A stretch of 60,726 bases of DNA from a bacterium (GTDB taxonomy: Bacteria > UBP14 > UBA6098 > JAFGQG01). Location of the stretch: the NCBI GenBank assembly GCA_016930435.1, contig JAFGGQ010000108.1, positions 1-60,726 on the forward strand, read 5' to 3'. The notes under the pieces were generated by a model. It was not told where the DNA came from and did no database searches. It saw only the letters and a list, made by a program, of their open reading frames with translations. Below, in pieces: positions 1 to 60,726 of this stretch (positions within the stretch are counted from its first letter, which is position 1; each line of letters starts with the position of its first letter). The position numbers were made by a program, and so were the translations under genes.

Positions 1-1
1 G

Positions 2-883
2 ATCATCGGCAGGCTTAAGAGGGAAAAGAATGCGGTTATTCTCGCCCACAACTACCAGCCCCTGGATGTCCAGAAAATAGCCGATTATCTGGGTGATTCA
101 TTAGCTTTAGCCAGGAAGGCGGCGGAGACCGGCGCGGACATAATTCTTTTCTGCGGGGTAACTTTTATGGCTGAGACCGCTAAGATACTTTCCCCGGATA
201 AGAAGGTTCTGATTCCCGACCTCAGCGCAGGCTGCGCCTTGGCTGACTTTATAAGCGCTGATGATGTGATTAATTTCCGTAAGGCGAATCCCGGGTACAA
301 GGTGGTAACCTATGTAAATTCCTCTGCGGAAGTGAAAGCTGAAAGCGATATTTGCTGTACCTCTTCCAATGCTATCGGTGTAGTGAACAGCCTGGGGAAA
401 GTGCCTGTATTCTTTATTCCCGATTACAATCTGGGGCATTATGTCCGCAAGGAGACCGGTGCCGATATACGGCTCTGGGATGGCCATTGTTACGTTCACA
501 GCTATATAACAATTGATGAGCTGCAATCTGCGCGGGACCGTTATCCCGGTGCTACAGTAATAGTGCACCCGGAATGTAATCCGGATATTGTGGAGGCTGC
601 GGACAAGGTCGGATCCACCGGTTTTATGTATAATTACGCTGCCAACTCCGGTGATGAACTGATCATCGGAACCGAGATCGGTCTGATCCAGCGTATAAAC
701 TACGAGTTTCCCCAAAAGAAAGTTCATCCACTAAAAGAGAGAGCGGTCTGCCTCAGCATGAAAAGGATCACCCTGGAAAAAGTGGCATGGGCGCTGCAAC
801 AGGAAAAATGGGAGATCAAACTGGCTCCCCTCACCATTAAAAGAGCTTATAACTCGATTAAAAGGATGATTGAAATTGGATGA
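2..883 (+). CDS. nadA: quinolinate synthase NadA (5' partial)
   Basis: Condenses iminoaspartate with dihydroxyacetone phosphate to quinolinate in de novo NAD synthesis; cytosolic [4Fe-4S] enzyme. The frame is open from the first bases of the window, so the start codon lies upstream; 293 residues are visible and probably only a few are missing. The three cluster cysteines are recognisable at visible residues 78 (GCALAD), 163 (WDGHC) and 250 (AVCLSM). Their spacings of 85 and 87 residues match the family pattern. Other family motifs are HNYQPLDVQ near the start, FMAETA and CTSSNA. No partner nadB or nadC is in the window, and ilvE follows after 180 bases. The identification is secure. Confidence 0.95.
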   Translation: MIGRLKREKNAVILAHNYQPLDVQKIADYLGDSLALARKAAETGADIILFCGVTFMAETAKILSPDKKVLIPDLSAGCALADFISADDVINFRKANPGYKVVTYVNSSAEVKAESDICCTSSNAIGVVNSLGKVPVFFIPDYNLGHYVRKETGADIRLWDGHCYVHSYITIDELQSARDRYPGATVIVHPECNPDIVEAADKVGSTGFMYNYAANSGDELIIGTEIGLIQRINYEFPQKKVHPLKERAVCLSMKRITLEKVAWALQQEKWEIKLAPLTIKRAYNSIKRMIEIG

Positions 884-1063
884 TCGGGAATATTTGATCC
901 AGCCCAATAAAAGCATTTTTAGCGATGCAGATTATCTGGCTAAGGTACTTTACCTTTATTAGAAATCTCTTAGCTTTTTCAATCAACCTTGTTTGCTTAG
1001 ATTCAGGAAAGTAGTTTTTATAGAAAGAACATATTAATTTGCTAATTACCTAAGGAGGCTAAG

Positions 1064-1996
1064 ATGGCCGGCATAAATTTTAAAGGCACCGAGCAGATCT
1101 GGTTTGATGGAAAGATGGTGCCCTTTGAGAAAGCGCAGGTGCATGTTTTATCGCACGTGGTTCATTATGGCAGCTCTATTTTCGAGGGAGCGCGGTGTTA
1201 TGATACTCCCCGTGGCCCGGCTGTTTTTAGGTTAAAGGACCATTCCAAACGGATCTATAATGGCTGCAAGATATACCGTATAGAGGTTCCTTTCACTAAG
1301 CAGCAGATTGATGATGCAGTGGTGGAAGTGGTTAAGGTTAATGGTTTCAGGTCGGCCTATTTAAGGCCTATTGTATTCCGGGGATATGGCGGACTGGGTG
1401 TAAATCCCGCGGGTTGTCCTGTTCATGTGGTAGTAGCTGCATGCGAAATGGGTGATTATTTGGCTGGTGCAGCGAACGGGGTCAAGGTGCAGGTTTCATC
1501 CTGGACCCGTATGGCTCCCAATACCTTCCCCGCTATGGCCAAATCGGGCGCTAATTATATGAACTCCCAGCTTATTAAAATGGAAGCCATTGCCAATGGT
1601 TTTGTGGAAGGGATTGCCCTGGATGCCTTCGGATATGTTTGCGAAGGAAGCGGCGAGAATATCTTTTTGGTCAAGGATGGCAAGGTCTTTACGCCGCCGG
1701 TAGGAGCCTCTATCCTGGTTGGTATTACCCGCGATTCCATCATCAAATTGATCAAGGAGAGCGAATTAGAGCTGGTCGAACGCAATATTGCCCGGGAGGA
1801 GCTTTACATCGCCGATGAGGTCTTTTTTACGGGAAGCGCTGCAGAGGTTACCCCAATAGTTGAGATCGACCATATCGGTATAGGGGAGGGCAAACCGGGC
1901 CCGGTTACTATGCAGCTGAAGGAGAAATTCTTCGCTATAATCAACGGAGAATCGCCGGATAAATGGAATTGGCTGACCTATGTTAACGAATATTAA
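1064..1996 (+). CDS. ilvE: branched-chain amino acid aminotransferase
   Basis: Class IV PLP aminotransferase that interconverts branched-chain 2-oxo acids and Val, Leu, Ile with glutamate. The protein has 310 residues, the usual IlvE length. The N-terminal block IWFDGKMVPFEKAQVHVLSH, the HYGSSIFEGARCY motif, the PLP lysine at residue 160 (AMAKSGANY) and the cofactor-binding segment EGSGENIFLV are all present. The start is fixed by a strong Shine-Dalgarno (AAGGAGG) about 6 bases upstream of ATG. It is followed 41 bases later by a class I aminotransferase, with its own ribosome site. No other branched-chain synthesis gene is nearby, so the link to the downstream sugar genes may be positional only. 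D-amino acid aminotransferase and ADC lyase are less likely given the IlvE-like motifs. Confidence 0.9.
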   Translation: MAGINFKGTEQIWFDGKMVPFEKAQVHVLSHVVHYGSSIFEGARCYDTPRGPAVFRLKDHSKRIYNGCKIYRIEVPFTKQQIDDAVVEVVKVNGFRSAYLRPIVFRGYGGLGVNPAGCPVHVVVAACEMGDYLAGAANGVKVQVSSWTRMAPNTFPAMAKSGANYMNSQLIKMEAIANGFVEGIALDAFGYVCEGSGENIFLVKDGKVFTPPVGASILVGITRDSIIKLIKESELELVERNIAREELYIADEVFFTGSAAEVTPIVEIDHIGIGEGKPGPVTMQLKEKFFAIINGESPDKWNWLTYVNEY

Positions 1997-2037
1997 ATAT
2001 TTGTAAACAAGAGTAATGCGATTTAAGGAGATAAAAG

Positions 2038-3243
2038 ATGAACCTCAATATTTCTAACAGGGCTTTAAACACCCCGGCTTCGCCTATCCGGAAACTTGTA
2101 CCTCTGTCTATGGAAACCAAAAAACGGGGAATCCAGGTCTTTCACCTGAATATCGGTCAACCGGATATCGATACACCGGTTCCATTCTGGAATGCCGTTC
2201 ATTCTTATCCGCACCCGGTTTTGAAATACGGTAATTCTGAAGGCATGCCCGAATTTATCGATTGGCTGATAAAATATTACGAGAGCATTAATATCAAGGT
2301 TGCCCGTGATGAGTTAATGGTGACAATGGGCGGCAGCGAAGCGGTTATTTTTGCGGTCCTTGCTACATCGAATCCAGGCGAAAACTATATTGCATTTGAG
2401 CCTTATTATACCAATTATAATGGTTATTCTGCTATGGGTTCAGTGGAAATACGGCCTGTTACCATGTATCCGGAGGATGGATACCGTCCCCCATCAAAAG
2501 AGGAAATCGTCAAGAAGATCGATGACAAAACCACCGGGATAATTGTAATCTCTCCCAACAACCCCACCGGAACGGTATTCACCCGTGAAGAGATGGAGAT
2601 GATCGGCGAGATCGCCCGGGAACATAACCTGTTTATTATCTCCGATGAGGTTTACCGGGAATTTCTTTACGAGGGTGAACACACCAGCGTGCTTGATCTT
2701 AAGGGGGTTGAAGACCGGGCTATCCTGATCGATAGTATGTCAAAACGGTTCTCCATTTGCGGCGCCCGGATCGGTTGTATGGTATGCCGTAACAAGGAAT
2801 TGATCAAGGCCTGCATCCGGTTCGGCCAGGCCCGTCTCTGCGCCCCTACTATCGAACAATATGCTACCAAAGCCCTTCTGGAATGGGTCGAACCCAGTTA
2901 CTATGAGGAGATGAGAGCGGAATATAAGAAACGCCGCGATATCGCAATCGAAGAACTGCTCAAAATTCAGGGAGTAACCTGCAAGACCCCCAGCGGGGCA
3001 TTCTACATAATGGCAAAATTCCCTATTAATGACATTGAGGATTTTGCCCAGTGGATGCTCACCGATTTTGCGGTGGACAATCAGACCACAATGATAGCGC
3101 CCGGTCCGGGATTCTACGGTACAAAAGGTCTTGGGAACAGCGAAGCCCGGATAGCTTATGTACTGAAAGAGGAAAACCTGCGCAAAGCCATCAAAATCCT
3201 GGCACAGGGGATCGAAACCTATAACAGGCTGAAGACAAAATGA
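2038..3243 (+). CDS. class I/II PLP aminotransferase (aspartate aminotransferase family)
   Basis: Fold type I aminotransferase of 401 residues. Visible landmarks are the substrate-side NIGQPDIDTP near residue 38, SPNNPTGTV (172-180), the PLP-ring aspartate in ISDEVY (201-206), the Schiff-base lysine K236 in SMSKRFS, and the arginine of GARIGC. Substrate cannot be read from sequence; aspartate, aromatic or branched-chain donors are all possible. The stop overlaps the start of the next gene by four bases (ATGA), so it is translationally coupled to the RmlC-like cupin. That raises the possibility that it aminates a keto-sugar or makes a precursor for the glycan genes, but sugar aminotransferases are normally of the DegT family, so an amino-acid role is more likely. 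ATG follows AAGGAGATAAAAG. Confidence 0.88.
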   Translation: MNLNISNRALNTPASPIRKLVPLSMETKKRGIQVFHLNIGQPDIDTPVPFWNAVHSYPHPVLKYGNSEGMPEFIDWLIKYYESINIKVARDELMVTMGGSEAVIFAVLATSNPGENYIAFEPYYTNYNGYSAMGSVEIRPVTMYPEDGYRPPSKEEIVKKIDDKTTGIIVISPNNPTGTVFTREEMEMIGEIAREHNLFIISDEVYREFLYEGEHTSVLDLKGVEDRAILIDSMSKRFSICGARIGCMVCRNKELIKACIRFGQARLCAPTIEQYATKALLEWVEPSYYEEMRAEYKKRRDIAIEELLKIQGVTCKTPSGAFYIMAKFPINDIEDFAQWMLTDFAVDNQTTMIAPGPGFYGTKGLGNSEARIAYVLKEENLRKAIKILAQGIETYNRLKTK

Positions 3244-3695
3244 TAGATGGGGTTTTTGTAAAAGAACTGAAAGTAATCCCCGATGAACGGGGAAGGCTGA
3301 TGGAAATAATCCGCTGCGATGAAGAATGTTTCCGGAAGTTCGGACAATTGTATATGACCACTACCTATCCTGGCGTGGTTAAAGCCTGGCATCTTCATTA
3401 CAATCAGGATGATTATATAACCGTGGTCTCGGGTATGATAAAGCTGGCTATGTTCGATGCCCGTAAGGATTCTTCCACTTATGGTGAGGTGAACGAGCTG
3501 TTCGCCGGGGACAATAATCCCATACTGGTTAGGATTCCCCGAGGGGTATATCATGGCTGGAAGGGGATAGGCACCCGTGAAGCCATCATAATCAATTGCC
3601 CTACCCAGCCTTATAACCATCAACAGCCAGACGAACAAAGAATGGATCCCTTCGAAAACGATATACCCTATAAGTGGGATCTGAAGCACGGTTAG
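3240..3695 (+). CDS. dTDP-4-dehydrorhamnose 3,5-epimerase family cupin
   Basis: Small cupin-fold protein of 151 residues related to RmlC, which epimerises dTDP-4-keto-6-deoxyglucose. Seen in sequence: DERGRLMEI near the N-terminus, the candidate catalytic histidine region KAWHLHYNQDD, MFDARKDSSTYGEV and the second cupin motif IPRGVYHGW. It is shorter than classical RmlC (about 180 residues) and differs at several positions, so it may be an RmlC-like epimerase or isomerase acting on a related sugar. It starts inside the stop of the preceding aminotransferase (ATGA overlap), and rmlB begins 41 bases after its stop, which supports a nucleotide-sugar role. Confidence 0.75.
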   Translation: MIDGVFVKELKVIPDERGRLMEIIRCDEECFRKFGQLYMTTTYPGVVKAWHLHYNQDDYITVVSGMIKLAMFDARKDSSTYGEVNELFAGDNNPILVRIPRGVYHGWKGIGTREAIIINCPTQPYNHQQPDEQRMDPFENDIPYKWDLKHG

Positions 3696-3736
3696 AGCAG
3701 CAGCGGAGTCTGACCAAAAAGCCGTTTTACATTGTT

Positions 3737-4690
3737 ATGTCGGAACAAAGACTATTGATCACAGGGGGAGCCGGTTTTATCGGCTCCCATTTCGTCGGAC
3801 TTATCCGGAAAAAATACCCGCATCAACCGCTGGTAATCCTGGATAAGTTGACCTATGCGGGTAATCTCCGCAATCTAAAGGAGGTACTGAATACACCGCA
3901 CACCGAATTTATCAGGGGGGATATTACGGACTATAAAGGAACCCGCAGGGCAATGAAGGACTGCGCCGGATTAATTAACTTTGCCGCTGAAACCCATGTT
4001 GACCGCTCCTTAAAAGAACCCGCTCCTTTTATCAATAGTAATTATGTTGGAACCTACAATCTTCTGGAGCTGGCCCGGGAACTGCACCTTGAGAGTTTTA
4101 TTCAGATCTCTACTGACGAAGTATATGGACCTTGCTTAGAGGGTGCGTTTAATGAGGAAGACAGTTTAAAGCCTACCAATCCTTATGCTGCCTCAAAGGC
4201 TGCCGCGGATTTACTCTGCCGGGCATATTGGCAAAGCTACCAGGTGCCGGTTACCATCGTGAGGAGTACTAATAACTACGGTCCCCGGCAATATCCCGAG
4301 AAGTTCATACCGACCATGATCGGAAAGGGAATCAAGAATGAACCCCTGCCCATTTACGGGGATGGAAAACATATCCGGGACTGGATATTCGTAGAGGATA
4401 ATTGTCAGGCTATACTTCTGGTCTGGGAGAAGGGTATGCCCGGTGAGATCTATAACGTGGGTAGCGATGGTCAGCGTGAAAATCTAAATGTAGCAGAGTT
4501 AATATTGGAGCGATTAGAGAGATCCAATGAACTGATAAGCCATGTCCCGGACCGGCCCGGGCATGATCGCCGGTATGCACTGAAATGGTCAAAAATCAAG
4601 GCTCTGGGCTGGCAACCCCGAACATCATTCGACGATGGCCTGAAGAATACCGTTAAGTGGTACATGGATAATCCTCATTGGTGGGTTTAG
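3737..4690 (+). CDS. rmlB: dTDP-glucose 4,6-dehydratase
   Basis: Extended short-chain dehydrogenase that makes dTDP-4-keto-6-deoxyglucose from dTDP-glucose, the branch point to rhamnose and other deoxysugars. It carries the Rossmann motif TGGAGFIGSH at the N-terminus, the AAETHVDRS block, the ISTDEVYG segment, the catalytic YAASK and NNYGPRQ(Y)PEKFIP, typical of RmlB. I place the start at the ATG giving MSEQRLLITGG (317 residues). A longer in-frame start at 3674 would overlap the upstream cupin gene and add residues outside the family fold. The ribosome site is weak, so the start is not certain. The matching thymidylyltransferase (RmlA) and reductase (RmlD) are not adjacent. Two other sugar nucleotidyltransferases lie elsewhere in the window. 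Confidence 0.87.
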   Translation: MSEQRLLITGGAGFIGSHFVGLIRKKYPHQPLVILDKLTYAGNLRNLKEVLNTPHTEFIRGDITDYKGTRRAMKDCAGLINFAAETHVDRSLKEPAPFINSNYVGTYNLLELARELHLESFIQISTDEVYGPCLEGAFNEEDSLKPTNPYAASKAAADLLCRAYWQSYQVPVTIVRSTNNYGPRQYPEKFIPTMIGKGIKNEPLPIYGDGKHIRDWIFVEDNCQAILLVWEKGMPGEIYNVGSDGQRENLNVAELILERLERSNELISHVPDRPGHDRRYALKWSKIKALGWQPRTSFDDGLKNTVKWYMDNPHWWV

Positions 4691-4725
4691 TAAATATCAA
4701 AAAAAATGCACTATTTTCAAAGTTT

Positions 4726-4754
4726 TTGTTGTTTATTTTACTTATACATATAGT
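4726..4754 (+). promoter_or_regulatory. sigma-70-like promoter for the polysaccharide export genes
   Basis: TTGTTG at 4726-4731 and TATAGT at 4749-4754 with a 17-base spacer, about 50 bases before the TTG start at 4805. It lies in the AT-rich 114-base gap after rmlB, so the export genes may form a transcription unit separate from the sugar genes. By-eye match only. Confidence 0.4.
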
Positions 4755-4804
4755 TTAAAAAATTTATTGGAAACACGAGAACTCATTAGACTGAGGTAAC
4801 TGAT

Positions 4805-6049
4805 TTGAAAAAAGCGGTTCTGATTGCGATTCTGCTAATCTTTCTTTGCGGATCATGGGCTGTTTCCACCGCTCAGATTCTGGATTTTGATTTTAGCAGG
4901 GAGGAGCAGAAAAGTAAAACTCCCGTAAGTTCCCCCCAACTCCAGATACCGGATGTGAGAAAGGAAAAGAAGGAATTGCCCAAACAGGAGGACCGCCAGG
5001 TTTTGGCTCTCGAAGGAAGTATCAACCCCCTGGAATACCAGGTGGGACCCCTGGATGAATTTAAAATATATATCTGGGGTGAGTTAGAAGAAGAGCTGGA
5101 ACTTACGGTTACTACCGAGGGATTTCTTTTGATCCCCTATGTAGGCCCTGTCGAGGTGGGTCAGAAAACTCTTCAGGAAGCTAAGGAACTGGTAACTTCC
5201 CGGATAATGGAAAATTACCGTGAGGCTGTAGTCTCGGTAAACCTGGTGAATGTCCGGTATATCCGCGTTCATGTAGTGGGAGAGGTGAAGCATCCGGGTA
5301 TATATGAGATGCGCGCTATAAGCCGGGTATCCGACGCCCTTGCCTGGGCGGATAGCTTGACCTCCTTCGCGGATTTGGAGAATATCGAGGTCTATCCCCA
5401 CAGCGGCGCGCAGAAATTTCAGATCAATCTGCTGAAATACCAGTTGGAGGGCGATCTGAGTAATAATCCCCTGCTACATGGCGGGGAAGTGGTCTTTATC
5501 CCACCGGTAGCCCTGGAAAACCAGAAGGTGGAAATCCATGGAGGTCTGCGTAATGAAGGAATGTACAATATTCAGGATGGACAATCTCTCCGCGAATTGG
5601 TCCGGAAGGTCGGAGGTTTAAGCCAGAATAACGACCTTTCCAGGGTGGAGGTTTACCGGAATGAAGGGGCAACGCTGATAAACCTCCGGGAAGGAAACAC
5701 CGATATGGTACTTCAGGATAACGATCTGGTAATCATTCCCCGTATCCCGGATAGCGTATATGTGGAGGGTTTCGTGAATATTCCCGGGGCTTACCCCTAT
5801 TATGCCGGCCATAGTGTGATGCAATATGTGGGCTTTGCAGGCGGCCCGAACGAGAATGGCTCATTGCGGAAAATCTACATTAGAAGGGGCAATAAATGCT
5901 ATAAGAATGGGGAGATCGTATTTGTCCAAAGGGGCGATGTGATAACCGTTAAGGAAAATTTCGCTTCTCAGCTGTCCGATGTGATTTCCATTGTTTCTCC
6001 GCTGGCAACGATTGTACTAACAGCTTATGCTCTCAATATATTCAAATAA
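4805..6049 (+). CDS. polysaccharide export outer-membrane protein (Wza-like, SLBB domains)
   Basis: Likely periplasmic and outer-membrane channel component for capsule or exopolysaccharide export. The 414 residues begin with a signal peptide (MKKAVLIAILLIFLCGSW). A linker rich in charged residues follows, then a Poly_export domain around residues 79-150 (YQVGPLDEFKIYIWGE). Three SLBB-type segments follow (around 151-235, 242-310 and 317-370), each beginning with a V-x-G-x-V-x-x-P-G-x-Y-like pattern. There is a C-terminal hydrophobic helix (VISIVSPLATIVLTAYALNI). No lipobox cysteine is evident, unlike E. coli Wza. Translation starts at TTG, 7 bases after GAGGT. A Wzz-type protein follows 17 bases downstream. 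Confidence 0.9.
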   Translation: MKKAVLIAILLIFLCGSWAVSTAQILDFDFSREEQKSKTPVSSPQLQIPDVRKEKKELPKQEDRQVLALEGSINPLEYQVGPLDEFKIYIWGELEEELELTVTTEGFLLIPYVGPVEVGQKTLQEAKELVTSRIMENYREAVVSVNLVNVRYIRVHVVGEVKHPGIYEMRAISRVSDALAWADSLTSFADLENIEVYPHSGAQKFQINLLKYQLEGDLSNNPLLHGGEVVFIPPVALENQKVEIHGGLRNEGMYNIQDGQSLRELVRKVGGLSQNNDLSRVEVYRNEGATLINLREGNTDMVLQDNDLVIIPRIPDSVYVEGFVNIPGAYPYYAGHSVMQYVGFAGGPNENGSLRKIYIRRGNKCYKNGEIVFVQRGDVITVKENFASQLSDVISIVSPLATIVLTAYALNIFK

Positions 6050-6066
6050 AAGGTAATCCCATAATT

Positions 6067-7293
6067 ATGACTGAGAATCAGGAAAAAAAGCAAGCAGGTT
6101 TATTTGATTGGTTATATGTATTTCTGGCAAACCGCCGGCTAATAATTCTGAATACAATAGTTGTCGGGTTGATCGCGATGGGTTTATCCTTTTTACTGCC
6201 TAAGTGGTATCAAGGCGAGGTAGTGGTTTTGCCGCCGCTGTCCGAGGATGCAGGCTCAGCGGGAATTTCCGCTTTTTTAACCGGCGCCGGTTTCTCTCTG
6301 GGTGGTGGTGAATTCAGTTTGCCAATGATGACCACCCCGGCGGATCTCTGGAAGGCCATGATCCAAAGCCGGGGAGTAGCTGATAGTATTATTGCTGCTT
6401 TCGACCTGCAGAGCCGCTACAGGAAAAAAAATATGGCAAAAACACGGAAGTCCTTTCTGAAGCATTCCGAACTCGAGGTGACCGGAGAGGGTATATTGCA
6501 TATCCGTTTCGAGGATAAAAACCCGGAAATCGCTGCCCAGGTTGCTAATGCCATTGCCGACCGGCTTGACCGGCTGAACCGCCAGATTAAATCGGGGTCT
6601 GCAAGAAATACCAGGGAATTTATCGAAGAACAGAAAAATAAATGTCAGGAGACACTGACCCGGGCCGAGGAAGCGATGAAGAATTACCAGGAAGAATACG
6701 GTGCGCTCGTGATCGATGAACAGGCCAAAATGATGGTTCAGAATGCAGCTCAATTACAGGCTGAATTGCTGATCTCCGAGATCGAACTGGGCATCCTTAA
6801 AAAAACCTACCTACCCACGCACGACGAGGTGAAAAGGGTCAACACCAAAATCAATGAGATAGAGCTTAAACTGCAGGAAATGAAATTTGGGAAAGAAGGT
6901 GGTGGTCAGGAATTTGATTTCCCATTAATGGATATCCCTCATCTTTCCATGGAGTATCTTAGGCTGGCTCGTAACCTTCAGATCCAAGCCATTCTCTATG
7001 AGTTCCTGGTGCAGCAGTATGAACAGGCCAAGATACAGGAGGCGAAAGATACACCGGTAATCAATATACTGGCACGGGCAACCCCGCCGGAGATCAAACA
7101 CCGCCCTAAAAAATCCATCGTTACTGTTGCCGCCGCCATGGCCGCATTTATTCTTACCATTATTTTACTCGCTTTCGGTCAATTGCTTAAAAAATACCAA
7201 TACGAGAATAAAGATAATTATGATAAATTAAAAGAAGTTTTCAATCATAGCTTAACCGATATCCTTATCTGGAGAAAACGAAGAGAGAAATGA
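6067..7293 (+). CDS. Wzz/GumC-type polysaccharide chain-length determinant
   Basis: Inner-membrane polysaccharide co-polymerase of 408 residues. There are two membrane helices, one near residues 25-45 (IILNTIVVGLIAMGLSFLLP) and one near 352-376 (SIVTVAAAMAAFILTIILLAF). The large periplasmic part between them is rich in coiled coil, with heptad-like stretches around residues 190-275. The C-terminal cytoplasmic tail is short, so the tyrosine-kinase domain found fused in many Gram-negative Wzc proteins is absent. It sits directly behind the Wza-like gene, as is usual, and its stop overlaps the next start (ATGA at 7290). No Wzx flippase, Wzy polymerase or glycosyltransferase is visible nearby, so the rest of the pathway must be encoded elsewhere. 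Confidence 0.88.
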   Translation: MTENQEKKQAGLFDWLYVFLANRRLIILNTIVVGLIAMGLSFLLPKWYQGEVVVLPPLSEDAGSAGISAFLTGAGFSLGGGEFSLPMMTTPADLWKAMIQSRGVADSIIAAFDLQSRYRKKNMAKTRKSFLKHSELEVTGEGILHIRFEDKNPEIAAQVANAIADRLDRLNRQIKSGSARNTREFIEEQKNKCQETLTRAEEAMKNYQEEYGALVIDEQAKMMVQNAAQLQAELLISEIELGILKKTYLPTHDEVKRVNTKINEIELKLQEMKFGKEGGGQEFDFPLMDIPHLSMEYLRLARNLQIQAILYEFLVQQYEQAKIQEAKDTPVINILARATPPEIKHRPKKSIVTVAAAMAAFILTIILLAFGQLLKKYQYENKDNYDKLKEVFNHSLTDILIWRKRREK

Positions 7294-8291
7294 TCAAGTT
7301 AGGACAAGTAGGTTTGGGGGCATGGGGAAAGAACCTTTTCAGGACTTTCCTTTCACTCGGTCAGGTGAAAATGGTCATGGCTTGTGATAATGATCCGGAA
7401 ACCCTGAATAAGTTTAGTGAAAGATACCCTGACATCAAGTTTAGTTCTGATTGGAAAGATCTTTTAAAAGAGGATATTCAGGCCGTTGTTGTTGCCTGCG
7501 ATCCCGCCCATCATTTTGAGGTTGCAAGGGCTGCAATGGAGAACGGTAAAGACCTGTTTGTTGAAAAACCTATTACCCTGACATCAGAAAAGGCTGAAAG
7601 GTTAGTTGAGTTAGCCAGAAATAAACGGCGGATCCTGATGGTCGGGCATATAATGGTTTATCACCCGGCTACCCGTTATTTAAAGGGGTTCATAGACCAA
7701 GGGGGAATCGGAAAGGTCTATTATTTCTACTCGACCAGGGTTAACCTGGGAAAGGTACGCAGTGTAGAAAATGCACTTTGGAGTTTTACCCCTCATGATC
7801 TTTCAATGATCCTTTATCTATGTGATAAAAAACCGGTTAGGGTATCCGCTACCGGAGCAGCATACATTCAAGAGAAGATCGAGGACGTCAGTTTCCTGAC
7901 CATTTTCTTCGAGGATGGGGTGATTGCAAATATCCATACCAGTTGGCTGGACCCCCACAAATTAAGGCGCTTGACTATCGTAGGGGATAAGAAAATGGTC
8001 AATTTTGATGATACTCAGCCCAGCGAAAAGATCCGGATCTATGACAAGGGTGTAGATAAGCTGGATTATGAAACCTTCGGAGAGTACCTCGCTCTCCGTA
8101 CCGGGGACATCTTTGTCCCCAAGATCGAAGCTGTTGAGCCCTTGCAGACCGAATGCGCCCATTTTATACATTGTGTAAGTAAACGTGAACAGCCTGATAC
8201 TGACGGAAAAAATGGATTGACCGTTGTAAAAATACTGGAGGCTGCCCAGATATCCATGGATAGGAACGGTATGCCAATCGAGCTTGAATAG
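7290..8291 (+). CDS. Gfo/Idh/MocA family sugar oxidoreductase
   Basis: NAD(P)-dependent oxidoreductase of 333 residues. The N-terminal Rossmann fold has GLGAWGKN at residues 8-15, followed by CDNDPET, and the family EKP motif (FVEKPITLTSEKA) lies near residue 93. The C-terminal alpha/beta domain carries the HDLSMILYL motif near residue 170. It is coupled to the Wzz-like gene and followed 20 bases later by a hexapeptide acyltransferase. An oxidoreductase plus acyltransferase pair resembles WlbA-WlbB, which act on UDP-sugar uronates in 2,3-diamino sugar synthesis, but the middle aminotransferase of that pathway is not here. The substrate is inference. Confidence 0.88.
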   Translation: MIKLGQVGLGAWGKNLFRTFLSLGQVKMVMACDNDPETLNKFSERYPDIKFSSDWKDLLKEDIQAVVVACDPAHHFEVARAAMENGKDLFVEKPITLTSEKAERLVELARNKRRILMVGHIMVYHPATRYLKGFIDQGGIGKVYYFYSTRVNLGKVRSVENALWSFTPHDLSMILYLCDKKPVRVSATGAAYIQEKIEDVSFLTIFFEDGVIANIHTSWLDPHKLRRLTIVGDKKMVNFDDTQPSEKIRIYDKGVDKLDYETFGEYLALRTGDIFVPKIEAVEPLQTECAHFIHCVSKREQPDTDGKNGLTVVKILEAAQISMDRNGMPIELE

Positions 8292-8311
8292 TCCGCAATA
8301 AGGAAGGAACT

Positions 8312-9067
8312 GTGGAAAGAGTCGTTTCGGATCAAGCCAAAATTGGGGTGAATTTAAAGATGGGGTATTTTGTGATTATAGAGGAAAATGTTGAAATTGG
8401 CGATAATGTAATTTTAGGCCACAATGTAGTGATTCGCAAAGGGTGCAGGATAGGCTCGAATGTGGCTATCGGCGATAATGCTGTAATCGGGAAATTGCCC
8501 ATGAAGGCGGCTCGAAGCGCCACGACCGAGGATATTACCCCGCCTCCTTCCATTATCGGGGATGATTGTACTATCGGTACCGGGGTGATTATTTACAGCG
8601 GGGCAACTCTGGGCCAAAAGGTGCTTGTGGCCGATCTGGCTACAATCCGTGAAAATGTTACCATTGGGGAATTGACTATCGTTGGCAGGGGAGTTTCCAT
8701 TGAAAACCAATGCTCCATTGGCAAATGCGTCAAACTGGAGACCAATTCCTATATCACAGCCTATTCAGAGGTAGGTGATTATTGTTTTATATCCCCCTGT
8801 GTTGCAACCTCCAATGACAATTTTATGGGCCGGTCCGAGGAGAGATTCAAGCATTTCAAGGGGGTTACTATCAAGAAGGGAGGCCGCATCGGTGTGAATT
8901 CCACTATTCTACCGGGCAAGGTAATCGGGGAGGATGCTATGGTTGGAGCGGGTTCTCTTGTAACCAAAGATGTAGAACCGGGAAAGGTCGTAATTGGTGC
9001 ACCCGCAAGGGTAAAACGGGAAGTCCCCGAAAACCAGAAGCTGAACAATCAGAACTGGCAACCTTAA
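8312..9067 (+). CDS. left-handed beta-helix (hexapeptide repeat) sugar acyltransferase
   Basis: Likely acyl- or acetyl-CoA-dependent transferase of 251 residues. Hexapeptide repeats of the [LIV]-G-x-x-x-x type run from about residue 8 to 225 (for example IGDNVILGHNVVIRKGCRIG). The C-terminal end, VGAGSLVTKDVEPGKVVIGA, is typical of WlbB/WbpD-like sugar N-acetyltransferases. The chain is long for the family and has an irregular insertion near residues 70-82. The start is GTG with AAGGAAG 5 bases upstream; an ATG further in would cut into the first coil. It is the last gene of the export operon. A 235-base AT-rich gap follows. Confidence 0.87.
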   Translation: MERVVSDQAKIGVNLKMGYFVIIEENVEIGDNVILGHNVVIRKGCRIGSNVAIGDNAVIGKLPMKAARSATTEDITPPPSIIGDDCTIGTGVIIYSGATLGQKVLVADLATIRENVTIGELTIVGRGVSIENQCSIGKCVKLETNSYITAYSEVGDYCFISPCVATSNDNFMGRSEERFKHFKGVTIKKGGRIGVNSTILPGKVIGEDAMVGAGSLVTKDVEPGKVVIGAPARVKREVPENQKLNNQNWQP

Positions 9068-9302
9068 AAAAAAATGATATAAGTGTATATGAAGGATAAT
9101 TTTACGAACTAAATAATAAAGAGATCTGCAAAACTAAATATCGTTTATAAGTGTTTAATTGGAGAGTTTATTTAACTAAGAAACATCGCTAAATGACTAT
9201 TTTAACTTGTTTTTTAGGAGGAAAATATACGATATTGATAATTTGACTTCATAGAAACAAATGAGTTACGTAAATAGCAGGATTCTATAAGGAGGATATT
9301 AT

Positions 9303-11132
9303 ATGGAGAAAAAAAATGGAATAATGGGTCAGCTTCGAGCCAGAATGACCATAATTTTCTGGGTTGTGGTGGTTCTTTTCGTGGCTATGGTAATCGTGCA
9401 ATGGGGTATGAATTATACAGGGAAAGAGCAAAATCTCAACCCTAATAAGCAGTTAGTAGCCAAGGTGGGAGAAAGGGAAATTCCCATTACCGTTTATCAG
9501 AACGCTCTGGAGAACGCCCGTCAAAGGGCTGTTGACCAGGGAGAAGAATTCACCGATCAACTGGAATCCCAGATTAAGGAACAGACCTGGAATGAACTGG
9601 TCAACCGTGCCATTATAGAGAAAGAGTTTAAGGATAAAAATATTACCCTTGGTGAAAGGGAGATGTTCGAGGTTTTGAAAAACGATCCCCCCGATATAGT
9701 CAAGAAGGTAGAGGCATTCCAGACCGATGGGCAATTTGATTCCCAGAAATTTCAGCAAGCCTTGTTGAATCCGGAGGTCGATTGGATGCCCGTTGAAAAT
9801 TACCTGAGGGCAAACATCCCCTTTGAGAAACTTAAACAACTGATCGAATCAATGGTTTACATCACTACACCGGAGATCCGCGAGATATTCATCAAACGTA
9901 ATGCCCGGGCAAAGGTCAAGTACATGAGCCTGTCCAATTATGATTTTATGGATGCAGTAGTGGATACATCCGCCAGCCGGGTAGAAGAGTATTACGAAAC
10001 CCATAAAGATGATTACTGGCGCGATGAAACGGTTATCCTCAAGTATTTGGAGTTCCCCATCGAACCCAGCAAAATGGATAGCATCGAATTGCAGGACAAG
10101 TTTGCCATGATCTATCAGCGCTTATCGGATGGAGAAGATTTCAGTTGGTTGGCCCAGCAATTTTCCCAGGATCCGGGCAGCGCTGAGAATGGTGGCAGTA
10201 TAGGTTTTTTTGGCCGGGGCCAGATGATCCCCGAATTTGAAGAAGCTGCCTTTGCATTGGATTCGGGTGAAGTATCCGAACCGGTTCAAACCGACTTCGG
10301 ATGGCATATCATCAAGCTGGATGACCGCATCGAAGAGGAAGGCACCGAAATGATCAGTGCCTCACATATACTTTTACGTCTTGCACCCAGCGCAATTACC
10401 GTTGATTCTATCAGGACAATCGCGGATAGTATCTATGAATCAGCTAAGAAATTTGGCATCGATTCGGCGGCGATAGTTATGAATCTTGAAGGATTGGTAA
10501 CTACACCACCCGTTAAGAGAAATGAGTCAATTGAAGGGGTTGGATATCATTCCGGCCTTTCTCATTTCGTATTTAATAATCCGGTTGAATCGGTCTATCC
10601 CCCGGTAGCAGGTCCCAATTCCTTCTTCGTCTATTATCTGTATTCCAAACAATCCGAAGGGATTCCCCCTCTTGATGAGATCAGTTCCCAGGTTAAGTTC
10701 GACCTGGCGAATGAGCAGCGCAAAAAGCTGGCTTATCAAAAACTGGAGACTGCATACCAGAAGATTAAAAGCGGCATGAATTTCTTCGAAGCCGCCGATG
10801 AATTGGGTATTCCTGCTGATACTACAGAATACTTCTCACGATCCGGTTATATCTCCGGGATCGGTTTTGAGCCAGTATTTATAGGAACAGCATTTGGTCT
10901 GGATTTCAATAAACCCTTAAGCGGTATTGTAGAAGGCAGCCGTGGCTACTACTATATAATAGAATTAATGGACAAGGTGGAGGCTGACTTCTCCAGATTC
11001 GAATCCGAAAAACAGCAGATCGTACAGGAGATCTATCAGAACAGGAAAAAAGAAGCATATAACCTCTGGTTTAAATCACTCCGTGATAATGAAATTATTG
11101 TGGATAACCGGATGGAATATTTTGAACCATAA
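9303..11132 (+). CDS. SurA/PpiD-like periplasmic peptidyl-prolyl isomerase
   Basis: Membrane-anchored periplasmic foldase of 609 residues. A single N-terminal helix (residues 15-31, IIFWVVVVLFVAMVIVQ) precedes a SurA_N-like helical region (about 45-190). A PpiC rotamase domain follows around 225-355, recognisable by FSWLAQQFSQDPGSAENGG, IGFFGRGQMIPEFE and TDFGWHIIKL. A second, degenerate PpiC-like half runs from about residue 360. The layout matches PpiD: TM anchor, SurA_N, PpiC, long C-terminus. It presumably helps fold or deliver the many secreted and outer-membrane proteins encoded in the window. AAGGAGG sits 7 bases before ATG. The preceding 235 bases hold a second ribosome-site-like AGGAGG near 9217 without a credible reading frame after it. 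Confidence 0.87.
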   Translation: MEKKNGIMGQLRARMTIIFWVVVVLFVAMVIVQWGMNYTGKEQNLNPNKQLVAKVGEREIPITVYQNALENARQRAVDQGEEFTDQLESQIKEQTWNELVNRAIIEKEFKDKNITLGEREMFEVLKNDPPDIVKKVEAFQTDGQFDSQKFQQALLNPEVDWMPVENYLRANIPFEKLKQLIESMVYITTPEIREIFIKRNARAKVKYMSLSNYDFMDAVVDTSASRVEEYYETHKDDYWRDETVILKYLEFPIEPSKMDSIELQDKFAMIYQRLSDGEDFSWLAQQFSQDPGSAENGGSIGFFGRGQMIPEFEEAAFALDSGEVSEPVQTDFGWHIIKLDDRIEEEGTEMISASHILLRLAPSAITVDSIRTIADSIYESAKKFGIDSAAIVMNLEGLVTTPPVKRNESIEGVGYHSGLSHFVFNNPVESVYPPVAGPNSFFVYYLYSKQSEGIPPLDEISSQVKFDLANEQRKKLAYQKLETAYQKIKSGMNFFEAADELGIPADTTEYFSRSGYISGIGFEPVFIGTAFGLDFNKPLSGIVEGSRGYYYIIELMDKVEADFSRFESEKQQIVQEIYQNRKKEAYNLWFKSLRDNEIIVDNRMEYFEP

Positions 11133-11162
11133 AGAAAAGGGAAGTTTAAGCAGGACCTGGGA

Positions 11163-11525
11163 ATGGGTATAATCAGGATGAACAATATGCGGTTCTATGC
11201 CTACCATGGAGTATCCGCTGCTGAAAAGGAGGTAGGGAAGCATTTCGAGGTAAATATAGAAATGGTTACTAATACTGCGAAAGCGGCCAGCAGTGATAAT
11301 CTAGCCGATACTGTTAATTATGAAGAGGTTTACCGGGAAGTGGAGAGATTCATTACGGAGCACAAGTTTCACCTTGTGGAGACCCTAACCGAAAAGCTGG
11401 CAGACATCCTGTGGAGAAAATTTGAAATACAAGGGATCAGGCTGAGGGTTATCAAACATACACCCCCTTTTCCAGGCCATCTGGATTACATTGAAGTGGA
11501 AGTCAGCCGGGGTGAATTGAGGTAA
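11163..11525 (+). CDS. folB: dihydroneopterin aldolase
   Basis: Cleaves 7,8-dihydroneopterin to 6-hydroxymethyl-dihydropterin and glycolaldehyde in folate synthesis. It has 120 residues, the normal FolB length. Recognised by MRFYAYHGVSAAEKEVGKHF at the N-terminus, DTVNYEEVY in the middle (substrate site), HLVETLTEKLAD, and the C-terminal VIKHTPPFPG with the catalytic lysine. It lies 30 bases after the foldase gene and 6 bases before folK, so an operon is likely. The enzyme order folB-folK matches consecutive pathway steps. Confidence 0.93.
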   Translation: MGIIRMNNMRFYAYHGVSAAEKEVGKHFEVNIEMVTNTAKAASSDNLADTVNYEEVYREVERFITEHKFHLVETLTEKLADILWRKFEIQGIRLRVIKHTPPFPGHLDYIEVEVSRGELR

Positions 11526-11531
11526 CTGAAA

Positions 11532-12032
11532 GTGATTTTTATTGCTTTAGGGACAAACCTGGGAGCTAAAAGCGATAACCTTATCAGGGCTTGTTTTCTA
11601 TTGGAAAAGATCGGTATTATTAAACAAAGATCTTCGGTTTTTCTTACGCGACCATGGGGAGGTATTGAACAGCCGGACTATTTTAATTGCGTCCTGGCTT
11701 TTGAAACCCTGCTAAGCCCCGAAGATCTGCTGACACACCTCAAGGAAATCGAAGCAGCGATTGGCAGGGAAACAGGCGAAAGATGGGGACCCAGAAAAAT
11801 GGATATAGATATTCTAATCTACAATGATAAGGTGCTGAATTCCCCAAATTTGACTATCCCACATCCATTTCTGACCAGCCGGGATTTCTACTTAAAACCA
11901 CTGCTGGAGATCGCCCCGGACTTAATTGATCCCAGGGATAATACCAGGCTTGAAGAAGCCCTCCAAAAATTGAACGAAGAGGGTAAAACTACCATATTAA
12001 AAAAGGTTGAGATCGCGCCATGGACCAGCTGA
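11532..12032 (+). CDS. folK: 2-amino-4-hydroxy-6-hydroxymethyldihydropteridine diphosphokinase
   Basis: Transfers pyrophosphate from ATP to 6-hydroxymethyl-dihydropterin, the product of FolB. Its 166 residues have LGTNLGAKSDNL at the N-terminus, the conserved Mg-binding pair D91 and D93 in GPRKMDIDILIYND, and HPFLTSRDFYLKPL followed by IAPDLIDP near the end. The start is GTG (11532), six bases after the folB stop; no ATG nearby would keep the first beta strand. Its last 13 bases overlap the next gene, a deoxynucleoside kinase. The same folK-deoxynucleoside kinase pairing is found in other FCB-group genomes (general knowledge, not checked here). Confidence 0.93.
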   Translation: MIFIALGTNLGAKSDNLIRACFLLEKIGIIKQRSSVFLTRPWGGIEQPDYFNCVLAFETLLSPEDLLTHLKEIEAAIGRETGERWGPRKMDIDILIYNDKVLNSPNLTIPHPFLTSRDFYLKPLLEIAPDLIDPRDNTRLEEALQKLNEEGKTTILKKVEIAPWTS

Positions 12033-12664
12033 ATTATATAGCGGTTGAAGGGGTTATCGGAGTGGGAAAGACCACACTGGCACGTTTGCTGGCAGCAGAG
12101 CTGGGGTCAAAACTCGTGGAAGAAAAATTCGAGGAGAACCCTTTCCTGGTCGATTTTTATAAGGACCCCACTCACTACGCCCTTTCTACACAGATATTCT
12201 TCCTGATGTCACGATACCGGCAACTGCAATCACTCTGGAATGTCGATTTGTTCAACAGCAAAGTAGTGGCCGACTACATCTTCGAAAAGGATAAGCTCTA
12301 TGCCTTTATTAACCTGGATGACCGGGAATTAAAGCTGTATGAAGACATCGAAAATAATTTGCGTCAAAAATTACCACATCCTACACTGGTAATTTACCTT
12401 CAGGCGGCCACAGAAGTTATCATGGAACGAATCAGCAGAAGGGGTCGGGAATATGAGCACTATATCTCGGTAGATTATATTGAACAGCTTTCAGAGGCTT
12501 ATAATTACTTTTTCTTTAATTATACAAGAGGCCCATTGTTGGTTGTTAATACCAATGAAATAGACTATTCTAAGTCCCATGATGATTTTAAAAACCTAAT
12601 CGCTATTATCTCCGAACCACTAACCGGAGTTCAGTATTACACCCCGAAACCAGAGCTTTTTTAG
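12020..12664 (+). CDS. deoxynucleoside kinase (deoxyadenosine/deoxyguanosine kinase type)
   Basis: Phosphorylates deoxynucleosides for dNTP salvage. The 214-residue P-loop kinase has GVIGVGKTT (residues 11-19), then the EKFEENPFLVDFY segment, where dNKs bind the sugar and base. The basic lid motif MERISRRGREYE lies near residue 135, and YIEQLSEAYNYFF follows. All are features of the dGK/dAK/thymidine kinase 2-like family rather than of TMP kinase. It overlaps folK by 13 bases and is followed at once by panB, so it belongs to the same operon. Which base it prefers cannot be read from sequence. Confidence 0.88.
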   Translation: MDQLNYIAVEGVIGVGKTTLARLLAAELGSKLVEEKFEENPFLVDFYKDPTHYALSTQIFFLMSRYRQLQSLWNVDLFNSKVVADYIFEKDKLYAFINLDDRELKLYEDIENNLRQKLPHPTLVIYLQAATEVIMERISRRGREYEHYISVDYIEQLSEAYNYFFFNYTRGPLLVVNTNEIDYSKSHDDFKNLIAIISEPLTGVQYYTPKPELF

Positions 12665-12679
12665 ATGTTGGGAGGAAAC

Positions 12680-13477
12680 ATGGACCGTATTACGATAAGA
12701 AATCTGCAGAAGATGAAGGTGGAAGGGGAGAAGATCGCCGCCCTGACCGCTTATGATTATTATATGGCAAAGTTCGTTGAAGAAGCGGGAATAGAAGTAA
12801 TTCTGGTGGGCGATTCATTGAACATGGTTGTTTATGGCGAGCCAAGTACACTTTCCTGCACCATGACAAAAATGTTAGCTCATACAAAAGCAGTGAGCAG
12901 TTCTGCCCTCCGGGCACTGGTAGTAGGGGATATGCCTTTTTTATCCTATCAGCCCAGTATCAGGGAAGCCATCTATAATGCCGGTTTATTTCTCTCAGAA
13001 GGGGGTGCACAGGCTGTGAAGCTGGAAGGTGGATTGGAGTTCGTTCCCACGGTAGGCAAGATAATCGAGAGTGGAATACCGGTAATGGGTCATCTGGGGA
13101 TGCTTCCCCAATCCGTACATAAATACGGAGGTTATCTGGTAAGGGGTAAAACCGACCGGGAACAGGAATATCTTCTGGAAAGCGCGCTGGCCCTGCAGGA
13201 GGCAGGATGCTTCGCCATAGTACTTGAGAAGGTCCCCGCTAAACTGGGTAAAAAACTGACCGAAAGCCTTGCTATCCCAACTATAGGAATCGGAGCGGGA
13301 CCATACTGCGACGGGCAGATTCTTGTGTTAAATGACATGCTGGGACTATATGATAAATTCTGCCCTAAATTTGTGCGCCCTTATGCCAACCTGAAGAAAC
13401 TGATCCTGAAAGCAGTTAAACACTATCGGAATGATGTAAAATCAGGTGACTACCCCTCAAGCGAAGAAAGCTTTTAA
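12680..13477 (+). CDS. panB: 3-methyl-2-oxobutanoate hydroxymethyltransferase
   Basis: First committed step of pantothenate synthesis: transfers a hydroxymethyl group from methylene-THF to 2-oxoisovalerate. A TIM-barrel enzyme of 265 residues. Mg-binding motif VGDSLNMVVYG is near residue 45, followed by HTKAV, GDMPFLSYQ, KLEGG, GHLGMLPQSVHKYGGY and IGIGAGPYCDGQILV. I start at ATG 12680 because GGAGG lies 5 bases before it. An ATG five codons upstream would place the ribosome site inside the gene. panC follows within 12 bases. The dependence on methylene-THF gives a metabolic reason to sit beside folB and folK. Confidence 0.95.
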   Translation: MDRITIRNLQKMKVEGEKIAALTAYDYYMAKFVEEAGIEVILVGDSLNMVVYGEPSTLSCTMTKMLAHTKAVSSSALRALVVGDMPFLSYQPSIREAIYNAGLFLSEGGAQAVKLEGGLEFVPTVGKIIESGIPVMGHLGMLPQSVHKYGGYLVRGKTDREQEYLLESALALQEAGCFAIVLEKVPAKLGKKLTESLAIPTIGIGAGPYCDGQILVLNDMLGLYDKFCPKFVRPYANLKKLILKAVKHYRNDVKSGDYPSSEESF

Positions 13478-13489
13478 AATTTGGCAGCA

Positions 13490-14365
13490 ATGAAATTAAT
13501 AAGGTCTGTTAATGAGATGCAGCAGCTTTCGGCTTCCCTGAAGGCGGAAGGCAAAACGATTGGTTTCGTCCCCACAATGGGCTATCTGCACGATGGTCAT
13601 CTGTCCCTGATCAAGACCGCGCATGCCGGAGCCCAGGTTGTGGTGGTCTCTATATACGTTAATCCTGCACAGTTCGGGCCTTCTGAAGACCTTTCCAATT
13701 ATCCCCGGGATATTGAACGGGATCAATTGCTCTGCAGGGAAAATGGGGTGGACATAATCTTTTACCCAGACGACGGGCAAATGTACCCGGATGCCTATGC
13801 TACCTATGTTGATGTTGAAGGTTTAACACAGCATCTGTGCGGAGCAACCCGACCAGGGCATTTCCGGGGAGTGACCACCATAGTAAACAAGCTGTTTAAT
13901 ATTGTGCAACCGGATTGCGCTGTCTTTGGCCAGAAGGACGGCCAGCAAGCTCTGGTCATTAAAAAAATGGTGAAAGACCTACATATCCCGGTTCAAATTA
14001 TCATTGCCCCAACAATCCGCGAAAAAAATGGCCTGGCATTAAGTTCCAGAAATAAATACCTCACTCCAAAACAGAGAAAAGAGGCATCCGTACTCTATAA
14101 GGCGCTGCAATTAGGAGAACACCTGATACTCGATAAAGGTGAACTCAAAGCATCTGTTATTATTGACGAAATATCAAAACTATTCCAAAATAAACCGGAT
14201 TTTACAATTGATTATATTACAATAGTCGATACCCTTAAGGTGCAACCCATTGAGCATCTTTCGGGTGAAATAATGCTTGCCCTGGCTATTTACGTTGGTA
14301 AAGCCCGGCTAATCGATAATATTATTATCCAAGTGCCCCGGGATCAGATCCCGGAAATCCACTGA
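13490..14365 (+). CDS. panC: pantothenate synthetase
   Basis: ATP-dependent ligation of pantoate and beta-alanine; last step of pantothenate synthesis. Motifs of this nucleotidyltransferase-fold enzyme are FVPTMGYLHDGHLSLI (HxGH), SIYVNPAQFGPSEDL, the GQKDGQQ loop and REKNGLALSSRNKYL (KMSKS-like). It has 291 residues from the ATG giving MKLIRSVNEM. A TTG at 13481 is an in-frame alternative three codons earlier with slightly better ribosome-site spacing, so the start is uncertain. The TGA stop abuts the stop of the next, convergent gene with no bases between them. panD is not in the window. Confidence 0.94.
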   Translation: MKLIRSVNEMQQLSASLKAEGKTIGFVPTMGYLHDGHLSLIKTAHAGAQVVVVSIYVNPAQFGPSEDLSNYPRDIERDQLLCRENGVDIIFYPDDGQMYPDAYATYVDVEGLTQHLCGATRPGHFRGVTTIVNKLFNIVQPDCAVFGQKDGQQALVIKKMVKDLHIPVQIIIAPTIREKNGLALSSRNKYLTPKQRKEASVLYKALQLGEHLILDKGELKASVIIDEISKLFQNKPDFTIDYITIVDTLKVQPIEHLSGEIMLALAIYVGKARLIDNIIIQVPRDQIPEIH

Positions 14366-15322
14366 CTATTTCAGGTAAATTAACTTATGGCTGCTGGTAT
14401 CGCTACCCCTGGTAGCTTTAACCAGGTATGTGCCGCTGTTCAGCTCCTCTGAAGGCTGCCAGATAATAAACTGGTCGGATATCCCGGAATTGCTGAATGG
14501 GGTTCCTACTAATTTGCCGGTCAGATCAAATATGCGGATGTCAGCGCCAGCCGGGACGCTTATTCGGCAAGCTGCATTAAATGGATTGGGATAGGAACTG
14601 ACCTCGAAGTCACCCGGAAGAAAGATGCTGTATTCATTAATACCGGATAGTTCATAATCAACCAGGGCGGCGGATGAATTGGAAGGAGTGCCCCCCATAA
14701 GACCGCCAAAAACATCATTTTCATGGAAATAAACCTCTCCAACACTATAAGCCATCTTGGAAATGGTCTGAATGTCCACTCCCGAATCCGCAAACATCAT
14801 TCCGGCATCGATCTTCCAATCGTTCGTAGTCGTTACAACAATGCAATTTTCAAAAATACCGTATGGAGTGGTGACATCCTCATAGCCCTCAAATACAGAG
14901 GTTACCAGCATATTTACATTGATAAGGATACCCATGAATTCCAACGCCGTGTCAATCTCAAATGCTTGCCATTCATCACCCACATTCATCTCATGAGGTA
15001 AATACTTGACCTCGATCATATCGAATTCAAGACCGAACTCAGCTACCGGAGGCAGGAAGTAATTGTAGATACCATCCGAACGGTTCTGATAATAGGAAGT
15101 ATCCGATTCTTCACCATGATCGGAAACATAAACATAAGTTTCGTAACCGTCCATCATGGTAGTTCCTTCAATGGTCTGAACATAATTTTCATAACCAGTT
15201 TCAGTGGAATCACGATAGGTCCAGTTATTACCAACAGCCATCGGATAATAAGGGGCAGTGTCAACGGCATAAGAAGCTGCCGCTAAAACCAGAACCAGGA
15301 AAACTCCCAATACGTACTTCAT
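14366..15322 (-). CDS. secreted protein with C-terminal sorting domain, function unknown
   Basis: A protein of 318 residues with a signal peptide (MKYVLGVFLVLVLAAASYAV). The middle region starts YYPMAVGNNWTYRDS, a pattern seen in secreted proteins of candidate phyla, and is rich in Tyr and Asp. The last 75 or so residues form a beta-rich domain: VSSYPNPFNAACRISV, IRIFDLTGKLV, then SGTYLVKATRGSDTSSHKL and a final lysine. This matches the general type of T9SS or Por-like C-terminal sorting domains. It probably passes to the cell surface. The start is supported by AGGAGG 8 bases upstream. Its stop touches the panC stop on the other strand. No catalytic motif is evident. Confidence 0.8.
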   Translation of the reverse strand: MKYVLGVFLVLVLAAASYAVDTAPYYPMAVGNNWTYRDSTETGYENYVQTIEGTTMMDGYETYVYVSDHGEESDTSYYQNRSDGIYNYFLPPVAEFGLEFDMIEVKYLPHEMNVGDEWQAFEIDTALEFMGILINVNMLVTSVFEGYEDVTTPYGIFENCIVVTTTNDWKIDAGMMFADSGVDIQTISKMAYSVGEVYFHENDVFGGLMGGTPSNSSAALVDYELSGINEYSIFLPGDFEVSSYPNPFNAACRISVPAGADIRIFDLTGKLVGTPFSNSGISDQFIIWQPSEELNSGTYLVKATRGSDTSSHKLIYLK

Positions 15323-15379
15323 CTTTTAACCTCCTGTAAATTAATACGTTATTTTAATTTTAAACCAATAATTTATAGG

Positions 15380-15407
15380 TTGATTTTGATTTGTAAAGAT
15401 GTAAATT
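15380..15407 (+). promoter_or_regulatory. sigma-70-like promoter for the YigZ-family gene
   Basis: TTGATT at 15380-15385 and TAAATT at 15402-15407, spacer 16, with 36 bases to the ATG at 15444. It sits in the 121-base AT-rich gap between two divergent genes. The TAAATT -10 box recurs at four other places in the window. Confidence 0.4.
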
Positions 15408-15443
15408 AAAAAATGTAAAAAAAACCGAATCGAGGATTTAACA

Positions 15444-16049
15444 ATGTCTGAAAATAGCTATTTTACAATAGAAAAGGAATCACTTGGAGAATACACGGAT
15501 AAGGGCTCCAGGTTTATCGGGGTGATTTTTCCACTGGAAAAGGGGGACGAAATTTCAATCCGCCTGGATGATCTGAAAGGACGTTATCCCGGTGCCACGC
15601 ACTATGTTTACGCCTACAGGCTTATGGAAAATGGTGTGGTGGAGGTCTTCCGGGATTGTGGAGAGCCTTCGGGAACGGCTGGTCTGCCCATGATCAATGT
15701 ACTCCGTAAGAATATGTTGACAAATACTGGAATTATTGTTATAAGGTATTTCGGGGGGAAAAAACTCGGGGTAAGCGGTTTAAGGGAAGCTTATACGGCA
15801 GCAAGTGAAGCTGCCCTGGCAAATGCCCGGATACTTGAAAAATTCCATGAAGCTCATTTTAAAATGGTCCTGCCCTACACCCAGTTGGATCGGGTTTCAG
15901 CCATGATAGAGCCTGACCTGGGCAAGCTTGAACAAAAGGAGTTCACCGATAAGGTTACTCTGTTTGCAGCTATCAAATTGGATAAGTTGGATATTTTCCG
16001 CTCCCTTGTAGAAGCACTCCCCGGGATCGAATTGTATGAATTGGATTGA
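15444..16049 (+). CDS. YigZ/IMPACT family protein
   Basis: Member of the UPF0029/IMPACT family, whose bacterial members are associated with ribosome or translation quality control but lack a firm biochemical function. The 201 residues contain the signature GATHYVYAYR, the FRDCGEPSGTAGLPM block (residues about 70-85) and VIRYFGGKKLGVSGLREAY, then a C-terminal ferredoxin-like domain from about residue 135. Length and motif order are normal. It is monocistronic: divergent from the sorting-domain protein upstream and convergent with the metalloprotease gene, whose stop is 8 bases away. Confidence 0.9.
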   Translation: MSENSYFTIEKESLGEYTDKGSRFIGVIFPLEKGDEISIRLDDLKGRYPGATHYVYAYRLMENGVVEVFRDCGEPSGTAGLPMINVLRKNMLTNTGIIVIRYFGGKKLGVSGLREAYTAASEAALANARILEKFHEAHFKMVLPYTQLDRVSAMIEPDLGKLEQKEFTDKVTLFAAIKLDKLDIFRSLVEALPGIELYELD

Positions 16050-16057
16050 TCACCCTC

Positions 16058-18631
16058 TTATTTCATTAACACTATTTTCCGCGCGTATTTTTTGTTTTCA
16101 AGATTAAGAACTGCCATATATATTCCGCTGGGAACTGCATGGCCGAACTGGTCTGCACCTTCCCATGTTACCCTGATCATATCCCCGTTAGAAAATGCTT
16201 TATTAACCCTTAAAGCAGGAGTAAGGTCATAAACCAATTCTCCCAGAAGGTTAAAAATGCTCAGTTGAAATGCGCCCGTGGAAATATCTTCAGGAACCGC
16301 AAAGGCAATTGAAATCTCACTGTTAAAGGGATTGGGATAAGCATTTAGGCCCATACTTAAAACCCGGGAAGGTTTCTCTGAGACAGCGGTGGTAGTTCTT
16401 TGAAAGGTACCCCGGATCATGTTGTAACCACAGTTATCCGGATAACTCCAAAAATCATAGTGTTCCCACCATTCGGAATCGGTCCAGTAAAAATTGATAT
16501 TCCTGGGGATGGAGGTGTGGTCATCACATAAAATAGAAGGTATTTCCCGGTAGGTTCCGCTGGTATATTCAAATCCCACGATTATCCCGGCTTCATCAGG
16601 AATGGTGATATCCAGACCGGATACATCGACGGTGGCCCAGTCCGGGTAGAAATCGGTAATTACAAATTCATCGCTCACGCCAATCTCGTTGAAAGGCATT
16701 CCGTCAGCGCCTACGTTATATGCACGGATCCGGATGTTTTGAGATCCTGCGCTGGCCAAATCGTAGAGCATGACGGACACGGTTAGAAGTTTGTATTCCA
16801 TGGTGGGTTCCTCAGGAAGAAAGCGGATGCAGACTATATCGTTCATGTTCCAATATGAGCTATAGGTAATGCCTTCTCCATTATCCAGTATAATATCGAC
16901 GGTATCTACATCACCTACACCACGCGGGGATGCGCTGATTATATTGGAATATGCGCTTTCTTCCTCGCCATAAAGCGCGGTTACCGCATACTGGTAGGTG
17001 ATGCCATTAGTTACGGTGCAATCGATATACATAGTATCCAGGGTGGATGCGATCCTTTCCATGCTTGCAGCTGGTAAGCGGCGGTAAATATAAAAGCTGT
17101 CAGGGGCACTGCCGGGAGTGGCTCTCCAGTATAGGGGTACCTGACCATCCTGGCCGCTCACCGCGTTTAGATTTAGTGGAGCGGGGTAAATGTCACTGCC
17201 CACCGAAGCCGAATAACTGTAATCGTAGCTGCTGTATATAGATGTTCCTACCGGCGCGGGTATCATTATAACCGACCGGTAATTCTCAAAGCTGGGCACA
17301 ATCATATTGCCGGAACCTGAGGGGTTAACTGGAATATTTATGATCTCGGGAACGCCGCTATCCGGGAATTTGATCACCTTCATCTTCCAGGTGGTGGATT
17401 CGTCGCCGGTAAAGGAAAGTGAAAGTGCTCCGGAATAGCCGCTATTCTTGAAGCGGATATAGTTTGAAGCCAGGTTCTGTGGCCTGTGAGAGGTACCGCC
17501 GGAGGTAACCGGGTAGGTATTATGACTGTTTTCCATGCGGACAGAAGGGTATCTTGCGCCATCGTCATAGTATTCGGGACCGTGGAGGCTATCGGTGAAG
17601 AGGTTCCAGACCGTGAACTGGGAAAAAAGGTTATTGAAATCATCTCCCAATCCCCATCGCAAGGCGTTCTGAGCGTCCCGATACATACAGCTTTCCCAGA
17701 GATAACGGATAGTATCCGCTCCCAGTGTTTTCTCTAAAAATATATTAAATATTCCGCAGCTATACATATGAGTGCCCGAAGTGCTGGTCAGCGACAGGTG
17801 GGGATCGTCATAGAAATCTTCCACATAGATCAGGTAGTCATTGACATAGGGATAGCCGTACTCCTCCATCCACACGGAGCTGATCTCCATCCACCAGATC
17901 GCTTCATATTGGTCGTAAGCGACCTGGACGGCATGAAAGAATTCGTGAATCGAAGTAACCTTCTGAGCCCCTATGATGCTTCCATCCGGGTCGTCATTGT
18001 GTGGAAAACCATCGTAATTGTTATGTACTTCGATATATGAGTAGGCATCGTCCCATGGATTCGGCCCATCTCCCTCCGGATAGGTAATGCCATAGACGTC
18101 CAACAGGTTCCTGATATAAATATCGAAACGTCCGTCGCCGCCAAGACTGCCGTCGGAGGGAGGCGCCATATATCCCATGGTATCCACGATCAAAGCCCAT
18201 GCGCGGTCGAAGTACCGTGCGAAGCGGAGCATAAAATCCTCTTCGGTTGCACTATAACCGGTGTTCGTATAGTGGAGCTTGAAATGGCCGCCTTCGCTGT
18301 TATATTCTAAAGGCAAGCCGTAGGGCCTGGTTAAATAAGAGGATATTATTTCTTTTGTCTCCCGGGAGAGCTGCTCCCAGTTTTGCCGAACTTCAAGGAT
18401 CACCGGGGTGCCGGATTTCAGGGCATGATCACCCCGGTACGCCATAGGGACTTTGTCCGGGGAATAGAGCGAGTAAACCTTGAATAGCAAAGCCTCCTCG
18501 TAGGTTAATGAACCCTGAATATAAGCATCCTCGATCCTGTCCAGGGTGCTTGCCGCTGAGGTTGTCCGGGGCAGTATGCTGCAGGTTAACAGTATCAAGC
18601 TCAAAGACCATATAGCAAATTTAGCCGTCAT
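16058..18631 (-). CDS. secreted HEXXH metalloprotease-like protein with FN3 and sorting domains
   Basis: Large extracellular protein (857 residues) with a signal peptide. A presumed catalytic region spans about residues 90-360. It holds the zinc motif HEFFH at 229-233 and a candidate third ligand in WMEISSVWMEE about 16 residues later. A FLRFARYF/RAW segment and GGDGRFDIYI precede it. This resembles the MXAN_6640-type putative metalloproteases. A fibronectin III domain lies around 482-568 (PLYWRATPGSAPDSFYIYRR). The C-terminus is a sorting domain (LNAYPNPFNSEISIAF...LSIFNLLGELV, ending in KIVLMK). The gene starts 19 bases after the stop of the unknown 315-residue protein, with GGAGG before its ATG, so the two are likely co-transcribed. 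Substrate unknown. Confidence 0.82.
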   Translation of the reverse strand: MTAKFAIWSLSLILLTCSILPRTTSAASTLDRIEDAYIQGSLTYEEALLFKVYSLYSPDKVPMAYRGDHALKSGTPVILEVRQNWEQLSRETKEIISSYLTRPYGLPLEYNSEGGHFKLHYTNTGYSATEEDFMLRFARYFDRAWALIVDTMGYMAPPSDGSLGGDGRFDIYIRNLLDVYGITYPEGDGPNPWDDAYSYIEVHNNYDGFPHNDDPDGSIIGAQKVTSIHEFFHAVQVAYDQYEAIWWMEISSVWMEEYGYPYVNDYLIYVEDFYDDPHLSLTSTSGTHMYSCGIFNIFLEKTLGADTIRYLWESCMYRDAQNALRWGLGDDFNNLFSQFTVWNLFTDSLHGPEYYDDGARYPSVRMENSHNTYPVTSGGTSHRPQNLASNYIRFKNSGYSGALSLSFTGDESTTWKMKVIKFPDSGVPEIINIPVNPSGSGNMIVPSFENYRSVIMIPAPVGTSIYSSYDYSYSASVGSDIYPAPLNLNAVSGQDGQVPLYWRATPGSAPDSFYIYRRLPAASMERIASTLDTMYIDCTVTNGITYQYAVTALYGEEESAYSNIISASPRGVGDVDTVDIILDNGEGITYSSYWNMNDIVCIRFLPEEPTMEYKLLTVSVMLYDLASAGSQNIRIRAYNVGADGMPFNEIGVSDEFVITDFYPDWATVDVSGLDITIPDEAGIIVGFEYTSGTYREIPSILCDDHTSIPRNINFYWTDSEWWEHYDFWSYPDNCGYNMIRGTFQRTTTAVSEKPSRVLSMGLNAYPNPFNSEISIAFAVPEDISTGAFQLSIFNLLGELVYDLTPALRVNKAFSNGDMIRVTWEGADQFGHAVPSGIYMAVLNLENKKYARKIVLMK

Positions 18632-18650
18632 TTATTATCCTCCAGTATTT

Positions 18651-19598
18651 TCAGCTTATATTTTTCAAAACAGAGGCCAGCAATGGCAGCATAATTTCGT
18701 GATGTCCGGTAAAGGAATAGCCCTGGCCGTTATCTTGAGTAGGACGATTGACCACATTTACATTGGGGCGGTAATGTTGGATCATATCGAAATTAGCGGT
18801 AGTAAAATCAAAGGCGGGATACCCCAGGTTCCGCACATAGGAGAGGGCTTTCAGGAATACTTCGGGGAGAATAACGGTAGAGCCCCAGTGAAGCACAACT
18901 CCACCTTTGAGGCCGGTTAGCACATGGGCCAGAATCCTGAAGTCCCTCAGGGATAATGTCCCGATAGCAGCACCATCGGCAGTGGGATGAGGATGGTTGA
19001 TGTCAGTGCCTATACCTACATGGACGGTGACCGGGACATCTCTATCGAATGCTGCGGTTAACAAACAGTTGTTTTCGTATCTGGGCCGGGCTTTTTTAAG
19101 GGCTTGTCCCATCGCTTCCCCATAACCCGGTAGTGATAAATCGCGGTAACCGGCTGTAACCGCTTCATTGATAAAATCGTTTGTTTCAATAACCATGCCG
19201 AAACTTCCGTCCTTCAATGTTTCGCCCACTTCCTCTGAAGTGCTTCCATATAAAGCCAGTTCGGTATCGTGGATTACACCCGCACCGTTCAGTCCGATAA
19301 GTGAAACCCAGCCATCCCTGAGCAGATCGATGATCAGTGGATTGAGTCCGCATTTGATTACATGTGCACCCATTAACCAGATTATTGGTCTGGATTCTGC
19401 CCGGGCTTGTTTTAAATGTTCGATCAGGAGTGCAAAATCCCTGGCTTTCAATATGCTGGGTAGTGAATTTAAAAAACTATCAGCAAATTCACCACTCCTG
19501 GACGGTTGGGCAAATATGCCCTGGTCCACCTTACTGCCTCGATCCGCGATGGAATATCTTTTTAATCCTTCTGGTTTCAGTTCTTTATATTTTCCCAT
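18651..19598 (-). CDS. conserved protein, function not recognised
   Basis: A soluble protein of 315 residues without signal peptide or membrane helices. Conserved-looking glycine and polar motifs: RPIIWLMGAHVIKCGLNP (residues about 70-85), GLNGAGVIHDTELALYG, TVHVGIGTDINHPHP and GGVVLHWGSTVILPE. Segment order and the nucleotide-fold-like pattern recall deoxyhypusine synthase-type proteins only faintly; I would not assign that function. The start at 19598 is preferred because AGGAAAGG lies two bases before ATG; an upstream in-frame TTG (19619) would place that site inside the gene. A sigma-70-like promoter precedes it. It is followed by the secreted metalloprotease gene, a pairing that makes no obvious functional sense. 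The His- and Asp-rich motif suggests an enzyme active site. Confidence 0.72.
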   Translation of the reverse strand: MGKYKELKPEGLKRYSIADRGSKVDQGIFAQPSRSGEFADSFLNSLPSILKARDFALLIEHLKQARAESRPIIWLMGAHVIKCGLNPLIIDLLRDGWVSLIGLNGAGVIHDTELALYGSTSEEVGETLKDGSFGMVIETNDFINEAVTAGYRDLSLPGYGEAMGQALKKARPRYENNCLLTAAFDRDVPVTVHVGIGTDINHPHPTADGAAIGTLSLRDFRILAHVLTGLKGGVVLHWGSTVILPEVFLKALSYVRNLGYPAFDFTTANFDMIQHYRPNVNVVNRPTQDNGQGYSFTGHHEIMLPLLASVLKNIS

Positions 19599-19634
19599 AG
19601 CCTTTCCTGTTTTGTTCAAATGTGATTAAGTAAT

Positions 19635-19662
19635 ATAATATGATATTCTGATTATAAATCAA
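19635..19662 (-). promoter_or_regulatory. sigma-70-like promoter for the 18651-19598 gene
   Basis: Read on the minus strand: TTGATT (19662-19657), spacer 16, TATTAT (19640-19635), 36 bases before the ATG. By-eye match in an AT-rich gap. Confidence 0.38.
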
Positions 19663-19709
19663 GTTTTTTGGTTGAAAAGAAATGAGGAATTAATAGTTTT
19701 GTTTTTATC

Positions 19710-19737
19710 TTGACTGAAAGACGCAGTAAGTTAAATT
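19710..19737 (+). promoter_or_regulatory. sigma-70-like promoter for tRNA-Ala and SRP RNA
   Basis: TTGACT (19710-19715), spacer 16, TAAATT (19732-19737), 61 bases before the first base of the tRNA. It would give a transcript covering the tRNA and possibly the SRP RNA. One of the best-matching promoters in the window. Confidence 0.5.
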
Positions 19738-19798
19738 GTATTCTCTGTAGAAACTATCGGTGCCGAATTGAAGAGGTCTTTGAAATTAGTGTATTTGA

Positions 19799-19871
19799 GG
19801 GGGATTAGCTCAGCTGGGAGAGCATCTGGTTCGCAATCAGAAGGTCACGGGTTCGAATCCCGTATCCTCCA
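19799..19871 (+). tRNA. tRNA-Ala (anticodon CGC)
   Basis: Folds as a full cloverleaf of 73 nt. The acceptor stem pairs GGGGGAT with ATCCTCC, with the G3:U70 wobble that defines alanine tRNAs. The D arm is GCTC/GAGC, the anticodon stem TCTGG/TCAGA with loop TTCGCAA (anticodon CGC, reads GCG), and the T arm ACGGG-TTCGAAT-CCCGT. A is the discriminator base, and the bases after it are CA rather than CCA, so the 3' end must be completed by a nucleotidyltransferase. The SRP RNA begins 15 bases downstream. Confidence 0.96.
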
Positions 19872-19886
19872 CAAGGGGAATGATTT

Positions 19887-20161
19887 CCGCCGTGCTAGAT
19901 GGGGAGTTAGCGGTTCCCTGTACCCGAAATCCGCTATATGCGGGATTGAACGGTTACCCGCGGTTCACCGGTTCCTGCAATTGAAACTGATGGAAGTGAT
20001 GAAGTCTGGACCCTTCGCAATGTTGGTCTATTGAACCCCGTCAGGTCCGGAAGGAAGCAGCGGTAGATAGTAACCAGCATGTGCCGTTGGATAATCTGGA
20101 TGGAGCTCCCCACAGGTTAGATTGGGGGAATCCGGAAATCAAAGGTAATCCCGCACGGCGG
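19887..20161 (+). ncRNA. ffs: signal recognition particle RNA, large bacterial type
   Basis: The conserved apical hairpin GGTCCGGAAGGAAGCAGCGG begins at 20044, with the GGAA tetraloop and the Ffh-binding loops. The ends pair: CCGCCGTGC (19887-19895) with GCACGGCGG (20153-20161). The 275-nt length and the 5' region with AGCGGTTCCCTGTACCCG indicate the long form that keeps an Alu-like domain, as opposed to the roughly 110-nt 4.5S RNA of E. coli. The end positions are inferred from the terminal helix. It is followed by dnaX, a common bacterial arrangement. GGGCT/AGCCC at 20209-20224 forms a small hairpin before dnaX but lacks a T-run. Confidence 0.93.
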
Positions 20162-20252
20162 ACTATATATATTACTGAACCCAGTTTGTTTATTATTCTA
20201 AGTCTTTTGGGCTGAATATAGCCCGTGATAGTTAGAAAGTATAGAAATAAAA

Positions 20253-21845
<1,593 letters not shown>

Positions 21846-21880
21846 GATGTTTGTATTTTAAATATCTAAGGAGTTATCAG

Positions 21881-22198
21881 ATGAACAAGAATATTCGTGA
21901 CATGATGAAGGGCATTCAGAAAGTGCAGAAACAGATGGAGCAGGTTCAGGAGGGGCTGGCAGAGCTTACTGTGGAGGGCACTGCCGGTGGGGGAATGGTC
22001 AAGGTTCTGATAAATGGCAAGCAGGAGGTGCTGGAAGTGAAGATTGATCCGGAGGTCGCACAGCCTGAAGAGGTGGAGATGTTAGAGGACCTTCTGGTAG
22101 CTGCTTTTAATCAGGCTCTCCAGAAGTGCAATGAGCTGGTTACAGATGAAATGTCCAAGGTCGCCGGCGGATTGCCCATCCCGCCGGGTATGTTTTAG
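21881..22198 (+). CDS. ybaB: YbaB/EbfC family nucleoid-associated protein
   Basis: Small DNA-binding protein of 105 residues that forms dimers and is thought to help organise the nucleoid. Typical sequence: MMKGIQKVQKQMEQVQEGLA (N-terminal helix), then GTAGGGMVKVLINGKQEVLEVKI and a C-terminal ATDEMSK-like helix (LVTDEMSKVAGGLPIPPGMF). The ATG at 21881 is chosen because AAGGAG lies 7 bases upstream; an in-frame start at 21851 would add ten atypical residues. It sits between dnaX and recR with spacings of 35 and 8 bases. Confidence 0.95.
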   Translation: MNKNIRDMMKGIQKVQKQMEQVQEGLAELTVEGTAGGGMVKVLINGKQEVLEVKIDPEVAQPEEVEMLEDLLVAAFNQALQKCNELVTDEMSKVAGGLPIPPGMF

Positions 22199-22206
22199 GT
22201 AACCCG

Positions 22207-22818
22207 ATGTTCTCACGCAGAGTAAACATCCCGGAATCTCTCTCCGCAGTATGCGACCAGCTTAGCAAGCTGCCAGGCATTGGCTACAAAACAGCATACC
22301 GCCTGACCTTTTTTATTATCAGCAGGCCTCCTGAGGAGTCCCTGGCACTTGCCCGAAGTATTGAAGAACTGATCGGAAAAGTAAAGTATTGTTCTGTATG
22401 CTTTAATCTTACCGAAAGCGATCCCTGCCCTATTTGCAGCGATAAATCGAGGGATAGGGGCGTCATTTGCGTAGTCGAGAATCCCAATGACCTGTTTGCT
22501 ATCGAAGAAACCGGCGAATACCACGGATTATATCATATTCTGGGCGGAGCAATAGCCCCCCTGGATGGCATAGAACCCGACCAACTGCACATCACTGAAC
22601 TGGTGGAAAGGCTCAAGGATGATGAAGTCCGGGAGGTTATCCTGGCCACCAATCCCAATACGGAAGGGGATGTTACAGCGGCATATCTGGTCAAGATTAT
22701 AAAGCCTTTAGGGATAAAAATAAGCAAGATCGCCCGTGGACTGCCCAGCGGAAGCGACCTGGAATTCGCTGATAAATCTACGCTAAAACGAGCCCTGAAA
22801 GGCAGAACGGACGAATAA
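22207..22818 (+). CDS. recR: recombination protein RecR
   Basis: Works with RecO (and RecF) to load RecA onto SSB-coated single strands in gap repair. The 203 residues contain an N-terminal helix-hairpin-helix (LSKLPGIGYKTAYRL), the four-cysteine zinc finger C62, C65, C74, C77 (CSVC...CPIC), and a Toprim domain with VVENPNDLFAIE and ATNPNTEGDVTA. The C-terminal Walker-like end (ARGLPSGSDLEFADKSTL) is the expected one. Length is standard. Third gene of the dnaX cluster. Confidence 0.96.
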   Translation: MFSRRVNIPESLSAVCDQLSKLPGIGYKTAYRLTFFIISRPPEESLALARSIEELIGKVKYCSVCFNLTESDPCPICSDKSRDRGVICVVENPNDLFAIEETGEYHGLYHILGGAIAPLDGIEPDQLHITELVERLKDDEVREVILATNPNTEGDVTAAYLVKIIKPLGIKISKIARGLPSGSDLEFADKSTLKRALKGRTDE

Positions 22819-22870
22819 ACAAAAAAATTTAGACTATCTATCGTGGGACCTTAAAATTAGGGGTGGTAAA

Positions 22871-24331
22871 ATGAAAAACCAGTCGTTTATGTTGTTAGTT
22901 GCTCTGCTATTGTTTGTGTCAATCACCGGGATTTTTGCCCAGGACGAGGGAGAAGAAAGCTTCTTCTATAACATTTACCTTAGCGGGAACCGCGCAGGTT
23001 ATCATAGATACACCATCTCCCCGGAAAAGTCCATCTTCCTGGTCAGCGGAGAAACTTACCTCAAAATAAAGATCATGGGACAGGAAGAAGAGCTGAGCTT
23101 CAAAGAACGGACTACCCTTGACCCCAAATATCATCCTCTTAATTATGACCTGACCATTGAAACATCAACCGGCATTCAAATGATCTCGGTTCAATTCGGG
23201 AAAGAAGGGATATTCGAGGTTATTGAATCTGAAGGGGAAACAATAGAGAAAGAATTCGAGATGAAGGAAAAGGGGTTTCTACTTGATAATAATATGCTGA
23301 GTCATTACAATATGATTTTGCAGCGGTTGAATTATGATATCAACGAGTCGCAATCCTTTTTTATTATGGTCCCTCAGGCTATGCAAACCTTTACTCTTTA
23401 TATGCAGGTGGCTGGTGCAGATGAATATGAGGGCCATACTTGTTATAGTGTTGAAGGCAATCTGGAAGGTATCGAGATGAATATGCTGGTGGAAAAGGAA
23501 ACCCACATTCTGAAAAAGATATCCATTCCCTCACAAAATTTTGAAGCAATGCTTGAATCTGAAGGGACTCCACCGGATGAAACCCCAATCCAATCTCAGG
23601 AGGTGCTCGAGCCTATCCTGGAAAAGCTCTTTGTTGAAAGTAATGTTGACATGGGTGATTTTAAACTCTTAGAGATGCTTGAGGCTGATATTGAAGTAGC
23701 TGTGCAGGTTTCAGATGGAGAGATCTACCTGAATAATTTTAATCAGGCATTCACAGGGGCTATTGATGGTAACTGGGTTAAGGGAAGGGTTAAGGTACAA
23801 CCCCTGACCTACAGGCCAACCAAGCACATTGAATACCCGCCTTATTATCCCTTTGAGGGGGATTCCCGGTACCTGGAGCCCGAAGCCGGGATTGAATCCG
23901 GTGATCCGGAACTGGTGGAAAAAGCCCAGAAGATCGTGGGTAATTCGGAAACCTTATGGGGAGCGATCCGGCGGATCAATATCTGGGTGAACAGGCACAT
24001 TGAATACAAGATAACCATGGGTTCAGCAAAGGATTGTTATCTTAGCAAGGAGGGGGACTGCGGCCCCAAATCCTTGTTGCTCATTGCTTTTCTGAGGGCT
24101 GTGGGTATCCCTGCCCGTCTGGTGGGCGGATTGCTCTACGCGGATGGCAAATTCGGTCAGCATAATTGGGTTGAAGTGTGGGTCGGGGAGGACCCCGGAT
24201 GGGTTCCTATTGACCCTACCGTCGGAGAGGACGAAAAGATCAACGCCGGGCATATCACCCTCTGGCAGGGAATGGGAACGGTGGCTCCCTCAGCTGGCAA
24301 AATGAAGGTGGAAGTGGTGGATTTCGATTGA
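22871..24331 (+). CDS. secreted transglutaminase-like protein
   Basis: A protein of 486 residues with a signal peptide (to about residue 23, ITGIFA). The N-terminal beta-rich part (about 24-250) resembles periplasmic lipid- or polymer-binding folds but is not recognised. A transglutaminase-like domain covers roughly 350-486. The catalytic triad is complete: Cys397 in GDCGPKS, His431 in GQHNW, Asp448 in IDPTVGE. Members act as proteases, amidases or cross-linkers. It precedes, on the same strand, the 2241-residue surface protein. A separate promoter-like site in the gap suggests they need not be co-transcribed, but a role in processing or cross-linking surface polymers is plausible. Confidence 0.85.
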   Translation: MKNQSFMLLVALLLFVSITGIFAQDEGEESFFYNIYLSGNRAGYHRYTISPEKSIFLVSGETYLKIKIMGQEEELSFKERTTLDPKYHPLNYDLTIETSTGIQMISVQFGKEGIFEVIESEGETIEKEFEMKEKGFLLDNNMLSHYNMILQRLNYDINESQSFFIMVPQAMQTFTLYMQVAGADEYEGHTCYSVEGNLEGIEMNMLVEKETHILKKISIPSQNFEAMLESEGTPPDETPIQSQEVLEPILEKLFVESNVDMGDFKLLEMLEADIEVAVQVSDGEIYLNNFNQAFTGAIDGNWVKGRVKVQPLTYRPTKHIEYPPYYPFEGDSRYLEPEAGIESGDPELVEKAQKIVGNSETLWGAIRRINIWVNRHIEYKITMGSAKDCYLSKEGDCGPKSLLLIAFLRAVGIPARLVGGLLYADGKFGQHNWVEVWVGEDPGWVPIDPTVGEDEKINAGHITLWQGMGTVAPSAGKMKVEVVDFD

Positions 24332-24371
24332 CCGATGCAATTTTTCGATTAAAAGGGCCTTTTATAATAAC

Positions 24372-24399
24372 TTGACATTTATTAATACTTTTTTAAATT
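24372..24399 (+). promoter_or_regulatory. sigma-70-like promoter for the 2241-residue surface protein
   Basis: TTGACA (24372-24377), spacer 16, TAAATT (24394-24399), 82 bases before the TTG start. A tight AAAAGG/CCTTTT palindrome just upstream (24352-24364) might end the preceding transcript, but its loop is too small to be a convincing terminator. Confidence 0.45.
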
Positions 24400-24481
24400 T
24401 AAAAATAAGCAATATACGAACAGAATAAACTAAAAAACTGATAACAAAATTGAATAAGTACTCCGGATAAGGAGGTCGAAC

Positions 24482-27400
24482 TTGAGAAATAAAGTGATAA
24501 TATTTATTGAGATTTGTGTTATTTTCTTGTTTTTAATGGGAATAGCAGTTAACCGCAAGCCGATTCTGCGTGAAGCCTGTGAGCTCGCAGATCCTACCTG
24601 CAAAACCCAGCCTAAGAAAGGATTGCTAACCAAAACCATATATGATCCTTTGAGCAGTACTGAAGAGTCTAACATTCCCGATTGGGTAAGGCAAGCTGTA
24701 ACCGATCATTTAAATAAGGCATCTTATTCGGACTTGGTAAGCGGTTACAGGGCTATCAGGCAACACAACTGGGATGATTTTGAAGCTCTTGTGGAGCGTT
24801 ACAGGCGTTTATCTATCCGGCGGGAATCCCCGGGGCTCGATGAGTCGCCAGCCAGTCCCCTGGATTTTACATCCGACCGCCGGGTTAACGATGTTAGTTA
24901 CGGTATGCAGTTTCAACCCGCTGTATGTACCGGGAGCGATGGAATAATCTATGTAACCTGGGGCGATGATAGTTACACAGGGAACTGGTCCATATACTTT
25001 TCCAAATCGACCGATGGAGGCGCTACTTTTACTTCCCGGGTATTGGTAGATGGAGTGGGCCAGAACATGCGCCCCCGTATAGCCGTGTCTGGTGTTGGCA
25101 GCGCAGCCCGGGTCTATATCGCATACACCTATATATATGACGCTGAGTACTATGATTACGATATCTACCTCTCTTATTCGACCAATGGGGGAACAAGCTT
25201 CGGCTCAATAGTAGGTATTGGAACCAGTACATCCTACGAGGATATCTGTGATATTGTGGCCGACAATGCCCATTATGTTTATCTGGCCTATACCTATGGT
25301 TATACAGAAGGCGGCGGCTGTGATGCAGAGGAGGCGGAGGTGGATATTGTCCTCCGGGTTTCCCCTACCGGCGGGACCAGTTGGTATTCAGGGGTATATA
25401 TCGCCTCCCAGGGGGACCGGGATGAGTACCTTCCTTCCCTTGCTGTCAGCGGCTCAGGATCCGGCGCTACATTACATTTTGCATATACTTATGACCCGTC
25501 AGGCGGCGGCGGCGCAGACTATGATGTGTATTATAAAAAGATCACCAGCGCGGGTAGCGGGAGCCCAAGTATCGGGCCTATGATCCCCGTTGCTACTGAT
25601 GTCTATGACGAGCTGGTAGTCCCCGGCGGAATCGATGTCGGCACCGATAATAATCCCCAACTGGCATATATTTATAACTCACCCAGTACCGGCGATGAAA
25701 TATACTACCGCCGCTCTTATGATTATGGGGGCTCGTTTGCAGGAGCAGTCCCCGTAGCCGTATTTACCAATGACCAAACCGATGCTACAATCGCACTTGA
25801 TCCCCTGAACAACCCCTTTATTGTTTACCGGGATTCCCGCACCGGGCCACCACATATCTACCTGACCTGGTCCAGTGACCAGGGTATTAGCTTTAATTTC
25901 CCCCGTATAGTCAATACTCCACCATCGCCATCTGCAGACTCCGCATTTTGGCCCACTATTTCCATGTACAAACCGGACTGGGTCCGAAGGGTCGATATAG
26001 TATGGTGGGATAAACGCTATGATGACGGTGATATCTACTATAACGGTAATCTCCAGAACGCCGTATCTCTGGATGTCAATTTTATTCCCGATACATATAC
26101 CTGGGGCAATGTGCAGTTCCAATGGTGGGCTTTCGGAGAACACCACGATACCACCCTGATGGACGCCACCTACCAAATATGGTACGATCCCGATCCGGTG
26201 AATTTCCCACTGCTGGACCAATACTGGAGCGGTTCTTCGGCATCGGAAAGATGGGCCTCCGTTGTAATCCCCAGCGCCGGCTGGAATTACTATCCACCCG
26301 ATTATTGGGTTCCGGTAAGCCCTGGCGCCTATACCGTAAATTATTACCACCAGTATTACGTTACTTTCCACCCCCAAAAGGGAAATCCCACAACATGCCC
26401 CCATACCATGACAAATGCCTTTATCACGTATTATTCTTTTGGCGCGATGGTCGATACTTCCGCCAATAATATCTCCCCCGTGGCAACCTGGTGTGATAAA
26501 AATTCCGCATATACCTTTGTTGATACGATGCTGCTTTCACCCCATCAGCGCTGGGCTTCGGTTTCCGGAGTATTAGGCGGGATCATCACCGGCCCCATTA
26601 CCATAGATCCTTTATTCTATCACCAGTGGAAACCGGTAGTCTTTTTCGCGGGATTATCAGATACCAATACAGTCTGCACTATCCAGCATTATCAATGCAA
26701 TATTCCACATCTGGAATGTGGTCTCTGGGATAGCTGGAGCGAATGGACCGATTGCGGTTCCTATGTTCAGTTCGAAAGCCTTTCTACAGCAGGTTACTAC
26801 GCTATCGATCCAACTACTATTATGGACACCTCTTATTTCACCACTACAATTCGTTATCTCCATGAGGTAACCGTCCGTGTCCGTAACGATTTTGGCGCGG
26901 GTACGGTAATAGTTGACGGAGTTACTTATCCCTCCCCTTATGTTGCCGAATGGGGTCCCTCCACGGTCCATAGTATTGCCGCCGTTTCACCTCAGGCGTT
27001 CGGGGATTCTGTACGCTATATCTTCGACTATTGGTCCGATACCGGCGACAGCGCTCACGATGTTATAATTCCTACCTACTCTATAACCTATACCGCTTAT
27101 TTCGTCGCCCAGTATCATGTGACAATTACCTGGACCGGTCCGACCGGAGGACATGTCCCCGAACTGCTGGGCGAAGGATGGTATGAGGAGGGAAGCCTTA
27201 TACCTATTTCAACTACCCCGGTGTTCGATAGTCTGGTTGATATCAGGTACGGTTTCTCACACTGGAGTTCCTTTCCGGAAGGGGCATATATCGCCGATAT
27301 ATCTGATCCTTCCACTAATCTGCTGGTGGATGGCTGGTACGACCTTACCGCAAATTACAGCATTCAGTACCTCTTTGCGGTATATAATCCCGGTGGTTAC

Positions 27401-30400
27401 GATTCCCCCTATCCACCGATAGGGGAATGGTGGTATAATGCCGGCACTGCCGTTGCAGGGAGCACTGCTGCAGAAGACCCCATCCATTGCGTATATTGCA
27501 GTGGATATCATGGCACCGGTTCACTGGGCGATGGCACAGGCAACTCGTTCTCTTTCTATATAGGAGAACCTTCATCTGTAACCTGGCAATGGTCACCGCA
27601 ATTAATACTCCAGGTGATCTCCGAATATGGCACCCCTATGCCACCCATGGGTTACAGCTGTATTACACCGGGCACCGAAGTAACTGCTTTCGTACCATCA
27701 CCATTCTATATCGGCTCGAATATAAGAGCAACCTGCATCGGCTGGACTGGTACCGGTTCGGTTCCCCCATCCGGCTCCGGGAATATGTTTACCTTTACCA
27801 TGAATGTGAATAGCAGTATTACATGGTTATGGGTATTAGAATACCGCTTCACCGTTAATAACCCCCTGGGGATCGATACTCCAATTCCACCCGTTGGCTC
27901 CTACTGGTATCCAAACGGTACAGAAGTTACAGGCTCGGTTACTTCACCCTTCGGGGATTATGTCTGCATCGGTTTTATCGGAACGGGTTCACTGCCCTCT
28001 TCACCCATGCCAACCTTCGCTTTTATAATCAATAGCCCATCATCGGTAACCTGGCAATGGGCTGATTTCGAGGAAACATTCTCCCTCACCGTAAATTCTC
28101 CATACGGTAATCCCCGGCCCTTTGGCACTACCTATTATGTACCCGGCACAAACCTTTCCGCAAGGGTTACCTCCCCATACTATGATACGGTTACCGAAGG
28201 CGTTCGATATATCCTTGATAACTTCGTGGGAACGGGATCCGCCCCCAGTGGCACGGATACATTATGCACTTTCATTATCAATATGAATTCAACAATTACC
28301 TGGAACTGGCATACACAATACCGGTTCGTTGTAAATAACCCTCATGGGTATGATAGCCCGGTTCCGCCGGTGGGCGAATATTGGTACGACACCGGTACAC
28401 TCGTTACCGGAAGCATCACCTCCCCGGTGGAAGACACTATAATATGTACCGGATATACTGGAACCGGTTCCCTGGTCAGCGACACCACCCTGAACTTCAG
28501 CTTTAATATCTCCAGTCCCTCCTCGGTAACCTGGGAATGGCTGGTGGAAATTTACCGTTTGACCGTGTATTCCGATTACGGCACCCCGGATCCCCCGGTA
28601 GGCGAAAACAACTATAGTCCGGGTACCGAGATCACCGCTACCGTAGATCCATCAATCCCCCTCGCAGAAGGTGAAAGGATGAGTTGTACCGGTTATACCG
28701 GTACCGGTTCGGTCCCGCCATCGGGCACCGGAAATTCGGTTACTTTCACTATCAATGCCCATTCCTCTATAACCTGGCATTGGCAACATCAATATCGCCT
28801 CGTCGTGGACAATCCCGGCGGTTATGATACCCCTGTCCCACCCGAAGGTGAGAACTGGTTTGAAGCAGGAGGGTTTGTTGATGCCTTTGTTACTTCACCG
28901 GCAGGGACCATGTACTGCGTGGGTTATTATGGCGCCGGCGATCTGCCCGATACCGTTTATGGGTATGACCATGCTGAATTCTTCATTACTCAGCCCTCAC
29001 AAATCTCATGGATCTGGCTGGGTCAAAGTTCGGTAGTACGGCTGGATGTTTTTTCCAGTTATGGCGAGCCTTACCCGGATGTCGGACTGCATTATTATCC
29101 GCGGGGTGTTAACGTAAACGCCTTTATTAACCGTTCAGATAGCATCGGAGTGGGCCGCCGTTATTTTTGTGAGGGGTTTACTGGCAGCGGATCGGTACCA
29201 TCATCAGGTTCGGACACACTGATTTCATTTATTATCAATTCGAATTCGACTGTATCCTGGCATTGGAGCCTTCAATATCGCTTTATAGTATATAATCCGG
29301 GTGGGTACGATAGCCCGTATCCCGCTGCCGGAACCTGGTGGTTCGAGTCAGGCAGTGAAATCAACGGCTCAGTGGTCTCGCCCGATGATACCATGTACTG
29401 CATTGGATACGAGGGTACCGGCGCTCTGGGTAGTGGGGTAACCCCGTATTTTAGCTTCAATCTCACTAGTCCATCCACAGTAGAATGGCTCTGGGCAGGC
29501 GAAAGTGATGTAGTCAGTTTAACGGTAAGCAGTGAATATGGCAATCCCGATCCCCCTGTAGGAACCTTCTATTATCTCCTCGGTTCATTGATCGAAGCTC
29601 AGGTGGAGAGTGAACTTCTTCCTTCACCCGGAGTGCGTCAACATTGCACCGGCTGGGAAGGTACCGGTTCGGTCCCCTCCACAGGCGATACCGCATGGCT
29701 GATCTTCGCTATTAGCCGGAATTCCGTTCTGGACTGGTCCTGGGATCTGGAATATTTCCTGGATCTGGATTATTCCGGGACGGGCGGACTGGTACCATGG
29801 CAGGTCGGCGAAGGATGGCATGCCGCAGGTTCGGAAGTTACTATCAAAACCGAGAACCCCATCGATGGAGGATTCCTGTATTACGGTTTTATCAAATGGG
29901 AATCATTCCCGCCAGGAGCTTCTATCGCCAATCCTTTCCGCGATTCCACCTCTATACTGCTGAATGATACTTATCTGCTTACAGCCGAATACGATATCGC
30001 CGTTCCATGTACAGTACGAAAAGAACCACCACAGGAGCTTGGAGTGATCTATATCGATGGTACGGAGTATTACGATCCCGTTGTACCGATGTGGTGGGCA
30101 GAACGATCCGTTCATAATATCGGGGTTTCCACACCCGATTCATCCGACGAAATTAAATATACATTCAGCCACTGGAACGATGGGGGGGCGCTTTTCCATA
30201 ATACCCCTCCAATAATCGATACTGCTAATTTTGTCGCTTTTTACGATTATCAGTACCGCTGCCGAATCGAAAAGGACCCCCTGCATGAAAACGGCTGGAT
30301 ACGCGTTGACCGGGATTATTACTATGATGACACCTGGGAAGGATGGATGGACCCCTCCGTTTATCACGAAGTGGAGGTCAGTGAGATCGATGAGGATACC

Positions 30401-31207
30401 GACCTTGGTATTCGCTACCTCTTCAACAATTGGAGCGATGGTGGCGACCGTATGCACATCATCGATTTTTCGGGCGGACCACTATTCCTTACCGCCTATT
30501 ACGATAGACAAGCCAAGTGCACCATTCTCAAGGAACCCTACCAGCGCTATGGAAGCATAACCCTGGGCGATTCTACATATTACGGAGTAGGGGAGTTGGT
30601 TTCCTGGCTTGAGCTGGGAGAAACTTACCAGATGGGCGTGAGCTGGATCGATATAAGCAGCGATTCCTCTTATACCTTCGCTTTCTGGAGCGATGGAGGA
30701 GCAAGGTTCCACGAAATCGGACCTATCGCTCATGAAGTTACTTACATCGCTTATTATAACCAGGCTTTCTTGATTTTCGATTTCGAGATAACGCCTCCTG
30801 AATGGTATATCGGACTAATGAACGTTTCCGAAACCAAGAGTATGGACCCCCGGGATGGGATCTTCATCGAAAATTCCGGAAATGTCCCCCTACAGTTCTC
30901 TCTGAATGTATCCAATCCAGGAGCATATTGGACGCCAGGGGTCAGGATCGGTTATAATCAGTTTGTTCTACGGGGGCATTTTAATGATTTAACCACGCCA
31001 CCGGATGAGTTCCACCCATATTTCGACGTAATAAAGGGTTCACCAACCCTGGCTACCGACTTTATCTTCGGCCCGGAGGGGGATTACCTGGCTCCCGACG
31101 ATGACCTTTACCTGTGGCTGCAATTCCTTTCCCCTATAGCGAGCACTGTTTACGAGGAAGAACAGATACTGATACTGACCATTACCGGCCATATCCCACT
31201 CGAGTAG
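24482..31207 (+). CDS. giant surface protein: Asp-box propeller plus alternating repeat array
   Basis: Extracellular protein of 2241 residues with an N-terminal signal or anchor helix (KVIIFIEICVIFLFLMGIAV). TTG start with AAGGAGG 7 bases upstream. Residues about 138-530 form a sialidase-type propeller with five Asp-box motifs (STDGGATF, STNGGTSF, SPTGGTSW, SYDYGGSF, SSDQGISF). No sialidase arginine triad is evident, so enzymatic activity is doubtful. A unit Z (nt 26862-27108) and a unit W (27112-27360) follow. Ten units of about 80 residues come next, in five alternating X-Y pairs, then W again and three more Z units. Z and W resemble divergent InlB B-type repeats. The C-terminal 145 residues (about 2097-2241) form a separate beta domain with no 'YPNPFN' sorting signal. 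It may be an adhesin or surface scaffold; no function is established. Confidence 0.85.
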   Translation: MRNKVIIFIEICVIFLFLMGIAVNRKPILREACELADPTCKTQPKKGLLTKTIYDPLSSTEESNIPDWVRQAVTDHLNKASYSDLVSGYRAIRQHNWDDFEALVERYRRLSIRRESPGLDESPASPLDFTSDRRVNDVSYGMQFQPAVCTGSDGIIYVTWGDDSYTGNWSIYFSKSTDGGATFTSRVLVDGVGQNMRPRIAVSGVGSAARVYIAYTYIYDAEYYDYDIYLSYSTNGGTSFGSIVGIGTSTSYEDICDIVADNAHYVYLAYTYGYTEGGGCDAEEAEVDIVLRVSPTGGTSWYSGVYIASQGDRDEYLPSLAVSGSGSGATLHFAYTYDPSGGGGADYDVYYKKITSAGSGSPSIGPMIPVATDVYDELVVPGGIDVGTDNNPQLAYIYNSPSTGDEIYYRRSYDYGGSFAGAVPVAVFTNDQTDATIALDPLNNPFIVYRDSRTGPPHIYLTWSSDQGISFNFPRIVNTPPSPSADSAFWPTISMYKPDWVRRVDIVWWDKRYDDGDIYYNGNLQNAVSLDVNFIPDTYTWGNVQFQWWAFGEHHDTTLMDATYQIWYDPDPVNFPLLDQYWSGSSASERWASVVIPSAGWNYYPPDYWVPVSPGAYTVNYYHQYYVTFHPQKGNPTTCPHTMTNAFITYYSFGAMVDTSANNISPVATWCDKNSAYTFVDTMLLSPHQRWASVSGVLGGIITGPITIDPLFYHQWKPVVFFAGLSDTNTVCTIQHYQCNIPHLECGLWDSWSEWTDCGSYVQFESLSTAGYYAIDPTTIMDTSYFTTTIRYLHEVTVRVRNDFGAGTVIVDGVTYPSPYVAEWGPSTVHSIAAVSPQAFGDSVRYIFDYWSDTGDSAHDVIIPTYSITYTAYFVAQYHVTITWTGPTGGHVPELLGEGWYEEGSLIPISTTPVFDSLVDIRYGFSHWSSFPEGAYIADISDPSTNLLVDGWYDLTANYSIQYLFAVYNPGGYDSPYPPIGEWWYNAGTAVAGSTAAEDPIHCVYCSGYHGTGSLGDGTGNSFSFYIGEPSSVTWQWSPQLILQVISEYGTPMPPMGYSCITPGTEVTAFVPSPFYIGSNIRATCIGWTGTGSVPPSGSGNMFTFTMNVNSSITWLWVLEYRFTVNNPLGIDTPIPPVGSYWYPNGTEVTGSVTSPFGDYVCIGFIGTGSLPSSPMPTFAFIINSPSSVTWQWADFEETFSLTVNSPYGNPRPFGTTYYVPGTNLSARVTSPYYDTVTEGVRYILDNFVGTGSAPSGTDTLCTFIINMNSTITWNWHTQYRFVVNNPHGYDSPVPPVGEYWYDTGTLVTGSITSPVEDTIICTGYTGTGSLVSDTTLNFSFNISSPSSVTWEWLVEIYRLTVYSDYGTPDPPVGENNYSPGTEITATVDPSIPLAEGERMSCTGYTGTGSVPPSGTGNSVTFTINAHSSITWHWQHQYRLVVDNPGGYDTPVPPEGENWFEAGGFVDAFVTSPAGTMYCVGYYGAGDLPDTVYGYDHAEFFITQPSQISWIWLGQSSVVRLDVFSSYGEPYPDVGLHYYPRGVNVNAFINRSDSIGVGRRYFCEGFTGSGSVPSSGSDTLISFIINSNSTVSWHWSLQYRFIVYNPGGYDSPYPAAGTWWFESGSEINGSVVSPDDTMYCIGYEGTGALGSGVTPYFSFNLTSPSTVEWLWAGESDVVSLTVSSEYGNPDPPVGTFYYLLGSLIEAQVESELLPSPGVRQHCTGWEGTGSVPSTGDTAWLIFAISRNSVLDWSWDLEYFLDLDYSGTGGLVPWQVGEGWHAAGSEVTIKTENPIDGGFLYYGFIKWESFPPGASIANPFRDSTSILLNDTYLLTAEYDIAVPCTVRKEPPQELGVIYIDGTEYYDPVVPMWWAERSVHNIGVSTPDSSDEIKYTFSHWNDGGALFHNTPPIIDTANFVAFYDYQYRCRIEKDPLHENGWIRVDRDYYYDDTWEGWMDPSVYHEVEVSEIDEDTDLGIRYLFNNWSDGGDRMHIIDFSGGPLFLTAYYDRQAKCTILKEPYQRYGSITLGDSTYYGVGELVSWLELGETYQMGVSWIDISSDSSYTFAFWSDGGARFHEIGPIAHEVTYIAYYNQAFLIFDFEITPPEWYIGLMNVSETKSMDPRDGIFIENSGNVPLQFSLNVSNPGAYWTPGVRIGYNQFVLRGHFNDLTTPPDEFHPYFDVIKGSPTLATDFIFGPEGDYLAPDDDLYLWLQFLSPIASTVYEEEQILILTITGHIPLE
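27364..29750 (+). repeat. five alternating X-Y protein repeats within the 2241-residue protein
   Basis: Ten units of roughly 235-248 bases (about 80 residues). Each contains a C-x-G-(Y/W/F)-x-GTGS-like core near 27512, 27746, 27980, 28228, 28460, 28700, 28931, 29181, 29412 and 29660. Odd units (X) read V-x-NPxGYDxPxPPxGxxW and end PSSVTWQW. Even units (Y) read L-x-V-x-SxYGxPxPPxG, carry GSVPPSG after the core, and end NSSITWxW. Copies differ clearly in DNA sequence, so this is an old protein repeat and not a recent tandem duplication. Confidence 0.85.
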
Positions 31208-31310
31208 TTGGCCTGTAAGGTTTCGAGTCGGTATCAAGGTCATTTGTAATTCGAGTATAAAGTATATACGCGAGAAACATCGTAGATGTTTAATTATTGT
31301 AAAAAAAAAC

Positions 31311-32258
31311 CTATTCCCGGAAATGATCATACCCAAAACGGGTAAGTTGGGAACGGGCTTCGCCCTCGATTAGAATGATCCCTTTTTTCTTTGTGATTTC
31401 TCCCACCAGATAACCGGGTACTTTCCCCTTTAAATTTGGTGGAACGGTATAGACCAATTCGAAATCTTCCCCACCGTAGAGGGCGTAATCAAGTGCTGAC
31501 TGGCCCAACTTCGCTGCCGCGTCGCTGACCTCAGCTTCGATAGGGACCTTATCCGCATAGATCAACGCGCCGGTTTTGCTGGCTTCACAAATGTTGCGGA
31601 TTTCAGAAGCCAGGCCGTCACTGACATCCTCCATTGCCGTTGCAGAGGCGGAAACCTGAGCGGAAATATCGAAGCGGGGAAATGGCTCGGTATGCATCAG
31701 CTTTACCCTATCGAACCCTTTTATATCTTGACGGTGTAAGTTCAAGCCAGCAGTAGAGCCCCCAAGCTGCCCTGAAACATAGATCAGGTCGCCTGGTTTA
31801 GCCCCCGCCCGGGTAACCAGCCGGGACCTCTCCACTTCCCCTATCAGGGTCAGGGAAATGATTACCTGATTGCTGTGAGTGGTATCACCTCCGATAATAG
31901 ACCCGCCATATTCCCGGCAGGCGAAATACATTCCCTCATAAATACCCTCAATGGTCTCAACATTGGTATTTTCAGTAAGGGCCAGGGAAACCAGTGCATA
32001 AAGCGGAGTGCCACCCATGGCAGCAATATCGGATTGATTGCTGACCATAGCCTTTATGCCAATCTGACGGGGAGTAAAGTAATCAAGGGAAAAATGATCC
32101 CCCTCACAAAGCATATCCGTTGTTAAAAGAAGATATTTCTCACCCATTCTGATTACCGCAGCATCATCCCCTACATCAACAATGATATTAGGATCATCAC
32201 TCTTGCGGGTTAACCTTTCGATAAGCTTGAACTCTCCCCCTAATTCCGATATTTTCAT
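31311..32258 (-). CDS. thiL: thiamine-monophosphate kinase
   Basis: Phosphorylates thiamine monophosphate to thiamine pyrophosphate. The 315 residues show the family order: MKISELGGEFKLIERL, VGDDAAVIRMGEKYLLLTTD (metal and ATP site), FTPRQIGIKAMVSNQSDIAAMG, the GGDTTHS motif, MEDVSDGLASEI and YGGEDFELVYTVP. It faces the giant surface gene across a 103-base convergent gap and has its own sigma-70-like promoter. No TPP riboswitch is visible upstream. Confidence 0.95.
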   Translation of the reverse strand: MKISELGGEFKLIERLTRKSDDPNIIVDVGDDAAVIRMGEKYLLLTTDMLCEGDHFSLDYFTPRQIGIKAMVSNQSDIAAMGGTPLYALVSLALTENTNVETIEGIYEGMYFACREYGGSIIGGDTTHSNQVIISLTLIGEVERSRLVTRAGAKPGDLIYVSGQLGGSTAGLNLHRQDIKGFDRVKLMHTEPFPRFDISAQVSASATAMEDVSDGLASEIRNICEASKTGALIYADKVPIEAEVSDAAAKLGQSALDYALYGGEDFELVYTVPPNLKGKVPGYLVGEITKKKGIILIEGEARSQLTRFGYDHFRE

Positions 32259-32297
32259 ATTTTCCGCTGCTTTTTTTAATTTTTGAACTTTTTTCGC

Positions 32298-32326
32298 AAT
32301 TTAGTTTAAACAACGTAATATTGCAA
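32298..32326 (-). promoter_or_regulatory. sigma-70-like promoter for thiL
   Basis: Minus strand: TTGCAA (32326-32321), spacer 17, TAAATT (32303-32298), 39 bases before the ATG. Same -10 box as four other sites. Confidence 0.45.
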
Positions 32327-32399
32327 CGGAATTTTTCAGGCTATTTCATAGCAGTTTATAGTCCTACTTATCCGATACAGGGCAAATGCCCCGGGCAGA

Positions 32400-33317
32400 T
32401 CAGCCCACAATAATCTCATTTCGATGGGTAGTACCCTCCAATGCTCTGGAACCAGGCCACATCACGCAGTTTTCAAGATGTACCCCTTCCCCGATCCGGC
32501 AATCGCGCCCGATAGAATTGTAGCCCTCTAATTTAACATTTGCGGCGAAATTGACGTTATCCCCAGAATAGAGATTATTATGGATAGCGGGAGAGGATGG
32601 TAACGTAATAGAATTATTAACCAGAATGTCCCGGTGTAATTTCAGGTAGCTTTCCGGGGTTCCGGTATCAGCCCAGTATCCCCTGTGTATATAAGCCATT
32701 AATTGACCGGGCATCTCGGAAAGTGCCTTAAGGTAGAAGTCGGTAATTGGGAAGGCAGTTTTATCCGGAAAGAGTTCGAAAATCGCAGTATTTATAACAA
32801 TAATTCCAGTAAATGTCAAGTTATTTATGGACGATTTATTCTCTTTAGATGCACCTCCGATAGCCACAATTCTGTTCTCGGTGTCAAAATAAACGGTGTT
32901 AAAAGCTGGTGAGTGTGTAAGGACCAGGGTGGCTAAAGGTTGGTGTCTCTGGTGAAACCTGATCACGGCGTCCAGGTCGATATCGTTTATAACATCCCCG
33001 TTATGGACTAAAAAACTGTCCTGGCCAAATACGAAATCCCTTATGTTTTTTATCCCTCCGCCAGTACCCAGAATGGGATTTTCCGGATAGATTTGGAATT
33101 CACAGGTTCTTTTTTTCAGGCTATTTACATAGGATTCTATCTGTTTTCCCAGGTGGTGTGTATTCAGCGCAAAGGACCTTATTCCATGATGCTCAAGGTG
33201 ATCGAGTATATGACCCAGAACCGGTTTATTTAGTACCGGGAACAGGGGTTTTGGTTTAAGATCGCTGTATGGTTTCAACCGGTTGCCGTATCCTGCGCAG
33301 AGTATAAAAGCTTTCAT
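32400..33317 (-). CDS. sugar-phosphate nucleotidyltransferase with beta-helix tail
   Basis: Protein of the NTP_transferase family that activates a sugar-1-phosphate with an NTP; 305 residues. N-terminal ILCAGYGNRLKPYSDLKPKP is the nucleotide-binding signature, followed by LGTGGGIKN, VHNGDVINDID and WADTGTPESYL. The C-terminal end has a few hexapeptide turns (YNSIGRDCRIGEGVHLENCV). Overall it resembles mannose-1-phosphate guanylyltransferase or MurNAc/GlcNAc-1-P uridyltransferase-type enzymes; substrate cannot be fixed. I start at MKAFILCAGYG (33317), nine bases after the pfkA stop; a longer frame reaching 33389 would overlap pfkA. It is co-directional with pfkA. Confidence 0.87.
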   Translation of the reverse strand: MKAFILCAGYGNRLKPYSDLKPKPLFPVLNKPVLGHILDHLEHHGIRSFALNTHHLGKQIESYVNSLKKRTCEFQIYPENPILGTGGGIKNIRDFVFGQDSFLVHNGDVINDIDLDAVIRFHQRHQPLATLVLTHSPAFNTVYFDTENRIVAIGGASKENKSSINNLTFTGIIVINTAIFELFPDKTAFPITDFYLKALSEMPGQLMAYIHRGYWADTGTPESYLKLHRDILVNNSITLPSSPAIHNNLYSGDNVNFAANVKLEGYNSIGRDCRIGEGVHLENCVMWPGSRALEGTTHRNEIIVG

Positions 33318-33325
33318 CAGGGTCT

Positions 33326-34294
33326 TCAGGTAGAGAGTATCTCGGAAATTTTCAGTAGTTCTGAGGATATTTGCCGTTTTTTTGACCACACATCTTTGAG
33401 GTGAACAAAAGATATCTCGTTTCGGTCTAATCCCACCATTTTCAGGGTTATTCCTTTCCGGATCGCTTCTACTGCGGCGACTCCCAGCCGGCTGGCGTTG
33501 ATCCGGTCTATAGCGGTGGGCTTGCCCCCACGTTGAATGTGTCCCAGTATTGAAACCCTGGTTTCCCAGGCAGTTTTCTTTCGGATCTTTTTCTCGATAT
33601 CAAAAGCACCTCCGGCATCATCCCCCTCGGCTATCACCACGATAGAGCTGATCTTGCCTTTTTGGTGTCCTTTTTTGAGTTTTTCTATTAGCAGATCGAT
33701 GTGTGAAATGGTTTCCGGTACCAGGACTTCCTCAGCGCCCCCGGCAATTCCGGTATAAAGTGCGATATAACCCGCTTGTCGCCCCATTACCTCGACCAGG
33801 AAAAGGCGTTCGTGTGAAGTGGCTGTATCCCTCAACCGATCAATCGCATCAACCGCTACATTCAAGGCGGTGTCAAAGCCGATGGTATAATCGGTGCCGT
33901 AAAGGTCATTATCTATTGTTCCCGGGATGCCTATCCCTGCTATACCCGTCTGTTCAATCAGTTCGGAAAGACCGTGCATGGAACCATCCCCTCCGATCAC
34001 TATCAGCCCTTCCAACCGATGCTTTTCGAGTACTGCTGCCGCTTTCCTAATACCTTTAGTCTCGAGAAATTCCGGGCACCTTGCAGTTTGCAAAATAGTG
34101 CCGCCAAGATTGATGATATTTCCCACCGTCCTGGAATTCATGGCGACTGAATCATCTTTTATCAAGCCGCAATAACCCTTTTTGAATCCTATAACCTTGA
34201 TATTGTACACCCGTGCGGTGCGAACAACTGCCCGGATAGCAGCGTTCATACCCGAGGAATCACCCCCGCTGGTCAATAAACCGATCTTTTTCAT
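33326..34294 (-). CDS. pfkA: ATP-dependent 6-phosphofructokinase
   Basis: Key glycolytic enzyme forming fructose-1,6-bisphosphate; 322 residues, normal for bacterial PfkA. Motifs: IGLLTSGGDSSGMNAAIR (ATP site), IGGDGSMHG, GIPGTIDNDLYGTDYTIGFD with the catalytic aspartate, GRQAGYIAL and LGHIQRGGKPTAIDR. The glycine after GGD and the glycine before TIDND are the residues that go with ATP as phosphoryl donor; pyrophosphate enzymes have Asp and Lys there. It is divergent from the epimerase gene at 34427, with back-to-back promoters. The nucleotidyltransferase follows in the same direction. Confidence 0.95.
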   Translation of the reverse strand: MKKIGLLTSGGDSSGMNAAIRAVVRTARVYNIKVIGFKKGYCGLIKDDSVAMNSRTVGNIINLGGTILQTARCPEFLETKGIRKAAAVLEKHRLEGLIVIGGDGSMHGLSELIEQTGIAGIGIPGTIDNDLYGTDYTIGFDTALNVAVDAIDRLRDTATSHERLFLVEVMGRQAGYIALYTGIAGGAEEVLVPETISHIDLLIEKLKKGHQKGKISSIVVIAEGDDAGGAFDIEKKIRKKTAWETRVSILGHIQRGGKPTAIDRINASRLGVAAVEAIRKGITLKMVGLDRNEISFVHLKDVWSKKRQISSELLKISEILST

Positions 34295-34320
34295 GCCTTA
34301 CTCCGGTTAACACTTTTGTT

Positions 34321-34348
34321 AATATAAGATACATTTTTAAATAATCAA
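34321..34348 (-). promoter_or_regulatory. sigma-70-like promoter for pfkA
   Basis: Minus strand: TTGATT (34348-34343), spacer 16, TATATT (34326-34321), 26 bases before the ATG. Its -35 box is 7 bases from the -35 box of the divergent epimerase promoter. Confidence 0.42.
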
Positions 34349-34355
34349 CTTTTGC

Positions 34356-34383
34356 TTGCGTTTTTTGGTATTATGAATATTAT
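34356..34383 (+). promoter_or_regulatory. sigma-70-like promoter for the 34427 epimerase operon
   Basis: TTGCGT (34356-34361), spacer 16, TATTAT (34378-34383), 43 bases before ATG. Back-to-back with the pfkA promoter, so the two could compete for RNA polymerase or share a regulator. Confidence 0.42.
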
Positions 34384-34426
34384 TAAAAATTTGGTTTTAA
34401 AGCAATAGCAAATTTAAAGGAGGATC

Positions 34427-35356
34427 ATGGCCAAAATTCTGGTGACCGGTGGAGCGGGTTTTATCGGTTCCTGGGTTGCCCAAAAATATATGGAGAATTT
34501 TCATGAAGTTGTAGTCCTTGACGATCTTTCCATGGGCTTTAAAAGCAATCTGCCCGAAGGCGCTAAATTTTACCAGATCGATATTCGCAGCGCTGCTCTG
34601 GATAAGCTTTTCGAGATGGAACGTTTTGATTATGTAAACCACCACGCAGCCCAGATCAGCGTTCGAAAATCTGTCGATGATCCCGCTCATGATGCGGATA
34701 TTAACCTGATCGGCACCCTGAACCTACTGAAGTCGTCGGTGAAGTGGGGGGTCAAAAAATTCATCTTTGCTTCTACAGGTGGAGCTATATACGGGGAACA
34801 GCAAACATTTCCCGCAGGGGAGGAGCATCCCGCCAATCCACTCTGCCCTTATGGTATCCATAAACTGACCGTAGAGAAGTACCTATATTATTTCAGGTAT
34901 AATTTCGGCTTGAACTATGTTATTCTCCGTTACGCCAATGTTTACGGTCCACGCCAGAATCCTTTCGGTGAGGCCGGTGTGGTGGCAATATTTGCCAAGA
35001 AAATGCTCCGCAATGAACCAGTTACTATTAACGGCGAAGGAAAACAGAGCCGCGATTTCGTATATGTTGGGGAGGTAGCCCGTGCAAATCTCCTGGCGCT
35101 GGAGTATCCTCAATCCGATTTTTTCAATATCGGGACGGGTAAGGAAACCGATATCAATACTATATATGAACATTTGAGCCTGTACTGCAATTATCATCAG
35201 GCGGCGCGGTATGGCCCACCGCTGGAGGGCGAACAGCTCAGGAGCAGCATTTCTTTCGCAAAGGCCAGGGATAATCTGGGGTGGTCGCCGGAGATCGGCA
35301 TTGAGACCGGGTTGGATTATACTGCGCAGTATTTTAAAGCGTTGCACAAGAGTTGA
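34427..35356 (+). CDS. NAD-dependent epimerase/dehydratase (UDP-glucose 4-epimerase-like)
   Basis: Extended SDR of 309 residues. Rossmann motif VTGGAGFIGSW at residues 6-16, HHAAQISVRKSV, the active-site STGGAIYGEQ and catalytic YGIHK, RYANVYGPRQNPFGEAGVV, then GKQSRDFVYVGEVARA. This matches the GalE-like branch that interconverts UDP-sugars (glucose/galactose or GlcNAc/GalNAc). AAAGGAGG precedes the ATG by 5 bases. It leads a run of genes (methyltransferase, YggS, QueF, DUF401) with no clear common pathway. Confidence 0.9.
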   Translation: MAKILVTGGAGFIGSWVAQKYMENFHEVVVLDDLSMGFKSNLPEGAKFYQIDIRSAALDKLFEMERFDYVNHHAAQISVRKSVDDPAHDADINLIGTLNLLKSSVKWGVKKFIFASTGGAIYGEQQTFPAGEEHPANPLCPYGIHKLTVEKYLYYFRYNFGLNYVILRYANVYGPRQNPFGEAGVVAIFAKKMLRNEPVTINGEGKQSRDFVYVGEVARANLLALEYPQSDFFNIGTGKETDINTIYEHLSLYCNYHQAARYGPPLEGEQLRSSISFAKARDNLGWSPEIGIETGLDYTAQYFKALHKS

Positions 35357-35363
35357 AGCATAT

Positions 35364-36104
35364 ATGAAGAAACTGGGCAAAATACTGTTTAAATACCGTG
35401 GTTATACACCGGTTCCCCTGTTAATTATCCTGGCTTTAGTCGTTACCAAGCGCTATCCTTTTCAGGGTTACTGGAATGAGTTATCGGATCTGGCAGGATT
35501 AGCTGTCGCCATTTTGGGTGAGGTTATAAGGCTGCTGGCCGTGGTTTCAGCGCCCAAGGGTACCAGCGGACGGGAAATACACCTGAAGGCTGATTCCCTG
35601 AGAACCTCCGGTATTTATGCCTATACTCGTAATCCCCTTTACCTGGCGAATTTTATCATTGGACTGGGTTTCTGCATTGTGGTCGGAGTGTGGTGGGTTT
35701 ATATTGCTTATCTGTTCCTGTTCGCTTTTCAATACCGTTTAATAATAGCTGCTGAAGAGCATTTTCTGCTGGAAATATACGGCAACCAATACATAAAATG
35801 GGCGGGTCAGGTTCCCCGGTTTTTTCCTACCTTTGCCGGTAATCCCTATAAGAATCAGAACAGCCCGGAAAAAATAAGCATTAAAGGCATGGTCATGCGT
35901 GAACAGGATACTACTGCGCTGATCTTCCTGGCAGTTTTATTCTGGAAACTCTGGGAACATCTCTGTATTTCCGGCTTCAAGCAGAAACAGAGTGAGATCA
36001 CCGGATTACTGGTTATGGTAGGTGCGGTTCTGGTGTTATGGTTTGTTCTTCGTGTCTGGAAAAAAGGGTGGTTCTTTTTTAAGGAAAGGGGGTCCAAACT
36101 ATGA
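35364..36104 (+). CDS. ICMT/PEMT-like integral membrane methyltransferase
   Basis: Polytopic protein of 246 residues similar to isoprenylcysteine carboxyl methyltransferase and phospholipid methyltransferase families. Signature segments are SGIYAYTRNPLYLANF (SAM-binding side) and EEHFLLEIYGNQYIKWAGQV followed by PRFFP. I count about five or six hydrophobic segments, including two in an unusual C-terminal extension after residue 175. The start is taken at MKKLGKILFKY (35364), 8 bases after the epimerase stop; a longer open frame to 35211 lies inside the epimerase gene. It overlaps the next gene by four bases (ATGA). The methyl acceptor is unknown. Confidence 0.83.
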   Translation: MKKLGKILFKYRGYTPVPLLIILALVVTKRYPFQGYWNELSDLAGLAVAILGEVIRLLAVVSAPKGTSGREIHLKADSLRTSGIYAYTRNPLYLANFIIGLGFCIVVGVWWVYIAYLFLFAFQYRLIIAAEEHFLLEIYGNQYIKWAGQVPRFFPTFAGNPYKNQNSPEKISIKGMVMREQDTTALIFLAVLFWKLWEHLCISGFKQKQSEITGLLVMVGAVLVLWFVLRVWKKGWFFFKERGSKL

Positions 36105-36760
36105 TCGAAGACATTGTGCGTGGGATTTTAGCCGAATTGCCCGAAGGGGTTCAACTGGTGGCGGCAGCGAAGACCCGTACAGCAGAGGAGATCCGTGCGG
36201 CAATTGCTGGGGGATTGAGAATAATAGGTGAGAATTATTATAAGGAGCTGGAGGATGTTTATGCCAAGATCGATGAACCCGGTATAGAGTGGCATTTCAT
36301 AGGGCATCTGCAGAGAAACAAGGTCAAATATGTGGCCCCCCTATGCGATATGATCCAGACATTGGATTCCCATCGTTTGGCTGATGAGATCAATAAACGC
36401 TGCCAGGGATTAGGGAAGGTTATGCCCGTTTTAGTGGAGATCAATAGCGGGAAGGAGGCTCAAAAAAGCGGGGTTCTGCCCGAGAGGGCTGTGGACTTTA
36501 TAAAGGGAATATCAACACTGGAGAATATCAGGGTTCAGGGATTAATGACAATGGGGCCATTTACAGGGAACCCCGAAAACAGCCGGCCTTATTTCCGGAC
36601 AACTAAAAAGCTATTTGATGAGATTAAGGGATTAAAGCTCCCAAATGTTGAGATGAAAAACCTCTCCATGGGTATGACAAACTCCTACAAAATAGCTGTT
36701 GAAGAAGGCTCCAATATGGTGCGTATTGGGACGCGGATATTCGGAGAACGGATACACTGA
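36101..36760 (+). CDS. YggS/PLPBP family pyridoxal-phosphate homeostasis protein
   Basis: Single-domain TIM-barrel PLP-binding protein (219 residues) thought to balance cellular PLP and not to act as an enzyme. PLP lysine K24 in AAAKTRTAEEI; GENYYKELEDVY; WHFIGHLQRNKVKY; VLVEINSGKEAQKSGV; MGMTNSYKIAVEEGSNMVRI with the phosphate-binding loop; and GTRIFGER at the end. The N-terminus is shorter than in E. coli YggS but keeps the first strand. It is translationally coupled to the upstream methyltransferase through ATGA. Confidence 0.93.
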   Translation: MIEDIVRGILAELPEGVQLVAAAKTRTAEEIRAAIAGGLRIIGENYYKELEDVYAKIDEPGIEWHFIGHLQRNKVKYVAPLCDMIQTLDSHRLADEINKRCQGLGKVMPVLVEINSGKEAQKSGVLPERAVDFIKGISTLENIRVQGLMTMGPFTGNPENSRPYFRTTKKLFDEIKGLKLPNVEMKNLSMGMTNSYKIAVEEGSNMVRIGTRIFGERIH

Positions 36761-36870
36761 ATTTGGCTAACCAGTATGGTGTTAAAAATATTGCTTCGTG
36801 AACAAACTCGTTGGGAAAAAATGCTACTGAGGGATCAATAAATTAAATAATTAGGACTAATGGAGAGTGT

Positions 36871-37251
36871 ATGACCGATTATAACGCCGCTCAAGAGGCT
36901 CAAATCGAGGTTCCGGAGGGTGTCAAACTGCAAACCATCCCCTCCGCCGGAAAAAACCCGGTGATCGAGCTTTCTTACCCGGAGTTTCAGAGTTTGTGCC
37001 CTGTATCCAACCGGCATGATCAGGGCAAGGTTACTATAAGGTACAAGCCCAGTGAGAGCATTTTGGAGCAAAAGTCCATTCGGGATTATCTGGCATCCTG
37101 GCGGGAGCTTCATAGCTGGCAGGAATATATCACTGAGGAGATCGCTACTGCGATTCAGGCTGCCTGTAAGCCGGAATGGTTGATCGTGGAGATCACCTGG
37201 GCCGCCCGTGGTGGAATCTATGTTAAGACCCTGGCCAAAAGACCTGAATAG
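36871..37251 (+). CDS. queF: QueF family (preQ0 reductase-like), divergent
   Basis: T-fold protein of 126 residues, the unimodular (type I) QueF length. In QueF it reduces preQ0 to preQ1 with NADPH on the queuosine pathway. Catalytic Cys43 and Asp50 are in SLCPVSNRHD with the correct seven-residue spacing. The NADPH/substrate segment is EQKSIRDYLASWR (usual ESKSLK) and Glu85 in HSWQEY occupies the FhE position. Several usually invariant residues differ, so substrate could have drifted. No other queuosine gene (queC, queD, queE, tgt) is nearby. It starts 110 bases after YggS with GGAGAG before ATG. Confidence 0.8.
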   Translation: MTDYNAAQEAQIEVPEGVKLQTIPSAGKNPVIELSYPEFQSLCPVSNRHDQGKVTIRYKPSESILEQKSIRDYLASWRELHSWQEYITEEIATAIQAACKPEWLIVEITWAARGGIYVKTLAKRPE

Positions 37252-37310
37252 CTATCCAGAGAACAATGATAAATAGAGATCATAATGCAACCTGAGCCGA
37301 AAGTAGAAAG

Positions 37311-38504
37311 ATGACCCTGATTATCTGGTTGGGATTCCTGGTTTCGCTGGCAGTCCTGCTGGTGGTAGGCAAGAAAAATATCGGCTTAGGCCTGATCATT
37401 GCCGCCCTTATCCTGGGTATATTTAACCTCCCCTTTTCGGGGATATTGGATTTGGTATTGACTACCCTGACCGATTGGTCGGTTATATTATTAGCCATTG
37501 CAGTGGGCCTGATTCCTCTTATCGGAGGATTAATGGAAAGTTCAGGCCTTATAGATGATCTGGTTGAAAACCTGCGCATGGGTAAGAAGCTCTTCCTGGC
37601 TACCACGCCGGCATTGATCGGGATGCTCCCCATGCCCGGCGGAGCATTGCTATCCGCACCCGTAGTCAAAAAAGGTAGCGAAGGAGTACCCGCAGACCAG
37701 AAGGTGGCGATCAATGTATGGTTCCGCCACGTTTTAATCATGATCTATCCATTGGCCGACCTGTTGCCCTCATCCAAGATGGCCAATCTCAACCTTTATA
37801 AAGTTATTCTATACCTCCTGCCTGCTTTCTTCCTGATGGTGCTTCTGGGATTCATCTTCCTGCTTAAGGGCATTAAGGGAAGAATCGAATACCAGTCCGA
37901 ATTCAATTTAAAAAGCTTGATACGACCCATATTGGTACTTTTTTTAGCCCCTCTCATTCATGTAACTTTAATGAATGTTTTTAACGGTATTATTCCCGAA
38001 ATACCCCTGCTTATAGGCGTTAGCTGCAGTTTGCTGCTGGTCGTATCCTATGCTAAACCCGGATTGAAGGGCTTTTTAAATAATTTCAAGAAGATGAAAC
38101 CCTGGAAATTCTTCTTGATTATTATCGGCATGTTCCTTTTCCTGAATATGTTCAATGGCTCGGGCTCACCCCAGGTAATCGCAGATATCGCCTTCTCCAA
38201 AAGCTTTCTGATAGTGATTATCGGTGCATTCTTCGGCTTTATTACCGGAAGGGTGCAGGTGCCGGTATCCATCCTGCTTCCCATCTATTACTCCGGGTAT
38301 GGCCGGGAAACCATGAACACCTTGACCTTCTCCATTATGTTTGTCTCTATTTTCATGGGTTACGTTATCTCACCCGTACACCCCTGTGTATCGGTCTCCA
38401 TAGAATACTTCCGGTCGGACCTGAAAGCTTATTTCAGAAAGCTGATCATACCCGCTGCGATCATTTTATTGATTATGCTTGTTTCCTCCTTTTTTCTACC
38501 CTGA
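37311..38504 (+). CDS. DUF401 family integral membrane protein
   Basis: A very hydrophobic protein of 397 residues with around ten predicted membrane helices. The conserved segment GMLPMPGGALLSAPVVKKG (residues about 103-121) and WFRHVLIMIYPLADLLPSSK match the DUF401 family, whose members look like transporters but have no known substrate. The central helices contain few charged residues except Lys and Arg in loops. The ribosome site is weak (AGAAAG). It ends 96 bases before the OmpA-family gene, which has its own promoter. Confidence 0.85.
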   Translation: MTLIIWLGFLVSLAVLLVVGKKNIGLGLIIAALILGIFNLPFSGILDLVLTTLTDWSVILLAIAVGLIPLIGGLMESSGLIDDLVENLRMGKKLFLATTPALIGMLPMPGGALLSAPVVKKGSEGVPADQKVAINVWFRHVLIMIYPLADLLPSSKMANLNLYKVILYLLPAFFLMVLLGFIFLLKGIKGRIEYQSEFNLKSLIRPILVLFLAPLIHVTLMNVFNGIIPEIPLLIGVSCSLLLVVSYAKPGLKGFLNNFKKMKPWKFFLIIIGMFLFLNMFNGSGSPQVIADIAFSKSFLIVIIGAFFGFITGRVQVPVSILLPIYYSGYGRETMNTLTFSIMFVSIFMGYVISPVHPCVSVSIEYFRSDLKAYFRKLIIPAAIILLIMLVSSFFLP

Positions 38505-38537
38505 AGGTTTTAGTTTGGATAATTGAAAAGCAAAATA

Positions 38538-38565
38538 TTGACTTTATTTTTGAATAGAATAATTT
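38538..38565 (+). promoter_or_regulatory. sigma-70-like promoter for the VWA-OmpA gene
   Basis: TTGACT (38538-38543), spacer 16, TAATTT (38560-38565), 35 bases before the ATG; AAGGAG follows 9 bases before the start. Confidence 0.42.
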
Positions 38566-38600
38566 AAATCAGTTCAATTTATAAGGAAAGGAGCAGATAA

Positions 38601-41033
38601 ATGCCTAAAATTATCTATTTTACTTTTTTATTTATTTTACTCTCAACCTGTTTATGGGGTCAAACCGAGGATGTATATCAATTTGAATCAATTCTGAGGG
38701 ACCAGGGGATAACCACTATAAATCCCCAATTATTAATGTTCAAAAACCCTGCTGGGCTGGCAATATCCAGGGATTATGGATTGGCTTACTGGGGCAGCTT
38801 CTATCCTTCACCAGAAATGAACCTGATAACCGGGAAATGGGGGATTTTCAATGGGGGGATACTTTTTCGGGAGGGTACCCGGAAACTTTATGCTGGTATC
38901 GGTTTTGGGATACGCAATTTTTCCATCGGCACTTCCTTCTTCAGGGGCATCGGAAATATCGACGGATTCGAACAGCTCAATTTCGGGTTCCAGTCGGATT
39001 TTGACAAGGGGACCATTGCACTCAACATTTACGATATCAATACCGACCATTATTTCGATGGTTTTTCCTTTATAGAGACCGGATTCTCCACAACAGCTTT
39101 ATGGCATCGTTTGAACCTGGGGATGGAAGCCCATATCTCAGGCGGAGATACACATGTGGGTAAGGATATCAGTCTGGCTTATTTCGCCCGGGTTGAGGTA
39201 TTGGAATATCTTAGTATTATCGCCCGTTATGATGATTTTGACAAGCATTTTAATCTCGGTTTGGATGCTGGTTATACTGCCGGGAATTTTCTCTATCACC
39301 TAAGTATGAACGAGGGTTTCAAGCGTTCCATAGGAAATGTGGCGGGGATGGAGGTCTCCAACCGGTGGAGAACAAAGCGCTTTAAACCCAGTATGTTATG
39401 GCGAACCTATTATCCTGGATGGAGCTGGTTTGATGTGGACCTCGAATCCGATAAGATGGTAAAGATGCTGCTTGCTACCTGTCCGGAGACCTTTGCCTTC
39501 CTTGATGACAGTGATTATTCAAGCGTCGCTGATGTCCGGGAACGCATACGGGATAAGTATTATTCCCGCCGCCTGAAAGCAGGGGAGTTAGCCCAGGGTA
39601 CCGACGCTATCCGGGCCGGAGAAAACAATATTGTGTCCATCCTGAATATTGACCCATCCCAATACCCCGAAATATCACTGGTTGTGAGTGTTAACGATGA
39701 ATCCGGAAATTTCGTCTCGGGACTTACCCGGGATGATTTCTCATTTGCAGCCGATACTATTGAGATATTGAGTGTCGAGGAGATTTCCAGTAAATACCAG
39801 GTTCCGGTGGATGTCGTATTCGTGATCGATGAATCGGGCAGTATGGATGATGACATTGAAGACCTTCGTAAGAATATACACCAGACCGTGGTCGGACTCA
39901 AGGAAGGTGGGATCGATTTCCGGATCGGATTGATAACTTATGGGGACCAGGTAAATCGAATCTATGAACCGGTTGAAGACTCAGATGCCTTCGATTTCTG
40001 GCTATCCAGGGACCTTTTGGGCGGCTTCCGGGAGGTTACCGAGAACGGGATTGCTGAAGCCAGTAATCTGCCATTTCGCCAGAGTAGCCAGAAGATCATT
40101 ATCCTGACAACCGATGAGGAAGTTCTGCAGGATTATGGCGATTACGGACCTTGCGCCTTACTGGATATTCTTTATAAAAATAATGTTTCCCTTTACCAGG
40201 CAATAAATCCTTACGAAAATAATGCGGGTTTTATTTCCTGGCTGACATTTGGCCAGGTCTATAACCTAAATGATAATTTCAGCAGGATACTCTCCGATTT
40301 CCAGAATGAACTCGTGCAGAAATACATCATAACTTATGTTACAATGACCAGGGAAGAGGAATTTAAAGAAGTTAGAGCAGATGAACTCCCACGGAAAAAA
40401 GAGGTTAAGGTTACAATTTCTGGCCGTGTAATGGACCCCGATGGCCATCCTCTTTCAGCCACGATCGTATGGGAAGACCTGTCCACCGGTCAGAAGATAT
40501 CAGAGATAAAAAACGCAGAGGATTCGGGTACCTACGAGATTGAATTCACTGAAATGAAAAACTACGGTTATTACGCCGAGAGCGAGGGATGTTACCCAAT
40601 TTCCGGGAATATGAATCTGAAGGATGTAACCGAAAGCCGTCGGATTCACCAGGATATTATCCTGACCCCCATCAGGAAGTTGATTGAAGAACAGATCGGG
40701 ATAACCCTCAACAATATTTTCTTTGATTTCGATTCGTCTAATCTCCGTCCGGAATCCTATCCGGAACTTAACCGACTGGCAAAGATATTGAAGGAAAACC
40801 CAGATCAGAAGGTGGAGATCTCCGGCCATACCGATAGTAAGGGATCACAAGATTATAATTTCAGTTTATCAGACCGTCGGGCTGCCTCCGTGGTTGACTA
40901 TCTAATATCGGTAGGATGTGATCCGGATAACCTTGTTTCTAAGGGTTATGGCGAGACTAAACCAGTTGCTACCAATGACACCGATGAGGGCCGCCAGATG
41001 AACCGCAGGGTGGAATTTAAGTTTATAAAGTAA
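38601..41033 (+). CDS. outer-membrane protein: beta-rich N-terminus, VWA, regulatory-like and OmpA domains
   Basis: An 810-residue protein with a signal peptide (MPKIIYFTFLFILLSTCLWG). Residues about 25-255 form a beta-rich barrel-like region, possibly an outer-membrane beta domain. A von Willebrand A domain covers about 401-575, with the MIDAS metal motif DESGSMDDD near residue 410. Then comes a carboxypeptidase-regulatory-like (CnaB-type) beta sandwich (about 602-680, SGRVMDPDGHPL) and an OmpA C-terminal domain (700-810), with FFDFDSSNLRPES and the peptidoglycan-binding SGHTDSKGSQDYNFSLSDRR. It would anchor to the cell wall while exposing the VWA domain; this order of domains is not one I know in a named protein. 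AAGGAAAGGAG precedes the ATG. Confidence 0.87.
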   Translation: MPKIIYFTFLFILLSTCLWGQTEDVYQFESILRDQGITTINPQLLMFKNPAGLAISRDYGLAYWGSFYPSPEMNLITGKWGIFNGGILFREGTRKLYAGIGFGIRNFSIGTSFFRGIGNIDGFEQLNFGFQSDFDKGTIALNIYDINTDHYFDGFSFIETGFSTTALWHRLNLGMEAHISGGDTHVGKDISLAYFARVEVLEYLSIIARYDDFDKHFNLGLDAGYTAGNFLYHLSMNEGFKRSIGNVAGMEVSNRWRTKRFKPSMLWRTYYPGWSWFDVDLESDKMVKMLLATCPETFAFLDDSDYSSVADVRERIRDKYYSRRLKAGELAQGTDAIRAGENNIVSILNIDPSQYPEISLVVSVNDESGNFVSGLTRDDFSFAADTIEILSVEEISSKYQVPVDVVFVIDESGSMDDDIEDLRKNIHQTVVGLKEGGIDFRIGLITYGDQVNRIYEPVEDSDAFDFWLSRDLLGGFREVTENGIAEASNLPFRQSSQKIIILTTDEEVLQDYGDYGPCALLDILYKNNVSLYQAINPYENNAGFISWLTFGQVYNLNDNFSRILSDFQNELVQKYIITYVTMTREEEFKEVRADELPRKKEVKVTISGRVMDPDGHPLSATIVWEDLSTGQKISEIKNAEDSGTYEIEFTEMKNYGYYAESEGCYPISGNMNLKDVTESRRIHQDIILTPIRKLIEEQIGITLNNIFFDFDSSNLRPESYPELNRLAKILKENPDQKVEISGHTDSKGSQDYNFSLSDRRAASVVDYLISVGCDPDNLVSKGYGETKPVATNDTDEGRQMNRRVEFKFIK

Positions 41034-41198
41034 ATTTTAAAATGGAATAGCCGGTCTATTGCAGATAAATCGACCTATTTGTTCCTTTATCTCCCCCTAT
41101 TTTCCTTTTGACGAGATATGTAAAGCTGTCGAGGTTCGCCTATGGTTCAAATCTCGCAGTAACCGGTACCAAAATAAAATCAGGGATCAGATCAGCGG

Positions 41199-42470
<1,272 letters not shown>

Positions 42471-42482
42471 TTATTTAAATCG

Positions 42483-43640
42483 TTATGGTAAATATTTCTT
42501 TAGTTCTTCAACCTTATCCAGCTTTTCCCAGGTGAAATCCGGATCGTTCCGCCCAAAATGCCCATAGGCAGCGGTCTTTTTGAAAATAGGCCGCTTGAGA
42601 TTCAGGTATTTGATCATTTCAGCGGGTCTCAGCGGGAAATGCTTTCCCACTATATCAGCGATTTGATCTTCGGGCAGCCGGCTGGTGCCATAGCAATTGA
42701 CGAGGATGGATACTGGTTGGGGCACGCCAATCGCGTAAGCTAACTGCACTTCGCATTCATCACATAGCCCCGCGGCGACAAGGTTCTTGGCGATGTAACG
42801 GGCCATATAGGCGCCGCTCCGATCAACCTTGCTGGGATCCTTGCCCGAGAAACAACCGCCGCCATGACTGCCCTGTCCCCCGTAAGTATCAACGATTATT
42901 TTGCGTCCGGTTAGTCCGGCATCGGCCACGGGACCCCCCAAAACAAATATTCCTGTTGAATTGATGTGGAGCTTGGTATTCTCATCAATCATATCGCCGC
43001 AGACCGGCAATATAACATGTTCCTTGATATCCGCCCGTAACACCTCTTCGTCAATATCCGGATCGTGCTGAGCGGCAATGACTATCGCTTCAACCCTCAA
43101 TGGCTTTTTGCCATCTTCATATTCAACAGTAACCTGACTTTTGCCATCCGGCCGTAAATACCGGATGGTCTTATCCTTCCGAACCTGAGCCAGTTTTCTG
43201 GTCAGCTTATGGGCCAGAGTAATGGGCAAAGGCATATATTCAGGTGTCTCGTTTATGGCATAACCGAACATCAAGCCCTGGTCCCCGGCCCCCTGTTCAT
43301 GATCGGGAAGAGCGTCAACTCCCATAGCAATATCCGGACTTTGTTCCGAAATGGAAACAAGAATGCCGCAGCCGTCGGCGTCGAACCCGAATTCGGGATC
43401 ATCATAACCGATCTCGCGAATGGTATCCCGAGCCACCCTCGGTATGTCCACATAGGTACCGGTAGTCAGTTCACCTGCAATGACCACAAACCCGGTTTTA
43501 GTGAGGCACTCTACCGCTACACGGCCATTGGGATCCTCTGCTAAAACAGCATCCAGTATGGCATCCGAGATCTGATCGCACATCTTGTCGGGATGGCCCT
43601 CGGTCACACTTTCACTGGTAAAAAAGAAATTTCTCGTCAT
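42483..43640 (-). CDS. metK: S-adenosylmethionine synthetase
   Basis: Makes SAM from methionine and ATP; 385 residues, normal MetK length. Motifs: [20 protein letters not shown] (ATP and Mg), [12 protein letters not shown], the [20 protein letters not shown] loop, [13 protein letters not shown], and a C-terminal [14 protein letters not shown]. It lies between a nucleotidyltransferase gene (46-base gap upstream) and ahcY (24-base gap). The ribosome site is AAGAGGTAG before ATG. I saw no SAM riboswitch in the short 5' gap, which is too small to hold one. Confidence 0.97.
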
Positions 43641-43686
43641 TTTATCTACCTCTTATGATTTAAATATTATTTTTCGGATGTGATCA

Positions 43687-44658
43687 TTACTTACATTCTG
43701 ACATGTCGCCGAGGATTACCGAAGAGAATCCATCCTCAAAGATTGCCTCCTCGCCCAGGATGCTGTCCTGCAGGCAAGCATTTGTTATCTTGCAGCCTTT
43801 ATCGATAATACAATCCCGAATAATGGAGTTCTCAATGCTGCAATTCTCTCCGATGGAAACATAGGGTCCGAGTATGGAATTGGAGATGTTGCAACCGGGA
43901 GCAATGCTAACCGGCGGGTTTATCAGGTTTGAGGGCAAATGCTCCTGGCTGCTGCTCAGCTTGAGTAATTCACGGTTAGTTTCCAAAAGAGTTTCCGGTT
44001 TGCCGCAGTCATACCAGTATTTAAGGGGCAATGAACGGAATTTCTGGCCGGATTGCAGCATTTCCCGAAGCCCGTCAGTGAGCTGATATTCGCCCCGGGT
44101 TCGCTGATCGTTCCCGATAATCTTATCCATGGCTTCTTTTAATCGTTGAGGTTCTTTGATATAATAAACCCCGGCTATTATCTTGTTGGATTTGGGATGT
44201 TCGGGTTTTTCCTCCAGTCCGGTAATAAGACCCCCTTTCTCTTCGACAACCCCGAACCGGCGGGGGTCCTCAACATCCATAGTGCAAAGAATATTATACT
44301 CTGAATGCAGTATCTGATCCCAGTCAGTATCGATTATAGTATCTCCCAGTATGATCAGTGTAGCTTCCTGATTGGGCAATTCCTTGAGGGCAAGCCAGAT
44401 TGCATGCCCCAACCCCAGCAATTCAGTTTGTTCAATGAACTGAGCCTTGAAGCTGTAACGGGATTCAATAAAATCCTGAATTCTGTCACCCATAAAACCG
44501 ATGATAAAGCTGTAATGGTTAACTTGAAGTTTTAGGGTTTTATCCAGGATATGGGCGATGATAGGTTTCCCGGCTACCGGAAGAAGTACCTTGGGTTTGG
44601 TAAAGGTAAGCGGTCTGAGGCGTGTGCCGAAACCGGCTACTGGTATTACGATATTCAT
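43687..44658 (-). CDS. glucose-1-phosphate thymidylyltransferase-like nucleotidyltransferase
   Basis: A 323-residue sugar nucleotidyltransferase. N-terminal motif PVAGFGTRLRPLTFTKPKVL, then LGLGHAIWLA, LGDTIIDTDWD, VVEEKGGLITGLEEKPEHPK and the YWYDCGKPETLLETNREL helix. A C-terminal hexapeptide beta-helix starts near residue 235 (PPVSIAPGCNISNSILGPYV). It resembles RmlA2/GlmU-like or long-chain thymidylyltransferases. It may supply dTDP- or UDP-sugars to RmlB. Its start overlaps the stop of the phosphosugar isomerase gene (ATGA), a sign of translational coupling. Confidence 0.87.
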   Translation of the reverse strand: MNIVIPVAGFGTRLRPLTFTKPKVLLPVAGKPIIAHILDKTLKLQVNHYSFIIGFMGDRIQDFIESRYSFKAQFIEQTELLGLGHAIWLALKELPNQEATLIILGDTIIDTDWDQILHSEYNILCTMDVEDPRRFGVVEEKGGLITGLEEKPEHPKSNKIIAGVYYIKEPQRLKEAMDKIIGNDQRTRGEYQLTDGLREMLQSGQKFRSLPLKYWYDCGKPETLLETNRELLKLSSSQEHLPSNLINPPVSIAPGCNISNSILGPYVSIGENCSIENSIIRDCIIDKGCKITNACLQDSILGEEAIFEDGFSSVILGDMSECK

Positions 44659-45731
44659 ATCACTTCCTTTGAATCGAACTGGCTCAGGGTTTCTTTAAGT
44701 TTATCCAATACTGCAATCGGAGTTGGGTCTTGCCCGTTCAGAATGGCAAGGTAGAAACTGGTAAAATCGGCCAATTGGATCAGGGAAAAGATGCGCGTCA
44801 GTAAAGACTCCCCCCGTGTTTCCAGGGTTATCGGTTCCAGCCCGTTATCGCTGAATATACGCTTGGTACAGAGTATTCTGTTAATCAACCGGGGTTCAAG
44901 GCCCCTATCGATAAGGAAGATTGGCTGCAATAACTTTTTCAGTTCCCCTAAGTGTGCCCAGCCAACCAGATCATTATGACACATTTCTGGGATCAGAGAG
45001 TGGAAGGCCAATGTTTTGGCATTTTCCTCCAATTGCCCCTGAAACCGTAATGCCACTGCCTCCAGCCACCGTACTGGTGCGAGAAAAGAGGGTATTTTTT
45101 TGTATAGCCTCAAAGCTAACATTTTGGCTTTGTTTTCCGGTGCGGGAACACCATTCCCAAGGTTTTGGGCCTCTTTTTCTAAATAAGAGGTGGTTTCATC
45201 GAATTCGGTAGGATCGGAGATCATATTTAACCGGTAAAAAATCCCCATCAGTGAGGCGAATGAATACCCAAGGGCGCTTCTGGGCGGTAATCCACCCGGC
45301 AGGATTAGGGTGGGATAATTGTTCTCACGAGCTACACTGAGCAGTTTGCCGCCGGTGGTCAGGCAGATGATCCGGGCTTTTTTAAGTTGAGCTGCGCTTA
45401 ATGCCGAAAGGGTTTCTTCGGTGTTTCCGGAATAACTGCTTATGATCGCCAGGGTCCGAGCGTTTACCCAGCCGGGTATAGTGTATTCGCGGTTAACTGT
45501 TAAGGGAATGGGGATTTGGTCTGTCAGGTAGGAACGAAGCAGATCCCCACCGATAGCAGACCCTCCCATACCGCATAGGATCAAATTACTGATGGAATTC
45601 AGATTGATCATGCCCGGGTCCAGCGCTCCGCCAAGCCTCAGACCGCTGCTGAACTGCTTGTGAAAATTAAGCAGGTCTTTTAACATGTAACTTCTATCCA
45701 GAATCTTTACTTGTTCATCGGGATACTTCAT
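44655..45731 (-). CDS. bifunctional phosphoglucose/phosphomannose isomerase (SIS family)
   Basis: A 358-residue sugar isomerase (SIS) protein of the PGI/PMI family, which interconverts fructose-6-P with glucose-6-P and mannose-6-P. Motifs: GMGGSAIGGDLL, ISSYSGNTEETLS, LPPRSALGYS, HSLIPEMCHNDLVGW, and the terminal NGQDPTPIAVLDKLK. Length is usual for archaeal and bacterial members. As the first gene of the operon it feeds hexose phosphates to the coupled nucleotidyltransferase. A promoter with TAAATT -10 lies 24 bases before the ATG; GGAGAG is the ribosome site. Confidence 0.9.
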   Translation of the reverse strand: MKYPDEQVKILDRSYMLKDLLNFHKQFSSGLRLGGALDPGMINLNSISNLILCGMGGSAIGGDLLRSYLTDQIPIPLTVNREYTIPGWVNARTLAIISSYSGNTEETLSALSAAQLKKARIICLTTGGKLLSVARENNYPTLILPGGLPPRSALGYSFASLMGIFYRLNMISDPTEFDETTSYLEKEAQNLGNGVPAPENKAKMLALRLYKKIPSFLAPVRWLEAVALRFQGQLEENAKTLAFHSLIPEMCHNDLVGWAHLGELKKLLQPIFLIDRGLEPRLINRILCTKRIFSDNGLEPITLETRGESLLTRIFSLIQLADFTSFYLAILNGQDPTPIAVLDKLKETLSQFDSKEVI

Positions 45732-45755
45732 TGCTACTCTCCAAGAAGATTTGCC

Positions 45756-45784
45756 AATTTAGTATGGCTTTACAATTTTGTCAA
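45756..45784 (-). promoter_or_regulatory. sigma-70-like promoter for the isomerase-nucleotidyltransferase-metK-ahcY operon
   Basis: Minus strand: TTGACA (45784-45779), spacer 17, TAAATT (45761-45756), 24 bases before the ATG of the isomerase. Best -35 match in the window. Confidence 0.5.
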
Positions 45785-45851
45785 TGTAAAAAAATATAAT
45801 GATAATATTAAATGTAGAAAACAAGAATTATATATAATTAATAGAAAATAC

Positions 45852-45880
45852 TTGTCAATATTGAACGGTTAATATATTTT
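45852..45880 (+). promoter_or_regulatory. sigma-70-like promoter for the PAS gene
   Basis: TTGTCA (45852-45857), spacer 17, TATTTT (45875-45880). It lies about 190 bases before the PAS start, so it is less certain than the others. Confidence 0.32.
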
Positions 45881-46069
45881 GTCTTATTAATATTTGATAA
45901 TAAAAGCGGTAAGAAACAAGGAGCGTGCCCCTGAAGCTAAAGATAGTTTATTTATGGGGTATAACCAGTTTATTTTTGAATGTCAGGACAACGTAAACGT
46001 AGTCTTTGTAAAAAAAAGTTTATTTTTCCGAATATTTGGTATTGTTATAATTCTAACTAAAGTACCGGA

Positions 46070-46888
46070 ATGAATGAATCCATATTCTCCCTTAGGCAGA
46101 CCTCCAATTTTTTAAATTCTATTTTAAGAAGTTCAACTGAGTATGCTATAACTGTAGTTGATCTCAAAGGCAGGATTACTTTTTGGAATACTTGCGCTGA
46201 GAGATTGACTGGTTTTCCAGCGGAGGATGTCGTCGGGAAAAAGTGCATTTTCGATTTCTTCAGTAAAAAGACCAAGAATTCCGGGAGCACGGATAATATC
46301 TGGGAGCAGGCATTAAAGGCAGGCAAGCATAATCTGGAGTTGGAAATAATCTGCAAAAAACGGAAAAAGTTACCCATCTGTTTGACAATCACCCCCCTTT
46401 ACAATCAGAATCATACACTTATTGGAACCTTAGGCGTTTTTCGTGATATTTCCAATGAACTTGAACTGCGAAAAAAACTGGATGACTACACCAAAAAGTT
46501 CGAACATTATGCAAAAGAACGCGCTGAGATGCTGGAGCCCTCCCGGGCCGAATTGACTAATATATTTAAGTATGCAAATGATGGTATTCTGATTCATGGT
46601 AATGGTATCATTCAATCGGTCAATGAAGCACTGTTGAAGATGACTGGTTATTCCGAGGATGAGCTTATAGGCAGTTCTTTATTTGACTTTATAATTGCTG
46701 AAGAGCAGCGTGAAACAGTTAGGCAAAAAATTGCTGCCCGGCTGTCCGGGGTATCAGTTATAGAGCCATTTCCACTCGATATCAGGGTTAAAAGTGGCCA
46801 GGTATTGCATGTTCAGGCAGCTACTGGCCTAATATCCCGGAAGCCTCCCTGCACGGTGTTCATAATTACTAAAATCGAAAAGAAGTAA
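46070..46888 (+). CDS. PAS-domain protein without recognisable output domain
   Basis: Cytoplasmic sensor-type protein of 272 residues. The first PAS domain covers about residues 20-130 (AITVVDLKGRITFWNTCAER, then IGTLGVFRDISNELE). A coiled linker follows (about 133-165) and a second PAS spans about 165-268 (GILIHGNGIIQSVNEALLK, MTGYSEDELIG). The chain stops straight after the second PAS, with no histidine kinase, GGDEF, HTH or other output seen. It may signal through protein contacts. It sits just before the giant secreted genes on the same strand; a weak terminator-like hairpin separates them. Confidence 0.82.
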   Translation: MNESIFSLRQTSNFLNSILRSSTEYAITVVDLKGRITFWNTCAERLTGFPAEDVVGKKCIFDFFSKKTKNSGSTDNIWEQALKAGKHNLELEIICKKRKKLPICLTITPLYNQNHTLIGTLGVFRDISNELELRKKLDDYTKKFEHYAKERAEMLEPSRAELTNIFKYANDGILIHGNGIIQSVNEALLKMTGYSEDELIGSSLFDFIIAEEQRETVRQKIAARLSGVSVIEPFPLDIRVKSGQVLHVQAATGLISRKPPCTVFIITKIEKK

Positions 46889-46897
46889 TTATTATAT

Positions 46898-46918
46898 GGC
46901 AATTTTATCTTGCCTTTT
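46898..46918 (+). terminator. possible rho-independent terminator after the PAS gene
   Basis: GGCAA-loop TTTTATC-TTGCC (46898-46914) followed by TTTT. Stem only five pairs, so strength is uncertain. Confidence 0.33.
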
Positions 46919-47024
46919 AAAATGTTATTTAAATCTATTGTTTATATGGGAACTGAAAAAATTATATTCAGTGTCTGATTAATTTGCAGGTATGAAAATA
47001 TTGAAAAAAATGGAGCTATATGAA

Positions 47025-50000
47025 ATGAGAAAATTTACATTTTTGTTGTTTTTTTTAGGGTTATCCCTTTTGTTGTTTCCCGTTTTTGGCATGGCAAATC
47101 CTTCTCCGGAGATCACTCTTGATGAAGCCCTCCTGGATTATCCGGAGGACAGTGCTGCTTACCGGGCATGGAAGCAGAATTTCGCTTTGGAAGAGGCTTC
47201 ACGACACCCCCGGACTACTGCCCCAATGGCGTTATCCGTAAATAATGGCTATGTGGATTGCCAGATGTCCAATGGTACCGGCGCGGGTGCTTTTGAGGAG
47301 GGTGCCAGGCCTACCGGAGGGGGTTCATGGCTGAGATTAACCTACTACTATCCCTCGGTTCCATGGTCATTTTCCATTTATAAAATCGATAGTCACACCC
47401 CTGAGCAGGTTTACCGGACCGGACCGGATTGTGCCGCTATACCTGCCCCCAATTCTACTTATGTCTCAGGGGGAATTATCTATACTGTCTGGAATAACCG
47501 TTATGGCGTCAAGATCGTTCAAGAACTATCCTGTGTGGCATTGGGAGCGGTGCGCGGCGATAATGAACAGGTAAAATGCACTACCAAGTTCATCCCGGTG
47601 GATGGCAGTTGCCATAATTGCGGATGCCTGGTCTATTATGACACCAGGCTTAATAGCAATGATGGCGCTCCGATCTCTACCGCTTATGGTTATACGGGCC
47701 TTGCAGAGATATTTTTTGCTCCATCAATACCAAGTATCTGGCGAGCCTATGAACACGGGTACCCCCCCGGTGCCGGGGATCTGCAGGCCCTGGGCATCCT
47801 CGTGGGCTTTGAAGCTACAATGCCGGATGTGTTCTGGTGCGGCCGCTGGCCAGCATCATATATAAATGGCTGGGATGACTCATACTGGATTGCAGATGCC
47901 ACCGGCGATTTCGGATCTGATACCGCAACAATGGTCAAATGGTACCAGCGCAATGTCTGCCCCGGAGATACACTCGTATTCACTACATACTATGGAATCG
48001 GCGATATGGGCGAGTTCCCAATCGTACAGATCGTTCATACCCCGCCCGAATTCATCGCTACTTGCGTCGATGTTATCCCAAATCCCTTCACGATTAATGC
48101 CCAGATCTCCAATATCGGCAACGGCAATGCCTCCAATGTTAATGCAACCCTGAACCTCTCCGGTTCCGGGCTGTCACTGGTAAGCGGGGCTAATCCACAG
48201 AATCTGGGAACACTGGTTTCTTTTACCGGAATGAACACCGCCTCCTGGTCAGTAAGTATCCCCCCAAGCCGATATGGCACTACTGTTTGTTATGATATCA
48301 GCGTCAATTACCGAAACCCGGACTACTCGTATTCCACAGAAACCGAGACTTATTGTGTTGATATTCCGGAATTGTATGATGTCACAGCTACCGCAACCTC
48401 CGAATTGCCTTCTCTCTGTGCCGGGGAATGTACACGCCTGCACGCATTATACTCGGGGGGCGCCCCAGGCGGCACCGAGGAATGGTCCACTACATTCGAA
48501 CCTACTAACGGAGGATTCAGCGGAACCGGAAGCTGGGAATGGGGTAATCCCGATCAGTATTTCGACGTCTGGGACCTCGCTTTCGAAGGGCCATCCGATG
48601 CCTATTCAAATCCTAATTGCTGGGGGACTGATCTGGATTACATGTACGGAACGGATAATGCCAACTGGGTTTTAAACTCACCTGAGATCAGCCTTGTTTC
48701 AGCTGTCAACCCGGTTCTGACGTTCTATCACTACATGGATTGTGAGAGTTACTTTGATGGGGGCAATGTCAAGATATCCACCGATGGCGGGGGTTCCTGG
48801 ACCCTGATCAACCCGGTTGGTGGTTATCCCGAGGATGCCGCTTCTGGAAGCAATGCCGCAATACCCGGGCAAGCATGCTATTCCGCATCTACCGGGGGCT
48901 GGGTTCGGGCCGAATTCAACCTCAATGCCTATATCGGCAGAAATATCCGTATCCGGTTCCAATTCGGCACAGATTTTTCAGTCAATGATTACCCCGGCTG
49001 GTATATCGACAATTTCCGGATTACCGGACTGGGTTCAGCCTTCGAATCATTCCGATGGTGGCCATCAACCGGGCTATCCAGCACCACTGCCCCGGATCCC
49101 AATGCCTGTCCTACTACTACTACCACCTATTATGTGGAAGTTGATTTAGGTTATGGCTGTATCGATACCGCAATGGTGACCATTGTTGTAAATCCCTCAC
49201 CAACCGTGGTGGTTTATGACGCCTACCTGTGTGAGGGGGAATCAATCACTTTGACCGCCTATGCAAGTCCATCCACCGGGGTTACCTATTATTGGAGTCC
49301 GGGTGGTTACAATACGCCGGAGATCACCGTTAGTCCCAGCGTATCTACGGATTACATCGTAACCGTCTCCGCAGGAGGTTGTTTAGGAGTGGATACCGCA
49401 CATGTTATGGTATTTCCTTCGCCCACTGTAACCCTGAATACGGATACGATATGCGCTGGCGAGTATGCCCGTCTTGAGGCTACGGTTACCCCACCCGGTG
49501 GCACAGTCAGCTATTGGTGGGAACCCGGTGGTTATACAACCTCATCCATTGATGTAATGATAACCGAGACTACCCAGTTTGTAGTTTCCGTAATGCGTGA
49601 TGGCTGCCCGGGTGCTGATACTACAACCGTTTATGTAGAGCCTACTCCGTTGGTAACGGTTGAGTCCGAAAGCATCTGTGCCGGCGATGGCGCCCGGCTC
49701 GAAGCCACTGTAAGCCCTGCTGACGGCGACATTTCCTATTTCTGGGAACCCGGGGGCTATAATACCCCGTCTATAGATGTTTTTCCAACCGAAAATACCG
49801 CCTATACGGTTATGGTTACCCGAAATGGCTGCGCCTCACGTCCCGATACCGCAACGGTGTTCGTCAGCCCCCCGATATTCATCGACCCGGGAAGAGAAAA
49901 TACTATCATGATTGGCGAATGCGTTGAGCTTGGCGGAGCCCCTACTGCCACCGGAGGATTCCCGGGATTAAGTTACCAGTGGATTCCCACAGCCGGATTG

Positions 50001-53000
50001 GATGAACCTTCCTCACCCAATCCACGGGCTTGCCCACTGGATACCACAATCTATTGTGTGGTGGTCACCGATACTATCGGATGTTGGGACTCCGCATGCG
50101 TTACCATTATTGTCCTCTTCGACACCATCGGGCCCATAGCCGAGATAATTGAACCGCTGCCCGGAACCTTCTCCGCCTGTGAAGACCAACGTATTATAAT
50201 CGTCATTACCGATGATTACGGGGTAGATCGTACTACCCTTGAACTGCAGGTGGACAGGGATATCTATACAAATGATTCACCCGAAATAAGCTGGTCCGGA
50301 GATACCGTGTTCTTCACCCCACCCCTCGACTTCTGGGCGGATGGACAGGTGGTATCGGTCAGCCTCATCAGGGCGGATGACATATACGGCAATCCCCTGC
50401 AAAGAGCCCCTATCGAATGGACCTATACCATGGACTTCGCCCCACCCGTCGCCTGGGGAGAATTCCCGCCTGCCGATACCATTGTGACAACCTCCTCACC
50501 GGTGATCACTGTTTTCGTCGCTGATAGCGGATCAGGACTGGATTATAGCGAAATGGGCCTGTTTGTCAATGGCGTATATTATCCCTATGATACCACCGGA
50601 ATGCGGTTCGATCCGGTCAGCGGGGAACTTAATTTCGACCCCTCCGCGCTGGGGGTCCGGTTCAATGACGGTGATACAGTGGAAGTATGCCTGGTCGGAG
50701 CCCAGGATATGCCAGATTATTGCCGGCCGAACGTTATTATCGATTATTGCTGGGAATTCCATGTGGTTATTGCCGAACTTTATGCCCTGATTATCGAACC
50801 TTTCAACGGGGCTTATTCCGCCTGCGATGACCAGCGCATAATTATTGAACTGGTTAGCCCTTATACTATCGATACTACTACCATCGAACTTTTCGTGGAA
50901 GCTGAATTCTACGATATCTCCCATGAGTGGCTCACCTTCGAGTATGACAGCCTGCTTATTTTTCAACCGCCTGCAGCATACTGGATCGATGCCCAGGTCG
51001 TGGAAGTGGTACTTGCCCGTGCAGATGATATTTACGGATTCCCACTCGATGATTCACTCTCCTGGAGCTTTATTATTGACCTTTCACCCCCTGTATTAAC
51101 CAATCCCTCCCCGTTCACGGATGATGTGGTAGCCGACTCAACCCCATTGCTTTCCTTTGACCTGGCGGACTCATTGAGCGGTCTGGATGAGAGTACCCTG
51201 GAATTGACCATAGGAGGTTACACGGTGAGTATCGGGGACCCCGGCGTAAGCTGGGACGGCTCTCATTTCGAATTGGATTGCGAAACCGCCGGTATAACCT
51301 TCCGTGATAACGATACGGTAACCGTTTGCCTTTATGCCGAAGACTCCCCCGATTATTGCGACCCCAATATCCTGGATACATGCTGGACCTTTGTGGTTGT
51401 CCTCGCCGGCCCCATCGCTACTATACTTGAACCCCTGAATGACACCTACACCGCTTGCAATGACCAGTGCATTTACATAACCATTGTGGATGAAGATGGG
51501 GTGGATATAAGAACCATAGAGCTGGAAGTGAATTCCGTGGTCTATACCATCTCCACTCCGGAATTATCCTATTCAGGGGACACACTGATCTTCTGCCCTC
51601 TATTTCTCTGGGAGGATGGCGAGACAGTAAATGTCCACCTTTTGCAAGCCGATGATATCTGGGGTAATGGCCTGCAGAACCATCCCCTGTGGTTCTTTAT
51701 CGCCGATCTTTCAGAACCCCTCTTCGGAGGGGAGTGGCCCCTGAACAATAGCGTGGTGGCCGATCCCTATCAGGAGATCATGGTCTCCGCCTGGGATAGC
51801 CTGAGCGGACTCAGCGATTCCTCGATACTAATCACTGTCAACGGACTTCCTTATTCCCTTCTCACTCCTGGTATGTTCTTTAGCTGGGATTCCACGGGCG
51901 CTATCCCGGTGCTTTCGATTGAGGTTGAACCGGAGAGTCTGGGCCTGGAATTCGCCCACAATGAAACGGTATCGGTATGCATCTATGCCCATGATTCACC
52001 GGATTATTGTGCCCCTAATGATGGCCAGCAATGCTGGGAGTTCTCGGTAGATCTGCTCGGTCCCGTGGCTGACCTGGAATTTCCTTTTAATGGAGCCATA
52101 AGCTCCTGCGCTGACCAGGGCGCTATAATCACTATCCGGGACAGGGAAGAAGACCACGGGGTGGATACAGCCAGCCTGGTTTACCAGGTTACTGTTGCGG
52201 ATACCATTTTAGCCTATCCTGATTTCCGCTGGGAGCACCCGGAAACCCTCTTCTTTGAACCGTTTGCTCCGATCTGGAATAATAACGATTCGGTAACTGT
52301 CAGCCTTTTAGATGCCCGTGACTCGCTGGGGAATGGCCTGGATAGCCTGTACCGGTGGTGGTTCTGGGTGGACCTGGAGCATCCGTGGCTGATAAATACT
52401 TATCCCGCTCCAGGTGCCGAGATCGGCGATCTAAGCCCAACAATATCATTCGTTATGCTTGATAATCTTGCCGGCGTAGCCCTGGATTCCACCCGGATAA
52501 GCGTAAACGGTGTCTGGTATGAGTTGAGCGATCCGGCATTCTACCGGACTGATTCGCTTTATCGCTTTTCCTGCACCGCTGCCGGGATCCTTTTCGCAGG
52601 CGGCGACGCTGTTGAGATCTGCGTCCGTGGAATAGACTGGCCGGACCTCTGTGAACCCAATACACTGGATACCTGCTGGAATTTTGCCATACCCGTGGGA
52701 GGGCCCATCGGGATTATCATTGAACCCCTGAATAACACATATTCAGCCTGCCATGATCAAAATATACTGATGCTGGTACAGGACCCCGATGGTGTTCTCG
52801 ACAGTACCATAGTCCTGGAAGTGAATACCATATCATATACTACCTCCGATCCCGAACTCCGTTATGACGATGACACCCTGCGGTTCGTCCCCTCAGATTC
52901 CTGGACAAATGGCGATGTTGTTTCCGTTACCCTCCTCGCGGCAGATGATATTTATTTCAATCCGCTGGAAGCTGTAGTTAGCTGGAGTTTCATTATCGAC

Positions 53001-56000
53001 CTTACTCCCCCGGTGGTAACCGGTATCAGCCCCGTACCGGGGAGCGTAATCTATACTACCTGCCCTATCCTGGAATTTGATTTGACCGACGCCCTGAGCG
53101 GATTGGATGAAAGTTCGGTATCGGTGGAGATTAATGCCCGGTCATTCCGGTTGACCGATCCTTATGTGGATTGGGATGGATCGGGCTTCAGTCTTGATCT
53201 CTGTGCGGCGGGATTCGATTTCTCGGGGGGAGATGTTTTGAATATCTGCCTTTATGCCGGGGATTCACCGGATTATTGCCCACCCAATGTTCTGGATACC
53301 TGCTGGACCGTTCGTATTGCCGGCGGGGGGCCCATTGCAGCTATAATCAGTCCATTGAACGAAACCTTCACCGCCTGTAATCCCGAAACAATTTACGTTT
53401 CGCTCTTTGATTCCAACGGGGTGGACGATACTACTATTAACCTAATGGTAAATGGCACGGACTACTCTATCGGGGATGATGAACTGAATTATGAGGACGA
53501 CCTTTTAATTTTTACCGGCGGCACACATTTCTGGGCGGATGGAGATGTTGTGTCAGTGCAGCTAACCCGGGCTGATGATATACTGGGCAATCCCCTGGAA
53601 ACCCCCCTTAGCTGGACCTTCACGGTGGATTATTCCCCTCCCTACCATTTTGATGAGCACCCTGGCATCGGAACAGTTGTTGAAGATTTCTCACCTCTGA
53701 TCTGGTTTTCCCTGACGGATGACCTTTCCGGCCTGGATAGCGCTACGGTGACGGTTAGCATAAACGGCATCTGGTATGACCTTGAGGAAGATGCTCTATG
53801 GTGGGGTTCCGAAGAAATTTATTTTGATCCTGACCTGGTGCCCGTTGAATTCCCTCCGGGCTCGGTTGTGGAAGTATGTGTTTCCGCTTATGATCTGCCT
53901 GATTATTGCGATCCCAATCACTCTCTGGATTGCTGGGAGTTTGATATCGCACGGGGCGGTCCGGTGGCAGCTATTATCAACCCCTTTCCCAATACCTATT
54001 CCGCCTGCGAAGATCAGGGTATTATCGTCTCTATCGTTGATTCAAATGGCGTGGTGCCTTCTACCATACAACTCGAAGTTAATTCGGTAGTCTATACCGT
54101 TGATGATGACGAACTGACCTTCGAGGATGATCTCCTGACCTTTATCCCGGAACCCTATTTTGAAGACGGAATGACCATTCACGTCCATTTGTTGGCGGCC
54201 GAGGATTCCATTGGGAACACCCTTGAAACTGATCTGGAGTGGGAATTTATTATGGACCTCTCACCCCCGGCGGCCTGGGAATTGACCCCTGCCGGAGGCA
54301 GTGTAGTTAGCGAGCCCTCTCCCTCAATCAGTTTCAGAATTGTAGATATCCTGAGCGGTCTGGCAGAAAGCTCGGTTACATTGACCGTTGCGGGAACCCC
54401 ATTCGACGTTCTCTCTTCCTGCGTTTACTGGGATGGGGAACTGTTTGAACTGAATACCGGTTGCGCTGGTTTGTCCTGGCCGGGCGGTACACGAATAGAG
54501 GCTTGCCTCACAGCCTGGGATCTGCCCGATTATTGTGATCCTAATACATTGGAAGTATGCTGGTATTTTAATATCGCTACCGGCGGCCCGGTAGCCGAAA
54601 TAGTTATCCCATTCGATGGCGCTATCTCTGCCTGTGAAGACCAGGAGATACACATCTACCTGTTCGATATCGATGGGGTGGATCCTGCTACTATCGAACT
54701 GCATATCGGCGATTCTATATATTCTATTGATGATGACCGGTTGAGCTACCTGGGTGATACCCTCTTCTTCATACCCGGGTCGGGTTACTGGATGGATAAC
54801 CAGGTTGTACCGGTAGCCCTTACTGCCGCGGATGACCTCCTGGGCAATGGCCTGGAGGCCGCGCCCGTTGAAGGTGTTTTCTATCTGGACCTTTCCGGGC
54901 CGGTGACTTCCAACTTCCTCCCCGATGATGGCGCTGATATCTATGACTGGCAACAGCTTATTCAGGTGGACCTCGCGGATAATCTGCTGGGAGTGGATCC
55001 CGCCAGCATTAATCTTCAATTAGAAGGGGTTTACCGGGCAACGGTTCCCCTGCTTTTGAACCTTAGCAATGCAGGATTAGCCTGGGACGGAAGCACCATT
55101 ACGCTGGATCCATCGTCCGTCGATGATGCCGCATGGGGTATAGTTTACCTCCCCCAGGAAGATTCACTTACCGGAACCGGAATATACTTCCCTGAATTTG
55201 ACTCGATCAGGGTAACAGTATATGCCAGGGATAACGAACCCGATTACTGCGAGCCCAATTATATCGAGGGGATCAATTACTGGGCATTTTATATCCCGGA
55301 TGATGACTTGATGGGCCCCCGTTATGCTGAGTTTGCACCACTTTACCGGCCAACCCGGATCCCATTCGAGATATCCTGCAACCTCATAGATTCCTCCGGA
55401 ATATGGGGTGATAGTGTTTATACAATCTATCAGGATAATCGCGGATCAAGAACAGATACCATAAACCTGGAAGCTGCACCCGGGGCGGATACCGCTGTTG
55501 TGAACGGCGAATATGTCATCAGTTTTCTTTCCAGTGAAAATCTACCCGCTTTTCCGGATACTTGCACGGTGAAATTTGTGGTCTATGCTTACGACAATGA
55601 TCATGATTTTCTGAATCCCCTGGACCGAACCCAAACCCTCGATTCATTCTATGTAATGATACTGCAGGGCCCTACTGCAAACGTGATCGAGCCGCTTCCT
55701 ATGACCATAACTTCCTGCGCGGACCAGCGCATCCTGATCACCCTTTACGACGAGGATGGCGTCGATCCATCTACAATTAATCTGCACGTAGAAGCGGACA
55801 GCTATAATATTGACCATAATTGGCTGGAGTATTTCGAAGCGGAAAGCCTGTTAGTATTCACACCGGATTTTGCCCTGTTCTCTAACGAGCAATTGGTTGA
55901 TGTCTCTATTGTAAACGTGGAGGATAACCTGGGAAATCCAATGTGGGATACCCTTGCCTGGAGCTTCTATGTTGACCTCGAAGCCCCTGTCTGTTCACTG

Positions 56001-56621
56001 GAATATCCCTATGTTGGGATGATGCTTCAGGATCCCAACCCTATTATTGAGATCCGTGTTGATGACAATCTGGCTGGAGTCTGGCCGGATACAATCAGCC
56101 TGAATATAAACGGATTGGATTATACCGTCGCCGATGACGGTATTTACTGGTATTTCGATGATGACAACATAAATGGAAATTTAGTGGTGAACAGCGAAGC
56201 GGCCTCGGTTTACTTCGCCCCCGGGGATACCGTCAATATCAGGTTGAGGGTGGGAGATAAACCGGATTACTGCGCTCCCAATATGTCCCGGTGGGATTGG
56301 TGGTTTACCATCGAACCCAGGGTCTCCTGCTACGCCGCTCCCAATCCCTTTACACCGAATAACGATAATTACAATGATTATATACTCTTTCATTATCCAA
56401 GGATGTTCAGCACCGATGCGAATGTCTCCATCTATGATCTCCGGAATGTAAAGGTATGGGAAAAAACTGTCCCAAGTGTAAATGAGATCACCGATTATCT
56501 TGAACGCACCTGGGATGGGCGGGATACCAAGGGGAAAATCCTGCCGGAGGGGATTTATATCTATGTGCTCCAGGTGGAAGGCAAGGTGGAATGTACCGGT
56601 TCCATTATTTTGGCTCGTTAA
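47025..56621 (+). CDS. giant secreted protein with nine A-B Ig-like modules and gliding/FlgD-type C-terminus
   Basis: A 3198-residue extracellular protein. I start at 47025 (signal peptide MRKFTFLLFFLGLSLLLFPV; GGAG 9 bases upstream); an in-frame ATG at 46992 would add 11 residues. In order: an unrecognised N-terminal region (to about 340), a CARDB-like stretch, and an immune inhibitor A/MAM-like domain (about 485-672). Three or four PKD/Ig-like repeats follow (about 718-1030), with the recurring ICAG and YWWEPGGY motifs. Nine tandem A-B modules cover residues 1036-3098. The C-terminal domain has YAAPNPFTPNNDNYNDYI, VSIYDLRNVKVWEKT and WDGRDTKGKILPEGIYIYVL, like the gliding-associated/FlgD-Ig type. 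It probably serves as a surface adhesin or scaffold; function not established. The next gene begins 44 bases later. Confidence 0.86.
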   Translation: MRKFTFLLFFLGLSLLLFPVFGMANPSPEITLDEALLDYPEDSAAYRAWKQNFALEEASRHPRTTAPMALSVNNGYVDCQMSNGTGAGAFEEGARPTGGGSWLRLTYYYPSVPWSFSIYKIDSHTPEQVYRTGPDCAAIPAPNSTYVSGGIIYTVWNNRYGVKIVQELSCVALGAVRGDNEQVKCTTKFIPVDGSCHNCGCLVYYDTRLNSNDGAPISTAYGYTGLAEIFFAPSIPSIWRAYEHGYPPGAGDLQALGILVGFEATMPDVFWCGRWPASYINGWDDSYWIADATGDFGSDTATMVKWYQRNVCPGDTLVFTTYYGIGDMGEFPIVQIVHTPPEFIATCVDVIPNPFTINAQISNIGNGNASNVNATLNLSGSGLSLVSGANPQNLGTLVSFTGMNTASWSVSIPPSRYGTTVCYDISVNYRNPDYSYSTETETYCVDIPELYDVTATATSELPSLCAGECTRLHALYSGGAPGGTEEWSTTFEPTNGGFSGTGSWEWGNPDQYFDVWDLAFEGPSDAYSNPNCWGTDLDYMYGTDNANWVLNSPEISLVSAVNPVLTFYHYMDCESYFDGGNVKISTDGGGSWTLINPVGGYPEDAASGSNAAIPGQACYSASTGGWVRAEFNLNAYIGRNIRIRFQFGTDFSVNDYPGWYIDNFRITGLGSAFESFRWWPSTGLSSTTAPDPNACPTTTTTYYVEVDLGYGCIDTAMVTIVVNPSPTVVVYDAYLCEGESITLTAYASPSTGVTYYWSPGGYNTPEITVSPSVSTDYIVTVSAGGCLGVDTAHVMVFPSPTVTLNTDTICAGEYARLEATVTPPGGTVSYWWEPGGYTTSSIDVMITETTQFVVSVMRDGCPGADTTTVYVEPTPLVTVESESICAGDGARLEATVSPADGDISYFWEPGGYNTPSIDVFPTENTAYTVMVTRNGCASRPDTATVFVSPPIFIDPGRENTIMIGECVELGGAPTATGGFPGLSYQWIPTAGLDEPSSPNPRACPLDTTIYCVVVTDTIGCWDSACVTIIVLFDTIGPIAEIIEPLPGTFSACEDQRIIIVITDDYGVDRTTLELQVDRDIYTNDSPEISWSGDTVFFTPPLDFWADGQVVSVSLIRADDIYGNPLQRAPIEWTYTMDFAPPVAWGEFPPADTIVTTSSPVITVFVADSGSGLDYSEMGLFVNGVYYPYDTTGMRFDPVSGELNFDPSALGVRFNDGDTVEVCLVGAQDMPDYCRPNVIIDYCWEFHVVIAELYALIIEPFNGAYSACDDQRIIIELVSPYTIDTTTIELFVEAEFYDISHEWLTFEYDSLLIFQPPAAYWIDAQVVEVVLARADDIYGFPLDDSLSWSFIIDLSPPVLTNPSPFTDDVVADSTPLLSFDLADSLSGLDESTLELTIGGYTVSIGDPGVSWDGSHFELDCETAGITFRDNDTVTVCLYAEDSPDYCDPNILDTCWTFVVVLAGPIATILEPLNDTYTACNDQCIYITIVDEDGVDIRTIELEVNSVVYTISTPELSYSGDTLIFCPLFLWEDGETVNVHLLQADDIWGNGLQNHPLWFFIADLSEPLFGGEWPLNNSVVADPYQEIMVSAWDSLSGLSDSSILITVNGLPYSLLTPGMFFSWDSTGAIPVLSIEVEPESLGLEFAHNETVSVCIYAHDSPDYCAPNDGQQCWEFSVDLLGPVADLEFPFNGAISSCADQGAIITIRDREEDHGVDTASLVYQVTVADTILAYPDFRWEHPETLFFEPFAPIWNNNDSVTVSLLDARDSLGNGLDSLYRWWFWVDLEHPWLINTYPAPGAEIGDLSPTISFVMLDNLAGVALDSTRISVNGVWYELSDPAFYRTDSLYRFSCTAAGILFAGGDAVEICVRGIDWPDLCEPNTLDTCWNFAIPVGGPIGIIIEPLNNTYSACHDQNILMLVQDPDGVLDSTIVLEVNTISYTTSDPELRYDDDTLRFVPSDSWTNGDVVSVTLLAADDIYFNPLEAVVSWSFIIDLTPPVVTGISPVPGSVIYTTCPILEFDLTDALSGLDESSVSVEINARSFRLTDPYVDWDGSGFSLDLCAAGFDFSGGDVLNICLYAGDSPDYCPPNVLDTCWTVRIAGGGPIAAIISPLNETFTACNPETIYVSLFDSNGVDDTTINLMVNGTDYSIGDDELNYEDDLLIFTGGTHFWADGDVVSVQLTRADDILGNPLETPLSWTFTVDYSPPYHFDEHPGIGTVVEDFSPLIWFSLTDDLSGLDSATVTVSINGIWYDLEEDALWWGSEEIYFDPDLVPVEFPPGSVVEVCVSAYDLPDYCDPNHSLDCWEFDIARGGPVAAIINPFPNTYSACEDQGIIVSIVDSNGVVPSTIQLEVNSVVYTVDDDELTFEDDLLTFIPEPYFEDGMTIHVHLLAAEDSIGNTLETDLEWEFIMDLSPPAAWELTPAGGSVVSEPSPSISFRIVDILSGLAESSVTLTVAGTPFDVLSSCVYWDGELFELNTGCAGLSWPGGTRIEACLTAWDLPDYCDPNTLEVCWYFNIATGGPVAEIVIPFDGAISACEDQEIHIYLFDIDGVDPATIELHIGDSIYSIDDDRLSYLGDTLFFIPGSGYWMDNQVVPVALTAADDLLGNGLEAAPVEGVFYLDLSGPVTSNFLPDDGADIYDWQQLIQVDLADNLLGVDPASINLQLEGVYRATVPLLLNLSNAGLAWDGSTITLDPSSVDDAAWGIVYLPQEDSLTGTGIYFPEFDSIRVTVYARDNEPDYCEPNYIEGINYWAFYIPDDDLMGPRYAEFAPLYRPTRIPFEISCNLIDSSGIWGDSVYTIYQDNRGSRTDTINLEAAPGADTAVVNGEYVISFLSSENLPAFPDTCTVKFVVYAYDNDHDFLNPLDRTQTLDSFYVMILQGPTANVIEPLPMTITSCADQRILITLYDEDGVDPSTINLHVEADSYNIDHNWLEYFEAESLLVFTPDFALFSNEQLVDVSIVNVEDNLGNPMWDTLAWSFYVDLEAPVCSLEYPYVGMMLQDPNPIIEIRVDDNLAGVWPDTISLNINGLDYTVADDGIYWYFDDDNINGNLVVNSEAASVYFAPGDTVNIRLRVGDKPDYCAPNMSRWDWWFTIEPRVSCYAAPNPFTPNNDNYNDYILFHYPRMFSTDANVSIYDLRNVKVWEKTVPSVNEITDYLERTWDGRDTKGKILPEGIYIYVLQVEGKVECTGSIILAR
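50130..56322 (+). repeat. nine tandem A-B protein modules
   Basis: Each module has an A domain opening with ...N-x-(T/A)-(Y/I/F)-(S/T)-AC-x-DQ and a B domain ending D-x-PDYC-x-PN...CW-x-F. The A-domain cysteine codons lie at 50178, 50823, 51456, 52107, 52749, 53376, 54006, 54633 and 55716. The spacings are 645, 633, 651, 642, 627, 630, 627 and 1083 bases, all multiples of three. The long last interval includes an unrelated insert (about 55310-55660). A tenth copy lies in the next gene (cysteine codon at 58610). The DNA copies are well diverged. Confidence 0.88.
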
Positions 56622-56665
56622 TTTGTGTTCTGATTATAACGGAATCAAGGGTTAGGAGTTGATCA

Positions 56666-59600
56666 ATGGGTAGAGTATTTGCGATATCCCTGCTCTTGTT
56701 GGGAGTAATTTGGGCTGTTGGGTATAGTTATGATTATTGGGTTCCTGTTGTCGATACTTCAATCGCTATTGGACTTGTTGTGCCCTCAATGGGAACAGGC
56801 TGGGCTGTAGACGCTTCGCAACTGAGTACTATTGGATATGTTTTTGATACTTTACCCAATACATCTGGTATAGGCACGCTGATGGAGTATGATGTTATTA
56901 TCTTACCTAATTGCTGGGGATATTACCTGACTGATTTTAATACTTTCGAATCACATGCGGATGATTATAAGGAATATGTGAGGGAGGGTGGATATTTGAT
57001 CATCGAACAGACAAATCCCTTCAGCGGATTCAGCATAGAGGAAGTGCTCCCGGAGCTGGTACCCTGTACTTTCAAGATGAAGAACCGCTATTCAGCTGCA
57101 GACCACGGGGTGGATTTACTCCGGCCGGAGCACCCTCTATTCGATGGTGTGGGTCCTTCCGATTATCATCGGGCGGCTGATACGGATACCCTGATCCCAT
57201 CCTCCTGGGAGGTTCTGGCGGTGAATGTCCCATCTGAAAACCCCGCTATACTGACCACCCATTACGGTGATGGTTATATTTTAAGGCACTCCATGGTCCC
57301 CTCCTCTATATCCGATGCTGCGGTCATCAATATAATAGAATGGGATGGTTCCGGGTGTCGAACACTCTGTCTGGAGGATGTGGAGTGTGAAATTCCGGGG
57401 GTCTGGCCCCAATTCCATTTCGATGCTCAGAACCGGGGCTTAAGCCCATATATCTGCCCCTGTGATTCCGCAAATGTCCGGGTTCTATGGACCTTTATGA
57501 CCGGCGGAGCTGTGCAATCTTCACCCGCCCTGGATGAAAATTGCATCCTCTATATCGGCTCAAACGACAGTAATTTGTACGCCCTGAATGTAACCGGGGG
57601 TGAATTATTGTGGGTCTATCACACAGGAGGGAGCATTGGGTACTCTTCTCCCGCTCTGGGACCGGATGGTTCTGTTTACATTGCCGCGTCGGACGGCTAT
57701 CTCTATGCGATAGATCATTCCGGCGCCCTGACATGGAGTTATCTCACCCGATTCGATGTAGGAGGCGTAAAGGGCTCTCCGACTATCGATTATTCACTCA
57801 GCCGGGTCTATGTCTGCTCCGATCATACTAACTCACCATGGGCTGGATGGCTAACCTGCCTCGGCCTGGACGGCACCTTCTATTGGGAAGCGTATCCCCC
57901 AATTAGCGGAAGCTGGATCTCCACCACACCCGCAGTGGATGAAGAGTCCTTTATCCTAACCACTGATTGGGCAAACACACCGGGCGGTTTGACACTCTGG
58001 AGTACCTCGGGTATTGACCAGTGGACCTGGGCATCCTCATCGGTGATAGGGGAGATGGACATTATGTCCTGCCCGGCGGTGGATGATTCCCGTGACAGGG
58101 TCTATTTCGGGGGTAATAAATTTGCAGCCAATCCCACTGCACAGAAGATATTCGCGGTTGATTACAGCGGGGCAACCTCAACCCTCGCCTGGGAAGTGAA
58201 TATCGCTTCCGACGTGCAATATTCCACCGCCGCCATAGGCCCTGATGGCGCTGTATATATCGGGGCAAATAATGGCAATGTCTATGCATTTGAGCCTGAT
58301 GGAACAATCCGCTGGACTTTCCTTACCGGCGGCGCGGTAAGATCATCCCCGGTGGTGGACAGCAACTCGGTGGTCTATGTAGGCTCTGCGGATAATAATC
58401 TCTATGCTATTAATCCCGATGGAACTGAGCGGTGGCATGTAACCACCGAAGGGCCGGTCAACTCCTCAGCCGCTATCGGTCCGGACGGGATCATCTTCTT
58501 CGGTTCCAACGATGGCAATATTTACGCTGTCGGTTGTCATACCCCGGGCTGGTGCGATGCCGCACCGGAAGGCCAGATAATAGAACCACTTCCGTACACT
58601 ATAACCGCTTGCCCGGAACAACCGATCCGCATCCTCCTTACCTGCTCATTGCCCCTGGATACCGCTTCTATAATCCTGGGTGTGAATACTGATATGTATC
58701 TCTACCCGGACCAACTTGTGCTGCAAGGGGATACACTAATCTTCACTCCGGATGCATCATGGGATAACGGGGATGAACCGGAGGTGAGCCTGCTCCGGGC
58801 AGACAATATCAACGGAACCCCTCTGGATTCCATTATTACCTGGCTGTTCACGGTGGACCTGGAACCACCACTCGCCCAATACCCCGAACCGCCAGGAGGC
58901 TCAATACTCGGTGAACTACCTGAAATGATAACTATCGAACTATACGATGAGATTTCCGGGATTGAGCCAGGCTCTATTCAACTTAGTATTAACGGAATGT
59001 TTTTTGATCTTACTTCACCAGCCCTGCACTGGAATAATGATACCCTCAGCTTCTTCCCATATTCCGCGGAAAGCCTGCTCCTCGCTGATAGTATGCTACT
59101 GACTATCTTTGGTGCGTATGACTCTCCTGATTATTGCGAGCCCAATTTGATGGAACCCTTTAGCTGGGTCTATTACCTGGATTATATGCAGGCCTGGTTT
59201 AGAGATACCATCGCTTTCCCGGGGGATACTATCTTAATACCGGTATGGATAGACGAACCCTCGCGGTTCAGGATTGCCGATTTTGACTTTGAATTCTTCT
59301 TCTTCCCGGAAATCCTGCATGTTCTGGCAATCGAAAATGAAGGTACCGCCTCGGAAGACTGGGAAACGCTACTGTTCGACACACCAGAAGATGGACACAC
59401 TGTTGTCAGCGGAAGTGGCTCCGGGTTCTTGACCAGCAATGAGGTGATCTGCTATATCAAAGTCGCTATCTTGCCAACTGCTGTTCAGGGCGGTTACTCA
59501 CCCCTGAATTTCGGGACTTTTACCCTGAATGAGGGTAGTCTAACCTGCCAGACTGAAAATGCCCTGCTGCTAATAAACTGGTTGCCCCTGGAATGGCTTT

Positions 59601-60726
59601 TCGAATTAGAGGTTACTGGAGCATCTTCCCGGAAAAAAGAGGTACTGGTCATCGGAACATCGGGTTCCGGTACGGATGGCTACGATCCCGGGGCTGATAT
59701 AATCGCATTACCTCCAACTGAATCCATTGATGCCTATTTCCCTATGGACGATGAAGCGTTTCCTCATATAAGGAAACTCCAAAGGGATATCCGGTATTAT
59801 ATGGGTTTCCCGATCTGCTGGACCATTGTACTTGAGGGGGAAAGCGGCATGATCAGCTGGAATCCCGAATATCTTCCTTCCGGGATGTTCCTGCTGGACG
59901 GATACCTAAATATGAGCCTGCAGACACAACACTATTTTAGGGAGGGAGACACGGTAGAGGTCTGTTTTGACCGGCCCCGCCCGGGAGCAGGTACGATAGA
60001 ATTTTGCACGGGATGGAACCTCGTCTCATTTTATGCGCTCCCTCAATCTTCTGACCTGACGAGTATCTTCCCTGATATAATCCCCAATTTCTTCGGATAT
60101 GAACCACTAACCCGCTCCTATCAATCGTACTCTGAATTGCAGGCCGGCCGGGGTTACTGGGTATATTCGCTGAGGGACACCATCGTTAGATTCGGGGGGA
60201 TTGCCATAGAAAATTACTACTCCCTGCTCGATCAGGGCTGGAATCTGGTGGGGTCTGTAAATGCGGCGGTGCCGGTGATTAATATCAGCGGCCGGATCGA
60301 AACACCCCTTTACTTCTGGAATTGCAGCGCTTATGAACCCACGGACAGTATAACTCCCGGCATGGGATGCTGGGTACTGGTCAGCGCGACCGCCTGTACC
60401 CTTGAAGTATCCGGAGCAGAGGGCGCTGCGCTTTTCTACAGGGAATTGATCCCGGCATCATCTATGAATTATGGACATTACCCGCCAGGGCCTCCCTCCG
60501 GCCAGGGATACTTGACCGACCCTCTACCTCGTAAGTTCAGCGTTAAAATATACCCCAATCCCTTTAATATTCAGGTATCCATCAGTTTGGCCTTGAGCGA
60601 AACGGATAATGTTGTGATCGAGATCTTTGACCTCCATGGGAAAACCGTATATTCTGTACAATGGAACAACCTGGATCCAGGCTTTTATGACCTCACCTGG
60701 GAGGGCGTCGATAACCAGCAGAGAAA
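56666..60726 (+). CDS. giant secreted protein: GATase-like domain, PQQ propeller, A-B module, cohesin-like and sorting domains (3' partial)
   Basis: Open to the window end, with 1353 codons visible; probably only a few dozen residues are missing. The start is ATG with TAGGAG 7 bases upstream and a signal peptide (MGRVFAISLLLLGVIWAVGY). Residues about 30-215 look like a class I glutamine-amidotransferase/ThuA-like fold (EYDVIILPNCWGYY, REGGYLIIEQ). A PQQ-type beta-propeller follows (about 255-630), with at least five blades, such as VQSSPALDENCILYIGSNDS and LYAINPDGTERW. One A-B module spans about 640-830. A cohesin-like domain lies at about 847-965 (FPGDTILIPVWIDE, DFEFFFFPEILHVLAI). The visible chain ends in a sorting domain (VKIYPNPFNIQVSISLAL, VIEIFDLHGKTV). 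It shares the A-B module with the preceding gene, 44 bases away, so the two are probably co-transcribed. Confidence 0.84.
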   Translation, partial: MGRVFAISLLLLGVIWAVGYSYDYWVPVVDTSIAIGLVVPSMGTGWAVDASQLSTIGYVFDTLPNTSGIGTLMEYDVIILPNCWGYYLTDFNTFESHADDYKEYVREGGYLIIEQTNPFSGFSIEEVLPELVPCTFKMKNRYSAADHGVDLLRPEHPLFDGVGPSDYHRAADTDTLIPSSWEVLAVNVPSENPAILTTHYGDGYILRHSMVPSSISDAAVINIIEWDGSGCRTLCLEDVECEIPGVWPQFHFDAQNRGLSPYICPCDSANVRVLWTFMTGGAVQSSPALDENCILYIGSNDSNLYALNVTGGELLWVYHTGGSIGYSSPALGPDGSVYIAASDGYLYAIDHSGALTWSYLTRFDVGGVKGSPTIDYSLSRVYVCSDHTNSPWAGWLTCLGLDGTFYWEAYPPISGSWISTTPAVDEESFILTTDWANTPGGLTLWSTSGIDQWTWASSSVIGEMDIMSCPAVDDSRDRVYFGGNKFAANPTAQKIFAVDYSGATSTLAWEVNIASDVQYSTAAIGPDGAVYIGANNGNVYAFEPDGTIRWTFLTGGAVRSSPVVDSNSVVYVGSADNNLYAINPDGTERWHVTTEGPVNSSAAIGPDGIIFFGSNDGNIYAVGCHTPGWCDAAPEGQIIEPLPYTITACPEQPIRILLTCSLPLDTASIILGVNTDMYLYPDQLVLQGDTLIFTPDASWDNGDEPEVSLLRADNINGTPLDSIITWLFTVDLEPPLAQYPEPPGGSILGELPEMITIELYDEISGIEPGSIQLSINGMFFDLTSPALHWNNDTLSFFPYSAESLLLADSMLLTIFGAYDSPDYCEPNLMEPFSWVYYLDYMQAWFRDTIAFPGDTILIPVWIDEPSRFRIADFDFEFFFFPEILHVLAIENEGTASEDWETLLFDTPEDGHTVVSGSGSGFLTSNEVICYIKVAILPTAVQGGYSPLNFGTFTLNEGSLTCQTENALLLINWLPLEWLFELEVTGASSRKKEVLVIGTSGSGTDGYDPGADIIALPPTESIDAYFPMDDEAFPHIRKLQRDIRYYMGFPICWTIVLEGESGMISWNPEYLPSGMFLLDGYLNMSLQTQHYFREGDTVEVCFDRPRPGAGTIEFCTGWNLVSFYALPQSSDLTSIFPDIIPNFFGYEPLTRSYQSYSELQAGRGYWVYSLRDTIVRFGGIAIENYYSLLDQGWNLVGSVNAAVPVINISGRIETPLYFWNCSAYEPTDSITPGMGCWVLVSATACTLEVSGAEGAALFYRELIPASSMNYGHYPPGPPSGQGYLTDPLPRKFSVKIYPNPFNIQVSISLALSETDNVVIEIFDLHGKTVYSVQWNNLDPGFYDLTWEGVDNQQR

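Follow-up and report, generated by a model that had tools for sequence, protein, structure and literature searches.

Module-encoding genes of the window

The window, i.e. the whole stretch of 60,726 nucleotides analysed here, harbours two consecutive ORFs encoding copies of a two-domain (A-B) module (Table 1). Nine modules of ~210 residues each are located within ORF 46992-56621, and a single one is encoded by the ORF starting at position 56666, which runs past the window end (56666-60724). The first product had been annotated as a 3198-residue protein; this length applies to a start at MRKFTFLL, whereas the first ATG of the ORF yields 3209 amino acids.

Four cysteine positions (numbered along the module) recur. 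In agreement with the first-pass annotation, the A-domain cysteine (C15) and the PDYC/PDLC cysteine (C192) are present in 10/10 modules, the motif around C15 being of the ACxDQ type with the variants ACNPE in module 6 and ACPEQ in module 10. The reported distribution of the VxxC (C182) and CW (C200) cysteines, both present in modules 1-7 and both absent from modules 8, 9 and 10, was likewise reproduced. Extra cysteines in modules 2-5, 7, 9 and 10 had been omitted there; judged by the family-wide pairs described below, modules 3 (19-61), 5 (120-167) and 7 (154-168) each contain a third putative pair. The insert between modules 8 and 9 had no match in a Pfam search, and the spacing of its two cysteines resembles that of the classical Ig B-F pair. 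Elsewhere in the window (24482-31207), an ORF of 2241 residues with a TTG start and 27 cysteines is likewise devoid of Pfam matches.

Table 1 Modules and associated domains encoded in the window, with cysteines (residue numbers of the respective protein; module positions in brackets) and predicted pairs
Feature	Position	Strand	Cysteines and remarks
Module 1 (domains A+B)	50136..50771	+	C1063 (15), C1233 (182), C1244 (192), C1253 (200); predicted pairs 15-192 and 182-200
Module 2	50784..51404	+	two canonical predicted pairs; lone C1430 (166; window 51279-51281)
Module 3	51414..52055	+	two canonical predicted pairs; putative C1493-C1535 (19-61, strands B-E of A)
Module 4	52065..52700	+	two canonical predicted pairs; lone C1861 (166; window 52572-52574)
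Module 5	52707..53324	+	two canonical predicted pairs; putative C2024-C2071 (120-167, strands B-E of B)
Module 6	53334..53957	+	two canonical predicted pairs; query of the structure models
Module 7	53964..54584	+	two canonical predicted pairs; putative C2477-C2491 (154-168)
Module 8	54591..55301	+	predicted pair 15-192 only (C2548, C2753); B domain longer; different domain next
Insert of other type (~124 aa) between modules 8 and 9	55302..55673	+	C2796, C2858
Module 9, array end	55677..56318	+	predicted pair 15-192 only (C2909, C3094); lone C3001 (105)
CHU_C / type B T9SS sorting-like C-terminal domain	56338..56618	+	
Module 10, single, in next gene	58574..59188	+	predicted pair 15-192 only (C649, C824); lone C660 (26)

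Extent of the module family

A profile of the ten modules detected 145 module matches on ~30 contigs of the own genome, with 1 to 18 modules per protein, and at least 46 matches in each of 16 further genomes belonging to its class. Outside the class, 7 of 44 genomes had any module match, nearly all of them weak. A two-module scan yielded eight loci in MAGs; the habitat of some MAGs was read from isolate names (e.g., Zod_ for Zodletone spring), and a literature search retrieved no papers naming the MAGs that carry these loci. The A-B module has no model of its own in Pfam or NCBIfam. The nearest, Big_5 (PF13205), produced one sub-threshold match to the 3209-aa protein (20.2 bits vs a cut-off of 23.6) and matched 36 of 115 two-module homologue sequences at E <= 0.001 (best 2.6e-11). 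A sequence search of the PDB revealed no solved structure related to the module.

Covariation of cysteine pairs

Overall, 374 module matches were extracted, 314 of which were near full length; 266 remained after removal of those with >62 % identity. Among these non-redundant modules, C182 and C200 were both present in 204 and both absent in 61, while only C182 occurred in one and only C200 in none (Fisher p = 6.7e-60); chance is excluded as the source of this pairing at the family level. The homologous sites of domain A, 76-93, gave counts of 36/0/0/230 (both/first only/second only/neither; 266 modules), 15-192 of 257/1/2/6 and 186-196 of 14/2/0/250 (266 modules each), and 180-202 of 9/0/2/254. 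Further covarying pairs are 124-163, 19-61, 120-167, 154-168, 21-59, 126-161 and 74-95. In a tree for which the cysteine columns had been masked, positions 182 and 200 changed on the same branch in 27 of 27-28 parsimony changes, 76 and 93 in 19/19, and 15 and 192 in 5/6.

The earlier proposal that the VxxC and CW cysteines bond to each other is supported by these data, homologues only rarely retaining one of the two (3/347 modules). In two of these three exceptions the second cysteine is located one or two columns off, and one is a partial match; the three look like alignment shifts or an incomplete match. Since the optional bridges appear and disappear in matching pairs, pairing partners can be read from sequence.

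Every cysteine was explained by the pair list in 165 of 314 modules, compared to 43 (sd 4.9) in shuffles, the list having been picked from the same data. Two predicted disulfides per module, as originally suggested, represent the typical number, which is not fixed, however, and ranges from none to four or more. Unpaired cysteines amount to 236 of 1576 (~15 %), C166 being foremost. The latter occurs in 31 of the 211 middle modules, but not in any first or last module with a complete end. No partner for C166 was found within the module and no consistent one in the next; C75 of the neighbouring module was considered and rejected, as the two co-occur in several arrays, but not reliably.

Some arrays deviate from the common layout. 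The divergent five-module array L078 has YGCP in place of PDYC, its cysteine being displaced by one column, and one of its copies has the F-G pair at 180-202 instead. In L097 and L088, the BC loop of domain A contains in some modules (those with a gap after model position 25-29) an insertion of ~150-190 residues that resembles a nested domain; these modules have additional cysteines in the A-domain F-G hairpin.

Strand ladders and fold

The positions of the covarying pairs add up to constant sums: 382 for 180-202, 182-200 and 186-196 (strands F-G of B), 287 for 120-167, 124-163 and 126-161 (B-E of B), 169 for 76-93 and 74-95 (F-G of A), and 80 for 19-61 and 21-59 (B-E of A). This is the pattern expected of antiparallel neighbours, and the pairs define four antiparallel ladders. 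An AlphaFold2 model (pLDDT 97) comprises seven to eight strands in each of the domains A and B; it has strands F at 178-187, G at 196-205, B at 123-128 and E at 161-164, and positions 182 and 200 face each other on the antiparallel strands F and G. The model is not fully independent of the covariation, because it was built from the same alignment. Together with PDB fold matches to Ig, cadherin and S-layer chains, it substantiates the Ig-like fold, which had initially been assigned by appearance only. Direct-coupling analysis with all cysteines masked still recovered the ladder contacts 179-203 and 187-195 (sum 382) as well as an A-B interface at 12-131, 12-132, 14-189, 11-191 and 69-131. The pTM of A-B alone (0.88 vs 0.69 for a two-module, four-domain tandem) is consistent with A-B being a firm unit, and by the same models the B-A joint between modules would be looser.

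The 15-192 pair as predicted staple within the module

C15 and C192 sit inside the A-B interface obtained by direct coupling. In 227 adjacent module pairs, both modules showed internal coupling across the patch 10-16 x 187-194 (max z 8.1 and 7.9), and within-module coevolution around 15-192 reaches z 5.5-8. Six modules lack both cysteines, and in the five joint-loss modules shown in full, C192 is replaced by glycine (PDYG or similar). The pair by itself varies too little for a strong test; based on joint loss, coevolution and Ig-tandem geometry taken together, however, the predicted 15-192 bond is a staple that connects domain A to domain B of the same module.

The first-pass annotation had allowed the two invariant cysteines to bond either within a module or to the neighbouring one; the former part stood, the latter did not. 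A bond from C192 of one module to C15 of the following one, by which the array would be zipped up, is extremely improbable. The near-constant presence of both cysteines is compatible with it, since presence cannot distinguish intra- from inter-module bonding. Single modules, however, retain C15 and C192 at 93.5 % each, and where both are lost jointly the neighbour is unaffected: in L098, module 29-259 lost the two and the next module (274-489) keeps them. Moreover, C192 of one module and C15 of the following one were discordant in 4 of 5 informative pairs, and the residues around them are not coupled between modules, the patch from B of one module to A of the next reaching a max z of 1.6 in the 227 adjacent pairs.

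Position rule for the 182-200 pair

Of 245 modules with another module directly behind them, 230 contained the 182-200 pair, compared to 13 of the 66 remaining ones, i.e. single or last modules or those with another domain next (p 1.5e-33). By class, its frequency is 94 % in middle, 90 % in first, 20 % in last and 19 % in single modules. The non-followed modules of the window are exactly module 8 (124-aa foreign domain next), 9 (last) and 10 (single). The three joint losses are therefore not random but track position, a rule that the first-pass annotation had not noticed.

It is quite possible, if somewhat short of an even chance, that the rule reflects mere descent, i.e. two old terminal clades without 182-200 and no function linked to whatever comes next in the chain; this reading concerns the position rule only and leaves the disulfide pairing untouched. 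Two clades, one with 19 and one with 17 tips, indeed consist mostly of non-followed modules, and terminal modules also differ at the columns 175, 117 and 206. Against descent alone, ~10 loss branches were wholly or mostly non-followed vs 8 followed, with non-followed modules representing 66 of 311 (binomial p 0.0015; branches counted by hand on a tree with weakly supported deep nodes). Furthermore, the closest followed module has C182 where the non-followed one is without it in 46 cases, compared to a single reverse case. Relatedness accounts for part of the position rule. As a guess at function, an F-G clip might guard the last hairpin of a module against strand exchange with a similar neighbour.

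A corresponding cysteine in domain A, C86, occupies the FG-loop site matching C192 and was found in 9 of 29 first, 2 of 31 single and 0 of 246 other modules. A cysteine at this site occurs in 5 of 5 first or single modules preceded by a domain of the Cys-PNPF type vs 11 of 65 others (p 4e-4), which suggests that C86 may connect domain A by a similar staple to the domain in front of it.

Export and oxidation context

The first protein carries a C-terminal CHU_C sorting domain (37.7 bits, cut-off 27), while TIGR04131 stayed below its cut-off. In the second, the protein being cut by the window end, Por_Secre_tail scored 26.6 vs 27. Of 17 genomes (the own one and 16 of the class), SprA was found in 16, with TIGR04189 above its cut-off in 15, the own genome included, and C25 peptidases in all 17. 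Two features of T9SS substrates, a C-terminal sorting domain and a SprA translocon in the same genome, were found.

Although numerous disulfides outside the cytoplasm are predicted, DsbA, DsbB, VKOR and Thioredoxin_4 exceeded the cut-off in 0 of the 17 genomes; DsbD_TM was detected in 8. A Bacteroides control was negative for the former four as well, so an unrecognised oxidase is just as likely as none at all. Among the hallmarks of disulfide proteins, covarying paired cysteines were thus present, a known oxidase in the genome was not. Oxidation in vivo is not assured, given that no oxidase was recognisable in these genomes and that some relatives originate from a sulfidic spring.

The missing canonical oxidase would also agree with a metal-binding or free-thiol set of cysteines, in which paired loss would be loss of a metal site, the ligands of one metal likewise being expected to disappear jointly. 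The cysteines are lost, however, as independent pairs and not as quartets (182-200 and 15-192 separately), and at least six other pairs occupy ladder positions that directly face each other, as is typical of cross-strand disulfides but not of a single site. We therefore consider metal or thiol sites improbable, and disulfide bonding remains the preferred reading.

A broader proposal is tentative and, as a whole, rather unlikely: position within the chain would determine the disulfides, with the F-G clip of domain B needed ahead of another module and C86 in domain A of some first modules stapling it to the foreign domain in front, and the bonds would form in anoxic and partly sulfidic surroundings by means of an oxidase outside DsbA/DsbB/VKOR.

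Proposed architecture and significance

The computations delineate the modules, their fold, the cysteine pairings by covariation and the position rule. Very probably, the family represents a two-domain Ig-like module with a 15-192 staple, an optional, position-dependent 182-200 clip and further optional paired disulfides, employed in shafts of surface or secreted proteins. Each copy would consist of two beta sandwiches, A and B, that form a rigid pair. The near-invariant disulfide between C15 (start of strand B, domain A) and C192 (FG loop, domain B) would hold domain A at its C-terminal pole to the N-terminal pole of domain B in the same module, and an optional one between C182 (strand F) and C200 (strand G) would clip the last hairpin of B, being kept mainly where the chain enters another module and usually dropped in single or last modules or before another domain. 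Further optional disulfides would be gained and lost pairwise on the same strand ladders. The modules are likely exported and serve as stiff shafts with joints in large proteins that are secreted or located at the surface and have T9SS-like sorting ends. Bond formation in vivo, a role in stiffening and surface localisation are inferred.

In these uncultured bacteria, the family amounts to a natural disulfide-scanning experiment: one fold exists in hundreds of copies, among which individual cross-strand bonds are gained, lost or shifted by one ladder rung. Disulfide pairing, strand register and domain interface thereby become readable from sequence alone. This raises the questions by which route bacteria without the usual oxidases would arrive at so many disulfides and for what reason one of them is dropped by the module at the array end.

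Comparison with known systems

The idea of inferring disulfide connectivity from cysteines that are lost jointly is established (PMC4498770), and cross-strand disulfides are already known from Ig-like adhesin repeats (PMC10619420). The giant adhesin of Mobiluncus mulieris contains a long Ig-like array with intramolecular cross-links, in which, as predicted for the A-B arrays, a disulfide joins two adjacent strands of one sheet. Unlike the A-B module, its repeats also carry ester and isopeptide cross-links, and its two-domain crystal structures display a flexible interdomain linker and no interdomain disulfide (PMC10619420). Big_5 and other bacterial Ig-like families have the fold class in common with the A-B module; Big_5, however, includes neither an obligate pair of unlike domains nor a disulfide between domains as predicted here. 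The best Foldseek matches, the tandem Ig chains of titin and contactin, are likewise composed of successive Ig-like beta sandwiches, yet share 7-17 % identity with the module at whole-chain TM-scores of ~0.2-0.5. ZP modules resemble it in being two-domain, extracellular and equipped with disulfides that vary and reshuffle in evolution, but they are animal (nematode) proteins, and no sequence relation is claimed (PMC7456536). Against this background, the following appear to be new: the module family itself, an interdomain staple that is nearly obligate, the broad range of bond positions scanned by nature, and the position rule.
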